Shown here: positions 1 to 64,000 of the stretch, in pieces
How the letters are laid out: each line of letters begins with the position of its first letter
How positions within the stretch are numbered: the first letter of the stretch is position 1
Assembly: GCF_010731895.1 (NCBI RefSeq)
Contig: NZ_AP022596.1
Span: forward strand, 6,200,001 to 6,264,000
Length of the DNA: 64,000 bases
Source of the DNA: Mycolicibacterium helvum
GTDB lineage: Bacteria > Actinomycetota > Actinomycetes > Mycobacteriales > Mycobacteriaceae
Direction of reading: 5' to 3'
The notes under the pieces: generated by a model
Seen by the model: only the letters and a program-made list of their open reading frames with translations
Databases searched by the model: none
Told to the model about the DNA's origin: nothing
Made by a program: the position numbers and the translations under genes

Positions 1-1054
<1,054 letters not shown>

Positions 1055-1065
1055 TGGCGCACACC

Positions 1066-1944
1066 CTATCCCGTCGAGACCTGCGGCTCAGCGCCAGCGG
1101 TTGGCGGTGGTGGCGCCGCATGGATCTCGCGGTCGAGTTCGGCGTCCACCTCGGTATCGGCCGGGAAGCTCGGCTCACCGGCGATGATGTGCTGCAACCA
1201 CAGCTTGGCCTGCACCACGGGCCGGCGCACATAGCGTTCACGCTCCAGGGCGCGGTGCATCTTGCGGGGTTTGTCCTGGTAGTGCCAGCGCGCCCACGGG
1301 GCGTGCGGCCGGGACAACCGGATGGCGCCGACAAACAGCAGTGGCGTGATGAACATGCCGACCAGACCGGTCCAGACCTTGCCCTTGAGCAACACGACCA
1401 CTGCTAGCGCCAGGGTCAGTGCGGCGAAGACGACGACGACGGCGCGGGCCCCGACCGAGTCGTCCGCGCGCCAGATCCCGATGTCGAAGAACGACAACGG
1501 GTTGAATCCCATGATCAACAGGCCCGCGACGGCGATCGCGGCGAACACCGCGTCCACCGACGCCCGGCCGTCCTCGGCCCAGTACACGTCCTCCAGATGC
1601 AGGATCAGCGCGAACTCGTCCAGTACCAGGGCCGCGCCGATCCCGAAAATGATTGCCGCTGCAGTGAATTCACCGATCCCGCCGTCGACAGCCAGGGTCA
1701 CCATGGTGACTCCGGAGATCATCACCAAGACGATGCCGATCACGACGTGGTGGATGTGCAGCCCTCCGCGGCCGGAGATGTTGCGCGGTTGCCACCACTT
1801 GCGGGGAGCGTCGTTGCCGGCGTTGTGGCGGATGTAGCGCACGATCGTCCTGGTCACGAAGAACGTGAGGATGAACGCGATCAGGCACCACATCAGCGGC
1901 ACGCGCCCGGGGGCGACGACGTCGAAGTGCAGGTGGAAGGACAC
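1066..1944 (-). CDS. conserved multi-pass membrane protein (Rv2180c-like)
   Basis: About 292 aa, function unknown. It begins VSFHLHFDVVAPGR and has about seven hydrophobic segments separated by short loops. There is a polar loop with HIHHVVIG and an acidic stretch LDEFALILHLEDVYW; the clustered His and acidic residues look like a possible metal site, which is inference. The reading frame stays open to 2139, but that longer form would run into the divergent mannosyltransferase gene starting at 2039. The GTG at 1944 gives a length close to the M. tuberculosis homologue. The C-terminus is Pro/Ala rich. It ends 11 bases before the RNase AS start, so the two are probably co-transcribed. Confidence 0.78.
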   Translation of the reverse strand: MSFHLHFDVVAPGRVPLMWCLIAFILTFFVTRTIVRYIRHNAGNDAPRKWWQPRNISGRGGLHIHHVVIGIVLVMISGVTMVTLAVDGGIGEFTAAAIIFGIGAALVLDEFALILHLEDVYWAEDGRASVDAVFAAIAVAGLLIMGFNPLSFFDIGIWRADDSVGARAVVVVFAALTLALAVVVLLKGKVWTGLVGMFITPLLFVGAIRLSRPHAPWARWHYQDKPRKMHRALERERYVRRPVVQAKLWLQHIIAGEPSFPADTEVDAELDREIHAAPPPPTAGAEPQVSTG

Positions 1945-2038
1945 GGGGTCAGAAGATACGCCCGATAACCCCGATGGGGGCCGGCACGGCCGGGATAACT
2001 CTCGGCGCGTCGCACCCCGGAGATAGTCTGGTGGCGAC

Positions 2039-3361
2039 ATGACTATGCAGCGGTTGCCCGGCGTGGGCAGTGTGACAGGGCCCTGGCTGACCGCGGCGTG
2101 GCGGGTGACGCAGGTGGCGATCATCGCGCTGGTCATCAACGCCGGCTGGCTGTTGTTCGCGAAGATCCCTTACCGCATCGACATCGAGGTCTACCGGATG
2201 GGCGGGCAGGCCTGGCTGGACGGCCGGCCGCTGTATGCCGGCGACGCGATGTTCCACACGCTGGCCGGGTTGAACCTGCCGTTCACCTATCCCCCGCTGG
2301 CGGCCATCGTCTTCAGCCCATTCGCCTGGATGTCGTTGCCGGTGGCCAGCGTGACCATCACGGTCATCACGCTGATCCTGGTGCTGCTGTCCACCTGGAT
2401 CGTGCTGACCCGCCTGGCCGTCTGGCCGGTCTCAGCGGCCACCCGGGAGCCGGCATGGCTGCGTCGCGCCTGGCTGGCCGCGGGGATCGTGGCGCTGGCC
2501 GTGATGTACCTCGAGCCGATCGACGCCAACTTCGACTTCGGCCAGATCAACGTCGTGCTGATGACGCTGGTGATCGCGGACTGTCTGCCGCGGCGCACCC
2601 CCTGGCCGCGCGGAATGCTGCTGGGCATCGCGATCGCGCTGAAGCTGACACCCGCGGTGTTCCTGCTGTACTTCGTCCTGCGCCGGGACGGCCGCGCCGC
2701 CCTGACCGCGGTCGCCTCGTTCATCGCCGCCAGCCTGCTGGGCTGCGCACTGGCGTGGCGCGATTCGGCGGAGTACTGGACCACGACGGTGCTGCACACC
2801 GACCGCATCGGCAGCGCGGAGCTCAACACCAACCAGAACATCGCCGGCGCGCTGGCCCGGCTCGGCCTGGACAAGAGCACCCACTTCGTCCTGTGGACGC
2901 TGGCATGCTTCGCGGCGCTGGCGCTGACGATCTGGGCGGTCCGGCGAGTGCTGATGGCAGCCTCCGCCGCAGCAGGAGATTCGGGGGATGAAACGACCCT
3001 GGCGCTGATGTGCGTGGCCCTGTTCGGACTGATGGTCTCGCCGGTGTCGTGGTCGCACCACTGGGTGTGGGCACTGCCAGCGGTCGTCACCGGCACGGTC
3101 ATCGCCTACCGTCGCCGCAATGTCGCACTCGGTCTGGTCACCGCCGTCGGGGTGGTGGTGATGGTGTGGGTTCCCCTGGAGTTGCTGCCCAAGCACCACG
3201 AGGAGACGGCGTCGTGGTGGCGCCAGCTGCTGGGGATGTCCTACGTGTGGTGGGCGCTCGCGGTGATCGTGGTCGCGGGGCTGACGGTGGCCACGGCGGG
3301 CGCTACCCCGCGGCGGTCTCCGGGATCCGCGCCGGTGGCTCACCTGGTCCACCCGGCTTAG
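2039..3361 (+). CDS. GT87 polyprenylphosphomannose-dependent alpha-1,2-mannosyltransferase
   Basis: 440-aa integral membrane glycosyltransferase of the GT87 (PimE-like) family, orthologous by position and sequence to Rv2181, which adds alpha-1,2-mannose branches to the mannan backbone of lipomannan/lipoarabinomannan. Around ten membrane segments are visible. The first extracytoplasmic loop carries [20 protein letters not shown], where the Asp of RIDIE corresponds to the proposed catalytic base in this family. The donor would be polyprenyl-phosphate mannose on the periplasmic face. ATG start at 2039, divergent from the Rv2180c-like gene; its 3' end overlaps the convergent plsC gene by 59 bases. 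Confidence 0.9.
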
Positions 3362-4034
3362 GGTCCGTGTTCTTCAGCGTCGCGGCGTAGATGTCGACGT
3401 ACTCCTGGCCGGACAGCTCCATCAGCTCGTACATGACCTCGTCGATGACGGCGCGCTCGATGAACCGGTTGCCGGCCAGACCGTCGAATCGGGAGAAATC
3501 CATCGGCTTGCCGAAGCGCACCGTCACCCGGCCGAAGCGCCACATTTTCGATCCGGGCGGGTTCACGACGTCAGTTCCGATCATCGCGACCGGAATCACC
3601 GGAACCTGAGTTTCCAGTGCCAGCCGAGCCAGCCCGGTCTTGCCCTTGTAGAGCCGGCCGTCCGGTGAGCGGGTGCCCTCGGGATACATGCCGAGCAGCT
3701 TGCCCTGCTTCAGCAGTCGCTCGGCGGTGGTCAGTGCGGCCTGGGCGGCATCGGCGTCGGCACGGTCGATCGGCACCTGACCGGCGGCCGTGTAGAACCA
3801 CCGGGTGAACCAGCCCTTGATGCCGGTGCCGGTGAAATATTCGGACTTGGCCAGGAACGTGATCCGCCGGCTCACCACCAACGGCAGATAGAAGCTGTCC
3901 GCCACCGCCAGGTGATTACTGGCCAAGATCACCGGCCCGGAATCCGGAACGTATTCCAGCCCTTCAACTTTCGGCCTACCGAGCAATGCCAGCAGGGGGC
4001 CCATGAAGATGTACTTGAACAGCCAGTACCACAT
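3303..4034 (-). CDS. 1-acyl-sn-glycerol-3-phosphate acyltransferase (PlsC family)
   Basis: 243 aa. Transfers an acyl chain to lysophosphatidic acid in phospholipid synthesis, or a related acceptor. The LPLAT motif I is N40-H41-x4-D46 (NHLAVADS), motif III is PEGTRSPDG with E119, and an FPEG-like region lies near 118-121. A hydrophobic N-terminus ([18 protein letters not shown]) suggests membrane association. Homologue of Rv2182c. The Gly/Pro-rich C-terminal tail overlaps the 3' end of the convergent mannosyltransferase. The exact acceptor lipid is not decided by the sequence. Confidence 0.88.
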
Positions 4035-4141
4035 GGGGCCTCCCGATCGGTCACGCGCTTTGGGCTAACTCTACCCAGGCGGGCGGACACCGACCACAGG
4101 TCAGGCCCGGTTCACACCGGATAGTCAGGGCCCGCGGCGGC

Positions 4142-4513
4142 TTACTCCTCGACGCTGACCGGGATGTGTTGGTAACGGGTCGGCCCGGGGCCAGGCGAAT
4201 CCGGCCCGGGCTCATCGGGTGGTACACCGTCGGGCCCGGGTCCGGGCTCGCCTTCGCCGCCCTCGGCGACCATCGCCCGGATCATCGTCACCAGAGCCAC
4301 GCTGTGCTCGGCGACAACAGTCAGCAGCGGGTGCTGTTCACCGTTGACCAGCGCGGCCAGCGCACACACCGGGCACCACACCTGCTGACATTTGCCCGGT
4401 GGGCTGCCCGCGGTCATTGCGGCGCCGGCACGGACGGCTGGATCGAGCCGGTCCAGGATCGCCTGGGCCAGCGCACGCAGTTCGGGCCCCAAGTCGGGAT
4501 GTGGGCCGTTCAC
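4142..4513 (-). CDS. conserved hypothetical protein (Rv2183c-like)
   Basis: 123 aa if started at the GTG at 4513, which overlaps the stop of the upstream ArsA-like gene in a GTGA arrangement, a sign of translational coupling. The central part has a C-x4-C-x2-C cluster (CQQVWCPVC) followed by a helical stretch (ALAALVNGEQHPLL), and the C-terminus is a Pro/Gly-rich low-complexity tail. No enzyme motif is visible. The Cys cluster could bind metal. Its function is unknown; the coupling suggests it works with the ArsA-like ATPase. Confidence 0.75.
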   Translation of the reverse strand: MNGPHPDLGPELRALAQAILDRLDPAVRAGAAMTAGSPPGKCQQVWCPVCALAALVNGEQHPLLTVVAEHSVALVTMIRAMVAEGGEGEPGPGPDGVPPDEPGPDSPGPGPTRYQHIPVSVEE

Positions 4514-5796
4514 GCGGGCCACACCTCCGGGTTGGGTCGAAAGCGCACGGTCAGCTCGGTACCGCGCAGTGCCGCGTCCACCACGATGCACCGCCGCAAC
4601 ACCGACGCCAGTCGCACGCGGCGTCGCATCCCTGCGGCGCCGATGATCAAGTCGTCGTCGACCCGGCCCAGTGTCAGTGTTTCCGGATCGATTTGCGGCA
4701 ACTCTAGCCGCATGCGGTAGATCACATCGACCCCCGAGCCTGATTCCCGATCCACCACGGGCTTCAGCGGCCCTGGCGGCGGCGAGCCGTCTCGCCGGCG
4801 CGCGCTGTCGAGCAGCTGGCCGAGCGCCTTGGCCCCGATCGGCTCACCCGCCAGGTGCGGCGCCAGGACCAGCGCAACGTCGCCGATCGCACCGGCGAGC
4901 TCGTCGAGCACCGCCTGCTGCTCGACGATCCGCTCGGAGTACCAGTCGAAGGCGGGATGCTCAGGCAGGTTGCGGTACTCGTACGAATCATCCTGGACCA
5001 GAATCTGATTGACGATAAGTTCAGCCACCCGCAGCCCCATCAGCACCAGCGAACCCAGGGTGCGCACAGCCTCGGCGGCGACCACCCGCTCGGCGGTCAA
5101 CACCAGATGCGCACTGACCCGCCGTCCATCGGTGAGCAATGCGGACAACCCTTCGACCCCGCCGCTGATCCCCTCGATCACCGCCACGGTGGCGGCGCTG
5201 TGCGCGCTGTCGAGGGCAGCGCTGAGCCGGCGATGCCGCGGCCAGGCCCGCTCGATGTACATCGCGAACGCCGCGGGCAACGTCAGCATCCGCATGGCGT
5301 CGGCGGTCGAGGCACAGTCGACAACGATGTAATCCCACCGGCCCGAGTCGGCCAGTGCCGCGACCTCAGCCAGGCCGAGCACCTCCTGAATCCCTGGCAG
5401 TGCGGAAAGCTCCTCCGGGGCAACGTCTTTGAGATCAGAATCAGGGAATCTGGCGGCCAGAACCGGCGCGATGGCCCGCCATCTGCCCTCCAACAGCGCC
5501 AGGGTGTCCAGGGCGAGCGCGTCGAGGTGGCCGCCGCCGACGGCGTCGGTGCCCTCTTCGGTGAGAATCCGCACCGGCTCACGCCCACCGGTTGGCGCAA
5601 CCGCAACACCGAGGACATCACCCAAGGAGTGGGCCTGGTCGGTCGACACCGCCAGCACCCGTTCGCCGGCCAGTGCCGCGCGCACCGCCGTCGCCGAGGC
5701 CAGCGTCGACTTGCCCACACCGCCCTTGCCGACGAAGAAGCTGATCCGGGCCTGGTCAGTCAGGCCCGCATCGGCGGGGGCGTCACCGGGGGTCAC
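4510..5796 (-). CDS. ArsA-like anion-transporting ATPase (P-loop)
   Basis: 428 aa, homologue of Rv2184c. The N-terminal deviant Walker A motif FVGKGGVGKSTLA (about residues 22-34) places it in the ArsA/Get3/MinD class of dimeric P-loop ATPases. A switch-like segment STDQAHSLGDVLG follows, and IVVDCASTADAMR is the Walker B-like region. The second half is less conserved. No arsenite-binding cysteines are obvious and no arsenic genes are nearby, so the ArsA name describes fold rather than function. GTG start at 5796 directly abuts the stop of the SRPBCC gene, and the 3' end is coupled to the Rv2183c-like gene: one operon. Confidence 0.85.
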   Translation of the reverse strand: MTPGDAPADAGLTDQARISFFVGKGGVGKSTLASATAVRAALAGERVLAVSTDQAHSLGDVLGVAVAPTGGREPVRILTEEGTDAVGGGHLDALALDTLALLEGRWRAIAPVLAARFPDSDLKDVAPEELSALPGIQEVLGLAEVAALADSGRWDYIVVDCASTADAMRMLTLPAAFAMYIERAWPRHRRLSAALDSAHSAATVAVIEGISGGVEGLSALLTDGRRVSAHLVLTAERVVAAEAVRTLGSLVLMGLRVAELIVNQILVQDDSYEYRNLPEHPAFDWYSERIVEQQAVLDELAGAIGDVALVLAPHLAGEPIGAKALGQLLDSARRRDGSPPPGPLKPVVDRESGSGVDVIYRMRLELPQIDPETLTLGRVDDDLIIGAAGMRRRVRLASVLRRCIVVDAALRGTELTVRFRPNPEVWPA

Positions 5797-6231
5797 TCAG
5801 CCCTCGACCCATTTCTTCAGGTCCTTGAGGGCGGTGTCGGTGAGCCGCCGCTCGGCCTTGCGCTTGAGTAGCCCGATCATCGGGATGACCAGGTCCACTG
5901 ACAGTTCGTAGGTGACATCGGTTCCAGAACCCTTGGGGGCCAACGTATATGCACCGTCGAGCGCCCTCAGCAGCGAGCTCGACACCAGCGACCAGCGCAC
6001 CGACTTGCGGTCGGCAGGCCAGTCGTAGGACAGGACCATGGTGTCCTTGAGTACCGCGGCATCCAGCACCAGCCGGGCAGTCAGCGGGTAACCCTGTTCG
6101 TCGGAATCGAGAACTTCGGTCTCCTTGTACTCCGAGACCCACTGCGGGTACGCACCGATATCGGCGATGACGTCCATCACGGTGCGGGGATCCGCGTCAA
6201 TGTAGATGGTCTGCGCCGTCTTGTCAGCCAC
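5797..6231 (-). CDS. SRPBCC (START-like) lipid-binding family protein, TB16.3-like
   Basis: 144 aa, closely resembling M. tuberculosis TB16.3 (Rv2185c) in length and in the starts ADKTAQTIYIDADP and SEYKETEVL. SRPBCC proteins form a hydrophobic cavity that binds lipids or polyketides; the ligand here is unknown. The frame is open upstream to 6294, but the GTG at 6231 gives the exact family length. Its stop codon is immediately followed by the GTG of the ArsA-like gene, so it is the first gene of a three-gene operon. Confidence 0.88.
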   Translation of the reverse strand: MADKTAQTIYIDADPRTVMDVIADIGAYPQWVSEYKETEVLDSDEQGYPLTARLVLDAAVLKDTMVLSYDWPADRKSVRWSLVSSSLLRALDGAYTLAPKGSGTDVTYELSVDLVIPMIGLLKRKAERRLTDTALKDLKKWVEG

Positions 6232-6328
6232 TGTTGCCAATTCCCGTCGCTTTGCGCTGCGCGACCCGAGAAGATCGCGCTCCCTCGGCCACAAACGGTA
6301 CCCTCCCGGCCCAGGGTGTGACCCGATA

Positions 6329-6718
6329 TCAGTGCCGGGGTGCGACGCCCACCGGGCGGGCCGCCTCCAGCGTCGTTTTCACCTCGAACGCCATCCGTTT
6401 CCCGGCGACCCGACGCTCATGGGTCAGCTTCGGCAGGTTCATCTTGGCCAGTTGCCAGGCCGCGACGCCGGAAGGCTCGGCGTGCAGAAAGTAGTGCAGC
6501 AGCACGCCGTCGAGCACCGGTTCGAGCCAGATTTCCATGGTGCCGGTCAGCGGACCGGTGACCGTCCACCGCACCCCTTTGTCGGCGCGGTCCTCGACGA
6601 CCTCCAGTCGCAGATCCGGCCACCATCGCCGCCAGCTCGCACAGTCCGAGACCGCGCGCCCCACCGCCGCCGGATCAGCCGCGACGAACGTCTCGTCGGC
6701 GACCTGGATGCTGTTCAT
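6329..6718 (-). CDS. SRPBCC family protein (Rv2186c-like)
   Basis: 129 aa from the ATG at 6718 ([19 protein letters not shown]); an in-frame codon at 6733 could also serve. The START-like pattern shows an N-terminal beta strand, then W-rich helices ([18 protein letters not shown]), a central antiparallel sheet ([19 protein letters not shown]) and a long C-terminal helix with [28 protein letters not shown]. It is the second SRPBCC gene in a row and so probably a distant duplicate of TB16.3, but it is separated by 97 bases and can have its own promoter. Divergent from fadD15. Confidence 0.82.
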
Positions 6719-6782
6719 GGGCACTAGCTTCACATATCAGACCCGCGAGGCCACCGCCCGCCCGTTGACTACGCTGGTGGAC

Positions 6783-8582
6783 ATGCGTGAATACAGTGTT
6801 CCGGCGTCGTTCACCATTGGCGAACACGACAATGTGGCCAGCTCCGTCTACGACCACGAGCGGACCGATCCGGACTACGTGATCGTCCAGCGCCTCGTCG
6901 ACGGCGCCTGGACCGACGTGACCTGTGCCGAGGTGGCCGCCCAGATCCGCTCGGCGGCCCTGGGATTGATCGCCGAGGGTGTGCAGCCCGGTGACCGCGT
7001 GGCGATCCTGTCGGCGACCCGCTACGAGTGGGCCCTCCTCGACTACGCGATCCTGTCGGTCGGCGGCGTCACCGTTCCCATCTACGAGACCTCCTCGGCC
7101 GAGCAGGTCCGCTGGGTGCTAGAGGACTCCGGCGCGGTGCTGGTCTTCACCGAGACCGACGCACACGCGCAGATGGTCTCCGAGCTTCACGACGAGCTGC
7201 CGGCCCTGCGCACCGCGCTGCGCATCGAGTCCGTGGGCCCCACCGCACTCGACGAGCTGGCCGAACGTGCGGCCAGCGCCGACCCCGCAGAGCTGAACCG
7301 CCGGCTGGCCGAGCTGCGATCGGCCGACCCGGCGACCCTGATCTACACCTCGGGCACCACCGGCAGGCCCAAGGGCGTCGCACTGACCCACGCCAATCTG
7401 ATCTCCGAAATCCGTGGCGCCACAACGTGTTTCCCGACGCTACTGCGCCAGAACGAACGTCTTCTGGTCTTCCTGCCGATGGCCCACGTACTGTCCCGCG
7501 CGCTGTCGATGACCGCGTTCGCCAACAAGGTGACGCTGGGCTACACCAGCGATATCAAGAACCTGGTGCCGATGCTGCAGTTGTTCAGGCCGACCATCGT
7601 GGTCTCGGTGCCCCGGGTGTTCGAAAAGGTCTACAACACAGCGGAGTTGAACGCGCGCGACAGCGGCAAGGGCCGGATCTTCGAGTTGGCCGCCAAGACC
7701 GCGATCGCCTACAGCGAGGCGCAGGCGTCGGGCGAGCCCAATCTGCTACTCAAGGCCGCGCACGCCGTGTTCGACCGGCTGGTCTACGGCAAGCTGCGTG
7801 CCGCGCTTGGTGGCGACTGCCACGCCGCCATCTCCGGTGGCGCCCCGCTCGGCAAGCGGCTGGGCCACTTCTACCGCGGCGTCGGGCTGTCCATCTACGA
7901 AGGCTATGGGCTGACCGAGACCAGCGCCGCGATCACGGCGAACCGGATCGGCGAGCTGAAGGTGGGCACCGTCGGCAAGCTGATCCCTGGCAACGCCATG
8001 AAGGTGGCCGGGGACGGCGAACTGCTGGTCAAGGGGGGCGTGGTGTTCACCGGCTACTGGCACAACGAGAAGGCCACCGCCGAGTCGATCGTCGACGGCT
8101 GGTTCCACACCGGCGATCTGGCCAGCGTGGATGCCGACGGCTTCCTGTCGATCACCGGCCGCAAGAAGGAGATCATCGTGACCGCGGGCGGCAAGAACGT
8201 CGCACCCGCCGTCCTCGAGGATGCGCTGCGGGCCCATCCGCTGATCAGCCAGGCGATGGCCGTCGGTGACAAACAGCCGTTCATCGGCGCGCTGATTGCC
8301 ATCGACCCCGAGGCGTTCGACGTCTGGAAGTCCCACCACGGCAAGCCGGCCGGTGCGTCAGTCGGTGATCTGCGGGATGATCCGGATCTGATCGCCGAGG
8401 TCGAAATGGCCGTCAAGGACGCCAATCAGCATGTGTCGCATGCGGAGTCGATCCGCAAGTTCCGCATCCTGCCGTGCGATTTCACCGTGCTGACCGGTGA
8501 GCTGACGCCGACGCTGAAGGTCAAGCGCAACGTGGTGGCGGAGAAGTTCGCCGACGAGATCGAGGCGATTTACACGAAGTGA
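6783..8582 (+). CDS. fadD15: long-chain fatty acyl-CoA synthetase FadD15
   Basis: 599 aa. Activates long-chain fatty acids to acyl-CoA through an acyl-AMP intermediate. The AMP-binding P-loop [11 protein letters not shown] is at about 186-196, the second motif [11 protein letters not shown] at about 377-387, and [16 protein letters not shown] and [17 protein letters not shown] carry the hinge. The catalytic lysine region near the C-terminus reads [12 protein letters not shown]. The ATG at 6783 ([17 protein letters not shown]) matches the start of M. tuberculosis FadD15; the frame is open upstream but that part would overlap the divergent SRPBCC gene. The final 62 bases overlap the convergent acyltransferase gene. 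Confidence 0.94.
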
Positions 8583-9699
8583 GCCGGTTCAGCAGCCAGG
8601 CCAACGGAATCGTGACGCCCAGCGTCAGCAGGTACAGGCCGGGCAGTGAGCCGGTGAACAACGGCCAGCCCAGCACCGCGCCCAGCACGACAGCCATCAC
8701 CAGCACGTGCAGCAGGAAGATCTCGTAGGAGATCTCGCCGAGCCACACCATGGGCTTGCTGGCAATCAGCCGGTCGAACATTCCGCGCCCGCCCAGCGTC
8801 GGCGCCGCCACGACCAGCGTCGCGATCGCGGCATACAGCAGCGCCTTGGCCAGCGGCTCCCACAGCGGTACCGGACCCATCGTGACCGCACCCGCCACCG
8901 GCGTGGACACCACCAGGTAGAGGATCGCCGCGACCGGCACCAGCAGCCCGGCCCGCCAGCGCACCCCCATCACGCTCAGCACGGCCACCGCCATCCCGCC
9001 CGCGAACGGCGCCAGCTGCGCCGGCAGCCACATCCCGGCCGAGTTCGGCAGCCAATCGCTTGTGTTGAGCACGAGCAGCCACAGCGGACTGATCGCGGCC
9101 AGGCCGGCCAATCCGGTCAGCAGCCGGGCCGGGCGCCACCGGTCACCGCACAGCACCACCAGCAGCAGATGGGCCAGCAGCGGCAGAACCGCGTAGAACG
9201 CCACCTCCACGGCCAGGCTCCAGGTTTGTGACAGGCCGCGGTGCAGGTAGGTCAGCAGATAGTTGTCGGTGTAGATCTGCGTCAGCGTGAGGTGCCGGAT
9301 CAGTCCCGAAACACTTTGGCCGGGGTTGGGGCCGGTCGAATAGAACGAGTACACGCCGTAGGCCAACAGGACGGTCACCACGTAGGCCGGCATGATCCGG
9401 CGCAGCCGGCGCCGGGCGTAGGCCCGCGCAGACGGTGCCAACGTCCCGTCGGCCGCCGCGGCGACCCACGGGCGGAACAGCAGAAAGCCGGACAGCGCGA
9501 AGAAAATCGACACCCCAACCTCCAGGCGCGCCCATACGACACCGATGTAGCCGTGGGTCAGCTTGCCGGTCGCGAAGGCTGCGTGGGTGCCGACCACCAG
9601 CAGGGCCGCCAGCGCCCGCAGCCCGGTCAGCGAGTCCAGCCGGCCATCCTCCCGCCGGGATACGCCGGCGCGGAGGTCGAGGTCAGAGCCGGCCAGCAC
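8521..9699 (-). CDS. acyltransferase 3 family (OafA/YrhL-like) membrane protein
   Basis: 392-aa integral membrane O-acyltransferase. It has the family opening [22 protein letters not shown] with the conserved His, then [33 protein letters not shown] and about ten membrane segments. Such proteins transfer acetyl or other acyl groups to extracytoplasmic sugars or lipids; the acceptor is unknown. GTG start at 9699. The C-terminal tail is short and basic and overlaps the end of fadD15. In M. tuberculosis fadD15 is followed directly by pimB, so this gene and the next are extra here. Confidence 0.82.
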
Positions 9700-9745
9700 C
9701 CGGGCGACGGTAGCCGGACAACCCGTGAAACTGCTGAGCCGCAGC

Positions 9746-10396
9746 TCAGATCAGGCCCGCGACGAAGCCCGCCGCCTGATCTGGGTACGGCGGCAGCTCG
9801 TAGGCACTGTGCGCGCCGCGGTCGCGTCCATCCGAGCAGATCGGGTCACCACCGCTGCACACGTCGATGGCGCGGCCGGCGAACTGACCCGTGCTCGACA
9901 ACGGTGTGCCGAACCGGGCGCCGGGATTGCCGAACACCGCGACCGCGGCGACCCTACCGGCGGCCGCCGGCGGCAACGGCGGCGCCGACCCGATGCTGCC
10001 GATCCGTTGTCCGACCGGTGGCACGCCGGCCAACATCGACACCGCGGCCGCGCCCTGGGAGAACCCGCCCAGCACCAGCGAGGTCTGTGGGCACCGGGCA
10101 CCCATGTCGGCGATGCGAGCGGCCGCGTCGTCGGCGCCGGATGCCGCCGCGAGGAAGTTCAGGCTGGCCGGGTAGTTCACCGCATAGGTGTCCATCGTCC
10201 GCCCGCCCAGCCGCGGGGCGAGTGCGTCGGCGAAAGCCTGGCCCACCCGCCCGATGCCGGGCGGTTCGCCGGTGCCGCGGGCGAAGATCACCTCGACGTC
10301 GGGACAGTCGTCGGCCGTCGCGAGACCGACCGGGACAAGCAGCGCCGCAACGGCGGCCAGGACACCGCCGAGCGCCGTCACGCGGGTCATGCTCAT
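9746..10396 (-). CDS. secreted cutinase-like esterase (Culp family)
   Basis: 216 aa from the ATG at 10396. An N-terminal signal peptide (hydrophobic stretch 7-25, likely cleavage near ATA-DD) is followed by mature sequence starting DDCPDVEVIFARGTGE, the typical cutinase N-terminus. The nucleophile elbow is G-F-S113-Q-G; C31/C102 and the CSGGDPIC pair are the expected disulphides, and the later Asp and His complete a Ser-Asp-His triad. Mycobacterial Culps are extracellular esterases or phospholipases, some thioesterases. It lies between the acyltransferase gene and pimB, outside its usual M. tuberculosis context. Confidence 0.88.
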   Translation of the reverse strand: MSMTRVTALGGVLAAVAALLVPVGLATADDCPDVEVIFARGTGEPPGIGRVGQAFADALAPRLGGRTMDTYAVNYPASLNFLAAASGADDAAARIADMGARCPQTSLVLGGFSQGAAAVSMLAGVPPVGQRIGSIGSAPPLPPAAAGRVAAVAVFGNPGARFGTPLSSTGQFAGRAIDVCSGGDPICSDGRDRGAHSAYELPPYPDQAAGFVAGLI

Positions 10397-10406
10397 CGGC
10401 ACATCG

Positions 10407-11561
10407 TCACACGGTCCGATCGGCCGCACGCAGCAGTTCGGAAAGCCGCGCCGTGTGGGCGGCCCAGTTCCAGTCCGTCTCGACCCACGTGCGGCCGGCC
10501 TCCCCCATCCGCGCGGCCAGCGCGGGATCGGCGAGGATGCCCGAGACGGCGTCGGCGATCTGCTCGACCGAGCGCCCGTCGACGACGCGGCCCGTCTCGC
10601 CCTGGATGACGGCTTCGGGGGCGCCGCCCGAGTCACCGGCGACCACCGGCACGCCGGTGGCCGACGCCTCCAGGAACACGATGCCGAGCCCTTCCACGTC
10701 CAGTCCGGAACCCCTTGTGCGGCAAGGCATCGCGAAGACATCAGCCATCGCGTAGTGGCCCGCCAGCTCGGCACTGGGCACCGCCCCGGTGAAGACGACG
10801 TCCTCGCTCACGCCGACGTTGTGGACCAGCTTGTGCAGGTCATCGGCGTAGGGGCCGCTGCCGACGATCACCAAGACGGCGTCACCGACCCGGCGGCGGA
10901 TATCGGGCAGCGCCTTGATGAGCATGTCCTGGCCCTTGCGCCGCACCAGCCGGGACAGGCAGACGACCGTGGGCCGCCGGCCTAGGCCATAGCGAGCGCG
11001 CAATTCGGCCCCGGCCGCGGGGTCCGGCCGGAACCGATCGGAGTCGACGCCGGGCGGCAGGTGTTCCAGCGCGGCATGCGGGCCGAACGCCGAGGCGAAC
11101 CGACCGCGGGTGTAGTGGCTGACGAACGTCACGACGTCGGTGTCCTCGCCGATGTGCCGTAGCGCCGAGCGGGCGACGGGCAGCATCGACCAGCCCACCT
11201 CGTGGCCGTGGGTGCTGGCCAGCACCCGGCGCGCACCAGCGCCGCGGGCCCGGTTGGCCAGCAGCGCCAGCGGCGCAGCGGCGCCGAACCACACGGTTTC
11301 GATGCCGTGCTCGACGATGAGGGCACGCATCCGGCGGTCCACCCCCGGCTCGGGCAGCATCAACGTGCCTGGGTGGCGCACGATGCGGTAGCCGGCCGCG
11401 CGGTCGTAGTCGTCGGCACCCTTCCACGTCGGGGCATAGACGGTGAGCTCGTGTTCGCCGGTGTCCACGAGCCGGCCGACGAACTGCTCGAGATAGGACT
11501 GGATGCCGCCACGGCGGGGCGGAAAGTCATTGGTGACCAGCAGGACTCGCGTCATCGTCAC
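10407..11561 (-). CDS. pimB: GDP-mannose-dependent mannosyltransferase PimB (PIM2 synthesis)
   Basis: 384-aa GT4-family glycosyltransferase, orthologue of Rv2188c (PimB', now PimB), which adds the second mannose to phosphatidylinositol monomannoside on the cytoplasmic face of the membrane. Visible are the N-terminal glycine-rich NDFPPRRGGIQSYLE, the LSRLVRRKGQDMLIKA donor-domain segment and the GLGIVFLEASATGVPVVAGDSGGAPE motif with the two conserved acidic residues of GT4 enzymes. It starts 5 bases downstream of the protease-like gene upstream, suggesting one operon from 12343 to 10407. Confidence 0.92.
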   Translation of the reverse strand: MTMTRVLLVTNDFPPRRGGIQSYLEQFVGRLVDTGEHELTVYAPTWKGADDYDRAAGYRIVRHPGTLMLPEPGVDRRMRALIVEHGIETVWFGAAAPLALLANRARGAGARRVLASTHGHEVGWSMLPVARSALRHIGEDTDVVTFVSHYTRGRFASAFGPHAALEHLPPGVDSDRFRPDPAAGAELRARYGLGRRPTVVCLSRLVRRKGQDMLIKALPDIRRRVGDAVLVIVGSGPYADDLHKLVHNVGVSEDVVFTGAVPSAELAGHYAMADVFAMPCRTRGSGLDVEGLGIVFLEASATGVPVVAGDSGGAPEAVIQGETGRVVDGRSVEQIADAVSGILADPALAARMGEAGRTWVETDWNWAAHTARLSELLRAADRTV

Positions 11562-11566
11562 CTACG

Positions 11567-12343
11567 CTAGCGCGTCAGCCACTGCGCCCAGCGGGCACGT
11601 AGCTCGGCGGTATCGGTACCAAGCGCGCGGTGCACCGCGGTCGCGAAGTCGCCGTGACCGGGCCCGCAGGCCTCGACGTAGAGCCGGCGCAGCGCATCGA
11701 CGCCATAGCTGTCGGCGACGAATCGGGCGAACCACCAGGCCCGGTCGTAGCCCCGCTCGCGCCGCGGCCCGGCCACGTCGAGGTCGGCGTCGACCGGCAG
11801 TGCGGTGTCCGTCGCGGCGTCCCGCGGCAGCGGCTCCGGCGGCCGTGCCACGAAATCGGCCACCCCCTCGACCAGCCAGCGTGGCGCATCCAGCGCGGTG
11901 TCGGCCCGGGCGGCAAGGTGAAACAGCTCATGGGTCAACACAATTCGCAGCGATCCCGCGCTCATGTCGGCGGCTCCGGGCGCGAACACCATGCGCTGCC
12001 CGCTGGCGTGATGGCGCGCGAAGTCGACGTGGTCGGCGACCGACACCGCAGCGATGTCCGCCCAGTTCCTGTCCGGAGCAAGACCGGCCTGCGCGATGAA
12101 CTGCGCCTGCGAATCGGTGGCGATGACGACGATCTCGTGGTCCCAGTCGGTGCCCCAGAACGTCTCGACGGCACTGACCGCATCGCCGATGTCGCCGGCG
12201 ATCCGGGTGAGCAGGCCGTCGGTGTGGGCACCGCCCAGGCTGATCAGCCGCACGGTGCGACCGTCACCGACGACCAGCGGCGCCGGTGCCAGAACCGCGA
12301 CGGACGGCGAGGGGGGCGGGGCGGACGGCGCGACGATCAGCAC
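11567..12343 (-). CDS. putative zinc metalloprotease-like protein (Rv2189c-like)
   Basis: 258 aa from a GTG at 12343. Contains a gluzincin-type zinc motif HELFH (in LTHELFHLAARA) followed about 20 residues on by WLVEGVADFVARPP, matching the HExxH...E arrangement of peptidase MA-like proteins. The N-terminus is hydrophobic and Pro/Ala-rich. The frame extends 33 codons upstream of the GTG and encodes a plausible membrane anchor, but has only CTG/ATT as possible starts, so either the anchor is not translated or a rare start is used. Substrate unknown. Its neighbours ripC and pimB suggest an envelope role. Confidence 0.72.
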   Translation of the reverse strand: MLIVAPSAPPPSPSVAVLAPAPLVVGDGRTVRLISLGGAHTDGLLTRIAGDIGDAVSAVETFWGTDWDHEIVVIATDSQAQFIAQAGLAPDRNWADIAAVSVADHVDFARHHASGQRMVFAPGAADMSAGSLRIVLTHELFHLAARADTALDAPRWLVEGVADFVARPPEPLPRDAATDTALPVDADLDVAGPRRERGYDRAWWFARFVADSYGVDALRRLYVEACGPGHGDFATAVHRALGTDTAELRARWAQWLTR

Positions 12344-12404
12344 CGATGCCGCAATCAGTTGGGCGATCAGTACGACGGCGACGACGGCCGTGAGCCGCCT
12401 GCGG

Positions 12405-13589
12405 TCAGTAGCGGCGAACGTTGTAGATCGGGGCGTTGTTCACCGGGGAGATCATCACCGGTCGGCCGAACGTCGAAGCGTGGACCATCATCCCGTCGCC
12501 GATGTAGATCGCCGAATGCGATGCGTCGGAGTAGTAGTTCACGACGTCGCCGGGCTGCATCTGGTCCATGGAGACCGGCTGACCGCCGGCGGCCAGCGCC
12601 TGGCTGGAGTGCGGCAGGAAGATACCGGCCTGCTGGAAGGCCCACATCACCAGGCCGGAGCAGTCGAACTGGTTGGGACCCGAGCCACCCCATACGTAGG
12701 GATCACCGATCCGGGTGAGCGCGGCCTGCACAGCCACGCTGCCCTGATCGCTGCCGGGGCCGGGGACGGGCACGGCGGCCATCGGGATGACCTGGGCGGC
12801 GTCCGGCGGCGGCGGGGCGTCAGGCGGCGGCAGAGCAGGCAGCGCGTCCGGCGGCGGTGGCGGCGCGTCGGCCAGCGGCGGGAGACCAGCAGGAGCTCCC
12901 AGTGCCAGGATGTCGGCCGGCGGCGGCGGTCCGGGGGCGGCCAGCGCCGTCCGCTGTTCGGGGGTCAAAGTCTGGTAGCGCGCCTTCACAGCCGAGATCT
13001 GTACCTGCAGCTGGGACTGCTTACGCTGCAGGTCGGCACGCACAGCCGCGGCCTGTTCAGCGGCCGTCTTCGCGTCGGCCGCCGACTTGGCCGAGGCGGC
13101 CTCAGCCTGGCGAAGTTCGTCGTCGGCCCGTCGATAGTTCGCCATCTGGGCCGACATCTCGGTGGCCATCGCGCGCTGCACGGTCAACTTGTCGATCAGG
13201 CCCTGCGGTGACTCGGCGGTCAGAATGGCGCTCAGGCCGTCCGTGCTGCCGCCCATGTAAACCGCAACAGCAAATTTGTCGACCGCAACCTGATAGGTAG
13301 CCAACTGGGCCTTGGCCGCGTCGGCGGCGGCGATGTCGTCTGCGTGCTTCTTTTCCGCGGCACCCTCTGCTTGCAGCTTCTTGTCAAGATCAAGCTGAGC
13401 GGAATGCATCGACTCGGTGATCTGTTCTGCTTGTCGTGACAGCTCATTCAGCTTTGCCACACCGTCTTCGGCGGGATCGGCATGCACCGAACCGGCGATA
13501 ACTGTCGCAAAGATCGTGAGCCCCGCGATCCCACCTACTAGAGGGCGTTTGAAAACGCGTTTAGTCAGGTACCTGCGGTCAAAGCTCAA
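12405..13589 (-). CDS. ripC: peptidoglycan endopeptidase RipC (NlpC/P60)
   Basis: 394 aa, homologue of Rv2190c. Order of parts: signal sequence (residues 1-37, hydrophobic core 18-32), long coiled coil (about 40-210), Pro-rich linker (219-280) and an NlpC/P60 domain with C310 (FDCSGLVMW), H358 (DASHSAIYIG) and H370. It cleaves peptide stems in the cell wall during division; the coiled coil would be an autoinhibitory or FtsX-docking element, as for RipC and PcsB-type hydrolases. The TTG start at 13589 is supported by an AAGGAAG Shine-Dalgarno 7 bases upstream. Confidence 0.92.
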   Translation of the reverse strand: MSFDRRYLTKRVFKRPLVGGIAGLTIFATVIAGSVHADPAEDGVAKLNELSRQAEQITESMHSAQLDLDKKLQAEGAAEKKHADDIAAADAAKAQLATYQVAVDKFAVAVYMGGSTDGLSAILTAESPQGLIDKLTVQRAMATEMSAQMANYRRADDELRQAEAASAKSAADAKTAAEQAAAVRADLQRKQSQLQVQISAVKARYQTLTPEQRTALAAPGPPPPADILALGAPAGLPPLADAPPPPPDALPALPPPDAPPPPDAAQVIPMAAVPVPGPGSDQGSVAVQAALTRIGDPYVWGGSGPNQFDCSGLVMWAFQQAGIFLPHSSQALAAGGQPVSMDQMQPGDVVNYYSDASHSAIYIGDGMMVHASTFGRPVMISPVNNAPIYNVRRY

Positions 13590-13756
13590 GATTGCGCTTC
13601 CTTGTATCGCCGTCGACGTCGCTGCATCGAGTGCCTAAGGTCTCGAACAGGTTACGAAATGGCATCAGCGTTGTCCAACCAGGGACACAGTTCTCAAGAG
13701 ACTCTCAGCCTCACCGGCCACACCAGTCACAACCTGCCATCCAACCTATCAGGCCC

Positions 13757-13978
13757 CTAGCTCGCCAGCCCTGAGCCTCCGTGGCGGTGGATCGGTACCA
13801 GCTTCAATCGCGGCGCTAAACCAGCCTCGGCCAGCACTTCCAATGCGGCTCGCTCATCTTCCAGCAAAGTCTCCGGCACACCGAGCAAAACGCTCACCAC
13901 ACAGTCGCGGCAGCCCAGCCCGCGAACCGCGCAGTCGTCGCAGTCGATGACAACCGGTTCGGTTGGGTCTATTTCCAT
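13757..13978 (-). CDS. small Cys-rich conserved hypothetical protein
   Basis: 73 aa, starting [20 protein letters not shown] and containing C-x2-C (CDDC) and a second C-x2-C (CRDC) within 15 residues, a zinc-knuckle-like arrangement, followed by an acidic then a basic helix. I recognise similar short proteins next to ripC-type genes in other actinobacteria but know of no function. The ATG is preceded by AGGAGACCC. It lies 167 bases upstream of ripC on the same strand and may be co-transcribed with it. Confidence 0.7.
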
Positions 13979-14059
13979 CTCGGGTCTCCTCTCTCATCGT
14001 GTTGGCCGCACGCTAACTGCGACCCCCGACAAGTCCGGCCACGTCGCGATCCACTCGGA

Positions 14060-16006
14060 GTGGCGCCCGCGTCCTGTCGGTGGGGCTGCCTACCGTCAAC
14101 TGCTGTGGCGGGGTCAGTTGATGCGGTTTCCGGTGCTGCGCACCGGGGTGATGTGCAGCTGAGCTTCGCCGATGTCGATCCGACCGCCGACGTGTCGCTG
14201 CGGGACACCACATTCGTGGTCGTCGACCTCGAGACCACCGGCGGGCGCGCCACCGCATCGGCCGACGGGTCCTGCGACGCCATCACCGAGATCGGCGCGG
14301 TCAAGGTCCGCGGCGGCGAGGTGCTCGGCGAGTTCGCCACCTTGGTGGACCCGCAGCGGTCCATCCCACCGCAGATCGTCCAGCTGACCGGGATTACCAC
14401 CGCGATGGTGCACGATGCGCCCACCATCGCCGCGGTGCTGCCGATGTTCCTGGAGTTCGCCCGCGACGCCGTGCTCGTGGCGCACAACGCCGGCTTCGAC
14501 GTCGGCTTCCTGCGCTCGGCCGCCGAACAGTGCGGCATCGCCTGGCCGCGCCCGCCGGTGCTGTGCACAGTACGGCTGGCCCGCCGGGTGCTCACCCGGG
14601 AAGAGGCACCCAGCGTGCGACTGGCCACGCTGGCCGCACTCGTCGGCTCCGCCACCCGGCCGAACCACCGCGCCCTGGATGACGCCCGCGCCACCGTCGA
14701 TGTGCTGCACGCGCTCATCGAACGGGTGGGCAATCAGGGCGTGCACACCTACACCGATCTGCGCGGGTACCTGCCCAACATCTCCAATGCCCAACGGGGC
14801 AAGCGGGTTCTGGCCCGTAACCTGCCGCGCCGGCCCGGGGTGTACCTGTTCCGCGGGCCGACCGGCGAGGTGCTCTACATCGGCACCGCCACCGATCTGC
14901 GCCGCCGGGTACATCAGTACTTCACCGGCGCCGACCCGCGGGGGCGGATGAAGGAGATGGTGGGTCTGGCCACGAAGGTCGACCACGTCGAGTGCGCCCA
15001 CCCGCTGGAGGCCGGGGTGCGCGAGCTGCGGCTGCTGGCCGCGCACGCCCCGCCGTACAACCGACGCTCCCGCTTCCCGCACCGCTGGTGGTGGATCGTG
15101 CTGACCGACGAGGCATTCCCCCGGCTCTCGGTGGTCCGCGAGCCGCGGCACGACCGTGCCATCGGCCCGTTCCGGTCGCGGGCTGAGGCCGCCGACACCG
15201 CCGGCCTGGTCGCCCGGTTCACCGGGGTGCGCACCTGTACGGCCCGCATCGGGCGCAGCGCCGAGCACGGCCCGAAATGCCCCGAGCGGGAGGTCTCCGG
15301 ATGTCCCGCGCCGCGCGGGATCTCCGCCGCCGACTACGCGCCCGCCCCGCTGCGGGCGGCCGCGCTGATCGAAGGACTGGACAACAGCGCACTGAGGGCG
15401 GCGGTCGATCAGGTCGGCGAGCTGGCCGGGCGGGGCCGTTATGAAACCGCCGCGCGGCTGCGCGATCACATCGCCGTGGCCGTCGACGTGCTCTGGCGCG
15501 GCCAGCGCCTGCGCGCGCTGACAGGAATCGATGAGCTCGTTGCCGCCGCCCCGGACGGCGCGGGCGGCTGGCACCTCGTGATCGTGCGGCATGGTCAGCT
15601 CGCCGCGGCGGGAGTCGCTCCGCGTCGCGTCCCACCGATGCCCGTCATCGAAGCCTTACAGGCGTGCGCACAAACCGTGCTCCCCCGCCCGGCCCCGTTG
15701 GGCGGCGCACTCGTCGAAGAAACCGCACTCATCGCCCGGTGGCTCAATGCTGCAGGCGTACGAATCGTCAGCGCTACAACAGGTTTGGCGTCACCGCTGC
15801 ATTCGGCGGGACCGTGGAACCAGTGGGCCAACACCGCGCGCTCGGCGCGGATAGCCGCCGAGCAGGCCGAGAGACTCGACTCAGAGCTGCTGGGTGAACC
15901 GCGCCCAACGCGCCAGGAGCTGCTCGGCGGCACCGGAGTCGATCGCCTCGGCAGCGCGGGCCAGCCCCTCCTCCCAGCACGGCAGCCATTCGGCGTGGCT
16001 GGATAG
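14060..16006 (+). CDS. DEDDh exonuclease / GIY-YIG (UvrC-like) fusion protein
   Basis: Up to 648 aa, homologue of Rv2191. The N-terminal domain is a DnaQ-type 3'-5' exonuclease: D56/E58 in [10 protein letters not shown], then [10 protein letters not shown] and [13 protein letters not shown]. It is followed at about 255-340 by a UvrC-like GIY-YIG nuclease domain ([23 protein letters not shown]) and a C-terminal region without UvrC's UvrB-binding HhH end. A role in DNA repair is inferred. GTG starts at 14060, 14105 and 14150 are all possible and no clear Shine-Dalgarno decides. The last 126 bases overlap the convergent trpD. Confidence 0.85.
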
Positions 16007-16963
16007 CCCGCCGTGGGCGACCATCGCCCCGGCTGCGTTGAGGATCACCGCGTCCCGCACGGGTCCGTGCGCACCGCCAAGCACACTGCGCGCCTCGGCC
16101 GCGTTTTCCTCGGCTTCCCCGCCGACCAGTTCCTCGATGCGGGCCCGGGCGAAACCGAATCCCAGCGGGTCGAAGGTGAGCTTGTCGATGGTGCCGGCCT
16201 GCACCCGCCAGATGGTGCTGGTGGTTGTGGTGGTCAGCTCGTCGAGCCCGTCGTCGCCGTGCACCACGAGCACGCTGCAGCGCCGCGCTGCGAACACCCC
16301 GGCCATCACCTCGGCCAGGTCACCGAACGCACAACCGATCAGCCCCGCCCGCGGGCTGGCCGGATTGGTCAGCGGCCCAAGCAGATTGAACACGGTCGGC
16401 ACGCCGATCTCGCGGCGCGGCGGTCCGGCGAACTTGTAAGACGGATGGAACACCGGCGCGAAGCAGAACCCGATGCCTACCTCGTGCACGCTGCGGGCCA
16501 CCTCCTCGGGGCCCAGATCGATGCGCACCCCGAGCGCCTCGAGCATGTCGGCCCCGCCACTCTTCGACGACGCGGCACGGTTGCCGTGCTTGACCACCGG
16601 CACCCCGGCGGCGGCGACCACGATCGCCGCCATCGTTGAGAGGTTCACGGTGTTGGCGCGATCGCCACCGGTGCCGACGATGTCGACGGTGTCGGTGCCG
16701 ATGACATCGGTGGGCACCATGCGCGCATAACGCAACATCGTGTCGGCCAGCTCCCGCACCTCGGCCGGCGTCGGCCGCTTCATCTTCATCGACACGCCGA
16801 AGGCGGCGATCTGCGCCGGCGTCGCGACGCCGGTCATGATCTGGTCCATCGCCCAGCTCGCCTGCCCCGGTTCGAGTTCGAGGCTGGCCGTCAACCGGTC
16901 CAGGACCTGCGGCCATGACGAATTCAGCGCGTCGGCGCCGGGCTGGGAAACGGGGTGAGTCAC
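15881..16963 (-). CDS. trpD: anthranilate phosphoribosyltransferase
   Basis: 360 aa. Transfers phosphoribose from PRPP to anthranilate in tryptophan synthesis. The PRPP-binding signature is [18 protein letters not shown], followed by [21 protein letters not shown] and the dinuclear-metal DE in [12 protein letters not shown]. It ends with the [12 protein letters not shown] tail seen in mycobacterial TrpD, so the overlap with the UvrC-like gene is genuine at this end. GTG start at 16963. It is isolated from other trp genes, as in M. tuberculosis (Rv2192c). Confidence 0.94.
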
Positions 16964-17075
16964 GCGCCGATATTCCCATGCCGGCGGGGCACTCCACAGC
17001 TGGTGTCGCCGACAGTTCTGACAAATTCGGCCCCTGGCTGTACCTCAACAACTACAAAGCGTCATACTTCTTGAT

Positions 17076-17687
17076 GTGACGAGCGCTGTTGGCACTTCGG
17101 GAACTGCGATCACATCGCGCGTACATTCGCTGAACCGGCCGAACATGGTCAGTGTTGGCACCATCGTGTGGCTTTCCAGTGAGCTGATGTTCTTTGCTGG
17201 GCTGTTCGCGATGTACTTCACTGCCCGTGCTCAGGCCGGCGGGGTATGGCCGCCGCCACCAACCGAACTGAACCTGTATCAGGCGGTTCCGGTGACGCTG
17301 GTGTTGATCGCGTCGTCGTTCACCTGCCAGATGGGTGTGTTCGCGGCCGAGCGCGGTGACGTCTACGGGCTGCGCCGCTGGTATGTGATCACCCTGGCGA
17401 TGGGCGCCTTCTTCGTGGCCGGCCAGGCCTACGAGTACTACCACCTGGTCACCCACGGCACGACCATCGCCAGCAGCTCGTACGGCAGCGTGTTCTACCT
17501 CGCTACCGGCTTCCACGGCCTGCACGTCGTCGGCGGTTTGGTCGCCTTCATTCTTCTTCTGTTGCGCACAACGATGAGCAAGTTCACGCCCGCTCAGGCG
17601 ACCGCGGCCATCGTCGTGTCCTACTACTGGCACTTCGTCGACATCGTGTGGATCGCGTTGTTCGCGACGATCTACTTCATCCGATGA
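17076..17687 (+). CDS. ctaE: cytochrome c oxidase subunit III
   Basis: 203-aa subunit of the aa3 oxidase in the mycobacterial bcc-aa3 supercomplex. Five membrane segments are visible, with [17 protein letters not shown] near the N-terminus, [10 protein letters not shown] and [10 protein letters not shown] at the end, all family hallmarks. GTG start at 17076. It is the first gene of the ctaE-qcrC-qcrA-qcrB operon; 11 bases separate it from qcrC. The 112-base gap to the divergent trpD gene should contain the operon promoter. Confidence 0.95.
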
Positions 17688-17698
17688 GAAGGGGTTCG

Positions 17699-18541
17699 AT
17701 GCTCAAGAGATCGGCGCGGGTGAAGGAACCGGTGAGCGACAAGTCGCGTCGTCGGCTTCGTCGCCGCCTGACTGGCGCGGCGCTGCTGCTGGTCGGCCTC
17801 GGTGTCGCCGGCGGTGTGGCCGCCACGTTGACGCCCACACCCCAGGTCGCGGTCGCCGACGAATCGCAGTCGGCGCTGTTGCGCACCGGTAAGCAGTTGT
17901 TCGACACCTCGTGCATCAGCTGCCACGGCACCAATCTGCAGGGCGTGCAGGGCCGCGGCCCCAGCCTGATCGGCGTCGGCGAGGCCGCGGTGTACTTCCA
18001 GGTCTCCACCGGCCGGATGCCGGCGATGCGCGGCGAAGCCCAGGCCCCGCGCAAGGACCCGATCTTCGACGAGGCCCAGATCGACGCGCTCGGCGCCTAC
18101 GTTCAGGCCAACGGCGGCGGTCCGCTCGTTCCGCGGGACGCCAATGGCCAGATCGCCGATCACTCGCTGCTCGGCAACGACGTCGCCCGCGGCGGCGATC
18201 TGTTCCGGCTCAACTGCGCCTCGTGCCACAACTTCACCGGCAAGGGCGGCGCACTGTCGTCGGGCAAGTACGCGCCCGACCTCGAGCCGGCCACCCCTGC
18301 CCAGATCTACACCGCGATGCTGACCGGTCCGCAGAACATGCCCAAGTTCGGCGACCGCCAGCTTTCTCCCGAAGAGAAGCGGGACATCGTCGCCTACGTG
18401 CGCATGGCGACTCGCGCGCCGGATCCCGGCGGCTACAGCCTCGGCGGCTTCGGACCCTCGTCTGAAGGTATGGCGATCTGGATTATCGGCATGGTCGCCG
18501 CCATCGCGGCGGCGCTGTGGATCGGAGCAAGATCATCATGA
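17699..18541 (+). CDS. qcrC: menaquinol:cytochrome c reductase, dihaem cytochrome cc subunit
   Basis: 280 aa. It has an N-terminal membrane segment (about 25-46), two c-type haem motifs (C72-x2-C75-H76 and C173-x2-C176-H177), and a C-terminal membrane anchor ([21 protein letters not shown]). This tethered dihaem protein replaces soluble cytochrome c and passes electrons from the bc complex to the aa3 oxidase. The ATG at 17699 follows a strong AGAAGGGG site and gives the length of the M. tuberculosis protein. The stop overlaps the qcrA start as ATGA. Confidence 0.95.
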
Positions 18542-19692
18542 GTGACGTGAATCGGCCGAGCGACGAACAGCTCGCAGCGATGTCACGCGAGGAGCTCCTG
18601 GAGCTCGGCGGCAAGATCGACGGCGTCGACATCATCCTCAAGGAGCCCCGCTGGCCCGTCGAGGGCACCAAAGCAGAGAAGCGCGCCGAGCGCCTGGTGG
18701 CCGGCTGGCTGCTGCTGGGCGGCTTCTTCGGTCTGGCCCTGCTGCTGGTGTTCATCTTCTGGCCGTGGCAGTGGGACGGCTCGAACGAGACCTCACTGGC
18801 CGACTTCGCCACCCCGCTGTACGGACTGACCTTCGGGATGTCGATCATGGCGATCGGCATCGGCGCGGTGCTCTACCAGAAGAAGTTCATCCCCGAGGAG
18901 ATCACCGTCCAGGATCGCCATGACGGGCGTTCCCCGGAGATCGAGCGCAAGACCGTGGTGGCCAACCTCACCGACGCCCTCGAAGCCTCGACGATCAAGC
19001 GGCGCAAGCTGGTTGGGCTGTCGTTGGGCATCGGCCTCGGCGCGTTCGGCGCCGGCACGCTGGTGGCCTTCGTTGGCGGCCTGATCAAGAATCCGTGGAA
19101 GCCGGTGGTTCCCACCGCCGAAGGCAAGAAGGCCGTGCTGTGGACGTCGGGCTGGACCCCGCGGTTCACCGGCGAGACCATCTACCTGGCCCGGGCAACC
19201 GGCCTGCCGGGCCAGTCGCCGTTCGTCCGGCTGCGGCCCGAGGACATCGACGCCGGCGGCATGGAGACGGTGTTCCCGTGGCGCGAGAGCGACGGCGACG
19301 GCACCACCGTGGAAAGCCACGAGCGGCTGGCGGAAATCGCCATGGGCGTGCGCAACCCAGTGATGCTGATCCGCATCAAGCCGGTCGACATGGCCAAGGT
19401 GGTCAAGCGTGCAGGCCAGGAGAGCTTCAACTTCGGCGACCTGTTCGCCTACACGAAGGTCTGCTCGCACCTGGGCTGCCCGGCCTCGCTGTACGAGCAG
19501 CAGACCTACCGGATCCTGTGCCCGTGCCACCAGTCGCAGTTCGACGCATTGCATTTCGCGCGACCGATCTTCGGTCCGGCCGCGCGCGCACTGGCGCAGT
19601 TGCCGATCACGATTAACCAGGACGGGTATCTGGTCGCCAATGGCGACTTCGCCGAGCCCGTCGGACCCGCATTCTGGGAGCGCACATCATGA
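18538..19692 (+). CDS. qcrA: menaquinol:cytochrome c reductase, Rieske iron-sulphur subunit
   Basis: 384 aa. A long cytoplasmic N-terminus is followed by three membrane segments (about 55-80, 95-115 and 165-185), the actinobacterial arrangement. The C-terminal Rieske domain carries CSHLGC and CPCHQSQFD, the Cys/His ligands of the 2Fe-2S cluster, but with [17 protein letters not shown] in place of the common short loop, as in other mycobacteria. ATG start at 18538 overlaps the qcrC stop by 4 bases, and its stop overlaps qcrB in the same way, indicating coupled translation. Confidence 0.95.
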
Positions 19693-21362
19693 GTCCGAAA
19701 CTCGCTGATGCCCTGGCCAAGCAGGGCGACGACATTGACTCCCGCTACCACCCGTCCGCTGCGGTTCGGCGCCAGCTGAACAAGGTCTTCCCCACGCACT
19801 GGTCGTTCCTGCTGGGCGAGATCGCCTTGTACAGCTTCATCGTGCTGCTGCTCACCGGCGTGTACCTCTCGCTGTTCTTCGACCCGTCGATGGCCGATAT
19901 CACGTATCAGGGTGTCTACCAACCCCTTCGGGGCGTCGAGATGTCCAAGGCATACGCATCCGCCCTCGACATCAGCTTCGAAGTCCGCGGCGGCCTGTTC
20001 GTCCGGCAGGTCCACCACTGGGCCGCGCTGTTGTTCGCCGCGGCGATCATGGTGCACCTGGCGCGCATCTTCTTCACCGGCGCCTTCCGCCGGCCCCGCG
20101 AGGCCAACTGGGTGATCGGTTCGCTGCTGCTGATCCTGGCCATGTTCGAGGGTTACTTCGGCTACTCGCTGCCCGACGACCTGCTGTCCGGCATCGGCCT
20201 GCGCGCAGCGTTGTCGTCGATCACGATGAGCGTGCCGATCGTCGGAACCTGGTTGCACTGGGCGCTTTTCGGTGGCGACTTCCCCTGCGGCGGACTCGGC
20301 TACCAGTGCAGCACGGTGGGCACCATGCTCCCCCGGATGTACGCCCTGCACATCCTGCTGATCCCCGGAATCATCCTGGCGCTCATCGGCGCGCACATGG
20401 CACTGGTGTGGTTCCAGAAGCACACCCAGTTCCCCGGCCCCGGGCGCACCGAGAAGAACGTCGTCGGCGTACGCGTCATGCCGGTGTTCGCGGTGAAGTC
20501 CGGTGCGTTCTTCGCGATGACCACCGGCATCCTGGGCCTGATGGGTGGTCTGCTGCAGATCAACCCGATCTGGCAGCTCGGCCCCTACAAGCCGTCCCAG
20601 GTGTCGGCAGGCAGCCAGCCCGACTTCTACATGATGTGGACGGAAGGCCTGGCCCGCATCTTCCCGCCGTGGGAGCTGTACTTCTGGCACCACACCATCC
20701 CCGCGGCGTTCTGGGTCGCGATGTCCATGGGCATCGTGTTCGGGCTGCTGATCGCGTATCCGTTCCTGGAGAAGAAGTTCACCGGGGACTACGCGCACCA
20801 CAACCTGTTGCAGCGTCCGCGTGACGCACCGACGCGCACCGCGATCGGCGCGATGGCGATCTCGCTGTACATGGTCTGGACGCTGGCCGCCATGAACGAC
20901 ATCATCGCGCTGAAGTTCCACATCTCGCTGAACGCGACGACGTGGATCGGCCGCATCGGCTCGCTGGTGTTGCCGCCGCTGGTGTTCTTCATCGCCTACC
21001 GGTGGGCAGTCGGGCTGCAGCGCAGCGACCGCGACGTGCTCGAGCACGGCATCGAGACCGGCATCCTCAAGCGGCTGCCGCACGGTGCCTACATCGAGCT
21101 GCACCAGCCGCTGGGCCCGGTCGACGACCATGGCCACCCGATCCCGCTGGAATACCAGGGGGCGGCGTTGCCCAAGCGGATGAACAAGCTGGGCTCCGGC
21201 GGCCAGACCGGCCACGGCAGCTTCCTGACCGCGGACCCCCCAGCCGAGGATGCCGCGCTCAACGAGGCCGCACATGCCTCCGAGCACCGGGCGCTCACCG
21301 CACTGCGCGAATGGCAGGACGCTGAGTCCAACGGCAACGGAAGCACCAACGGCCAGCACTAG
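19689..21362 (+). CDS. qcrB: menaquinol:cytochrome c reductase, cytochrome b subunit
   Basis: 557 aa with about nine membrane segments. Haem-b histidines lie in [23 protein letters not shown] and in the [20 protein letters not shown] helix, and the quinol-oxidation site motif appears as PPWELYFWH in place of PEWY. QcrB is the target of telacebec-type inhibitors in mycobacteria. The C-terminal ~100 residues form a hydrophilic extension typical of actinobacteria. Start ATG at 19689 overlaps qcrA; the operon ends with the strong hairpin at 21393. Confidence 0.95.
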
Positions 21363-21392
21363 GCACACAACGAAAGACTCCCGCACCACTGA

Positions 21393-21451
21393 AGTGCTCC
21401 CCGGAAGTGGGACCGAGAAATTCGGTTCCTTCTTCCGGGGAGTACTTTTTT
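21393..21451 (+). terminator. Rho-independent terminator of the ctaE-qcrCAB operon
   Basis: A long hairpin: the left arm AGTGCTCCCCGGAAG pairs with CTTCCGGGGAGTACT (one G-U), and the stem continues inward with few mismatches to a GAAA-containing loop at CCGA/TCGG. A run of six T follows directly at 21446-21451. It lies 31 bases after the qcrB stop. Perfect placement and a T tract make this the clearest intrinsic terminator in the window. Confidence 0.82.
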
Positions 21452-21534
21452 GCGTCCAGGTAGCTGTGGCGACGCTTTTCCTGGGGTGAAGCGGTGGATC
21501 TGTATCGCCGGTGGCGTGTACACGGTATGGGCGC

Positions 21535-21719
21535 ACTGGTGGGCAAGCCGACGACGTTCGCGTTCAAAGGTCGATGTCGTTCACAAGGTCCTCGACGGGG
21601 AAGCCACCGCCGCTGAGGTTCAGTCATGGGTTCGGGTATGCCGCCGCCACGGTGAAGACGGGCTGAAGCCCAACGTGAAGGGCCGTCGCTCCCCCGGGAT
21701 CCGCCGATGCCTGAGATGA
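21535..21719 (+). pseudogene. fragment resembling an IS3-family transposase helix-turn-helix region
   Basis: In the frame ending at 21719 the translated sequence RSKVDVVHKVLDGEATAAEV, then QSWVRVCRRHGEDGLKPNVK and GRRS, resembles the N-terminal helix-turn-helix repeats of IS3/IS150 OrfA proteins, where W-V-x2-Y/C-x3-G-E-x-G-L-x-P-K is common. The match lasts about 50 codons and then stops; no catalytic DDE part follows. It is probably a remnant of an old insertion. It is too short to name an element, and the assignment rests on pattern memory only. Confidence 0.42.
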
Positions 21720-21810
21720 GCGAGATTGGTCATTGATTCTGCGCACAGCGCCTAGCTGCCCGCCAGATTCACACGCTCACTGCGGAATCGATGTACTCAT
21801 CGCCGACTAG

Positions 21811-22527
21811 TTAGTCGACGGTCTCCTCTACCGCGCCATGCAGCTGGCGCAGATAGGTCACCGGGACAGCCGGCATGGCGATCGTGATGACGGCGGCCAG
21901 GCCCAACGCCACCCAGGCCGCGGTGTCGTTGTCCACCGCCAGCAGATAGGTCGCGGTCGATACCCCGAGCAGCGCCAGGCCGATCGCACCACCCAGCATG
22001 GCTGTGCAGCGCAGCCACAGCCGGTCCAGCTCGGTGGCCGGGATCAGCGGATCGGCCCGCCGGGACGCCGACGATTGGGCGAAGTCGGGCTGGTAGCGCT
22101 CATACGGGTCCACCGTCGAGCCGAACACCTTCAGCTTCTCCGTCGGCGCCTCGGTGCCGCGCACAGGGGCGGCTGGTGCCGTGCTGGGACGTTGGGGACT
22201 CGGCGCCTTGGGGGGATCGAAGGGTGTCAGCCGCGCATCGGCCAGCGCGGTGCGCCTGGCCCGGATCAGCAGCGGGATCGCGCCGACGATGATCAGCGCC
22301 GACACCGCGATGATGCTGTAGAGCAGCCACGGGGTCCGTGAGCCGTCGTTGCCTGCGGTATGACCTCGGCTCATGTCGACCAGGGCGACGATCGCAATGA
22401 CCGTCACAGCCAGCAGCACCAGCCAGATCGCACCGCACACGCCGACCAGCAGGCGGTCCACCGTCTCCGGTGATCGTCGATCTTCCTCCGTTGTCCCGGC
22501 CAGCGGGAGCTCTGTTTCGCGCGCCAT
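21811..22527 (-). CDS. DUF2561 membrane protein (Rv2197c-like)
   Basis: 238 aa with four predicted membrane segments in two pairs (about 25-50, 66-86, 175-195 and 203-222), separated by a hydrophilic loop of about 85 residues. Matches the mycobacterium-specific DUF2561 family; function unknown. The ATG at 22527 shares one base with the stop of mmpS3, so the two are translationally coupled; an in-frame TTG two codons upstream is less likely. Position between mmpS3 and the qcr operon is conserved in M. tuberculosis. Confidence 0.8.
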   Translation of the reverse strand: MARETELPLAGTTEEDRRSPETVDRLLVGVCGAIWLVLLAVTVIAIVALVDMSRGHTAGNDGSRTPWLLYSIIAVSALIIVGAIPLLIRARRTALADARLTPFDPPKAPSPQRPSTAPAAPVRGTEAPTEKLKVFGSTVDPYERYQPDFAQSSASRRADPLIPATELDRLWLRCTAMLGGAIGLALLGVSTATYLLAVDNDTAAWVALGLAAVITIAMPAVPVTYLRQLHGAVEETVD

Positions 22528-23354
22528 CAGCAACTAGTCTGCGCGGCGTTGTTCTGATTGGACGACAACACCACTCCATCGCTGGTCGTGATCGAACAGT
22601 TAAGCCTGCTGACCAGGAACAGGCTGGACGCCTGCACCGAGCCGACATCGGACTGCGAGATCGGTGTCACCGTCAGTGACCATGGGATATAGACATTGCG
22701 CTGGGTGCGCTGGCGACCCGACGCATCGACGTAGGTCACCGAGATGATGTCACCGGGAGCCTTGGTCCCGGTGACCGAATAGGTCACCTGACGCGGGCCG
22801 GCGGGCGTCGTCGTCGTGGTGGTCGGGGGCGGCGGGGCCGTCGTCGTGGTCACGGGTGGTGGTGCCTCCGTCGTTGCTGGCGGGGGTGGTGGTGGCGGTG
22901 GTGCCGGGGGTTCCGTCGTCACCGTCACCGTCTCGGGGGGCGGCGGTGGCGGCTCCTCGGTCGTCACCGGCGGAGGTGGTGGCGGTGGCGGCGGCTGGGT
23001 GGTGGTGATCTCGTCCTGCACCGGCGGCGGTTTGACGGTCGTGGTGGTCACCGGAGTGGCCAACTTGTTGGTGTCGGTGCTGGTCACCAGCAGCGACACC
23101 GACACCACCAGCGCGATGGCGGCCACGATCGCGGTGATCCCGACCACCCACGGCCACCTGGGCGGCTGTGCCTCGTCGAGGTATTCAGTACCCGCGTCGT
23201 ACGTGTCGTAGTCGTAGAGCGCGGGGTCGGGCGCGACAAAAGGGCCTGCGGTGTATTGCTCGGCTTCCGGTGCGGAATAGGCCTGAAAGCCTGTACCTGT
23301 GGGTGTCTCACCCCGGTCGCCCGACTCCTCATCCGGCGGATTCGGCCCGCTCAT
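22527..23354 (-). CDS. mmpS3: MmpS3-like membrane protein with Pro/Thr-rich linker
   Basis: 275 aa. A cytoplasmic acidic N-terminus (1-65) is followed by one membrane segment (about 68-90), a long extracytoplasmic linker made of PPPPP and TTTT runs (about 100-185), and a C-terminal MmpS domain ([20 protein letters not shown] onward) with two Cys probably forming a disulphide. MmpS proteins usually assist MmpL transporters, but this one, like Rv2198c, has no mmpL next to it. The linker may span the peptidoglycan. Coupled to the DUF2561 gene. The 176 bases upstream to ctaF hold no gene. Confidence 0.88.
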
Positions 23355-23530
23355 GCTCGCCTGTCCTCTTTCGACTACATCACCGCGGCACGCGGGCCAA
23401 GGACTGGCACGCAGCGTACCGACGGCTCCCGTTGCCCTGGCAAGACCCTACCCAACCGGGCGGGCCGGGTAGAGCGCAGCACACCGTTGGCGCGAAGTGA
23501 TGTCTCGATTGTGACCTTCGCCCGGGGCGC

Positions 23531-23950
23531 TCAGTGCTTCTCGGGTCCGATGTAGTACTCGAACACCAGACCGCAGACTGCCGCGATCACGAAGACCACG
23601 CCGGCCGCAATCAGCCATGGCAGCCACAGTGCGGCGCCGACCGCGGCGGTCGAAAAGGACAGCGCGATCAGGATGGGCCACCAGCTGTGCGGTGCATAGA
23701 ACCCCAACTCCCCTGCGCCGTCACTGATTTCAGCGTCCTCGTAGTCCTCGGGCCGGGTGTCCAGGCGGCGCGCCACGAACCGGAAGAAGGTGCCGATGAT
23801 CAGCGACAGGCCGGCGGTGAGCACCAGTGCGGTGGTACCGGCCCACTCGATGCCGCCGTACTGGAACACGGCAGTCAACGCGCCATAGACGATCGCGGCG
23901 AGCACGAAAAAGGCGGTCAGGATTTCGAAGAGCCTGGCTTCAATATGCAT
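23531..23950 (-). CDS. ctaF: cytochrome c oxidase subunit IV (actinobacterial type)
   Basis: 139 aa with four membrane segments (about 8-28, 38-58, 93-110 and 114-132) and the [22 protein letters not shown] loop characteristic of actinobacterial CtaF. A structural subunit of the aa3 oxidase. It starts 11 bases after the ctaC stop, so ctaC-ctaF form an operon. ATG start at 23950. Confidence 0.92.
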
Positions 23951-23961
23951 CTGCTCATCCC

Positions 23962-25020
23962 CTACTTACTCGCCTGCGGGATCACTAACTCGCCCCGGCG
24001 GGTGTCGAACGGGTGCGTGGTGGTGGCCACCGGTGACTGGTTGATCGACTCCAGTGCCTCGGCGTTGGTCTTGCCGGCGATGCGCTGGTCGAGGTAGGCC
24101 TTGAAGTCGTTGGGCGAGACCACCCGGACCTCGAAGTTCATCATCGAGTGATAGGTGCCGCACATCTCGGCGCAGCGCCCGACGAACGCGGCGCTGGTCT
24201 GACCGTCCGGCAGCATGATCTCGGAAACCTGGAACTTGTTCTCGGTGTGGTTGGCTTCCGGGTTCGGGAAAACGTCACGTTTGAACAGGAACTCCGGCAC
24301 CCAGAACGAGTGGATGACGTCGGCGGAAGCGATCTGGAACTCGATCCGCTTACCGGCCGGCAACACCAGCACCGGGATCTCGTTGCTGGTGCCCAGCGTC
24401 TCGACCTTGTCGAAGTTGAGGTAGGTGCGGTCCTGCGGGTTCAGGCCACGCACCGCGCCAACCCGCTCCTCGCCGTGGGCGTCGACGCCTTCGGGCTTGG
24501 AGACCATCGCGGCCTTGCGCGCCGGGTCTGCACCGTCGTAGTTGAACGTGCCGTCCTTGAAGTCGACCTTCTGGTAGCCGAACTTCCAGTTCCACTGGAA
24601 CGCCGTGACGTCGACGACGACCTCGGGATTGGGATCCCGGTGCATCATCTTCTCCTGCACGACGACCGTGAAGTAGAAGAGCACGGAGATGATCAAGAAC
24701 GGAACGACCGTCAGCACCAGCTCCAGCGGCATGTTGTAGCCGAACTGGCGGGGCAGCTCCTCGTCGGCGGGCGTGCCCTTCTTCTTGCGGTGGAAGGCCA
24801 TCGTCCAGAAGGTCAGGGCCCAGACGATCACACCGACGACGAGCGCAGCAATGACCGACCAGACCCACAGGTCTCGGTTGGTCTGCGCTTCGGGGGTGAT
24901 GCCCTTCGGCCAGCCCAAGCCGAACACTTCCTGCCAGCTGCACCCGCTGAGAGTGAGCGCCAGCGCGCCGAAAGTGACGGCTAACGCCAGCACCCGAAAC
25001 CGGGAACCGCGGGTCTTCAC
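23962..25020 (-). CDS. ctaC: cytochrome c oxidase subunit II (lipoprotein)
   Basis: 352 aa. A signal peptide with lipobox LSGC (lipidated C27) is followed by two membrane helices (about 50-72 and 98-122) and a cupredoxin domain carrying the CuA site: [10 protein letters not shown] and [14 protein letters not shown]. It receives electrons from the QcrC haems. An insertion around 150-205 ([20 protein letters not shown]) is typical of the actinobacterial subunit that contacts QcrC. Divergent from asnB; the 110-base gap contains a short palindrome. Confidence 0.95.
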
Positions 25021-25062
25021 GTAGGCGCCTCCTGCTCGCGGGAACTTTTCGCGAATCGAATA

Positions 25063-25075
25063 CTACGCAGCGTAG
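25063..25075. promoter_or_regulatory. 13-bp palindrome between ctaC and asnB
   Basis: CTACGCAGCGTAG is a perfect inverted repeat around a central A, located 43 bases upstream of ctaC and 56 bases upstream of asnB on the other side. Another short palindrome, TTCGCGAA, lies nearby at 25048. The position in a divergent promoter region makes an operator plausible; no regulator is known to me for this site. Confidence 0.35.
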
Positions 25076-25130
25076 ACCACACCCGAACACCCAGCCCGGT
25101 TGATTGCTCGGTTACGGCATACTGGGCCCG

Positions 25131-28054
<2,924 letters not shown>

Positions 28055-28182
28055 CTAATGGGACTAGCCCCGCTCGGTGCGCTAGCCTGCGTACAAGAGC
28101 CGACTATATGGCCCGGCATCGGCCCCGTTGCGACGGGTGCTTGAAGTTTCGGCCTACGCGAAGAGCCCAGGGAGACTTATCG

Positions 28183-28851
28183 ATGGCTGGCCCGATTCCG
28201 CCGCATCAGCAGGCCGGGGCCGTGGGTCAACCCAATCTTGGGCCACCCCCGTATTCCGAGCCCTACCCCGACGAGCCCTACGGCCGCCCGGGAATGGCCG
28301 CCCAGGGGCCCTATCCCGGCGTGCACCCGGGGGCATTGCCGCCGCCGGTGGTCTACCCGAAGCCGCGTCGGCGGCTGGGGCTGTGGCTGGGCCTGGGCGC
28401 GCTGGTGCTGGTGGGCGCCATCGTGGCGGGGGTCCTGACCATCCGCACCGGCGAACCCAGCACGACAGCGGCCGGCGGATTCACCGAGGCGTCGGCCAAG
28501 TCCGCGATCACGGGCTACCTGACCGCGCTGTCGAAGGGCGATACCGAAACCATCGCGCGCAGCAACTTGTGCGGCATGTACGACGGCGTGAAGGACCGCA
28601 AGTCCGATCTGGCGCTGGCCCGGCTGGCCAGCGACGCTTTCCGCAGGCAGTTCTCCGGGGCCGAGGTGACCTCGATCGACGCGATCGTGCCGTGGTCGAA
28701 CTACCAGGCCCAGGTGCTGTTCACCATGAAGGTGGCGTCTTCGGGCTCACGCGGCAATCGCGGCGAGGAGCAGGGCGTGGCGCAGTTGCTGCGCCAGGGC
28801 AATCAGCTGCTGGTCTGCTCGTATCTACTGCGAACGGCCGCCCAGTACTGA
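28183..28851 (+). CDS. conserved membrane-anchored protein (Rv2203-like)
   Basis: 222 aa. A Pro/Gly/Tyr-rich cytoplasmic N-terminus (1-65) is followed by one membrane segment (LGLWLGLGALVLVGAIVAGVL, about 67-87) and an extracytoplasmic domain of about 130 residues with the FTEASAKSAITGYLTALSKG pattern of the NTF2-like Mce-associated or DUF4878-like folds. Function unknown. The ATG at 28183 is preceded by AGGGAGAC; the frame is open further upstream but would overlap adoK. It is divergent from adoK with a 149-base gap. Confidence 0.82.
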   Translation: MAGPIPPHQQAGAVGQPNLGPPPYSEPYPDEPYGRPGMAAQGPYPGVHPGALPPPVVYPKPRRRLGLWLGLGALVLVGAIVAGVLTIRTGEPSTTAAGGFTEASAKSAITGYLTALSKGDTETIARSNLCGMYDGVKDRKSDLALARLASDAFRRQFSGAEVTSIDAIVPWSNYQAQVLFTMKVASSGSRGNRGEEQGVAQLLRQGNQLLVCSYLLRTAAQY

Positions 28852-28890
28852 CTGGACGGCCGCTGGCAGGACGAGCGGGATTTCGTTTTC

Positions 28891-29250
28891 TCAGTTGAAT
28901 GAGTCGCCGCAGGCGCAGGAGCCGGTGGCATTCGGGTTGTCGATCGTGAAGCCCTGCTTCTCGATGGTGTCGACGAAGTCGATGGTGGCGCCCTGGATGT
29001 AGGGGGCACTCATCCGGTCGACGGTCAGATTGACGCCGCCGAACTCACTGATCAGGTCACCGTCGAGGGTGCGGTCGTCGAAGAACAGGTTGTAGCGCAG
29101 GCCGGCGCAGCCACCGGGCTGGACGGCGATCCGCAGCGCCAGGTCGTCGCGACCCTCCTGGTCCAGCAGCGCCTTGGCCTTGGCGGCCGCGGCATCGGTC
29201 AGGACCGCGCCGTGGGTCTCGGTTGTGGTCGACTGATCGGAAACAGTCAT
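28891..29250 (-). CDS. erpA: A-type iron-sulphur cluster carrier/insertion protein
   Basis: 119 aa of the HesB/IscA/ErpA family, homologue of Rv2204c. It transfers Fe-S clusters to apoproteins. The three ligand cysteines are visible: one in QPGGCAGLRY and two in the C-terminal GSCACGDSFN (C-x-C). This start (ATG at 29250, MTVSDQSTT) lies behind a GGGAGACGCA site. It is unclear from sequence alone whether it behaves as ErpA or IscA; mycobacteria have few alternatives. Possible client: LipA, encoded in the same window. Confidence 0.9.
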   Translation of the reverse strand: MTVSDQSTTTETHGAVLTDAAAAKAKALLDQEGRDDLALRIAVQPGGCAGLRYNLFFDDRTLDGDLISEFGGVNLTVDRMSAPYIQGATIDFVDTIEKQGFTIDNPNATGSCACGDSFN

Positions 29251-29330
29251 TGCGTCTCCCTAAAAGCTGATGTCTGTGTGGGTTGCCGTGAGGTGCTAGC
29301 CCACCTGGTCAACGGTACCTTGTCCGGGCG

Positions 29331-30401
29331 CTATTCCCGAGTTGATGCAGCGCCCAGCTCGGCCGCGGTCCGGCGGGCCAGTCCGGTGAGCTGGTTGGCG
29401 GCGTCGTCGATGGCGACCTGCACCGACCCGGCGAAGTCGGCGATCGCGTGGGCCGCGGCGATCCCCGCCTCGTCCAGCACCGCCGGCGCCAGGGTGACCT
29501 GCCCGGCCAGCACCAGCACCGGGATACCGCGGGCCACGGCGCCGCCGGCCAGTGCGCTGACCACCTTGCCGTGCAGGGACTGGTCGTCGAAGCGGCCCTC
29601 TCCGGTGACGATCACGTCGGCGGCCGCGATGTCGTCGGCCAGCCCGGTGAATTCGGCGATGACGGCCGCCCCGGATTCGCGCCGGCCGCCCAGGGCCAGC
29701 AGTGCGGCGCCCAGTCCCCCGGCCGCACCCGCGCCGGGCAGCGGGCTGACCGTGTCACCTGCCAGCGCGTCGAGTTCGGCCGCCCAGGCCGTCATCCGCT
29801 GCTCGAGAACCTCCACGGTCGCCGGGTCGGCGCCCTTCTGCGGGCCGAAAATCCGCGCCGCGCCCATCGGACCCAACAGCGGGTGTTCGACGTCGGTGGC
29901 GGCGACCAGCTCGACGGCGGCGAGCTTCTCCTTGGCCTGGGCAAGCCCGCCGAGGGCCTCGATGAGCCCGCGCCCGCCGTCGGTGCAGGAGCTACCGCCC
30001 AGGCCGACCACGATCCGGGTCGCGCCGGCAGCCAGCGCGGCGTCGACCAGCTGGCCCACCCCGCGGCTGTGCGCGGCGACCGCGGTGTCCGCGGTGGGCG
30101 GCCCACCCAGCAGCGCCAGTCCGCAGGCCTGCGCGCATTCGATGTAGGCCGTCAAGGTCCGGCCGTCATACACCCATTCGGCATCCACGTACCCGGCCAG
30201 CGGACCGGACACCCTGGTGTGACGGACATCGCCGAGTCGGCCGGCCAGCACGCCGACGAAGCCTGGGCCACCGTCGGATTGCGGCGCGAGGGTGAGTTCA
30301 TCGGACGGCCGGGCTTGGCGCCAGCCGGCTGCGATGGATTCGGCCGCTTCCACGGCTGTCAAGCTGTCGCCGTAACAGTCCGGCGCAATCACCACCCGCA
30401 T
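29331..30401 (-). CDS. glycerate 2-kinase, GlxK/GarK family
   Basis: 356 aa. Phosphorylates D-glycerate. The family start [27 protein letters not shown] is well preserved, followed by [28 protein letters not shown] and [16 protein letters not shown], the substrate and nucleotide sites. Homologue of Rv2205c. ATG at 30401 gives the family length; upstream open frame overlaps the divergent DUF3043 gene and is rejected. Only 23 bases separate the two divergent starts, so promoters must overlap the coding regions or one gene is leaderless. Confidence 0.87.
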
Positions 30402-30424
30402 TCGTGCAGGGTAGCCTGACACGC

Positions 30425-31078
30425 GTGAAGCTGCTGGGCCGCAAGAAAGACGAGGGCGACGCCAACGCCGAACCGATCGAGGCCGATGTGCCCGTCTCCT
30501 CGGCGGGCACCACCGCGCCCAAGGGCAAGCCCACCCCGAAGCGCAGCGAGTCCGCCAAGCGCCGTGGGCCGGTCGCCCCGGCGCCGATGACGTCTGCCGA
30601 GGCACGCAAGCGCCGCAAGGAGATGCGTGCCACGCTGACCAAGGAGGAGCGCAAGGCCGAGAAGGCTCAGCGCCGCACGGCGATGAACGAGCGGCGTGAG
30701 CGGATGATGTCGGGCGACGAGGCCTACCTGCTGCCCCGCGACCAAGGTCCGGTGCGCCGCTACGCGCGCGACATCGTCGACTCGCGGCGCAACATCCTCG
30801 GGCTGTTCATGCCCGCGGCACTCGGCCTGATCTTCGTGATGCTTGCCGTGCCGCAGGTTCAGCTGTTCATCTCCCCGGCGATGCTGGTGTTGATGGCGCT
30901 CATGGCGGTCGACGGAATCCTGTTGGGCCGCAAGGTCAACAAGGCAGTCAACGCCAAGTTCCCCGATAACGCCGAAGGATCGTTCAAGCTCGGGATGTAC
31001 GCCGCGGGCCGGGCCTCTCAGATGCGCCGGATGCGCGCGCCGCGACCGCAGGTCGAGCGCGGCGCCAAGGTCACCTGA
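30425..31078 (+). CDS. DUF3043 membrane protein (Rv2206-like)
   Basis: 217 aa. The N-terminal half is highly charged, with Lys/Arg/Glu-rich helices ([20 protein letters not shown]) resembling a coiled coil or nucleic-acid-contacting region. Two membrane segments follow (about 130-150 and 156-174), and the tail is basic. Function unknown; the family is confined to actinobacteria. The GTG at 30425 ([10 protein letters not shown]) is chosen over an in-frame GTG at 30404. Fourteen bases separate it from cobU, so it may share the cob operon transcript. Confidence 0.8.
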
Positions 31079-31092
31079 TCCGACCAGACGCG

Positions 31093-31620
31093 GTGCGCAC
31101 GCTGGTGCTCGGCGGAATCAGGTCGGGCAAGTCACGTTGGGCTGAGGAGATCATGGCCGGCGAGTCCTCGCTGCGCTACGTCGCCACCGGCGCGCCAGCC
31201 GACTCCGATCCGGCCTGGGCACAGCGGGTCGCCGCGCATCGCGATCGAAGGCCGGCATCGTGGAGCTCGATCGAAACCACCAATGTGGCGGCTCTTCTGC
31301 ACGCCGGTCCACACACCGCGACCCTGGTCGACGATCTCGGCGGCTGGCTGACCGCCGCCCTGGACCGCCGGGGCTGGGATGGCGGTTCGGTGGCCGCCGA
31401 CGTCGACGAGCTGGTGGACGCCGTCGACGGGTTCTGCGCCCCGTTGGTGTTGGTCAGCCCGGAGGTGGGCCTGACCGTGGTGGCTGCAACGGCGTCTGCC
31501 AGGCGCTTCACAGATGAGCTCGGCACACTCAACCAACGACTCGCCCAGTGCTGTGAGCAGGTGGTCCTGGTGGTTGCGGGACTTCCGATCTGGGTCAAAC
31601 CGACGAAGGCGTTGAACTGA
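31093..31620 (+). CDS. cobU: adenosylcobinamide kinase / adenosylcobinamide-phosphate guanylyltransferase
   Basis: 175 aa. Phosphorylates adenosylcobinamide and attaches GMP in the nucleotide-loop assembly of cobalamin. Walker A GGIRSGKS is at residues 7-14, RYVATGAP with the GMP-accepting region at about 28-35, and a SPEVGLTVV motif follows, all standard for CobU. GTG start at 31093. It is coupled to cobT by a one-base overlap. In M. tuberculosis cobU is elsewhere on the chromosome, so the compact cobUTS cluster here is a difference. Confidence 0.9.
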
Positions 31621-32669
31621 TGGAATTTCCCGCGGTCACACCGCCAGACTCCCGTGCCGCCGCCGCGGCACAGCGCAGGCAGGACATTCTCACCAAACCG
31701 GCCGGTGCGCTCGGCCGGCTCGAGGACCTCTCGGTGTGGGTGTCGGGCTGCCAAGGACTTTGTCCTCCACAGCAATTCGAGCGCGCCAGGGTGGTGGTTT
31801 TCGCCGGTGACCATGGCGTGGCCCGCACGGGTGTGTCGGCCTACCCGCCGGAGGTCACCGCGCAGATGGTGGCCAACATCGACGCCGGCGGCGCGGCGAT
31901 CAACGTGCTGGCCGGTATCGCGGGCGCATCGGTGCGCGTCGTCGACATCGCGGTGGACTGCGAGCAGCCGCTGACCGAGGCGATCGGCGCGCACAAGGTC
32001 CGCCGGTCCAGCGGCAACATCGCACTCGAGGACGCCCTGAGCACCGAGGAGGTCATCGCCGCACTCGAAGCCGGCCGGCAGCTCGCCGACGACGAGGTCG
32101 ACGCCGGTGCCGATCTGCTGATCGCCGGCGACATGGGCATCGGGAACACCACGGCGGCGACGGCGTTGATCGCGACGCTGACCGACACCGAGCCGGTCGC
32201 GGTGGTGGGCCGCGGCACGGGCATCGACGACGCGGCGTGGGTACGCAAGACGGCGGCGGTGCGCGACGCGATGTTCCGGGCCAGGCAGTTCCGTCCGGAT
32301 CCGGTTGGGCTGCTGCGCACCTGCGGCGGCGCGGACCTGGCCGCGATGGCCGGCTTCTGCGCGCAGGCCGCGGTGCGGCACACTCCCCTGCTGCTCGACG
32401 GCGTGGTGGTGACCGCGGCCGCGCTGGTCGCCGACCGGATGGCCCCCGGCGCGCGGGCCTGGTGGCAAGCCGGGCACCGGTCGACCGAGCCGGCGCACAC
32501 GCTGGCGCTGGCCCACCTGGACTTGGTGCCGATCGTGGACCTTGGCCTGCGGCTGGGTGAGGGCACCGGCGCCGCGGTGGCGCTGCCGGTGCTGCGGGCG
32601 GCCGTCGCGACGCTGGCGTCGATGGCCACCTTTGAGGGCGCCGGCGTCTCCGAGCGCGCATCGCACTGA
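31620..32669 (+). CDS. cobT: nicotinate-nucleotide--dimethylbenzimidazole phosphoribosyltransferase
   Basis: 349 aa. Makes alpha-ribazole phosphate for the lower ligand of cobalamin. Family motifs visible: [15 protein letters not shown] near the start, [31 protein letters not shown] and the C-terminal [14 protein letters not shown] that holds the catalytic Glu. ATG at 31620 overlaps the cobU stop. Homologue of Rv2207. Confidence 0.94.
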
Positions 32670-32671
32670 CT

Positions 32672-33418
32672 GTGTTTCGTTCGCTGGCAACCGCTTTCGC
32701 CTTCGGGACGGTGTTGCCCGTCCCGCTACGGGGTGCGGTGGTCGGCCGTTCGGCGATGACGGCGCTGCCGGTGGTCGGCGGCGCCCTCGGTGCGCTGGCG
32801 GCCGGGGTGCTGTGGGTCGGCGCGTGGGCCTTCGGCGCACACAACCCGCTGGCCGGGGTGCTGGCCGTGGCCGCGCTGCTGCTTGCCACGCGGGGCCTGC
32901 ACATTGACGGGTTGTCCGACACGATCGATGCACTGGGCTGTTACGGACCGCCGGACCGCGCGCTGCAAGTGATGCGAGACGGAACGGCCGGCCCGTTCGG
33001 CGTCGCGGCCGTCGTCGTCGTGGTGGCCGCGCAGGGTCTGGCGTTCGCCACCGCGCCCTCGGGATGGACCGGCCTGCTGGCCGTGGTGACCGCGCTGGCC
33101 ACCGGCCGGGTGGCCGCGGTGCTGGCCTGCCGGCGCGGGGTGCCCGCCGCGAGTGACAGCGTGCTGGGCGAACAGGTGGCGGGCAGTCAACCGGTCGCGG
33201 TCGCGCTCGTGTGGGTTCTACTGGTCGCAGGGTTGGCGAGTGTGGCGACGCCGCAGGTGTGGCAGGGACCGGTGGTGGTGCTGGTCGCACTGGGGCTGGC
33301 CATGATCCTGGTGGCCCACTGCGTGCGCCGCTTCGGCGGTATCACCGGCGACGTGCTGGGTGCGGTGATCGAGCTGACCACGACGCTGACGATCGTCGGT
33401 TTGGTTGCACACGCCTAG
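32672..33418 (+). CDS. cobS: adenosylcobinamide-GDP ribazoletransferase (cobalamin 5'-phosphate synthase)
   Basis: 248-aa membrane enzyme completing cobalamin by joining adenosylcobinamide-GDP and alpha-ribazole. The conserved [34 protein letters not shown] block contains the metal-binding Asp residues, and about six membrane segments are visible, with [10 protein letters not shown] near the C-terminus. GTG start two bases after the cobT stop. Its end overlaps the convergent ilvE stop by four bases. Homologue of Rv2208. Confidence 0.93.
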
Positions 33419-34521
33419 CTGAGCCGGGCCATCCAGCCATGCGTGTCGGCGAAGGTGCCGCGCTGGATGCCGGTCAGCGTGTCGCGCAACGCCATCGTCA
33501 CCTCACCGGGCTCCCCGTCGGCGATGGTGAATTCGCCGTCGCCGTACTTGACGTGCGAGACCGGGGTGATGACGGCGGCGGTGCCGCAGGCGAACACCTC
33601 GGTGATCTCGCCGGCGGCGGCACCCTTGCGCCACTCCTCGACATCGATCTTGCGTTCCTCGACGCCGAAGCCGGCGTCACTGGCCAGTTGCAGCAGCGAA
33701 TCGCGGGTGATGCCGGGCAGCAACGAGCCGGACAGTTCCGGGGTGACCAGCCGTGCCGAGCCGCCGCTGCCGAAGACGAAGAACAGGTTCATCCCGCCCA
33801 TCTCTTCGATGTAGCGGCGTTCGATCGCGTCCAGCCAGACCACCTGATCGCAGTTGTGCGCGGTCGCTTCGGCCTGCGCCAGCAGGGAGGCGGCGTAGTT
33901 GCCGCCGAACTTCGCCGCGCCGGTGCCGCCCGGGCTGGCCCGCACGTAGTCGGTGGACAGCCACACGCTGACGGGTTTGATCCCGCCCTTGAAGTACGCA
34001 CCGGCCGGTGAGGCGATGACCAGGTAGCGGTATTCGGTGGCCGGCCGTACCCCCAGGCCGGGCTCGGTCGCGATGACGAACGGCCGCAGATACAGCGACG
34101 CCTCGCCGCCTGCGGGCGGCACCCACTGGTTGTCGACAGCGATCAGCTGGCGCAACGATTCGACGAACAGGTCTTCGGGCAGCTCGGGGATGGCCAGCCG
34201 GCGCGCCGACGTGCGCAGCCGCGCCGCGTTGGCCTCCGGGCGGAACGACACGATGGATCCGTCCGCCCACCGGTAGGCCTTGAGGCCTTCGAAGATCTCC
34301 TGCGCGTAATGCAGGACGATGGCCGACGGGTCCAGCTCGATCGGGCCGTACGGGACGACGCGGGCGTCGTGCCAACCCAGTTCATCGGTGTAGAGCACCG
34401 ACACCATGTGGTCGGTGTGGAACCGGCCGAAGCCGGGGTCAGCCAAAATTTGTGCCCGTACCTCGTCGCTCGCCGGATCTGCATTGCGCTCAACCGTGAA
34501 CTCGAGGGGGCCGTCTGTCAT
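33415..34521 (-). CDS. ilvE: branched-chain amino acid aminotransferase
   Basis: 368 aa, PLP fold type IV. Catalyses the last step of valine, leucine and isoleucine synthesis and the reverse reaction. The catalytic lysine lies in [33 protein letters not shown] and the phosphate-binding [12 protein letters not shown] are further signatures. ATG start at 34521 with homologous N-terminus [18 protein letters not shown]. Homologue of Rv2210c. Upstream lies a 38-bp tandem duplication. Confidence 0.94.
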
Positions 34522-34543
34522 AGCCGAAATTGTAGACCGGGCC

Positions 34544-34619
34544 GCTAGCCGATTTCCCGGGTCGCTTCGCTCCTGCCCGCCGCTAGCCGATTTCCCGGGT
34601 CGCTTCGCTCCTGCCCGCC
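34544..34619. repeat. two perfect tandem copies of a 38-bp unit
   Basis: The unit begins GCTAGCCGATTTCCCGGGTC and ends in CTCCTGCCCGCC; copies lie at 34544-34581 and 34582-34619 with no mismatch. Each unit carries the GGTCGCTTCGCTCC core, which on the other strand reads GGAGCGAAGCGACC, an imperfectly palindromic stretch that I recognise as a short interspersed element in mycobacterial intergenic DNA. It fills the gap between the ilvE start and the gcvT stop and so lies in the region that would transcribe into ilvE. Confidence 0.88.
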
Positions 34620-34620
34620 G

Positions 34621-35724
34621 CTACCGAGTTTTGACCTCGACGAACGGCGGCTTGACCACCTCGCACTCCAGTGCACGGCCGCGGACGTCGACGTTGACCA
34701 GCGCACCGTCGTCGATTCCGGCGTCGGCGTCGATGAGGGCAAGGGCGATACCGACTTTCAGCGTCGGCGAGAACGTCCCGGACGTTGTGACGCCCACCGG
34801 CTCAGTGCCATCAAGCACGGTCAGATCCTGGCGCAGTACGCCCCTGCCGGTCGCGCGCAGGCCGCGCAGCAGACGACGCGGGCCGGCTTCTTTCTCGGCC
34901 AGCAGGGCTTCGCGGCCCCAGAACGCATCCTTCTTCCAACCGATCGCCCAGCCGCAGCGGGCCTGCAGCGGCGAAATGTCCAGCGACAGCTCGTGGCCGT
35001 GCAGCGGGTAGCCCATTTCGGTGCGCAGGGTGTCGCGTGCACCCAGCCCCGCGAGTTGTCCACCCGCGCCCTGTACCTCGGCAACCAGGGCGTCGAACAC
35101 CACCGGCGCGGAGTCCCACGGCGGCAGCAGCTCGTAGCCGTGCTCGCCGGTATATCCGGTGCGACAGACCCGCACCGTGATGCCATCGACCTCCCCGTCC
35201 CCAAAGCCCATGTAGTCCATGTCGGTGGGCAGGCCCAACGCAGTGAGTACATCGCCCGAGCGGGGGCCCTGAACGGCCAGCACGGCATACGAGCGGTGCT
35301 CGTTGGTGACTGAAATACCAAGTGGCGCAGCCGCTTGCAGGGCGTCGACCACCGCGGCGGTGTTGGCGGCGTTGGGTACCAGGAAGATCTCGTCGTCGCT
35401 GACGTAGTAGGCGATGAGGTCGTCGATCACCCCGCCGTCCGGCGTACAGCACAGGGTGTACTGCGCCTTGCCGGGACCGACCCGGCGCAGATCGTTGGTG
35501 AACGCGGAGTTCACGAATTCCGCGGAGCCCGGGCCGACGACGAGCGCCTTACCGAGGTGGCTGACGTCGAACAGGCCGACCGCTTCGCGGGTGGCGGCGT
35601 GCTCGCCGACCGTCCCGGCGTAGGAAACCGGCATCAGCCAGCCCCCGAACGGCGCGAAGGTGGCGCCCAGCGCGCGGTGCTGACTGTCGAGCGGCCCTAG
35701 CAACAGATCGGATGTGTCGGTCAC
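34621..35724 (-). CDS. gcvT: glycine cleavage system T protein (aminomethyltransferase)
   Basis: 367 aa. Transfers the aminomethyl carbon of lipoyl-bound glycine to tetrahydrofolate, releasing ammonia. Typical segments: [48 protein letters not shown] and the folate-region [25 protein letters not shown] at 35724 is chosen because the longer frame to 35772 would overlap the divergent pepB start at 35765. Homologue of Rv2211c. Only 40 bases separate it from pepB; the cyclase gene found between them in M. tuberculosis is absent. Confidence 0.93.
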
Positions 35725-35764
35725 GGCCAACAACACTAATCCCCCGCGATTAGGGTGAATCCTC

Positions 35765-37288
35765 GTGAGCACTGAAGCCGGCTACCTCGCCCCCACCGTC
35801 ACCGTCGCGACCTCGCTGCCCAAGCGCGCCCTGGGGGCCGTCTTGATCGTCCCCGTCGTGACCGGCCTGGGCGGGGAAGGCAGCGACGGCTCCGCCACCG
35901 TGGTTGGCGGACCGTTCCTCGACGCCGAGACCATCGGCGAGATCCAGGTGAGCCTGCGGGCCTTGGGCGCCAAGGGCGGCGCCGAGCAGCTCACCCGCCT
36001 GCATGTGCCGTCGCTCGCGGTGGGCAGCGTCTTGGCCGTTGGGCTCGGCGCCGACCGTGACGAGTGGCCGGCCGAGGTGATCCGGCGCGCCGCTGGAGTG
36101 GCGGCCCGCTCGCTGTCCGGTGTGGAGACCGTCATCACCACGCTGACCGAGTTGCACCTGGAGGCCGCGGTCGAGGGGCTGATCCTGGGCAGCTACCGGT
36201 TCACCGAGTTTCGCAGCGCCAAGACCGCCCCGAAGGAAGCGGCCCTGGCCAAGATCGTCGCGCTGAGCACCGCAGCCGGCGCCAAGAAGGACGCCGCCCG
36301 GGCCACCGCCATCGCGACCGCGGTGGCTACCGCCCGCGATTTCGTCAACACCCCGCCCAGCCACCTGTTCCCGGGCGAATTCGCCAAGCGCGCCAAGGCC
36401 CTGGGCGAGGCGGCCGGCCTGGAGGTCGAGGTGCTCGACGACAAGGCGCTGGCCAAAGCCGGCTTCGGCGGCATCGTCGGGGTCGGCCAGGGCTCGTCGC
36501 GCCCGCCGCGCTTGGTGCGGCTGGTGTACCGGGGCGGGAAGGGCAAGAAGGCGAAAACCGTCGCCTTGGTCGGCAAGGGCATCACGTTCGACACCGGCGG
36601 CATCTCGATCAAGCCGGCCGCCTCGATGCACCATATGACCTCGGACATGGGCGGCGCCGCGGCGGTGATCGCCACGGTCGTGTTGGCCGCCAAGCAGGGC
36701 CTGCCGCTCGACGTGATCGCCACGGTGCCGATGGCCGAGAACATGCCGTCGTCGACCGCACAGCGCCCCGGTGACGTGCTGACCCAGTACGGCGGGATCA
36801 CCGTCGAGGTGCTCAACACCGATGCCGAGGGGCGGCTGATCCTGGCCGACGCCATCGTGCGGGCCTGCGAGGACGACCCGGACTATCTGATCGAAACCTC
36901 GACGTTGACCGGCGCGCAGACCGTTGCGCTGGGCGCGCGTATCCCCGGCGTCATGGGCAGCGACGAGTTCCGTGACCGGGTGGCCCGGATCTCGCAGGAC
37001 GAGGGCGAGAACGGCTGGGCGATGCCGCTGCCCGACGAGCTCAAGGACGACCTCAAATCGAGCGTGGCCGACCTGGCCAATGTCAGCGCGCAGCGGTTCG
37101 CCGGAATGCTGGTCGCCGGGGTCTATCTGCGCGAGTTCGTCGCCGACGATGTGCAGTGGGTGCATATCGATGTCGCCGGTCCGGCGTACAACACGTCAGG
37201 CCCGTGGGGGTACACCGGCAAGGGCGGCACCGGGGTGCCGACCCGAACGATGTTCGCGGTCCTGGAGGATATCGCCGTCAACGGCTAG
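35765..37288 (+). CDS. pepB: leucyl aminopeptidase (M17 family)
   Basis: 507-aa cytosolic hexameric aminopeptidase with two metal ions. The C-terminal catalytic domain shows [19 protein letters not shown] (metal-binding Lys and Asp), [11 protein letters not shown] and [14 protein letters not shown], the M17 signature. The N-terminal domain (1-170) is the usual macro-like domain. GTG start at 35765. Homologue of Rv2213. Followed by a 136-base gap with a probable bidirectional terminator. Confidence 0.94.
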
Positions 37289-37384
37289 CCCAGCGGGAAG
37301 TCGATGCCGTGCTCGGCCAGCGGGCGCGGGTGGTCTCGGTCATGCTTTGACCTTGGCAGCCGGGCTCGCGACTGACATCACCAC

Positions 37385-37426
37385 AGGCCGCCATCCGGTC
37401 TTACCGGCTCGCCGCTAAGACGGCCT
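37385..37426. terminator. probable bidirectional terminator between pepB and ephD
   Basis: Nested inverted repeats between two convergent genes: outer AGGCC (37385) with GGCCT (37422-37426) and inner GTCTTA (37398-37403) with TAAGAC (37416-37421) around a 12-base loop. There is no T tract on either side, as is common for mycobacterial hairpin terminators. The right edge reaches into the ephD stop codon. Confidence 0.42.
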
Positions 37427-39173
37427 AGATGAGCTTCTGGCGCGCGGCGCTGCGCATGATCTGCGGGGCGACGCGCGAGGTGCCGTACAGCAGGTAGGCC
37501 TCCGGGGCGACGGGCCGGATCGCCTTCTTCTTGACGACGGACTCGACGATCGCCTTGGCCACCTTCTCTGGGCCGTAACCGCGCTTGTCGAACCCGGCGG
37601 CGACCTGCTTTTGCCGGGCCGCCACGGCGCCGGCCTTGCCTGCAGGCGCATCCCAGCGCGTGGTGTGGATGATGTTCGTGTTGATCACACCCGGACAGAT
37701 GGTGGTCAATCCGATTCCGGCGGAATCTAATTCGGCACGCAGACAGTCGGAGAACATGTAGACCGCCGCCTTCGACGTGCAGTAGGCGTTCATCGCTTGC
37801 AGCGGCGCGTATGCCGCCATCGACGAGACGTTGACGACGTGACCACCCAGACCGCGGTCGACCATCCGGTTGGCGAACGACCGGCAGCCGTTCACGACGC
37901 CGCCGAGATTCACCTCGAGCACCCGATCCCACTCTTGTGCTGGAGTGTCCAGGAATGAGCCCGCCTGGCCGATGCCGGCATTGTTCACCACGACGTCGGG
38001 CACGCCGTGCTCACGACAGATCCGTTCGGCGAATTCCTCAACAGCCTCGGCGTCGGACACGTCGAGCACGTAGGAGTGCGCGACGCCGCCACTGCCGCTG
38101 ATGTCGGCGGCGGTCTTCTTCACACCGGCCTCGTTCAAATCACTGACCACCACCTCGGCACCCAGTCGGGCGAACAGCAGCGCCGTCTCGCGGCCGATGC
38201 CGCTGCCGGCGCCGGTGACCGATACGAGCATGTCGCCGAATTGCTTTCGCGGCCGATTGACCTGGGCGCGCAACAGCGCACGGCTGGCCGGCTTGCCGTC
38301 GAGGTGCTCGGCAAGCTCGGTGACGGCCGCCGCCAGCACCTGTGGGTGGGAGAACGGCGACCAATGCTTGGCGCGGATATCGCGGCGCCACAACCGCGGC
38401 GCCCAGCGCGCGGTGTCGTCATAGACATAGGGCCGCACGTAGGGGTCGTCGAGGTTGACGATCAGCTGCACTGGGACGTGGACGTAGCGGTCGTTGCGGA
38501 CCCGAAGCAACGAGTGAAAGAAGTTGGCGCGGTATATCTTCAAGCCGTTGGCGGCGTCGGAGGTGTAGGTCTGCCCGTAGTGCCGCTGCTCGACGGGAAT
38601 ACCCCGGTTCAGCAGCTGCTTCAGCGGCGCGGCGGCGGCACGCATCAGCGCCGGGGCCAGGACAGGTATGGAGAATCCCGCCATGTAGCTCAGGTGGGCG
38701 GCCTGAGACAGTGCGCGGGCGAACAGCTTCGGTCGATACGGCCGCTTGAGGCCGTCGCGGACATAACGGCTGAAATGGTCGGCGCCCGGGCCGGACACCG
38801 AGGTGAACGACGCCACCCGGTCGGCCGCTTCGGCGCGGGCCACGTACTCCCACATGGTGGCCGAGCCCCAGTCGTGGGCCAGCACGTGCACGGGCTGGCC
38901 GGGGCTGAACTCGGCGATGACCGCGGCGAAGTCGTCGGCGAGGTGAGCCATCGTGTAATACGAGAACGACTTGGGTCCCGACGAAGCGCCGGCGGCACGG
39001 TTGTCGTAGCGGATCACCCGGAACGTGGGGGCCAGCAGCGGCACCACGGCGTCCCACAATGCGTGCGAGTCGGGCCAGCCGTGGACCAGGACGACGGTCG
39101 GGCCGTCGGGGTTGCCTTCCTCGTAGACCGCAAGCCGGGTTCCGTCGTTGCCGTCGACATAACGCATGGTCAT
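37425..39173 (-). CDS. ephD: EphD-like fusion: alpha/beta hydrolase (epoxide hydrolase) plus short-chain dehydrogenase
   Basis: 582 aa, two domains. Residues about 1-290 form an alpha/beta hydrolase (VLVHGWPDSHALWDAV; nucleophile region AHDWGSATMWEY with Asp as in epoxide hydrolases); about 310-570 form an SDR (VTGAGSGIGRETALL, NNAGIG, and S...YCTSK active site in VSSMAAYAPLQAMNAYCTSKAA). EphD of M. tuberculosis (Rv2214c) affects mycolic acid maturation. The ATG at 39173 follows a GGAGGG site; the frame is open to 39380 but that part overlaps the preceding small gene. Confidence 0.9.
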   Translation of the reverse strand: MTMRYVDGNDGTRLAVYEEGNPDGPTVVLVHGWPDSHALWDAVVPLLAPTFRVIRYDNRAAGASSGPKSFSYYTMAHLADDFAAVIAEFSPGQPVHVLAHDWGSATMWEYVARAEAADRVASFTSVSGPGADHFSRYVRDGLKRPYRPKLFARALSQAAHLSYMAGFSIPVLAPALMRAAAAPLKQLLNRGIPVEQRHYGQTYTSDAANGLKIYRANFFHSLLRVRNDRYVHVPVQLIVNLDDPYVRPYVYDDTARWAPRLWRRDIRAKHWSPFSHPQVLAAAVTELAEHLDGKPASRALLRAQVNRPRKQFGDMLVSVTGAGSGIGRETALLFARLGAEVVVSDLNEAGVKKTAADISGSGGVAHSYVLDVSDAEAVEEFAERICREHGVPDVVVNNAGIGQAGSFLDTPAQEWDRVLEVNLGGVVNGCRSFANRMVDRGLGGHVVNVSSMAAYAPLQAMNAYCTSKAAVYMFSDCLRAELDSAGIGLTTICPGVINTNIIHTTRWDAPAGKAGAVAARQKQVAAGFDKRGYGPEKVAKAIVESVVKKKAIRPVAPEAYLLYGTSRVAPQIMRSAARQKLI

Positions 39174-39201
39174 CAGGACCCTCCAGTGTTTCCGCGAGCG
39201 T

Positions 39202-39546
39202 TCACCGCTCGTCGAGTTCCTCGCGCAGGGCGCGGCGGCGTTCGATCCGCCGCCGGGCGTCGTAGTCGCGCATCCGCTGTGGATACCCGACTTTCTCCAC
39301 GTCGTAGACGGGAATGCCGAGTTGCTCGCCGAGTCGGCGGGCACCGGCGGGACCGCCGGCCGGCCGACGGGTCCACTCACCGTCGGCGGCGACCAGCACG
39401 ATCGTCAGCGGCGTGACACTGGTCTGGGGCTCGACGAATGCCTCGACACCAGTGCGCTGCGCGGCCCACTCCCGCAGATGCTTCTGGTCGGCGGCAACAT
39501 CTGATTCGCCCCGGCGACCGGGCCGGAACCTGTCGAACAGCCCCAA
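39202..39546 (-). CDS. conserved small hypothetical protein upstream of ephD
   Basis: 114 aa, beginning LGLFDRFRPGRRGESDVAAD and containing DKH/ADQKHLREWAAQRTGVEAFVEPQT, a strand VTPLTIVLVAADGEWTRRP, and a basic C-terminus RRRIERRRALREELDER. I recognise this as a recurrent short actinobacterial protein, sometimes labelled oxidoreductase, but it has no catalytic motif I can name. The frame continues far upstream as an antisense shadow of dlaT; the TTG at 39546, about 10 bases after AGAGGAG, is the likely start. It ends 28 bases before ephD and is probably in its operon. Confidence 0.68.
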   Translation of the reverse strand: MGLFDRFRPGRRGESDVAADQKHLREWAAQRTGVEAFVEPQTSVTPLTIVLVAADGEWTRRPAGGPAGARRLGEQLGIPVYDVEKVGYPQRMRDYDARRRIERRRALREELDER

Positions 39547-39711
39547 CTCCGACGCACTCCTCTCGATGGTTCTTCCCGTCGATGGTGCCAGAGAAAACAC
39601 ACGTCGCCCTGAGTGCGTGTGAGTGGCCCGGCAATGACAGGATGGGTACACGACGCTGTGGTAAGCCAGAATTCCGACCCGCACAACTGACCGTTCGAGG
39701 GAGTCAACACA

Positions 39712-41448
39712 ATGGCCGTCTCCGTCCAGATGCCGGCACTCGGTGAGAGCGTCACCGAGGGGACTGTCACCCGGTGGCTGAAACAAGAGGGCGATACCGT
39801 CGAAGTCGACGAACCTCTGCTCGAAGTGTCGACCGACAAGGTCGACACGGAGATTCCCTCGCCGGCGTCGGGCGTGCTGACCAAGATCGTTGCCCAGGAG
39901 GACGACACCGTCGAGGTCGGTGGCGAACTGGCGGTCATCGGCGAAGCCGGCGAGGCGGCGGAGTCCGCTCCTGCCCCGGCCGAGGAACCGGCAGCTCAGC
40001 CCGAGCCGGCCGCCGAAGAGAGCGAGCCCGAACCGGAGCCTGAGCCAGAGCCGGCCGCCCAGCCGGCCGCTGAGTCGTCGGGGTCTTCGACGTCGGTGGT
40101 GATGCCCGAGCTCGGCGAGTCCGTCACAGAGGGCACGGTGACCCGGTGGCTGAAGAAGGTCGGCGACTCCGTCGCGGTCGACGAGCCGCTGGTCGAGGTG
40201 TCCACCGACAAGGTCGATACCGAGATCCCCTCGCCGGTGGCCGGGACGCTGATCAGCATCACCGCCGAGGAGGACGTCACCGTCGCCGTCGGTGGCGAGC
40301 TGGCCAAGGTTGGCGATGCCGGTGCCGCGCCGCAGGCTGCGCCGGCCCCCAAGCCCGAACCGAAGCCGGAACCCAAACCGGAGCCCAAGCCCGAACCGAA
40401 GGCTGAACCCGCACCGGAGCCCAAGCCGCAACCGAAGGCTGAACCCGCACCCAAGCCAGTCCCCGCACCCGCGGCCGCCGACGAGACCGCCGGCGGGGAC
40501 GGCAGCCCCTACGTCACCCCGCTGGTACGAAAGTTGGCCGTCGAGAACGGGATTGACCTCGCGACGGTCAAGGGCACCGGCGTCGGCGGACGGATCCGCA
40601 AGCAGGATGTGCTGGCCGCCGCCGAAGCCAAGGAAGCAGCCAAGAAGGCTCCTGCCGCTCCTGCGGCCGCGCCACCTGCTGCAGCCGCCCCGGCCGCCGC
40701 GGCAACGCCTTCGCCGCTGGCCCATTTGCGCGGCACGACGCAGAAGGCCAACCGGATCCGGCAGATCACCGCCAAGAAGACCCGCGAATCACTGCAGACC
40801 ACCGCGCAGCTGACGCAGACTCACGAGGTCGACATGACCAAGATCGTGGCGCTGCGGGCCAAGGCGAAGAACAGCTTCGCCGAGCGCGAAGGCGTCAACC
40901 TGACGTATCTGCCGTTCATCGCGCGCGCCGTGATCGATGCACTCAAGGCGCATCCGAACATCAACGCCAGCTACAACGAGGACACCAAGGAGATCACCTA
41001 CTACGACGCCGAGAACCTTGGCTTCGCGGTGGACACCGAGCAGGGTCTGCTCTCGCCGGTGGTGCACAACGCCGGTGATCTGTCGCTGGCCGGGTTGGCG
41101 CGCGCCATCCACGACATCGCCGACCGGGCTCGCAGTGGCAACCTCAAACCCGATGAGCTGTCCGGTGGCACGTTCACCATCACCAACATCGGCAGCCAGG
41201 GTGCGTTGTTCGACACCCCGATCCTGGTGCCGCCGCAGGCCGCGATGCTGGGCACCGGCGCGATCGTGAAACGCCCCCGGGTGATCGTCGACGACTTCGG
41301 CAACGAGTCGATCGGCGTGCGATCCATCTGCTACCTCCCACTCACCTACGATCACCGGCTGATCGACGGCGCGGATGCGGGCCGATTCCTGACCACCATC
41401 AAGCGGCGGCTCGAAGAAGGGGCATTCGAGGCCGACCTGGGCCTGTGA
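39712..41448 (+). CDS. dlaT: dihydrolipoamide acyltransferase (E2 of pyruvate dehydrogenase, also peroxynitrite reductase component)
   Basis: 578 aa. Two lipoyl domains (1-80 and 126-205) with lipoylated lysines K43 and K167 in the same [12 protein letters not shown] context, Pro/Ala/Lys/Glu linkers including a KPEP repeat array (about 213-250), a peripheral subunit-binding domain (265-302) and a catalytic domain ending in [15 protein letters not shown] with the active-site His near 548. Homologue of Rv2215 (DlaT/SucB). The enzymes attaching its lipoate, LipB and LipA, are encoded 1 kb downstream. Confidence 0.94.
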
Positions 41449-41452
41449 CCTT

Positions 41453-42373
41453 ATGGGCCAGCCAGTAGAGGGGCTCGTCGTTGCGATCGCCGGTTCGTCC
41501 GGCCTCATTGGATCGGCGTTGGTGTCGGCGCTGCGCGCCGCCGACCACCGTGTGTTGCGCATCGTCCGCCGGGCGCCGGCCAACAGCGACGAGTTGCACT
41601 GGAATCCCGATAGCGGCGAGTTCGATCCCGCCGGCCTCGAGGGCGTCGACGCGGTGATCAACCTGTGCGGGGTGAACATCGGCGAGAAGCGGTGGTCGGG
41701 CGCGTTCAAGCAGAGCCTGCGCGACAGCCGGATCGGACCCACCGAGGTGATATCGGCCGCGGTCGCCGACGCCGGCGTCCCGGTGCTCATCAACGCCAGC
41801 GCGGTCGGCTATTACGGCGACACTCGCGGCCGGGTCGTCGACGAAACCGCCCCTGCCGGAGGGGGTTTCCTGTCCCGGCTCTGCATCGACTGGGAATCGG
41901 CGACACTGACCGCCGAGGACGCCGGGGCCCGCGTGGTGCTGGCCCGCTCCGGGTTGGTGCTCTCCCCCGGCGGCGGCGTCCTGGCACGGCTGCGTCCATT
42001 GTTCAGCCTGGGCTTGGGGGCTCGGCTGGGCAGCGGGCGGCAGTACATGCCGTGGATCAGCCTCGAGGACGAGATCCGCGGGCTGCTGTTCGCGATCAAC
42101 AACGACGAGATCACCGGCCCGGTCAACTTCACCGGACCGGCGCCGGTGACCAACTCGGAGTTCACCGCGGCGTTGGGCCGGGCGCTGAACCGGCCTACCC
42201 CGTTGCTGGTGCCCGGGTTCGCCTTGCGGACCCTGCTCGGCGAGTTCGCCGACGAGGGGCTGCTCGACGGACAACGGGCCATCCCCGCCGCACTGGAGCG
42301 GGCTGGTTTCGTCTTCCACCACAACACCATCGGCGAGGCGCTGGCGTACGCCACCGCGGCGACCTCGGCGTAG
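41453..42373 (+). CDS. TIGR01777-type NAD(P)-dependent epimerase/SDR39U1-like protein
   Basis: 306-aa extended SDR. N-terminal nucleotide motif [17 protein letters not shown], then [14 protein letters not shown], the [16 protein letters not shown] segment with the YYG typical of this family, and a C-terminal DUF1731 region ([25 protein letters not shown]). Function unknown though very widely conserved. It starts 4 bases after dlaT and ends 13 bases before lipB, so a dlaT-Rv2216-lipB-lipA operon is likely. Confidence 0.88.
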
Positions 42374-42386
42374 TAGCGTCGACTAG

Positions 42387-43061
42387 ATGCGGCAGTCCAT
42401 CCGATCCAGTTCAGCGGGCCTGCAGGTGCGCCAGCTGGGCACCATCGACTATCTGGCCGCCTGGGAGTTACAGCGCGAGGTGGCCGACGCCCGGATCGCC
42501 GGTGGACCTGACACGCTGCTGTTACTGGAGCATCCCGCGGTCTACACCGCGGGCAAGCGCACCGAAGCCCACGAACGGCCGATGGACGGCACCCCCGTTA
42601 TCGATACCGATCGCGGCGGCAAGATCACCTGGCACGGCCCCGGGCAGTTGGTCGGCTATCCGGTGATCGGCCTGGCCGAGCCGCTCGACGTGGTGAATTT
42701 TGTTCGGCGCCTTGAGGAATCGCTGATCCGCGTGTGCGCCGACTTCGGGGTGGATGCCGGCCGCGCGGACGGCCGCTCCGGGGTGTGGCTGCCCGCCGAC
42801 AGCGTTCGTCCGGCCCGCAAGATCGCCGCGATCGGCATTCGGGTGGCCCGCGGGACGACGTTGCACGGGTTCGCCCTGAATTGCGACTGCGACCTGCAGG
42901 CGTACTCGACGATCGTGCCGTGCGGAATCTCCGATGCCGGGGTCACTTCGCTCACGGCAGAACTGGGTCGGCGGGTCGGCGTCGAGGACGTCCGCACCCG
43001 GGTCGCCGAGACGGTGTGCGACGCACTCGATGGCCGCCTGCCCGTAAGCTTGACCACGTGA
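42387..43061 (+). CDS. lipB: lipoyl(octanoyl) transferase
   Basis: 224 aa. Moves octanoyl groups from acyl carrier protein to lipoyl domains via a thioester intermediate. [18 protein letters not shown], the catalytic lysine in [10 protein letters not shown] and the catalytic Cys in [20 protein letters not shown] are visible. ATG start at 42387; an in-frame start further on is also possible because the first ten residues are poorly conserved. Overlaps lipA by four bases (GTGA). Confidence 0.94.
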
Positions 43062-44020
43062 CAGTCACTCCGGAGCCCAATGTCGCCGGCCCAGCGGCTC
43101 CGGAAGGCCGCAAGCTGTTGCGGCTGGAGGTCCGCAACGCCGAGACGCCGATCGAGCGCAAGCCGCCGTGGATCAAGACCCGGGCGCGCATGGGCCCGGA
43201 GTACACAAACCTGAAGGCGCTGGTCAAGCGCGAGGGTCTGCATACCGTCTGCGAGGAAGCGGGCTGTCCCAACATCTTCGAGTGCTGGGAAGACCGGGAG
43301 GCGACGTTCCTCATCGGCGGCGAACAGTGCACCCGGCGCTGCGATTTCTGCCAGATCGACACCGGTAAACCAGCGGAGCTGGACCGCGACGAGCCGCGGC
43401 GGGTGGCCGAGAGCGTGGCCGCGATGGGATTGCGCTACGCGACGGTGACCGGGGTGGCTCGCGACGACCTACCTGACGGTGGAGCCTGGCTGTACGCCGA
43501 AACGGTGCGCGCCATCAAGGAACTCAACCCGGCCACCGGGGTGGAGCTGTTGGCTCCTGACTTCAATGGCGAGTCGGACCTGCTGGGCGAGGTGTTCGAT
43601 TCGCGTCCGGAAGTGTTCGCGCACAACGTGGAAACAGTGCCCCGAATTTTCAAGCGGATCCGCCCGGCATTCCGCTACCAACGCAGCCTCGACGTGCTGA
43701 CCGCCGCCCGCGGGGCTGGACTGGTCACCAAGAGCAACCTGATCCTCGGCATGGGCGAGACCATCGACGAGGTGCACACCGCGCTGGCCGATCTGCACGG
43801 TGCCGGGTGCGACATCGTCACCATCACCCAGTACCTGCGTCCGTCGGTGCGCCATCACCCCGTCGAGCGCTGGGTCAAGCCCGAGGAGTTCGTCGACCTG
43901 GCCGCCTACGCCGAAGGGCTGGGATTCGCCGGGGTGCTGTCTGGGCCGCTGGTGCGCTCCTCCTACCGAGCCGGCAGGCTGTACCAGCAGGCTGCAGCGG
44001 CGCACAAGCTCACGCGGTGA
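43058..44020 (+). CDS. lipA: lipoyl synthase (radical SAM)
   Basis: 320 aa. Inserts two sulphur atoms into octanoyl-lipoyl domains. The radical-SAM cluster motif is C-x3-C-x2-C (CTRRCDFC), and the auxiliary cluster ligands are [12 protein letters not shown], with the final RSSYRAG serine. GTG at 43058 overlaps the lipB stop, so the frame's longer form to 42734 is rejected. The sacrificial auxiliary cluster needs an A-type carrier, encoded at 28.9-29.3 kb. Confidence 0.95.
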
Positions 44021-44062
44021 CCGCGGCGTCACGCTGATCGCGGGCCCGTATTCTTGGTAGTT

Positions 44063-44815
44063 ATGGCGAAATCCCGCAACGCTGCCGACAACAAGGCGGC
44101 CAAGGCCGAGGCAAAAGCTGCCAGCAAGGCTGCTGCCAAGCAGCGCCGCAGCCAGCTATGGCAGGCCTTCCAGATGCAGCGCAAGGAAGACAAGCGACTG
44201 CTCCCCTACATGATCGGTGCATTCGTGCTGATCGTGGCCGCTGCTGTGGCGACCGGGGTGCTGGTCGGCGGGTTCACCATGTACATGCTGATCCCGCTGG
44301 GCGTGGTGCTGGGTGCACTGGTGGCGTTCATCATCTTCGGCCGGCGCGCCCAGAAGTCGGTGTTCACCAAGGCTGAGGGCCAGACCGGTGCAGCGGCCTG
44401 GGCGCTGGACAACCTGCGCGGCAAGTGGCGGGTGACCCCGGGGGTTGCGGCCACCGGCCACTTCGATGCGGTGCACCGGGTGATCGGACGGCCCGGCGTG
44501 ATTTTCGTCGCCGAGGGTTCGCCGACGCGGGTCCGGCCACTGCTGGCGCAGGAGAAGAAGCGCACCGCCCGGCTCGTCGGTGACGTCCCGATCTACGACG
44601 TGATCGTCGGAAACGGCGAGGGCGAGGTGCCGCTGTCCAAGCTGGAGCGACATCTGACCAAGCTGCCTGCCAATATCACCGTCAAGCAGATGGACGCTCT
44701 GGAGTCCAAGCTCACCGCGCTGGGCAGCCGGATGGGTCCGGCCGCGATGCCGAAGGGGCCGCTGCCCGCACAGGCAAAGATGAAGGGCGTGCAGCGCACG
44801 GTGCGGAGGCGCTGA
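44063..44815 (+). CDS. DUF4191 membrane protein (Rv2219-like)
   Basis: 250 aa. An Ala/Lys-rich N-terminal helix (1-35) is followed by two membrane segments (about 52-72 and 77-97) and a cytoplasmic C-terminal domain with VIGRPGVIFVAEG and PVY/PIYDVIVGNGEGEVPLSKL. Function unknown. ATG at 44063 gives the same length as the M. tuberculosis protein. This is the last gene in the window that follows M. tuberculosis order; there an RDD protein and glnA1 come next. Confidence 0.87.
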   Translation: MAKSRNAADNKAAKAEAKAASKAAAKQRRSQLWQAFQMQRKEDKRLLPYMIGAFVLIVAAAVATGVLVGGFTMYMLIPLGVVLGALVAFIIFGRRAQKSVFTKAEGQTGAAAWALDNLRGKWRVTPGVAATGHFDAVHRVIGRPGVIFVAEGSPTRVRPLLAQEKKRTARLVGDVPIYDVIVGNGEGEVPLSKLERHLTKLPANITVKQMDALESKLTALGSRMGPAAMPKGPLPAQAKMKGVQRTVRRR

Positions 44816-44836
44816 CAAGCGTGGGGGGCCGATCGT

Positions 44837-46630
44837 TTGTGTACTGCATGTGAGTGGGCGCCGCACTTCAGCGCCCTCGGAACCGGTGTCCTGACGCGAC
44901 GGTCGGCCTTGCGTGCGGTGGCGGTGACTGCCGTCGCGGCGACAGGTGCGGCGTGTGTGAAGCCGCCAGCGGCGGTCGGCAAGAAATCGGCTGACTTCGT
45001 GTTCCGCAACGGCCGGATCTACACCGTGTCCCCCGCACAGCCCTGGGCGCAGGCCGTTGCCGTCACCGGAAACGCGATCACCTATGTCGGGGACGACGCC
45101 GGCGCGACGGCGCTCGAGGGACCCGACACGCACGTCGTCGACCTCAAGGGGAACCTGCTGCTGCCGGGGTTCGTCGAAGGGCACATCCACCCGTTCCTGG
45201 GCTCGTTTCTCACCAGCGGCGTGGACCTACAGGTGCCCACCGGCGCGGACGCGCTGGCGGCGATCGCCGCGTACGCGAAGGAACATCCCGACGGTCCGGT
45301 ACGTGGATTCGGTTGGCGGGTAGACATGTTCGGGCCCAACGGGCCTACCCGCGACGAGCTGGACCAGGTGCTGCCGGACCGGCCCGGGTTCTTCTTTGCG
45401 ATCGACGGCCACAGTATGTGGGCCAACAGCAAGGCACTGGAGAAGGCGGGCGTCAACCGGGACACCCCGGATCCGATTCCCGGGTTCAGTTACTACGCCC
45501 GCGACTCACACGGCGAGCCCACCGGGTATGTGCTCGAGGTCGACGCCGTGCTCAGCCTGGTCAACGCCGTCGACCCGATCTCACCGCACTCGATGCAAAC
45601 ACTGCTGGAGACGTGGCTGCCCAAAGCCTCGGCCGCCGGGATCACCTCGGTGTTCGATGCCGGGGTTCCGCCGATCGGCGAGGATCAGGGTGCGCTGATC
45701 GGGCTGTACGCCGAGCTGGAGCAGCGAGGGAAGCTGCCGTTCCGGGTGGTCGCCTCCTACAGCGTGAAGTCACCGCCGGTCGACGACGCGGTGGCCAAGC
45801 TGACCGATATCCGCAACCGGATCTCGACCGAGCTGGTCAACGTCGGCGTGGTGAAGGTCATCGGTGACGGCACGCAGGGCGGATACACCGCGTGGCTCAT
45901 CGAGCCCTACGCCGACAAGCCCGATTCGGTCGGCGGGTCGCCCTTCACCGAAGAGCAGTGGCACCAACTGGTCCGCGAGGTCGACGCCGCCGGGTTCGAT
46001 GTGCACGTCCATGCGTGCGGTGAGCACACAGCGCGCACGGCGCTGGATTCCATCGAGGCGGCGATCGCGGCCAACCCACCCCGGGACCGCAGGCACACCA
46101 TCGCCCATCTGGTGTACGTCGAGGATCCCGATAGCCAGCGATTCGGCAAACTCGGTGTGATCGGCCAGTTTTCGGCGAACTGGATGTCGGCCGATCCCGA
46201 CACGGTGCAGAACATGGCTGCGCGCTACGGCAAGCCACGTCAGGACCTGTTCTACCGGGCGCAGGACGTCCTGCGCGCCGGTGGCCGCATCTCGCTGGGC
46301 ACCGATTGGCCGGCGGCGGGGTATTTCTCCACCTATAAGCCACTGGAATCCATCCAGATCGGCGTGACCCGTCAACTGATCGGCGACCCGAACGCGCCCG
46401 TGCTGGCACCGGCCGAGCAGCGACTCAGCGTCGCCGAGGCGGTGCATGCCAACACCATCGGTGCGGCTTACCAGATCCGGCTGGACGCCTTGGTCGGCTC
46501 AGTCGAGGTAGGCAAGCGGGCTGACCTGATCGTGTTGGATACCAATATCTTCGAGGCCGACCCGCACGATATCCACCGCGCGACCATCACGATGACGATG
46601 ATGAACGGTCAAGTCCGTCACCAGATCTAG
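44837..46630 (+). CDS. amidohydrolase family 3 (YtcJ-like), Tat-type lipoprotein signal
   Basis: 597 aa. The N-terminus has a twin-arginine motif (LTRRSALRAVAV) followed by a hydrophobic run and a lipobox-like ATGAAC, suggesting export of a folded, lipid-anchored enzyme. The rest is a metal-dependent amidohydrolase: VEGHIHPFLG (metal-binding HxH), VHVHACGEHTARTAL, and SLGTDWPAAGYFS with the conserved Asp. Family 3 members hydrolyse C-N bonds of varied substrates. TTG at 44837 is the only usable start before the signal; GGGGGG lies 8 bases upstream. The substrate is unknown. Confidence 0.8.
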   Translation: MCTACEWAPHFSALGTGVLTRRSALRAVAVTAVAATGAACVKPPAAVGKKSADFVFRNGRIYTVSPAQPWAQAVAVTGNAITYVGDDAGATALEGPDTHVVDLKGNLLLPGFVEGHIHPFLGSFLTSGVDLQVPTGADALAAIAAYAKEHPDGPVRGFGWRVDMFGPNGPTRDELDQVLPDRPGFFFAIDGHSMWANSKALEKAGVNRDTPDPIPGFSYYARDSHGEPTGYVLEVDAVLSLVNAVDPISPHSMQTLLETWLPKASAAGITSVFDAGVPPIGEDQGALIGLYAELEQRGKLPFRVVASYSVKSPPVDDAVAKLTDIRNRISTELVNVGVVKVIGDGTQGGYTAWLIEPYADKPDSVGGSPFTEEQWHQLVREVDAAGFDVHVHACGEHTARTALDSIEAAIAANPPRDRRHTIAHLVYVEDPDSQRFGKLGVIGQFSANWMSADPDTVQNMAARYGKPRQDLFYRAQDVLRAGGRISLGTDWPAAGYFSTYKPLESIQIGVTRQLIGDPNAPVLAPAEQRLSVAEAVHANTIGAAYQIRLDALVGSVEVGKRADLIVLDTNIFEADPHDIHRATITMTMMNGQVRHQI

Positions 46631-46648
46631 AAACGGCAGCGGGTGTCG

Positions 46649-47101
46649 CTAGCGCTCCCGCCGCCAGTACCACAGGCCGCGGTACATGACCCACTGCCCT
46701 TCGGCTGAGGACAGCCCAATCTCACGTCGCCGCCTGGGCAACGCAGCGTCTGGATGCTCGCTGGGCGGTGCAGGATCCGGGGACACCAGTTGCCGGGCAG
46801 CCTCCAGAAAAGCCATCTGCCGTTCGGTCATTGGCACATGGTTGCGGGAGACGAATTCACCGACGATCTCGTTGAAGCGCGCGTGGAGACCTTGCAGGTT
46901 CATGCCAAACAGTGGCAAGACCTCCTCCTCGTCTGGACCTCCGTATGGAGCCCACTTGACCATGAACTCGATTATTTCCCAATGGAACTGGTCGTTGGCC
47001 GAAAACCGGGGCTGCACGGAGATTTCAGTGAAATCCCGTATCTCACTTGCCCCGTGTGGACCGTCGTTGAGCGGACTAGGCCTGGGCCTTGCGGCCGTCA
47101 T
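46649..47101 (-). CDS. hypothetical protein at the left edge of the catabolic island
   Basis: 150 aa, unknown. A disordered N-terminus precedes a helical block (FHWEIIEFMVKWAPYGGPDE, then EVLPLFGMNLQGLHARFNEIVGEF) whose E-x-I-x3-x-W...G...E/EV...F-x-M pattern recalls the short DUF3263-type helix-turn-helix proteins of actinobacteria; this is a weak resemblance. The C-terminus is basic and Trp-rich (MYRGLWYWRRER). ATG at 47101 follows CGGAG at good spacing. Convergent with the amidohydrolase and 70 bases downstream of hutF. Confidence 0.6.
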   Translation of the reverse strand: MTAARPRPSPLNDGPHGASEIRDFTEISVQPRFSANDQFHWEIIEFMVKWAPYGGPDEEEVLPLFGMNLQGLHARFNEIVGEFVSRNHVPMTERQMAFLEAARQLVSPDPAPPSEHPDAALPRRRREIGLSSAEGQWVMYRGLWYWRRER

Positions 47102-47171
47102 GGATGCTCCGAGATGCGTTGGCGATGATGTTGTCGCGAGAGTTTCAATTGCGTTCTCTAACTCGGATATT

Positions 47172-48470
47172 TCACCAAGTACGTGTTGCGAGCGGCCGGG
47201 TTAGCAGACCACCCACGATCGTTGCGGTGACATCTGCGGCGCGTGCGACGAGCGGGAGCTGAGATGGTTCAGCGCCCCAGGTTCGCGCTGTCGCCATGTC
47301 GATTTCGACCGCATCGAAGGGCTCGCCCACGACTAGCCCCGGCGCACGCTGGCACAACTCCGACAACCCGAGTGAGCGCCCGCCGCCCATGGCGCCGGCT
47401 CTCCACAATGTCTCCACTGGGAAAATCCCACGGCGCTGCAACCGCAATCGCTGATCGAACTCAAGGCGGCTGAGCTCTTCCAAGGGGTCGATGACCACGT
47501 GCTGATCGGACCCGATCGCGATGCCGGCACCGGCAGCCAACAACTCGGGAGCCGGGCCAATCCCATCACCGAGATCCGCCTCGGTCGTGGGGCACATGAC
47601 GACCGTCGCTCTGGCATCACCGAGTAGGCGGATATCGTCGGCAGTGAGGTGTGTCGCGTGCACGGCCGAGAATCGTGGCGACAGCAGCCCATACGCTGAC
47701 AGCAACCCGGTGGGCGTCACACCGTACGCGTCCAGGCATGCTCGATTCTCGGCGGGTTGCTCCGACACATGAGCGTGCAGTGGCACATCGGTCGGCAACT
47801 CGTCGGCGATCACGCCGAGATCGTGGCGCGATACGGCTCGCACGGAGTGGATCGCCGCACCGAGTGTGACCAGTCCTCGTCCGCTGGCAGTGAGCGTGTC
47901 CTGCAGCGCGTGCCAGCGTTCTAGCCACCCGTGTACGTCCGCATCGCCGAACCGGCGCTGTTCCTTGCCGAGCGGCTTCCCCACGCCTCCGTGCAAGTAA
48001 CACGTATCGAGCAGGACGAGTCGAATACCGGCCGATACCGCGGCGTCGGCGAGCGCAGACTCCATCAGATGATCCGGATAGGGCTGACCCTGCGGATCGT
48101 GGTGGACATAGTGAAATTCGCCGACCGCCGTGAAGCCTGCGTCACGCATCTCGGTGAACACCCGATGAGCGAGGTCGCGATAACTGTCTGGAGTGAGGTG
48201 GGTGGCCGTCTCGTACATCCGGCGGCGCCACTGCCAGAAATCGCCGCCGTCGGCGTGAGTGCGTCCGCGCAACTCACGGTGGAAAGCGTGGGAATGCGCG
48301 TTGACGAATCCCGGGACGACCGCGCCAAGCGGAATGTCGCCTGGCTGAGGCGACACACCCGCCGTCACCTCGGCCAGATCTCCAGCTTCCACCTTCAGGC
48401 GCACTTGCTGGACGAATATGCCGTCGATGAGCGCGAGCTCACAATGGTAAAGCCGGTCCACGACTGTCAT
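47172..48470 (-). CDS. hutF: formimidoylglutamate deiminase
   Basis: 432 aa. Converts N-formimino-L-glutamate to N-formyl-L-glutamate and ammonia, the fourth step in the five-step histidine degradation route. An amidohydrolase-superfamily enzyme with H59/H61 in VNAHSHAFHRELRGR, H234 and E237 in LHAHVSEQ, the HATHL histidines at 271-274 and D322 in GSDQHVVIDPLEE, matching the ligands of Pseudomonas HutF by position. Its ATG overlaps the stop of the M20 gene by four bases (ATGA), so the two are translated together. Confidence 0.9.
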   Translation of the reverse strand: MTVVDRLYHCELALIDGIFVQQVRLKVEAGDLAEVTAGVSPQPGDIPLGAVVPGFVNAHSHAFHRELRGRTHADGGDFWQWRRRMYETATHLTPDSYRDLAHRVFTEMRDAGFTAVGEFHYVHHDPQGQPYPDHLMESALADAAVSAGIRLVLLDTCYLHGGVGKPLGKEQRRFGDADVHGWLERWHALQDTLTASGRGLVTLGAAIHSVRAVSRHDLGVIADELPTDVPLHAHVSEQPAENRACLDAYGVTPTGLLSAYGLLSPRFSAVHATHLTADDIRLLGDARATVVMCPTTEADLGDGIGPAPELLAAGAGIAIGSDQHVVIDPLEELSRLEFDQRLRLQRRGIFPVETLWRAGAMGGGRSLGLSELCQRAPGLVVGEPFDAVEIDMATARTWGAEPSQLPLVARAADVTATIVGGLLTRPLATRTW

Positions 48471-49678
48471 GGGATCGCGGTGCCCGCGAGATGCCGGAGG
48501 ACGGCAGCGAGCCCCAGCGCACCACGCTCGCAGTCTTCATCGCGTGCGATCTCCCCCGGTGCGTGAGACACCCCGGTTGGGTTCCGCACGAAGATCATCG
48601 CGGCCGGCAAATACGCGGAAAGCACACCGGCGTCGTGGCCGGCACCGGTCGGGATGGCCGGCGCCCCGCCGAGCACGTCGGCTATCCGCCCGGTCAGCGT
48701 CTGGTCGAACGTGACCAGCGACGAGAACGACTCCTCATCGACATCGAGGAGGCAACCCTCGGCCTCTACACATTTCTGTATCAGCGCGACAGTGGAGTCC
48801 AGTTGAGCACGCACCTCCGCATCGGTGTGCGCGCGGATATCAAGCCATGCATCGACCCGCGAGGCGATCACGTTCGTTCCGTTCGGTGTGACGGCGATCC
48901 GGCCGACCGTACCGCGTGCCGTCGGGTGCTCCAGCGCGACGTCGCGAACGGCCAGTGCCGCCGCCGACGCCGCGACCACGGGATCGCGTCGCCCCGCCAT
49001 GGGAGTGCTACCCGCGTGGTTCCCCTCGCCTGAGATCGTCAGCCGCCATCTGCCGTGCGCCATGATCGCTGAGGCGACCGCGAGCGGTCGGCCGCGCTCT
49101 TCCAGATCGAGGCCCTGTTCGACATGCAGTTCGACGAACGCGTCCAGTAAGGCCAATCGGTCATGATCGGGACCCATCCGCGACACATCCATACCCGCCT
49201 GCCGCCACGCATCTTCGAGTGTGACCCCATCACCGTCGGCTCGGGCCAGGGCGGATTCCGGGGAGATTTCGCCGACGAGCAACCTAGAACCCAGGCACGG
49301 CATGCCGAAACGGGTGCCCTCTTCCTCGGTGAAGGCGCAGACCGCGATCGGACGTGCCGGAAGCCAACCTTGTGCCTTCAGGATTGCCACTGCCTCAAGC
49401 GAACTCGCTACACCGAGGGGACCGTCATACGCTCCCCCTCCAGGGACCGAGTCCAGGTGGCTTCCTGTTGCGATCGCACCGGGTCCCGGATCACCCCACC
49501 ATGCCCAGAGATTGCCGTTCCCGTCTAGCTCGACGGTCAGGTCAAGCTCTCGCGCCGAGCTGCAGAACCAGTCGCGAAGCGCCAGTTCGGCCGCTTCCAA
49601 TAGGTGTCGCGAATAGCCTTGGCGGATCGGATCGCGCCCGATCTCACTGATCTGCGCAAGCCTTTCAAGCACCGACAT
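48467..49678 (-). CDS. M20-family amidohydrolase (allantoate/N-carbamoyl amino acid hydrolase type), candidate N-formylglutamate hydrolase
   Basis: 403 aa, two-metal hydrolase of the AllC/hydantoinase-carbamoylase group. Ligand motifs: H74 and D76 in GSHLDSVP, D85 in GGAYDG, E119/E120 in FTEEEGTRF, H185 in ELHVEQG and the C-terminal GAGHDAG and SHAPGE. The family removes carbamoyl or formyl groups from N-substituted amino acids. Coupling to hutF, whose product is N-formylglutamate, and absence of hutG in the window suggest it performs the last histidine-degradation step. That assignment is inference. Confidence 0.82.
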   Translation of the reverse strand: MSVLERLAQISEIGRDPIRQGYSRHLLEAAELALRDWFCSSARELDLTVELDGNGNLWAWWGDPGPGAIATGSHLDSVPGGGAYDGPLGVASSLEAVAILKAQGWLPARPIAVCAFTEEEGTRFGMPCLGSRLLVGEISPESALARADGDGVTLEDAWRQAGMDVSRMGPDHDRLALLDAFVELHVEQGLDLEERGRPLAVASAIMAHGRWRLTISGEGNHAGSTPMAGRRDPVVAASAAALAVRDVALEHPTARGTVGRIAVTPNGTNVIASRVDAWLDIRAHTDAEVRAQLDSTVALIQKCVEAEGCLLDVDEESFSSLVTFDQTLTGRIADVLGGAPAIPTGAGHDAGVLSAYLPAAMIFVRNPTGVSHAPGEIARDEDCERGALGLAAVLRHLAGTAIP

Positions 49679-49828
49679 GGCTCGCTCCTCTCACATGGAT
49701 TCGCGCAGATCGTGTTTCAGCCAGATTGATGTCGACACAGTGGTTCGTGGCCAAATGTGTCGGAGTCAGGTCTGTCAAGGAGTCGTCTTCCTCACGGGTC
49801 TCGAAGTGGTGGTCAATGCGATGCGGCT

Positions 49829-50638
49829 CTACATGTCGTCTCCTCTACCGGCCACAGCACCCCGCAAGACCAAGCCGAAGAAGGCGGTCAGCTCACCGGC
49901 GACCGTCTCGGGCTGCTCCAGTGGGCCGGCGTGCGCTGCATTCGGGACGCATTGAACGGAACCCCGCCGTACGCCACGTGCAATCTGTACGGATCGCTGT
50001 TCGGGGACCAGTTGGTCGTGTTCTCCCCACAGCGCCAGAACGGGTGGCGCTACCTGCGCCAGCCTCGCCGTGGCGTCGTAGTCGGCGAGCGCCTCACAGG
50101 CCCGGGCATAGCTCTCGTCGTCGGTATATCCGAGTGCGAGAAGCATGCGGTTGACTCTGTCGGGGTGCAATTCCCGCGTCGATGGAGCGAACCAACGCTG
50201 CAACGACCCGGCTGCCAGAGAATCGGTGCCATTGGCTCGCACCGATGCCGCCCGCTCGGCCCACGCGACACGAGAGTCCACACTCGCTCCTGCCGAAACG
50301 ATCGCCGCGGCGGCGACCCGATCGGAGTACCTCAGCGCCAAGTCGAGCCCCACCGTGCCGCCGATCGAGACGCCCGCATAGAAGAATCTCGACACCCCGC
50401 GAGCATCGAGGTGCTCCATGATGGCGTCGGACAGGTCGCCGATCGTGAAAGCGTGCTCTGCCGAAGGCGATTGGCCGTGTCCGGGGAGTTCCCAGCACAC
50501 GACATGAAGCGACTGTGCCAGCAGGGGAACGACATCCGCCCATAGGGCAGCGGAGGTGCCCAGAGAGTGCCCGAGTACCAGAGTTGCGGCGTCGGCGGGG
50601 CCGACCGGATCGGTGAACGTGAGCGTGGGGGTGGGCAC
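49829..50638 (-). CDS. alpha/beta hydrolase (3-oxoadipate enol-lactonase-like)
   Basis: 269 aa. Oxyanion region VLGHSLGTS, nucleophile elbow G-V-S91-I-G-G, acid in LWGEHDQLVP and a His in NAAHAGPLEQPE form a complete Ser-Asp-His triad. It resembles PcaD-type enol-lactonases and small lactonases; the substrate is unknown. GTG start at 50638. It lies between the ABC importer genes and the M20/hutF pair on the same strand (gaps 62 and 150 bases), implying that its substrate or product joins the same pathway. The 150 bases on its 3' side hold no gene. Confidence 0.8.
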   Translation of the reverse strand: MPTPTLTFTDPVGPADAATLVLGHSLGTSAALWADVVPLLAQSLHVVCWELPGHGQSPSAEHAFTIGDLSDAIMEHLDARGVSRFFYAGVSIGGTVGLDLALRYSDRVAAAAIVSAGASVDSRVAWAERAASVRANGTDSLAAGSLQRWFAPSTRELHPDRVNRMLLALGYTDDESYARACEALADYDATARLAQVAPPVLALWGEHDQLVPEQRSVQIARGVRRGSVQCVPNAAHAGPLEQPETVAGELTAFFGLVLRGAVAGRGDDM

Positions 50639-50700
50639 AATCTTGTCCTGGGGTCTAGGTCTGTCGGTTCGGCGCCTCGCGCCTCGTTCGGGTTCTGGTG

Positions 50701-51468
50701 TCAGCCCACGTGGTTGAGGAAGAGTCGCGTCCGTTGGGAACTCGGTGAGTCGATGAGCTGCTCGGCCGGACCGATCTCGATCATCCGACCCTGATCCATG
50801 AAGGCGACGCGGTCGGCGACATCGCGCGCGAACCGCATCTCATGGGTGACCACGATCATCGTCATGCCGGCTTCTGCCACGCGGCGCATAACCGACAGCA
50901 CTTCGCCGACCAGTTCGGGGTCCAGCGCGCTTGTCGGCTCGTCGAACAACATCAGCTTGGGCTCCATCGCCAATGCGCGGGCGATGGCCACTCGCTGCTG
51001 TTGGCCGCCGGAAAGATGACGCGGGTACGAATTTTGCAGGTGCTCGAGCCCCACGTCCGCCAGGGCGGCCCTCGCTCGATCGATCGCATCGCTCTTGGAG
51101 AGACGGCGAACCTTGGTGAGCCCAATTGTGACGTTCTCGAGCGCAGTCAGGTGAAGAAAGAGATTGAAGTGCTGGAACACCATGCCGATGTGCTGGCGGT
51201 ATCTCGCAATCTCCGACTCGCTCGCCTCGTGCAATTCACCATTCTTGACGACGGCACCGGCAAACTGATCGTCCACTTGGATGTAGCCGCCGTCGATCCG
51301 TTCGAGATAGTTCACACAGCGAAGCAGAGTGCTCTTGCCAGACCCGGACGGCCCGATGACGCAGAGCACTTCACCCGGCGTGACATCGAGATCGATCCCC
51401 TTGAGGACGTCCACCTCGCCGAAGCGCTTGACGACGTGTCTGATTGTGACAAGGGGTTGCTGCTTCAT
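50701..51468 (-). CDS. polar amino acid ABC transporter, ATP-binding protein
   Basis: 255 aa, HisP/GlnQ-type. Walker [10 protein letters not shown] (about 38-46), Q-loop VFQHFNLF, signature [16 protein letters not shown], Walker [15 protein letters not shown] and the H-loop VTHEM are intact. Start ATG at 51468 overlaps the permease stop by four bases. With the permease and binding protein it forms an importer for a polar amino acid; histidine or urocanate is a reasonable guess from the gene context. Confidence 0.92.
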
Positions 51469-52349
51469 TGGGACGCCTTCGCGAGACGAGGGGTGACGGG
51501 TTTCTTCTGAGGGCCTCCGGACAGCGAGTACTTCTTCTCAAGGAAATGCTGACCGACGCTCGCGAGCGTGACGAGCACCAGATACCAGAAGCTGGCCACC
51601 ATCAGCAGCGGTATGGTCTGGAAGTTGGAGCCGTAGATCTGCTGAGCACGCGTGAGCAAGTCACCGCCGCCGATGACGGCCACGAGCGCGCTGGCCTTCA
51701 ACAGACTGATGAACTGATTGCCTGTGGGCGGAATGATCACCCTGATGGCCTGGGGGATCACGATGGTCCGCATGGCGAGGCCTCGCTTCATCCCCACGCT
51801 CTGGGCCGCCTCCCGCTGGCCGCCGGGAACCGACAGGAAACCCGCCCTGATGATTTCCACCATGAACGCGCCTTCATGCAGCGACAGCCCGATGATTGCT
51901 GCGCTGAAGCCGGTGATGAGTGTGTTGGTGTCCCAGCTGAAAGCGCCGATGCCCACCCGGGGGATGAACAGCGCCGCGTTGAAGCAGATAAGGAGGAGAA
52001 TGAGCAGCGGAAGTCCGCGGAAGAAGCCCACATACGCTTTCACGAGGGTGCGAAATACGGGGTTGGGGGACTCCCCCAGTAACGCCAACAGACATCCGAT
52101 GAGAACCGCAAAAACTTGGGACACGAGCGATAGCTCGATCGTCACCTGCACCCCTTGCAGGATGGGGTCGGAAAACACGTACTGCGCGAAGACGGACCAT
52201 TTCATGTTCTCGTTGGTCGCAAACCCATAGCCAACCCCGCCTGCCAGCAGGATCGCCACGAGTCCGCTGATCCAGTAGCTCGTACGTCTGCGTGGCACGG
52301 GCCTCGCGTGGGGGTCCCGCACCAAGCCGTCCGCGATCAGATCAGTCAT
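51465..52349 (-). CDS. polar amino acid ABC transporter, permease
   Basis: 294 aa from the ATG at 52349, which has a strong AAAGGAAGGTG site; the frame is open to 52544 but that part would overlap the binding-protein gene. A single N-terminal membrane segment is followed by the HisM/GlnP-type domain with the EAA loop ([30 protein letters not shown]) and about five membrane helices. Only one permease gene is present, so it should function as a homodimer. Confidence 0.9.
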
Positions 52350-52413
52350 TGGTGCACCTTCCTTTCGTTGTCTCCCGAGTATGTGGTCGGGGGGCGACCC
52401 CACGAGGCGGTGC

Positions 52414-52438
52414 AGACGCCGCTTGACCTTCGGCGTCT
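52414..52438 (-). promoter_or_regulatory. intercistronic hairpin between binding-protein and permease genes
   Basis: AGACGCCG and CGGCGTCT form an 8-bp perfect stem around a 9-base loop in the 95-base gap. On the transcribed strand this lies just after the binding-protein stop. Such hairpins typically protect the upstream message or partly stop transcription, giving more binding protein than membrane subunits; that role is inferred. Confidence 0.5.
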
Positions 52439-52444
52439 TCCCGC

Positions 52445-53392
52445 TCAGAACCCACAGGCTCCGCACGGCTCGGGCACCTTGAGCGGTCGGGTCGTCGCCA
52501 GGTTGATGCCGGGCTCGTCCAGGGCGATGTCGGCAAGACCCCACTTGTCCATAACTTTGCCGTAGGTGCCGTCTTTGATGATTGCCGTGAGCGCGCCGAG
52601 GAACGCCTTGGCGGTGTCGTCAGCGTCGGGTGTGACGACAATGCCAACGTATGTGCGCGCCAGCAGCGGGTTGGGGACGACCTTGAACGCGTTGTTGGAC
52701 GTCTTCACTTGCCAGGCGCCCGTTGCGGTGTCGGTGACGGCGAAGTCGATCTGGCCGGATTGCAGAGCGGTGTTTTGATCGCCTGCGGACGGGAAGTTGG
52801 TCACCTGCACCGGCGGGCGGCCTGCCCCCTGGCAGTTCTTGTTGAAAAGGTCTACGTCACTGACGAATTCGGTGCCGGTCTGCACGCCCGCGTTCAGACC
52901 ACATAGAGTCAACGGGTTCTCAGTAATGCCCTTGTCGCTCTTCGAACTAACGAGAAGGCTCTTCGTCGCGTACGCGTAATCGACGAACTTGACCGTCTTT
53001 TCACGCTCCAGGTTGTCGGTGATGCACTCCATGGCCGCGGTGAAGCGCCCACTTTGAACTCCCGGCAGCAGGCCGTCGAACGTGATCGACTTCTGCTCGA
53101 TCTTGACACCGAGTCGCGGGGCCATTGCCATCAGGAGATCGTGGTTGAAGCCGTCGATTTGGCCGGCGTCGTTGGTGAAGTCGCACGGTGGGTACGAAGG
53201 ATCCGTCGCCACCGTGATGACGCCCGAGTCGCGAACCTGTTGAGGAAGCAGGGCATGCAGTTCGGGCATGACTTGAGCATTTGGCGTTTCGGTCCCGCTG
53301 GGCGACGCGGTCTTGGACGTACAGCCGGCGCCGAATAGTGCCGTGACGGCGATTGATGCGAGCGTGATTGCAAGCGCACTGGACTTGGGCAT
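52445..53392 (-). CDS. polar amino acid ABC transporter, substrate-binding lipoprotein
   Basis: 315 aa, family 3 solute-binding protein. Signal peptide with lipobox-like FGAGC (lipidated C24), then the two-lobed domain: GVITVATDPSYPPCDF, GFNHDLLMAMAPRLG, GVQSGRFTAAMECITDN and the hinge region. C164 and C187 probably form the disulphide common in this family. The C-terminal CGAC-GF end with two more cysteines (C310, C313) is unusual. ATG follows AGGAGCC. The ligand is likely a polar amino acid or its derivative. Confidence 0.9.
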   Translation of the reverse strand: MPKSSALAITLASIAVTALFGAGCTSKTASPSGTETPNAQVMPELHALLPQQVRDSGVITVATDPSYPPCDFTNDAGQIDGFNHDLLMAMAPRLGVKIEQKSITFDGLLPGVQSGRFTAAMECITDNLEREKTVKFVDYAYATKSLLVSSKSDKGITENPLTLCGLNAGVQTGTEFVSDVDLFNKNCQGAGRPPVQVTNFPSAGDQNTALQSGQIDFAVTDTATGAWQVKTSNNAFKVVPNPLLARTYVGIVVTPDADDTAKAFLGALTAIIKDGTYGKVMDKWGLADIALDEPGINLATTRPLKVPEPCGACGF

Positions 53393-53424
53393 CTCTGGCT
53401 CCTAATGTGACGCGGAACATCCGA

Positions 53425-53445
53425 AATGAACAAAACTATTCACTG
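53425..53445 (-). promoter_or_regulatory. candidate operator, copy A (upstream of importer operon)
   Basis: Carries AATG-N-A-N-AAAA-YY-ATTCA, the same pattern as copy B near hutH (15 of 21 positions identical by eye). It ends 33 bases upstream of the binding-protein start, where a repressor would overlap the transcription start or leader. A second shared block, ATGCAAGG followed by GGCAACC, begins at 53469, 44 bases from the first. Confidence 0.5.
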
Positions 53446-53594
53446 TGACGGAAAACGTATCAGCCGTTATGCAAGGGGGCAACCCCCAAATTCGCACGCC
53501 ATCCAGCTGTTTCATGGCCGTAACACAGGGAAACCGCCCGCCCACCCCGTCCCACCCATCGATGGGCGAGAGACGTGCCCAGCAGCGGACAGCA

Positions 53595-53625
53595 GAGGGG
53601 GTGGGCACAACGTGCCCACCCCCTC
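53595..53625. terminator. perfect 14-bp inverted repeat downstream of hutH
   Basis: GAGGGGGTGGGCAC, then AAC, then GTGCCCACCCCCTC: 14 perfect pairs and a three-base loop, located 37 bases after the hutH stop on the transcribed strand. No T tract follows, but stems of this strength act as terminators in mycobacteria. It separates hutH from the importer operon, so that operon needs its own promoter in 53393-53594. No gene is visible in this 269-base gap. Confidence 0.66.
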
Positions 53626-53661
53626 GGTCGCCGCCACATTCGTCACGGCGCGAACCGCTCG

Positions 53662-55191
53662 CTAGCCCACGGTGTCGAGTGACACCCCGGCAATCTTCAC
53701 GAAAGCCCCGTCGAGAACTTCTGCGGCAATGGACTCCATCTCCCCTGCCATGATCCGGTCATCCTTGAGGAAGGCGGCCTTGGACCGGACGAGCTCGTAT
53801 GTGGGACGGTTGGCCGTCGCGGCGTGCCCACCGTTACGAAGGTCCAGTCCCTGTGCGGCGCATAGCAACTCAATGGCAACGACGTACGCCGCATTACGCA
53901 CCATCGCCCCTAGGCGAACGGACGCATGAGTCGCCATGCTGACGTGGTCTTCCTGACCGGCGGAAGTGGGGATGCTGTCCACGCTGTTGGGCGTCGCCTT
54001 GGCACGGTTCTCTGCGACGAGCGCGGCGCTGGTGACCTGGGCCATGATGAATCCTGAGTTGAGCCCCGCGTTCTCGACCAGGAAGGGCGCGAGCCCGCTC
54101 ATAGAAGCATCCATCAGCATTGCCTGGCGACGCTCCGAGATGGAGCCGACCTCACAGATCGCCAAAGCGATGATGTCCGCCGCGTACGCGATGGGCTGCC
54201 CGTGGAAGTTCCCACCCGAAAGCACAACACCGTCATCAGGGAACATCAGCGGATTGTCGGAGACGGCATTGACCTCCTGCTCGATCGTGCCCGCCGCGAA
54301 CGTGAGAAGGTCCAGCGCTGCGCCCATCACCTGCGGCTGGCAGCGCAGGCAGTAGGGGTCCTGCAGGCGGCGTCCCTCGAACTCGAGATCGAGCACCGCG
54401 CTGTCTTCGACCAGGCGACGCAGGGAGGCGGCGACGCGGATCTGACCGGCATGTCCGCGGATCTGCTGGATGCGGTCATCGAGCACCACCTGCCGCCCCG
54501 CCGTGGCTTCCAGGGTGAGCGCGCCCGCGGCAAGCCCGGCATTGAACACGGCCTCGGCCCCGATCAACCCACGCAGAGCGATGGCGGTAGACGCCTGAAC
54601 GCCATTGAGGAGAGCCACGGCTTCTTTGGGGCCGAGCACCACCGGGGTGATCCCAGCCTTGGCGAGTCCCGCGACGGCGTCGTAGGTGACCCCATCGATC
54701 CGCACGCGACCCTCACCCATCATCGCTCCGGCCAGGTGTGCCAGGGGTGCGAGGTCTCCGGATGCCCCCACTGAGCCCTGGCTCGGGACGACCGGCAGCA
54801 CATCGGCGTTGAGAAGAGCCACGAGCATCTCGGCGATCTCCACGCGGACGCCAGAGTGGCCCCTGGCCAACCCGATCAACTTGATGACGAGGATCGCGCG
54901 CACGATCTCGTCCGAAAGTGGGTCACCCACCCCGACCATGTGCGAAAGCACCGACCGCCGCTGCAATTCCGCGAGATCCCCTGGCGAGATGCGTCTATCC
55001 GCGAGCTTGCCGAAACCGGTGTTGACGCCGTAGACGACATCTCCTCGGCTGATCGCATCGAGGATGACCTGGTGTCCTCGCCGCAGGTTCTCCACCGCCT
55101 GATCAGTGAGCTCGACTTGGACGGGTCCTCGGAATACGGGCCGAAGTGCGTCGAGGCTCAAACGCTCGCCACTTACTGTGATGGCGGTCAT
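53662..55191 (-). CDS. hutH: histidine ammonia-lyase
   Basis: 509 aa. Deaminates L-histidine to trans-urocanate. The MIO prosthetic group forms from A143-S144-G145 in SVGASGDLAPL. Other catalytic residues fall at the positions known from Pseudomonas HAL: Y54, H84, N196, Q277, Y280 and R283 (LQDPYCLRCQPQ), F329 and E414 (GQEDHVSM). This full set argues for true histidase rather than a related ergothionase or aromatic lyase. The ATG follows GAGGAG. It stands apart from hutF and hutI, and a divergent promoter region is shared with the MDR gene. Confidence 0.94.
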   Translation of the reverse strand: MTAITVSGERLSLDALRPVFRGPVQVELTDQAVENLRRGHQVILDAISRGDVVYGVNTGFGKLADRRISPGDLAELQRRSVLSHMVGVGDPLSDEIVRAILVIKLIGLARGHSGVRVEIAEMLVALLNADVLPVVPSQGSVGASGDLAPLAHLAGAMMGEGRVRIDGVTYDAVAGLAKAGITPVVLGPKEAVALLNGVQASTAIALRGLIGAEAVFNAGLAAGALTLEATAGRQVVLDDRIQQIRGHAGQIRVAASLRRLVEDSAVLDLEFEGRRLQDPYCLRCQPQVMGAALDLLTFAAGTIEQEVNAVSDNPLMFPDDGVVLSGGNFHGQPIAYAADIIALAICEVGSISERRQAMLMDASMSGLAPFLVENAGLNSGFIMAQVTSAALVAENRAKATPNSVDSIPTSAGQEDHVSMATHASVRLGAMVRNAAYVVAIELLCAAQGLDLRNGGHAATANRPTYELVRSKAAFLKDDRIMAGEMESIAAEVLDGAFVKIAGVSLDTVG

Positions 55192-55266
55192 GGTGATCTA
55201 TCTCCTCGTACTAATAACTCCCGTGTGATGGTGCCGAAGCGGGCAAGACAGCTGGTGGCCCGCAGC

Positions 55267-55286
55267 GAATGCAGAAAATCATTCAG
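55267..55286. promoter_or_regulatory. candidate operator, copy B (between hutH and the MDR reductase gene)
   Basis: GAATG-N8-CATTC inverted repeat (GAATGCAG AAAA TCATTCAG). It lies 76 bases upstream of hutH and 61 bases upstream of the divergent MDR gene. The block ATGCAAGG...GGCAACC begins 44 bases from the AATG, as in copy A, and overlaps a perfect palindrome TTGCATGCAA (55308-55317). Confidence 0.52.
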
Positions 55287-55346
55287 TCGACATGCAGACG
55301 GTATCTTTTGCATGCAAGGCAGGCAACCTCCGCGTATGGTTCAGCC

Positions 55347-56399
55347 GTGACTCCCACGACGGCCGTCGTCCTCGCCTCACGCCCGAACGGTGAACCCGTT
55401 CACGAGAACTTCCGACTTGAAGTGCGCGACGTCGGCCCCGTGCGGGAGGGCCAGGCCCTGCTGCGGACGATCTACCTCTCCCTTGACCCGTATATGCGCG
55501 GGCGGATGAATGCCGGCCGGTCATATGCAACCCCGGTCGAGATCGGCGAGGTCATGGAAGGAGCAACGGTCTGCGAGGTCCTCGAATCGGCGTCGCCCCT
55601 GGTCACTGCCGGAGATATCGTGTTGGCGCATACCGGATGGCAGACCCATACGGTCGAGGATGCCCGGCTGCTGCGCCGGATCGATCCAAGCAAAGCGCCC
55701 ATCTCGACCGCGTTGGGAATTCTTGGCATGCCGGCCTTCGCCGCGTACGTCGGTCTCACCGAAATCGGCCGTCCACGACCGGGCGAGACCCTTGTGGTCG
55801 CGGCCGCCGCCGGTCCGGTCGGCTCCATGGTGGGGCAGATCGCGCGGTTGCGGGGCGCACGCACCGTCGGGATCGCGGGCGGGCCGAAAAAGGTCACCTG
55901 GCTCAAGGAATTGGGTTTCGATGCTGCGATCGACCACCGCTCAGCCACCTTCGCCGACGACCTGAGCGCGGCGGTCCCCGATGGCGTCGACATCTACTTC
56001 GAAAATGTCGGCGGTGCGGTGTGGGACGCCGTCTTCGAGCATCTGAACGACTTCGCCCGAATCCCGGTCTGCGGGTTGATCGCGCAGTACAACCAGACCG
56101 GCCCGTCGGCCGGGCCCGACCGACTGCCCCTGTTGATGAAGGCCGTCAACACCAAGCGCCTACTTGTCCAGGGTTTCACCCAAAGAGACTTCATCACAAC
56201 GCATTACGACCAGTTCCAGCGCGACGTTTCGGGCTGGCTGGCCGACGGGAAACTCAGATACCGGGAGGACTTCGTCGACGGCATCGAGAATGCGCCCGAC
56301 GCGTTCTTCGGGCTCTTGCAGGGTAAGAACTTCGGCAAACTCATCGTTCGGGTTTCCGAGGACCCGACGAGCGCCGCGCCGGGCGTGCAACGCGAGTGA
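55347..56399 (+). CDS. NADP-dependent oxidoreductase, zinc-free MDR (CurA / leukotriene B4 dehydrogenase-like)
   Basis: 350 aa. Family start TTAVVLASRPNGEPVHENF, then YLSLDPYMRGRM, the nucleotide-binding VAAAAGPVGSMVGQIARLRG and GVDIYFENVGGAVWDAV. These enzymes usually reduce the C=C bond of alpha,beta-unsaturated ketones, or related enones, with NADPH. GTG at 55347 is chosen from family alignment in memory; the ATG at 55269 would place the operator-like motif inside the gene. Within the island it could act on an unsaturated intermediate such as one derived from urocanate, or on a ketone feeding the monooxygenase. This is speculation. Confidence 0.82.
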   Translation: MTPTTAVVLASRPNGEPVHENFRLEVRDVGPVREGQALLRTIYLSLDPYMRGRMNAGRSYATPVEIGEVMEGATVCEVLESASPLVTAGDIVLAHTGWQTHTVEDARLLRRIDPSKAPISTALGILGMPAFAAYVGLTEIGRPRPGETLVVAAAAGPVGSMVGQIARLRGARTVGIAGGPKKVTWLKELGFDAAIDHRSATFADDLSAAVPDGVDIYFENVGGAVWDAVFEHLNDFARIPVCGLIAQYNQTGPSAGPDRLPLLMKAVNTKRLLVQGFTQRDFITTHYDQFQRDVSGWLADGKLRYREDFVDGIENAPDAFFGLLQGKNFGKLIVRVSEDPTSAAPGVQRE

Positions 56400-56414
56400 G
56401 TCGAACCCGTTGCT

Positions 56415-57272
56415 TCAGTCCTCGAACACATCCAGATCCGCAGCGTGCGTTTCGAAACGCTCCAGCCCGTCCTGGGAACTCCCGGGACTGGAATCGGCCA
56501 TCGCATGAAGCAGCGCGCTCGACATGATGTTGATGGCGGCCGACGTGTCGAACAGCAGGCCGCTGGCGAGCCTGACCGTGATGAGCTCGTCGGCTTCATG
56601 GCCTACCGTCGCAAACGACTCGTCGCTGAGGACCACCGCCTTGAGCCCGATCTGCCGCGCATAGCGCACGAGCTCGCATGACTCACGCGGATAGCGGGGA
56701 AGAATAAAGAACAGACACCAGGTCGCGCCCCGGCTTTGTGCCCGGGCGATGCTCTCTTTCGCCTGGGTGTCGCCTCGGCAGATCACCGAGATTCCCGAAT
56801 GGACCTTGGCCCCGAGGTAGGCGAAGTGCTCGGCGAACGATCGGGATACCCGAAGACCGACGACGGGCAGCAGGTTCGACGACATGATGGCCGCGCCGAC
56901 CCGGGCAACCTGTTCGGCGAGGCCGGCCGAACTACCCAGCCATTGCAGGTTGGCGATCTCGGCGTTGATTGCATCGTCGAGCGGGCTTGGATCCTTGGTC
57001 TCCGGCGTATGCGCAGCCATCTCCAACCGCGCCCACTTCTGAAGTGCGCGTTTAAAATCGGAGAATCGTGTATAGCCAAGCGCTGCAGCGAATCTCGAGA
57101 CCGACGGCTGACTGACGCCAACCTGGCGTGCGATGCTCTCGCTCGTCAGGAATGCCGCCGCGTCGCGATGGTCAACGATGTAGCGCGCGATCCGTCGCTG
57201 CGCCGGAGAGAGCCGGGCTGTTCTCAGTCGGTCATAGATGTCATCGGAGAAGACGGGCGCAGTCGTCGTCAT
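56415..57272 (-). CDS. RpiR-family transcriptional regulator (HTH + SIS)
   Basis: 285 aa. N-terminal helix-turn-helix of the RpiR type: LSPAQRRIARYIVDHRDAAA, then SIARQVGVSQPSVSRFAAALGYTRFSDFKRAL, followed by a SIS domain (about 125-260) with VVGLRVSRSFAEHFAYLGAKV. SIS domains bind phosphosugars or other small polar effectors. Start overlaps the upstream hydrolase stop by four bases. It is the only regulator gene in the island and so the best candidate to bind the shared GAATG/CATTC motif. Confidence 0.88.
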   Translation of the reverse strand: MTTTAPVFSDDIYDRLRTARLSPAQRRIARYIVDHRDAAAFLTSESIARQVGVSQPSVSRFAAALGYTRFSDFKRALQKWARLEMAAHTPETKDPSPLDDAINAEIANLQWLGSSAGLAEQVARVGAAIMSSNLLPVVGLRVSRSFAEHFAYLGAKVHSGISVICRGDTQAKESIARAQSRGATWCLFFILPRYPRESCELVRYARQIGLKAVVLSDESFATVGHEADELITVRLASGLLFDTSAAINIMSSALLHAMADSSPGSSQDGLERFETHAADLDVFED

Positions 57273-58168
57273 CGCGGCCCTCCCACGCAGCTGTCCTCAA
57301 GCCCCGCGTGGCCAGGGTCGAGAACCGGTTCGTCGAACGTACCCAGGATCTCCAGAAGCAACGCTGCGGTGGCTGCGGGATCGCTGATGTTCGGGGAGTG
57401 CCGTGCCTCGATGTCGTAGACGCAACAGTGCGGCGCGTGCTCGGCGATTTTCCGTGCCCAGTCGCGTTCCACGAGGTTGTCCTTCACACCGCTGACAAGT
57501 GCAAGACGAGCCTTCACATTCCGGAGGTTATCCGGATACTCGTCCGCGGGCTTTGCATCCGCGTTGAACGGTGTGGCGAGTCCGGCCGCGGCGACCGCTC
57601 GGTAGTGGCCGGGGCTGGTCGCGTCGCGCATCCGCATGTCGACGTGGCTGTCGATACCATCGAAATCGCCAGTGAGCATGCGAACAATTCGCAGCATATC
57701 GGCGCGTGAACCGTCGAAATGCGAGAGAGCGACCAACGATTCCTTCGTGCGGTAGGGGCCCCCGGTTCCCGCGATCGACACCGCAGATCGCACGCGCCAC
57801 GCACACCACGGCAGGGTCGAGGCGCGTAGCGCCATGGCGCCGCCGAACGAATTTCCGACGAAGTGCGCGGCCGTGGCGCCCAACCCGACCGCGTCGAGCA
57901 AGTCGGCGACCTGTCGAAGCCGGAACTCGTAGGGCGCGACGTCAAGCTGGACCATCTTGCTGGACTGTCCGTAGCCGTACAGGTCGGGGGCGATCACCCG
58001 GTAGCGGGTGGCCAAGATCGGAATGATCTCGCGCCAGCTGGCTTCAGCCGACCCGCCCCACGCCCCGTCATGCAGGAGCACGACCGGTTGAGCGGAGTGG
58101 TCCCCCGCAGACAGGTAGCTCGTCTCCAGCCCACCGATCGTGATCTGGTCCCGCTGGATTGTTGCCAT
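57269..58168 (-). CDS. alpha/beta hydrolase (meta-cleavage-product hydrolase-like)
   Basis: 299 aa. VVLLHDGAWGGSAEASWREI resembles the oxyanion loop of MhpC/BphD-type C-C hydrolases, the nucleophile elbow is G-N-S107-F-G-G, and an Asp (GVKDNLV) and a His (ARHSPNISDP) complete the triad. Alternatively an esterase. It lies 52 bases downstream of the monooxygenase gene and is coupled to the RpiR gene, so hydrolysis of the ester made by the monooxygenase is a natural guess. Confidence 0.82.
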   Translation of the reverse strand: MATIQRDQITIGGLETSYLSAGDHSAQPVVLLHDGAWGGSAEASWREIIPILATRYRVIAPDLYGYGQSSKMVQLDVAPYEFRLRQVADLLDAVGLGATAAHFVGNSFGGAMALRASTLPWCAWRVRSAVSIAGTGGPYRTKESLVALSHFDGSRADMLRIVRMLTGDFDGIDSHVDMRMRDATSPGHYRAVAAAGLATPFNADAKPADEYPDNLRNVKARLALVSGVKDNLVERDWARKIAEHAPHCCVYDIEARHSPNISDPAATAALLLEILGTFDEPVLDPGHAGLEDSCVGGPR

Positions 58169-58220
58169 CCCGTATTCTCCCGTCTCAGAAGCGTGCCCGC
58201 GTACGGCCGATCGTGTCCGC

Positions 58221-60218
58221 CTACGCGAGGAACTCGTAATCGGCTTCGATCACCGATTCGGTGATGTCCCAGTACTCGACGTTCGTATATGGCCAGATCT
58301 GGGAGACCCGGCCATGCGTGTTCTGGTACCACGTTTGCACGTAGGACTGGCCCCACGCCATTTTGCGGTTGCCCTGGTCCACCCACGTGACGAAGCGGTC
58401 GAGCGCCTCGGGGCGGACATCGATCGCGGAGATATGCCGGCTCAGGATGTGGTGAATCAGCGACAGTGAATACTCCACCGCGCGTTCGAGCATGAAGTGC
58501 AGGCTTCCCGCGACGACACCACCGACGTTGGGGCCGTAGACAAGAAAGAAGTTGGGAAATCCGGGGACGATGATCCCGTTGTAAGCGCGCGCGTCACCCG
58601 CCCAGAACTCGTGGATCTCACGACCACCGCGACCGATGACCTCGATTTCGTCCAAATAATCGGAGGGCTTGAAGCCAGTCGCGTACACCACGATATCGAC
58701 CTCGTGCTCCCGCCCCGACGCGTCGACGATCCCTTTCTCGGTGAACCGTTCGATTCCCGCGGTCACCAGCGTCGTCTTGTCTGCCCGCAACGCGGCAGCC
58801 CACACCTCATTGTCGCGAAGCATCCGCTTTGCACCCGGCGGGTAGTTCGGGATCGCGTGCTCGAAAAGGTCTGGGCGACTATCTAATTGCGCTTTGACGC
58901 GGGCGCTGAGGTACTCGCGCAGCTCCTGGTTCTTCGGCGAGATGCTCAACGGAGCTCCCGGCCAGTTCTCCTGTGCCGTCACCGTGTGCGCCCTGCCGGG
59001 GATGCCGGTGAGGATGACCCACAGCCGATACCACTGTGCGTAATGGGGAACCTTGAGCCGCAGCCAGGTGAAAGCATCCGTGACAGGGTGGTGGTAGTTG
59101 GGTGCAGGCAGCATCCACGGGGCGCTGCGCTGGAATACCACGAGAGATTCCACCTCGTCGACAATCGCCGGCACCACCTGATACGCACTCGCACCGGTGC
59201 CTATGACCGCGACTCGCTTGCCCGCAAGGTCAACATCGTGGTTCCACTCCTGGGTGTGCATTGCCACACCGCGGTAGAGCTCCGACCCGGCGATGTCCGG
59301 GATGTTCGGCCGATCGAGCTGTCCCACCGCGCTAATGACAGCGCAGAACCGTCGCACTTGCTCAGAACCGTCGCCACCACGAGTAGTGGCCTCCCACTGG
59401 CGAGCATCCTCATCCCACCGCAGGCGTACGAGCCGCGTCGAGAATTCGATCTCATTCGTGATCCCGGCCCGCTCGGCGACATCGCGAAGATAGTCGAGGA
59501 TCTCGCCGCCCCGAGCGAATTGGTTGGGCCAGTCACCTCGCTGGGCGAATGAGTACGAGTAGCCGAAGGTCGGCGTGTCGAGGCGAACACCAGGATAGGT
59601 GTTCTTCGCCCACGTCCCACCGACGGTCGCGGCGGCCTCGATGAGGACATAAGGGACACCGGCCTGCCGATACCGGTGGGCGGCCGCTATGCCGCTGACG
59701 CCCGCGCCAACGATGAGCGTCGAGAACTCGCGCCCGTTGGCTACCTCATCGAAATCCCATCCGGGCCGTCCGCCTTTGCGTTCGGCGATGTCGAGTTCGT
59801 GCGTGAGCATGTTGCCCCACTCGCGGCGGCCACCCGAGAGATAGCCGAGGATCTCGCCCACGGTCGCATCCGAGAGCATGTCGACGGAGTTGATTTTCGC
59901 TTCGCGTATCTTCTGCAACCCTGTCAATGCCAGGGCAGCCGCCTTCTTCTGCTGATCCGGTGTCATGCCACCGTGTGGCTGCGGCTCGGTATCCATCGGC
60001 GTCAGCGGTGGGACCAGATCAGCCGAAAGAAACGAGGTGTCGCGCAGTGCGGCAGCGATCGCGGCCAGCAAGACCGGCAGCTCCGCATTGGCCACGATCT
60101 GCTCGAGGAAGGTGTCGTCCTCGACGATGACCTCGGACCGCGACTCCCAGTACAAGTCGTCGAACTGGTCAGCTCCCCCACCCTGGGACTCGCGACTACC
60201 TGCCATGTCGAGTTGCAT
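58221..60218 (-). CDS. flavin-binding Baeyer-Villiger monooxygenase, 4-hydroxyacetophenone monooxygenase-like
   Basis: 665 aa with an N-terminal extension of about 170 residues (ELPVLLAAIAAALRD segment) as in HAPMO. The FAD motif is LIVGAGVSGIAAA, the NADPH motif AVIGTGASAYQV, and between them the type I BVMO fingerprint reads Y-R-G-V-A-M-H-T-Q-E-W, with Tyr in place of the usual Phe. The TGF-type ATGFKPSDY motif near the C-terminus is present. Such enzymes turn ketones into esters or lactones with O2 and NADPH; the substrate is unknown. First gene of an operon with a hydrolase and the RpiR regulator. Confidence 0.86.
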   Translation of the reverse strand: MQLDMAGSRESQGGGADQFDDLYWESRSEVIVEDDTFLEQIVANAELPVLLAAIAAALRDTSFLSADLVPPLTPMDTEPQPHGGMTPDQQKKAAALALTGLQKIREAKINSVDMLSDATVGEILGYLSGGRREWGNMLTHELDIAERKGGRPGWDFDEVANGREFSTLIVGAGVSGIAAAHRYRQAGVPYVLIEAAATVGGTWAKNTYPGVRLDTPTFGYSYSFAQRGDWPNQFARGGEILDYLRDVAERAGITNEIEFSTRLVRLRWDEDARQWEATTRGGDGSEQVRRFCAVISAVGQLDRPNIPDIAGSELYRGVAMHTQEWNHDVDLAGKRVAVIGTGASAYQVVPAIVDEVESLVVFQRSAPWMLPAPNYHHPVTDAFTWLRLKVPHYAQWYRLWVILTGIPGRAHTVTAQENWPGAPLSISPKNQELREYLSARVKAQLDSRPDLFEHAIPNYPPGAKRMLRDNEVWAAALRADKTTLVTAGIERFTEKGIVDASGREHEVDIVVYATGFKPSDYLDEIEVIGRGGREIHEFWAGDARAYNGIIVPGFPNFFLVYGPNVGGVVAGSLHFMLERAVEYSLSLIHHILSRHISAIDVRPEALDRFVTWVDQGNRKMAWGQSYVQTWYQNTHGRVSQIWPYTNVEYWDITESVIEADYEFLA

Positions 60219-60249
60219 CCTCTCCGTGGGTCACCTGGCCAACTCTTTG

Positions 60250-60255
60250 TATAAT
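60250..60255 (+). promoter_or_regulatory. -10-like TATAAT upstream of the SnoaL gene
   Basis: A perfect TATAAT in an AT-rich stretch 81 bases upstream of the SnoaL-like gene, so transcription would begin near 60262 and the candidate operator at 60283 would lie just inside the leader. No convincing -35 box is present at 16-18 bases. On the other strand the same bases read ATTATA and could serve the monooxygenase gene. Confidence 0.33.
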
Positions 60256-60282
60256 CCTATTCCAGTCTGACAGATATGCATA

Positions 60283-60297
60283 GAATGCAGTCATTCA
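60283..60297. promoter_or_regulatory. candidate operator, copy C (between monooxygenase and SnoaL genes)
   Basis: GAATG-CAGT-CATTC(A): the same half-sites as copy B with four bases between them instead of eight, so copy C equals copy B minus AAAA. It is followed by a GTCG-CATG stretch that also follows copy B. It lies 64 bases from the monooxygenase start and 38 from the SnoaL start. Confidence 0.48.
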
Positions 60298-60335
60298 ACG
60301 TCGCCATGTGCCAGGTCAACAGTGAGGAAGAATCA

Positions 60336-60737
60336 ATGACTGTCTCAGCTGACAACGTGAAGGACTGGCTGGAGAGCTTCGGTCGAGTCTGGCGCGAACG
60401 CGACGCAAAGGGTGCCGCAGCGATCTTCACCGAAGACGCCAGCTATCGAAACAGCCCCTTCCTTGACGAAGCCTTCGTCGGCCATGACGCCATCGAGGGA
60501 TTCTGGGCGGCGGCCGTCGCCGACGTTGCCGACGTGGACTTCCGTTATGGGGTGCCGGTGATCGAGGGCGATCGCGTGGGCGTTGAGTGGTGGACGAACC
60601 TGAAATCCGGCGGGGAGGACTACACACTGGCCGGCAATTTCCTTCTCACTTTCGCGGGTGAACGGGTATCGGATCTCCGTGAGTCGTTCGTGAAACAACA
60701 AGGCGCACACAGCCCTCACCCGGGCTGGGGGCTGTGA
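60336..60737 (+). CDS. SnoaL-like / nuclear transport factor 2-fold protein
   Basis: 133 aa, opening TVSADNVKDWLESFGRVWRE and continuing FTEDASYRNSPFLDEAFVGH, then the beta-sheet RVGVEWWTNLKSGGEDYTLA: the cone-shaped NTF2/SnoaL fold used by hydratases, isomerases and accessory proteins. The ATG at 60336 follows GAGGAAG. Its stop overlaps the GTG of the flavoprotein gene by four bases. No catalytic residue can be assigned; a small isomerase or hydratase role in the pathway is possible. Confidence 0.78.
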   Translation: MTVSADNVKDWLESFGRVWRERDAKGAAAIFTEDASYRNSPFLDEAFVGHDAIEGFWAAAVADVADVDFRYGVPVIEGDRVGVEWWTNLKSGGEDYTLAGNFLLTFAGERVSDLRESFVKQQGAHSPHPGWGL

Positions 60738-62062
60738 CCAGCTACCCAGGCCAAACCATGGACGCCGGGCGAGCGAACCGAACTGAAGTACTCGTCGTCG
60801 GCGCGGGCGTGATCGGCGCGAGTGCCGCACTGGCGCTGGCGAAGTCGGGTCACGATGTGCTTGTCATCGACCGCAACAGCGGCGTCGGCGACGGATCGAC
60901 GGGCGCGTCAGCCGGGATCATCCGGGTGCACGCGAGCGATACACAGAGTTCGGCGCTCGCCGACGACGCGTTGACGGTGTGGAAAAACTGGCGGGAATTC
61001 CTCGGTTCTGACGAATCCGAGAACCTCGCCCGATTCGTGCAGTGCGGTTCGCTCATCCTCGATGCTGGCAACGGATTCACCGACCAGGCGGCTGCAGCGA
61101 TGACTGGCGCGGGCGTCGCGTTCGACAAGTGGACCCTCGACGAGATGAGCGGTCACTTTCCGTACTTCGACTTCCGCCGATTCGGTCCGCCCAAGTCGGT
61201 CAATGACGAGGCGTTCTGGGACGAACCCACCGACTATCTCAGCGGCGGCATCTACACGCCGCAGTCCGGCTACGTGGGAGATCCGACGCTCGCGGCCGTC
61301 AACCTGATGCAGGCTGCGCAAAGAGCGGGAGCGCGTCTACGGCTGTCGGCCACCATCGCCGGCGTCGATATCGACGGTGGCCGCGCGGTGGGTGTCACAC
61401 TCGCAGATGGCACCGTCTTGCGGGCCGAGGCGGTGCTCGTCGTCGCCGGGCCGAACACCGACGGCCTGATCCGAGGCATCGGCGCAACCGCCGACTTCCG
61501 GGTGCGCACGCAGCGCATCCGGGAGGAACTCATCCACATCCCGGCACCGCCTGACCTGAACCTTGCACTGCACGGGGTGCACCTCGTGGACGGCGATCTC
61601 AACATCAACTTCCGCCCGGAACGCGACGACGCCATCCTGGTGGGGAGCAATGGCGATCGCGCGGATGAGCGGACACTCATCGATGATCCCGATGACTTCA
61701 ATCAGCTTGTGACGGCTGCCGTTTGGGAACGGACGACCTTGCGACTCGCCAGGCGAATCCCAGATCTGGGCATACCGCGAACTCGTATGGGGGTCGTCGG
61801 GCTCTACGACGCCGCCGAGGACTGGCTTCCGATCTACGACCGCACATGCTACGACGGCCTTTTCGTCGCGATGGCCACATCCGGAACGCAGTTCAAAACC
61901 GCGCCGATCGTCGGCGAGCTACTCCGGCACGTCATCGAGACCGAGCTGAACGGACGCGATCACACGGCCGAACCCTTCCACAGTCCGGTCGGCAATCGCA
62001 CGTACGCGACGGCACAGTTTTCCCGATTACGAACTCCGAGGGAAGACCAGTCACGAGGATGA
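60734..62062 (+). CDS. FAD-dependent oxidoreductase, DAO (sarcosine oxidase/glycine oxidase-like) family
   Basis: 442 aa. The N-terminal Rossmann motif VLVVGAGVIGASAALALAKSG is followed by IDRNSGVGDGSTGASAGIIR, where DAO enzymes bind FAD, and the C-terminal GLYDAAEDWLPIYD and FVAMATSGTQFKTAPIVGELL complete the flavin site. These enzymes oxidise secondary or primary amines or 2-hydroxy acids. No His or Cys for covalent flavin is evident. GTG start at 60734, translationally coupled to the SnoaL gene, and 16 bases before hutI, so its product probably connects to histidine degradation. Confidence 0.82.
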   Translation: MTSYPGQTMDAGRANRTEVLVVGAGVIGASAALALAKSGHDVLVIDRNSGVGDGSTGASAGIIRVHASDTQSSALADDALTVWKNWREFLGSDESENLARFVQCGSLILDAGNGFTDQAAAAMTGAGVAFDKWTLDEMSGHFPYFDFRRFGPPKSVNDEAFWDEPTDYLSGGIYTPQSGYVGDPTLAAVNLMQAAQRAGARLRLSATIAGVDIDGGRAVGVTLADGTVLRAEAVLVVAGPNTDGLIRGIGATADFRVRTQRIREELIHIPAPPDLNLALHGVHLVDGDLNINFRPERDDAILVGSNGDRADERTLIDDPDDFNQLVTAAVWERTTLRLARRIPDLGIPRTRMGVVGLYDAAEDWLPIYDRTCYDGLFVAMATSGTQFKTAPIVGELLRHVIETELNGRDHTAEPFHSPVGNRTYATAQFSRLRTPREDQSRG

Positions 62063-62078
62063 TCGGAGACGTGAACGT

Positions 62079-63299
62079 ATGACAGGGACACAGGAATCCG
62101 TTCTCCTCGACGGCATCTCAGAGCTGACGACGAACGACGAGGCGAACGGCGGAAGGGTCACCGACGCGGCGCTGGTGATCGAGGGCGATCGAATCGCCTG
62201 GGTCGGCGCGGCTGGTACCGCACCGGCTGCGGACCGAAAGATCGCCGTCGACGGCCGCGCGGTCCTCCCTGGCTGGGTCGATTCCCACACGCACATGGTG
62301 TTCGCGGGAGACCGAACTGCGGAGTTCGAGGCGCGGATGGCTGGTCAGCCGTACTCAGCCGGCGGCATCAATGTCACGGTTCAAGCCACCCGCGCTGCGA
62401 GCGACAGCGATCTCGAAGCGAACATCGAACGACTCGTCGCCGAAGCACGTCGGGGCGGGACAACGACGATCGAGACCAAGACCGGCTACGGGCTCACCGT
62501 GGTCGACGAGGTGCGGGCCGCACACGTGGCCCGTCGATATGCCGATGCCGTGACCTTCCTGGGTGCCCACGTCGTACCCGAGGACCAAGACCCCGTCGAC
62601 TACCTCGAACTCGTCACCGGCGCCATGCTTGACGCAGTGGCACCTCTCGTTTCAGCGGTCGACGCATTCTGCGAGACCGGCGCCTTTGACGAATCGGCGA
62701 CGCGACGGGTTCTCGAAACCGCACGAGCGCGCGGCCTGGCACGCCGACTCCACGGCAACCAACTTGGGCATGGTCCGGGCGTACAACTCGCGGTGGAGTA
62801 CGGGGCCCTCAGCGTCGACCACGTCGGATTCCTCGCCGACGACGATATCGATGCACTCGCCTCCTCGTGGGTGGAGGGAATGCGGGGCACCGTTGCGACC
62901 GTGCTTCCGGCCTGCGACTTGTCGACGAAGATGCCGCTCGCACCAGCCCGCCGGCTACTCGATGCCGGAGCGGTCGTCGCGATCGCATCGAACTGCAATC
63001 CAGGTACGTCATTCACCACCTCGATGGCGTTCTGCGTTGCCACCGCGGTTCTCCAGATGGGGATGTCTGTCAGGGAGGCGGTCCGAGCGGCAACGCTGGG
63101 CGGTGCGATCGCACTCGGAATGCACACGGACGGATGGCTCGATCCTCGAGGTGCGCCACAGCTGGCGGTCGGCGTCTTACGCGCCGGCGCGCGGGCAGAC
63201 CTCCAAATACTTGATGCGCCTTCGGTCGCGCACCTCGCATACCGCCCGGCGGTGCCACTCACACACGCGGTCTGGAAAGCCGGAATCCGCGAAATCTAG
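62079..63299 (+). CDS. hutI: imidazolonepropionase
   Basis: 406 aa. Hydrolyses 4-imidazolone-5-propanoate to N-formimino-L-glutamate. Metal ligands H70/H72 in VDSHTHMVFAG, H225 in RLHGNQLGHGPG and H248 in SVDHVG are present, along with TKTGYGL. At the position of the last metal ligand, usually Asp in a TD-x-NPG motif, this protein has Asn305 in SNCNPGTS. The C-terminal ADLQILDAPSVAHLAYRPAV is typical of actinobacterial HutI. ATG start at 62079, in an operon with the SnoaL and DAO genes. Confidence 0.9.
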   Translation: MTGTQESVLLDGISELTTNDEANGGRVTDAALVIEGDRIAWVGAAGTAPAADRKIAVDGRAVLPGWVDSHTHMVFAGDRTAEFEARMAGQPYSAGGINVTVQATRAASDSDLEANIERLVAEARRGGTTTIETKTGYGLTVVDEVRAAHVARRYADAVTFLGAHVVPEDQDPVDYLELVTGAMLDAVAPLVSAVDAFCETGAFDESATRRVLETARARGLARRLHGNQLGHGPGVQLAVEYGALSVDHVGFLADDDIDALASSWVEGMRGTVATVLPACDLSTKMPLAPARRLLDAGAVVAIASNCNPGTSFTTSMAFCVATAVLQMGMSVREAVRAATLGGAIALGMHTDGWLDPRGAPQLAVGVLRAGARADLQILDAPSVAHLAYRPAVPLTHAVWKAGIREI

Positions 63300-63358
63300 C
63301 TCCTGACCGTCCAACTCGATCCGTCCCCACATCAACCACGTTCAGAAACGGAAGCGGT

Positions 63359-64000
63359 ATGAATCACCAGCTCGACGGCAAGACAGTCCTCATCACCGGC
63401 GCCGCCGAGCGTGCCGGCCGCCAGTTCGCATACAGGTTCGCGGCTGCCGGTGCGGCAGTCGTCGTAAACCATTGGCAGCAGGGGGAACTCGCCGAGGAAA
63501 CCGTCGAAGCCATCCGTTCTGAAGGCGGTGAGGCCACCGCGATCGAAGCCGACGTATCGCAACCGTCGCAGGCTCGGTCGTTGGTGGACCGCACATTTGC
63601 CTGGCGCGGGGACCTCAGTGTCTTGATCCACAACGCGAGTTCGCTTCGGGCCAAGGAATTCGAGGATGTGACCGAGGACGACTTCGACGCGGCGTTCGGA
63701 ATCAACATTCGGGGCCCTTTCTTCCTCAGCCAAGAGGCGGCAAAACTCATGCAGAAGCAGGGGCACGGCCGAATCATCGCGTTGGTGGGCAATTCGACCA
63801 ACGAGGCGTGGCCCAACCTCATCCCGCACAGCGTGTCCAAGACTGCTCTGATTCGACTGATGGAACAGCTCGCAGTGGCGCTCTCGCCGACAGTGCAGTG
63901 CAACGCCGTCGCACCGACGCAGTTCTTCCGATCTGACGACGGAACCAACGACGCATTGCGGCGATACCGCGGCGAGCCCTTGGTCCAGGGTGACACCTAC
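63359..64000 (+). CDS. short-chain dehydrogenase/reductase-like protein (partial, lacks catalytic Tyr)
   Basis: First 214 residues; the gene runs off the right edge. Nucleotide motif TVLITGAAERAGRQFAYRF, ADVSQPSQ and HNAS are standard for classical SDRs, with S146 and K161 in place. The active-site Tyr of Y-x3-K is replaced by H157 (IPHSVSK, codon CAC). It may therefore bind NAD(P) without normal dehydrogenase chemistry, or use another residue. It follows hutI by 59 bases, likely in the same operon. Confidence 0.85.
   Translation, partial: MNHQLDGKTVLITGAAERAGRQFAYRFAAAGAAVVVNHWQQGELAEETVEAIRSEGGEATAIEADVSQPSQARSLVDRTFAWRGDLSVLIHNASSLRAKEFEDVTEDDFDAAFGINIRGPFFLSQEAAKLMQKQGHGRIIALVGNSTNEAWPNLIPHSVSKTALIRLMEQLAVALSPTVQCNAVAPTQFFRSDDGTNDALRRYRGEPLVQGDTY

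Follow-up and report, generated by a model that had tools for sequence, protein, structure and literature searches.

Known regulators of histidine utilization (hut) genes are HutC, the GntR-type repressor of proteobacteria (PMC5343134), and HutR, an IclR-type protein of Corynebacterium (PMC3350403), according to the accessible parts of these papers. As at the locus described here, HutC is a local regulator that joins a transporter with hut enzymes, and the gene encoding HutR lies inside actinobacterial hut clusters. However, the regulator of the present island does not belong to the GntR family, HTH_6 being the sole domain found, and HutR is of the IclR rather than the RpiR type; moreover, the C. 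resistens cluster carries hutU, in contrast to the island (PMC3350403, accessible part). A hut regulator of the RpiR type was not found in the literature searched, which included the accessible parts of PMC5343134 and PMC1978522 and covered subscription journals thinly. The MurR/RpiR regulators with solved structures (NanR, RccR, MurR) combine, like the RpiR protein of the island, an HTH_6 domain with a SIS fold and use short near-palindromic operators, as the island does. Excerpts of the respective papers give an 18-bp near palindrome, TCTGAAAGTACTTTTAGA, for SpNanR (PMC12713135) and the half-sites TGTAGT/ACTACA for RccR (PMC5489143), unlike the island half-site TGNANA with its 4-bp spacer. 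As far as these excerpts go, NanR, RccR and MurR bind sugar phosphates or KDPG, whereas the island clade sits with histidine catabolism. A canonical actinobacterial cluster, rpiR-hutU-M20-hutF-hutI with hutH, was compared at ten loci (L035-L037, L045-L050, L059), all of which share rpiR (35-42% identity), M20, hutF and hutI with the island and contain a hutH match of 30-43%. In this cluster hutU directly follows rpiR, while the island lacks hutU, and none of the ten loci has an MDR, FMO, SnoaL or DAO match at 1e-8.

The island lies in a stretch of 64,000 nucleotides of Mycolicibacterium helvum, analysed as a whole and called the window in the following. Its promoter gaps share a 16-bp palindrome, TGNANA-N4-YATNCA with the ideal form TGAATA-N4-TATTCA, which we read with good confidence, judging from sequence comparison, as the binding site of the RpiR-family protein encoded in the island, termed a HutR-like regulator here. 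The features are as follows:

47172-48470, minus strand: hutF, formimidoylglutamate deiminase (NF006681, 516.4 over 362)
48467-49678, minus: M20 amidohydrolase, allantoate-amidohydrolase type (NF006770, 539.6 over 372)
49829-50638, minus: alpha/beta hydrolase resembling 3-oxoadipate enol-lactonase, below family cut-off
50701-51468, minus: ABC ATPase
51465-52544, minus: ABC permease (His/Glu/Gln/Arg-type), probably beginning further downstream than its listed ORF
52445-53392, minus: solute-binding protein of an amino-acid importer (SBP_bac_3)
53427-53442, no strand: candidate operator A, TGAACAAAACTATTCA, between importer operon and hutH; rank 2 in the window by the foreign-trained matrix
53454-53482, minus: predicted importer promoter, -35 TTGCCC (53477-53482), 17 nt, -10 TACGTT (53454-53459), by consensus match only
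53662-55191, minus: hutH, histidine ammonia-lyase (TIGR01225, 605.4 over 539.15; aligned to 1gkm)
55270-55285, no strand: candidate operator B, TGCAGAAAATCATTCA, divergent hutH/MDR gap; rank 1
55298-55326, minus: predicted hutH promoter, -35 TTGCCT (55321-55326), 17 nt, -10 TACCGT (55298-55303), by consensus match only
55347-56399, plus: MDR-type NADPH double-bond reductase, curcumin-reductase-like (NF058644, 505.8 over 440; 5zxu)
56415-57272, minus: rpiR, MurR/RpiR-family regulator (HTH_6 and SIS fold), third gene of a presumed FMO-ABH-rpiR operon
57269-58168, minus: alpha/beta hydrolase (ABH)
58221-60218, minus: flavin monooxygenase (FMO), putatively of Baeyer-Villiger type, with long N-terminal extension (4aos, 1w4x)
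60248-60263, no strand: candidate operator C', TGTATAATCCTATTCC, divergent monooxygenase/SnoaL gap; rank 4, 14.9 bits
60282-60297, no strand: site C, AGAATGCAGTCATTCA, proposed earlier from the sequence alone; rank 3, 16.1 bits, this genome only
60336-60737, plus: SnoaL-like protein
60734-62062, plus: DAO-family FAD oxidase
62079-63299, plus: hutI, imidazolonepropionase (TIGR01224, 311.2 over 298.15)

The classical hut pathway is represented by HutH and HutI, both over their cut-offs; HutF is likewise over its cut-off and the place of HutG is taken by the M20 protein of the allantoate-amidohydrolase type. HutH retains the ASGD and QEDH motifs. Type I Baeyer-Villiger monooxygenases carry the fingerprint FXGXXXHXXXW(P/D), and the FMO reads YRGVAMHTQEWN at residue 315, with Y in place of F and N in place of P/D; its matches include the steroid and phenylacetone monooxygenases 4aos and 1w4x. 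The gene set is common to six islands, those of this window, G009, Pseudonocardia kujensis, an actinomycete MAG, G731 and G788, the MDR gene of the MAG lying beyond the analysed stretch. A search of 394 genomes of the class revealed no new island (E 1e-80), while one was found in 397 genomes of the order (1e-60) and one more in 160 genomes of that genus; in seven further same-genus genomes of 396 there was only an RpiR protein of 34-39% (1e-30). Urocanase (hutU) is absent from all six islands, and PF01175 has no match in the whole genomes of this window, G009 and P. kujensis, in which hutH and hutI of the island are the sole copies. A substitute for urocanase may lie in the co-regulated MDR reductase and flavin monooxygenase: HutH would form urocanate, the MDR reductase would saturate it to imidazole propionate, and the monooxygenase would oxygenate the ring to imidazolone propionate, the same product as that of the hydratase, whose degradation HutI, HutF and the M20 hydrolase would complete. 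ABH, SnoaL and DAO are assigned no step in this proposed route. The bypass is supported by the lack of hutU in every island and by the reliance of the urocanase-free genomes on the island hutH and hutI, whereas G437, G731 and G788, which encode urocanase outside the island, each have a second hutH elsewhere. It is weakened because HutU of these three genomes could serve the island HutH, and because G731 carries a hutH-hutU pair only some 6 kb past the hutI of its island, the sole hutI of that genome. As a strict rule, the occurrence of the island where urocanase is missing is therefore rejected, being true for three of six genomes only. That the regulon constitutes one oxygen-dependent pathway of histidine degradation without urocanase is a tentative and rather doubtful reading, the main alternative being a histidine derivative as substrate. 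No urocanase bypass was found in a literature search that covered subscription journals thinly.

Including two flanking nucleotides, sites A and B read AATGAACAAAACTATTCA (53425-53442) and AATGCAGAAAATCATTCA (55268-55285), and site C at 60283-60297 reads GAATGCAGTCATTCA. A symmetric matrix was built from 15 training sites of four foreign islands, with the window and its near twin G009 excluded; the site list had been drawn up by eye ahead of the matrix test. It places B (22.8 bits), A (22.4), C (16.1) and C' (14.9) on ranks 1-4 of the window, followed by 7.7 bits at rank 5; all four matches of at least 14.8 bits lie inside the three promoter gaps, which total 541 bp. The related sequence that a sequence-only reading had noticed in three intergenic regions hence holds up, as A, B and C fit one palindrome and take top ranks. 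Its pattern for A and B has exactly two matches on both strands of the 64-kb window, namely A and B. Away from the three gaps, none of the 63,387 positions scores 8 bits or more by the matrix. Regarding the third site it was right in part: C fits the palindrome, but the conserved copy is C', which was missed and lies 34 bp away in the same gap. The view of C as B without AAAA is rejected; C is a copy of its own in a different register of the 6-4-6 palindrome. C overlaps the predicted SnoaL -10 box TAGAAT (60281-60286, assigned by eye), and at its position G009 reads GAATGCCGTCAACT with the right half gone.

Lack of conservation upstream of orthologous genes would have refuted the sequence-only reading, but the motif is conserved there: site A is kept at the importer promoter in 6/6 islands, site B in the hutH/MDR gap in 5/5 (the gap of the sixth lies beyond the analysed locus) and C' in the monooxygenase/SnoaL gap in 6/6. 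A further copy precedes rpiR in all four islands with a separate rpiR upstream gap, whereas rpiR abuts the preceding gene in this window and G009. With a matrix trained on neither the scanned island nor any near twin, 21 of 22 sites topped all other positions of their own island; the 22nd, before rpiR in G788, is weak (rank 6, 6.8 bits). Training on the four foreign importer sites only leaves C' a thin fourth, 10.6 vs 9.0 bits. What the computation shows is the presence of conserved sites, the arrangement of the predicted promoters and the association of the motif with this clade of rpiR.

The promoter layout bears on the mode of control. In 11/11 A and B promoters, TTGCNN-N17/18-TACNNT is followed after 11-12 nt by the operator; in this window the distance from the predicted -10 box is 11 nt for the importer (operator A) and 12 nt for hutH (operator B). 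The -35/-10 spacer of the A and B promoters holds a conserved TGCAT or a near form. We infer the operons, the binding of RpiR, the repression and the inducer as follows. The three gaps with their four copies would serve every presumed transcription unit: importer, hydrolase, M20 and hutF at A; hutH and, divergently, the MDR reductase at B; FMO-ABH-rpiR and, divergently, SnoaL-DAO-hutI at C'/C. If transcription starts 7 nt after the -10 box, the operator would begin at about +5 in A and B, and because of this place just after the predicted start an RpiR dimer is expected to block RNA polymerase just after initiation, so that RpiR is read as a repressor. A product of histidine, urocanate or a later intermediate, would lift the repression as inducer, and rpiR would be autoregulated through gap C. 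RpiR could instead be an activator, or both repressor and activator. Gap C of this genome contains two sites separated by 34 bp, and activation is known among RpiR relatives: for SpNanR it is proposed to involve a degenerate half-site located 23 bp downstream of the recognition sequence (PMC12713135), and the effect of KDPG on RccR binding is opposite at two kinds of site (PMC5489143), as the available excerpts state. An operator downstream of the predicted -10 box in all 11 A/B promoters nevertheless suits blocking and not activation, which makes this option unlikely.

That RpiR is the regulator is suggested by the protein and by the company of its gene. RpiR shows both features of the MurR/RpiR family, an N-terminal HTH_6 by profile (PF01418, 46.4 bits, cut-off 28.3) and a C-terminal SIS domain by fold, for which there was no Pfam match at 1e-3. 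Its predicted model (pLDDT 83.9, pTM 0.63) matches the RpiR SIS domain 3sho with a TMt of 0.83 and the whole chain of NanR (4ivn) with a TM of about 0.5. In distant relatives the motif is paired with rpiR as well. Fifteen further loci with RpiR of 34-44% were scanned with a matrix built from all 22 sites, and in nine the top match lies in the rpiR, hutH-like or importer promoter, including L035-L037, where it stands just upstream of rpiR-hutU. Six fit poorly, with the top match (16.0-19.5 bits) within the rpiR reading frame (L045-L048), merely 12.4 bits upstream of rpiR (L049) or a best match of 11.4 bits within hutU (L050). In 77 Streptomyces-type loci (1.52 Mb), which are mutually related and were drawn from the top 80 of at least 558 matches, the motif lies beside rpiR in 70, and 99 of 100 strong matches, often one site counted twice in overlapping registers, fall within 300 bp 3' of rpiR. 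The use of these loci as a negative control was rejected, since matches exist, 3' of rpiR rather than upstream. Five frames neighbouring their sites gave, by Pfam, an acyl-CoA oxidase (L054), a TetR regulator (L122) and three without match. Around 22 other RpiR-family matches the motif was found 0 times in 79 kb. The link between motif and RpiR is thereby strengthened, and given this pairing here and beside distant relatives, RpiR is very probably the regulator of the shared operators, as far as sequence can tell. One regulon under RpiR had been suggested, with rpiR itself outside. The gene groups do share an operator and the motif tracks rpiR, but rpiR is, by gene spacing, part of the regulon: with a 4-base overlap and a 52-bp gap it stands third in the presumed monooxygenase operon, which starts at gap C. 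An unlinked regulator, e.g., one of nitrogen or global control, could own the palindrome with rpiR merely located in the island: the operator is a predicted one, its pairing with RpiR is a matter of sequence, and the conserved spacer element could serve another factor. This is improbable, as the sites track rpiR: they precede it in all four islands where it has its own gap, stand just upstream of rpiR-hutU in L035-L037, and lie beside rpiR in 70 of the 77 Streptomyces-type loci, which have no match to the hut genes of the query set at 1e-8.

The strength of the motif was judged against random and real DNA. In 60 Markov-1 random windows 0.30 matches of at least 14.8 bits occur per 64 kb, while the Streptomyces-type loci away from rpiR contain one strong match in 1.50 Mb, at which real-DNA rate the three gaps, 541 bp in all, should contain 0.0004 matches vs four observed. 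Background frequency across the chromosome, the other refuting condition of the sequence-only reading, was examined with loose consensus patterns. These do also match outside the island, in one search with 18 of 21 matches (control 3), in a second with 18 of 20 places (control 10). That A, B and C resemble each other by chance among AT-rich intergenic sequences is hardly credible: the best score of the random windows averages 13.2 bits with a maximum of 17.6, so a lone site as strong as C or C' could be a chance product of 64 kb, but A and B exceed 22 bits, the four sites are confined to the three gaps, and A, B and C' recur at equivalent positions of the other examined islands. For these three, conservation already refutes chance, which may still account for C alone.

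If true, a regulator of the RpiR type whose operator is defined would enlarge the set of families that control histidine use, and RpiR proteins would no longer be tied to sugars. The operator that the unexpected reductase and oxygenase genes have in common with hutH and hutI is the best evidence for a single physiological programme of these genes, and together with the named candidate enzymes it would turn a urocanase-free histidine pathway into a directly testable idea.

Comparison of the intergenic gaps of six related gene islands reveals a single 16-bp palindrome, TGNANA-N4-YATNCA (ideally TGAATA-N4-TATTCA), that lies in the importer promoter in 6/6 islands, in the gap between hutH and the NADPH double-bond reductase (MDR) gene in 5/5 and in the gap between the flavin monooxygenase (FMO) and SnoaL genes (gap C) in 6/6. 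The motif that a sequence-only reading had proposed for these three promoter regions, as a sign of one regulon joining hut and oxygenase genes, is thus conserved upstream of orthologous genes. In the four islands in which rpiR is preceded by a separate gap (Pseudonocardia kujensis, an actinomycete MAG, and the genomes G731 and G788), this gap holds a further copy in each case, weak in G788; in the window and in G009, a genome of the same genus, rpiR abuts the preceding gene and lacks such a gap. The features of the window are as follows.

47172-63299, the island
53427-53442, site A, importer promoter
55270-55285, site B, hutH/MDR gap
56415-57272, minus strand, rpiR
60248-60263, site C', gap C
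60282-60297, site C, gap C

Sites A and B are both present and match each other as described by that reading, and the pattern they share occurs nowhere else in the window, whichever strand is read. Its third site, C, is also present and scores well, but it is not kept in G009; gap C does carry the motif in every island, the conserved copy being C', 34 bp from C. Site C and the predicted SnoaL -10 box overlap. At the equivalents of 60277-60292, 29 bp from C', P. kujensis, the MAG and G788 have a second, weak palindrome (5-7 bits) over this box; the strong window site C is offset by 5 bp from the position of that palindrome.

The genome containing the window is a single contig of 6.4 Mb, and the five further islands were retrieved by searches with the RpiR protein. 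RpiR identity is 91% in G009, 78% in G731 and G788, which belong to another family of the same order, and, in a scan of named genomes covering the best 80 of at least 558 matches, 77% in P. kujensis and 70% in the MAG. The gene set is identical across the six islands, the MAG stretch being covered as far as the inside of hutH, with the MDR gene and the hutH promoter beyond it; gene order is rearranged in the MAG, G731 and G788. The island is rare: a close RpiR occurs in 2 of 396 genomes sampled from the genus, 2 of 397 sampled from the order and 1 of 394 sampled from the class, with the M. helvum genome counted each time. Between rpiR and hutF of the MAG island (locus L053, around 10846-13668) lies unrelated sequence, which on reading perhaps encodes a membrane protein resembling cytochrome b561 and subunits of an electron-transfer flavoprotein.

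By Pfam and NCBIfam, with which the neighbouring genes were identified, the island encodes an amino-acid ABC importer, HutH, MDR, the RpiR regulator, two alpha/beta hydrolases (the one beside rpiR is named ABH), a Baeyer-Villiger-type FMO, a SnoaL-like protein, a DAO-family oxidase, HutI, HutF and an allantoate-amidohydrolase-type M20 enzyme; hutH, hutI and hutF pass curated cut-offs. The listed permease frame (51465-52544) shares 100 bp with the binding-protein gene, and its real start is probably later, because the transporter domain begins at residue 127-147.

With the window and G009 left out, 15 sites from the other four islands served to build a symmetric matrix, which ranks B (22.8 bits), A (22.4), C (16.1) and C' (14.9) first in the window, followed by a fifth position at 7.7 bits. 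With training restricted to the importer sites of the four foreign islands, the same positions come out on top, now ranked A, B, C, C', and C' is barely ahead of the next position (10.6 vs 9.0 bits). When neither the island being scanned nor its near twin contributes to training, 21 of the 22 sites of the six islands beat all other positions of their own fetched island, the exception being the G788 rpiR-promoter site at rank 6. Sixty first-order Markov random windows gave 0.30 matches of at least 14.8 bits per 64 kb (maximum 17.6), and Streptomyces-type loci gave, away from rpiR, one such match per 1.50 Mb, a rate at which 0.0004 matches are expected in the three gaps (541 bp). Loose consensus patterns are less selective than the matrix: one finds 21 matches genome-wide, 3 of them in the island (control 3), and a search allowing up to two mismatches finds 20 places, with 2 in the island (control 10).

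Besides the copies in the rpiR gaps, two results tie the palindrome, at the level of sequence, to the RpiR clade of the island. Firstly, in 77 Streptomyces-type loci (76 Streptomyces, one Streptosporangium; 1.52 Mb) from the named-genome scan of the best 80 of at least 558 matches, 99 of 100 strong matches fall within 300 bp 3' of rpiR, many of them one palindrome counted in two registers, and 70 of the loci carry such a match; none of the hut genes of the query set was matched in these loci. The palindrome just 3' of rpiR is AT-rich there (e.g., L054, L063), and in six loci inspected it directly precedes a promoter-like TTGC...TATATA stretch. Secondly, a matrix from all 22 sites was applied to 15 further loci with RpiR proteins 34-44% identical (L139 by a 72-residue piece), and in nine the best match lies in the promoter of an rpiR, a hutH-like or an importer gene, including the canonical clusters L035-L037, where it is directly upstream of rpiR-hutU. 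Contrary cases are L045-L048 (16.0-19.5 bits, within the rpiR coding frame), L049 (only 12.4 bits, upstream of rpiR) and L050 (11.4 bits, within hutU). No strong match occurred in 79 kb of short flanking sequence around 22 other RpiR-family matches (L009-L030). The RpiR protein carries HTH_6, the domain of the family, and the structure predicted for it matches NanR as well as the 3sho SIS domain, a domain that Pfam does not report in the protein.

All 11 importer and hutH promoters share TTGCNN, 17-18 nt, TACNNT and 11-12 nt, followed by the putative operator. If transcription starts about 7 nt past the -10 box, the operator would begin near +5, where a bound dimer would block the polymerase. 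The A and B promoters (53454-53482, 55298-55326) also keep TGCAT or a near form in the -35/-10 spacer, possibly the site of another factor. By strand and spacing, FMO-ABH-rpiR and SnoaL-DAO-hutI look like two divergent operons flanking gap C, so that rpiR would lie inside its own regulon and not, as had been supposed, outside the control. The importer promoter may also serve the hydrolase, M20 and hutF genes, which follow the importer genes on the same strand; the gaps of 62 and 150 bp hold no further operator by the matrix (best -15.5 and 2.4 bits). For the inducer, a natural guess would be urocanate or an intermediate further along the pathway.

Urocanase (PF01175) is absent from the whole genomes of M. 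helvum, G009 and P. kujensis, and a HutU query has no match within the six island stretches. At an E-value of 1e-40, these three genomes have a single hutH and a single hutI, both those of the island; HutH and HutI must therefore act there without a known HutU. The MAG (on another contig), G731 and G788 encode urocanase outside the island, and with the same threshold each of them yields an additional hutH, while the MAG and G788 also yield an additional hutI match that G731 lacks. In G731 (locus L136; 3792-6997, 13081-19180), a canonical hutH-hutU pair about 6 kb past the island's hutI neighbours the island half hutI-DAO-SnoaL/FMO-ABH, and G788 has a separate rpiR-hutU-M20-hutF-hutI-hutH cluster. 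The HutH substrate is likely histidine-like, because the ASGD motif and the QEDH stretch are kept in alignment with a histidine lyase of known structure. A histidine derivative would also fit, and suits above all the three genomes that have both the island and a urocanase system. In the three genomes that lack urocanase, the presumably co-regulated MDR reductase and FMO are candidates to stand in for the missing step. A chemical precedent is the flavin-dependent imidazoleacetate monooxygenase, which yields an imidazolone one carbon shorter; a literature search for this precedent turned up no paper.

Known hut genes are described as controlled by HutC (GntR) in Proteobacteria (PMC5343134) and as adjoining HutR (IclR) in Corynebacterium (PMC3350403). 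The sites described for NanR (PMC12713135) and RccR (PMC5489143) are short near-palindromes, as are those of the island, and a literature search for an RpiR-type hut regulator found none in the library covered. What appears to be new is a probable local RpiR-type regulon for the use of histidine, whose gene content is unusual in lacking urocanase.
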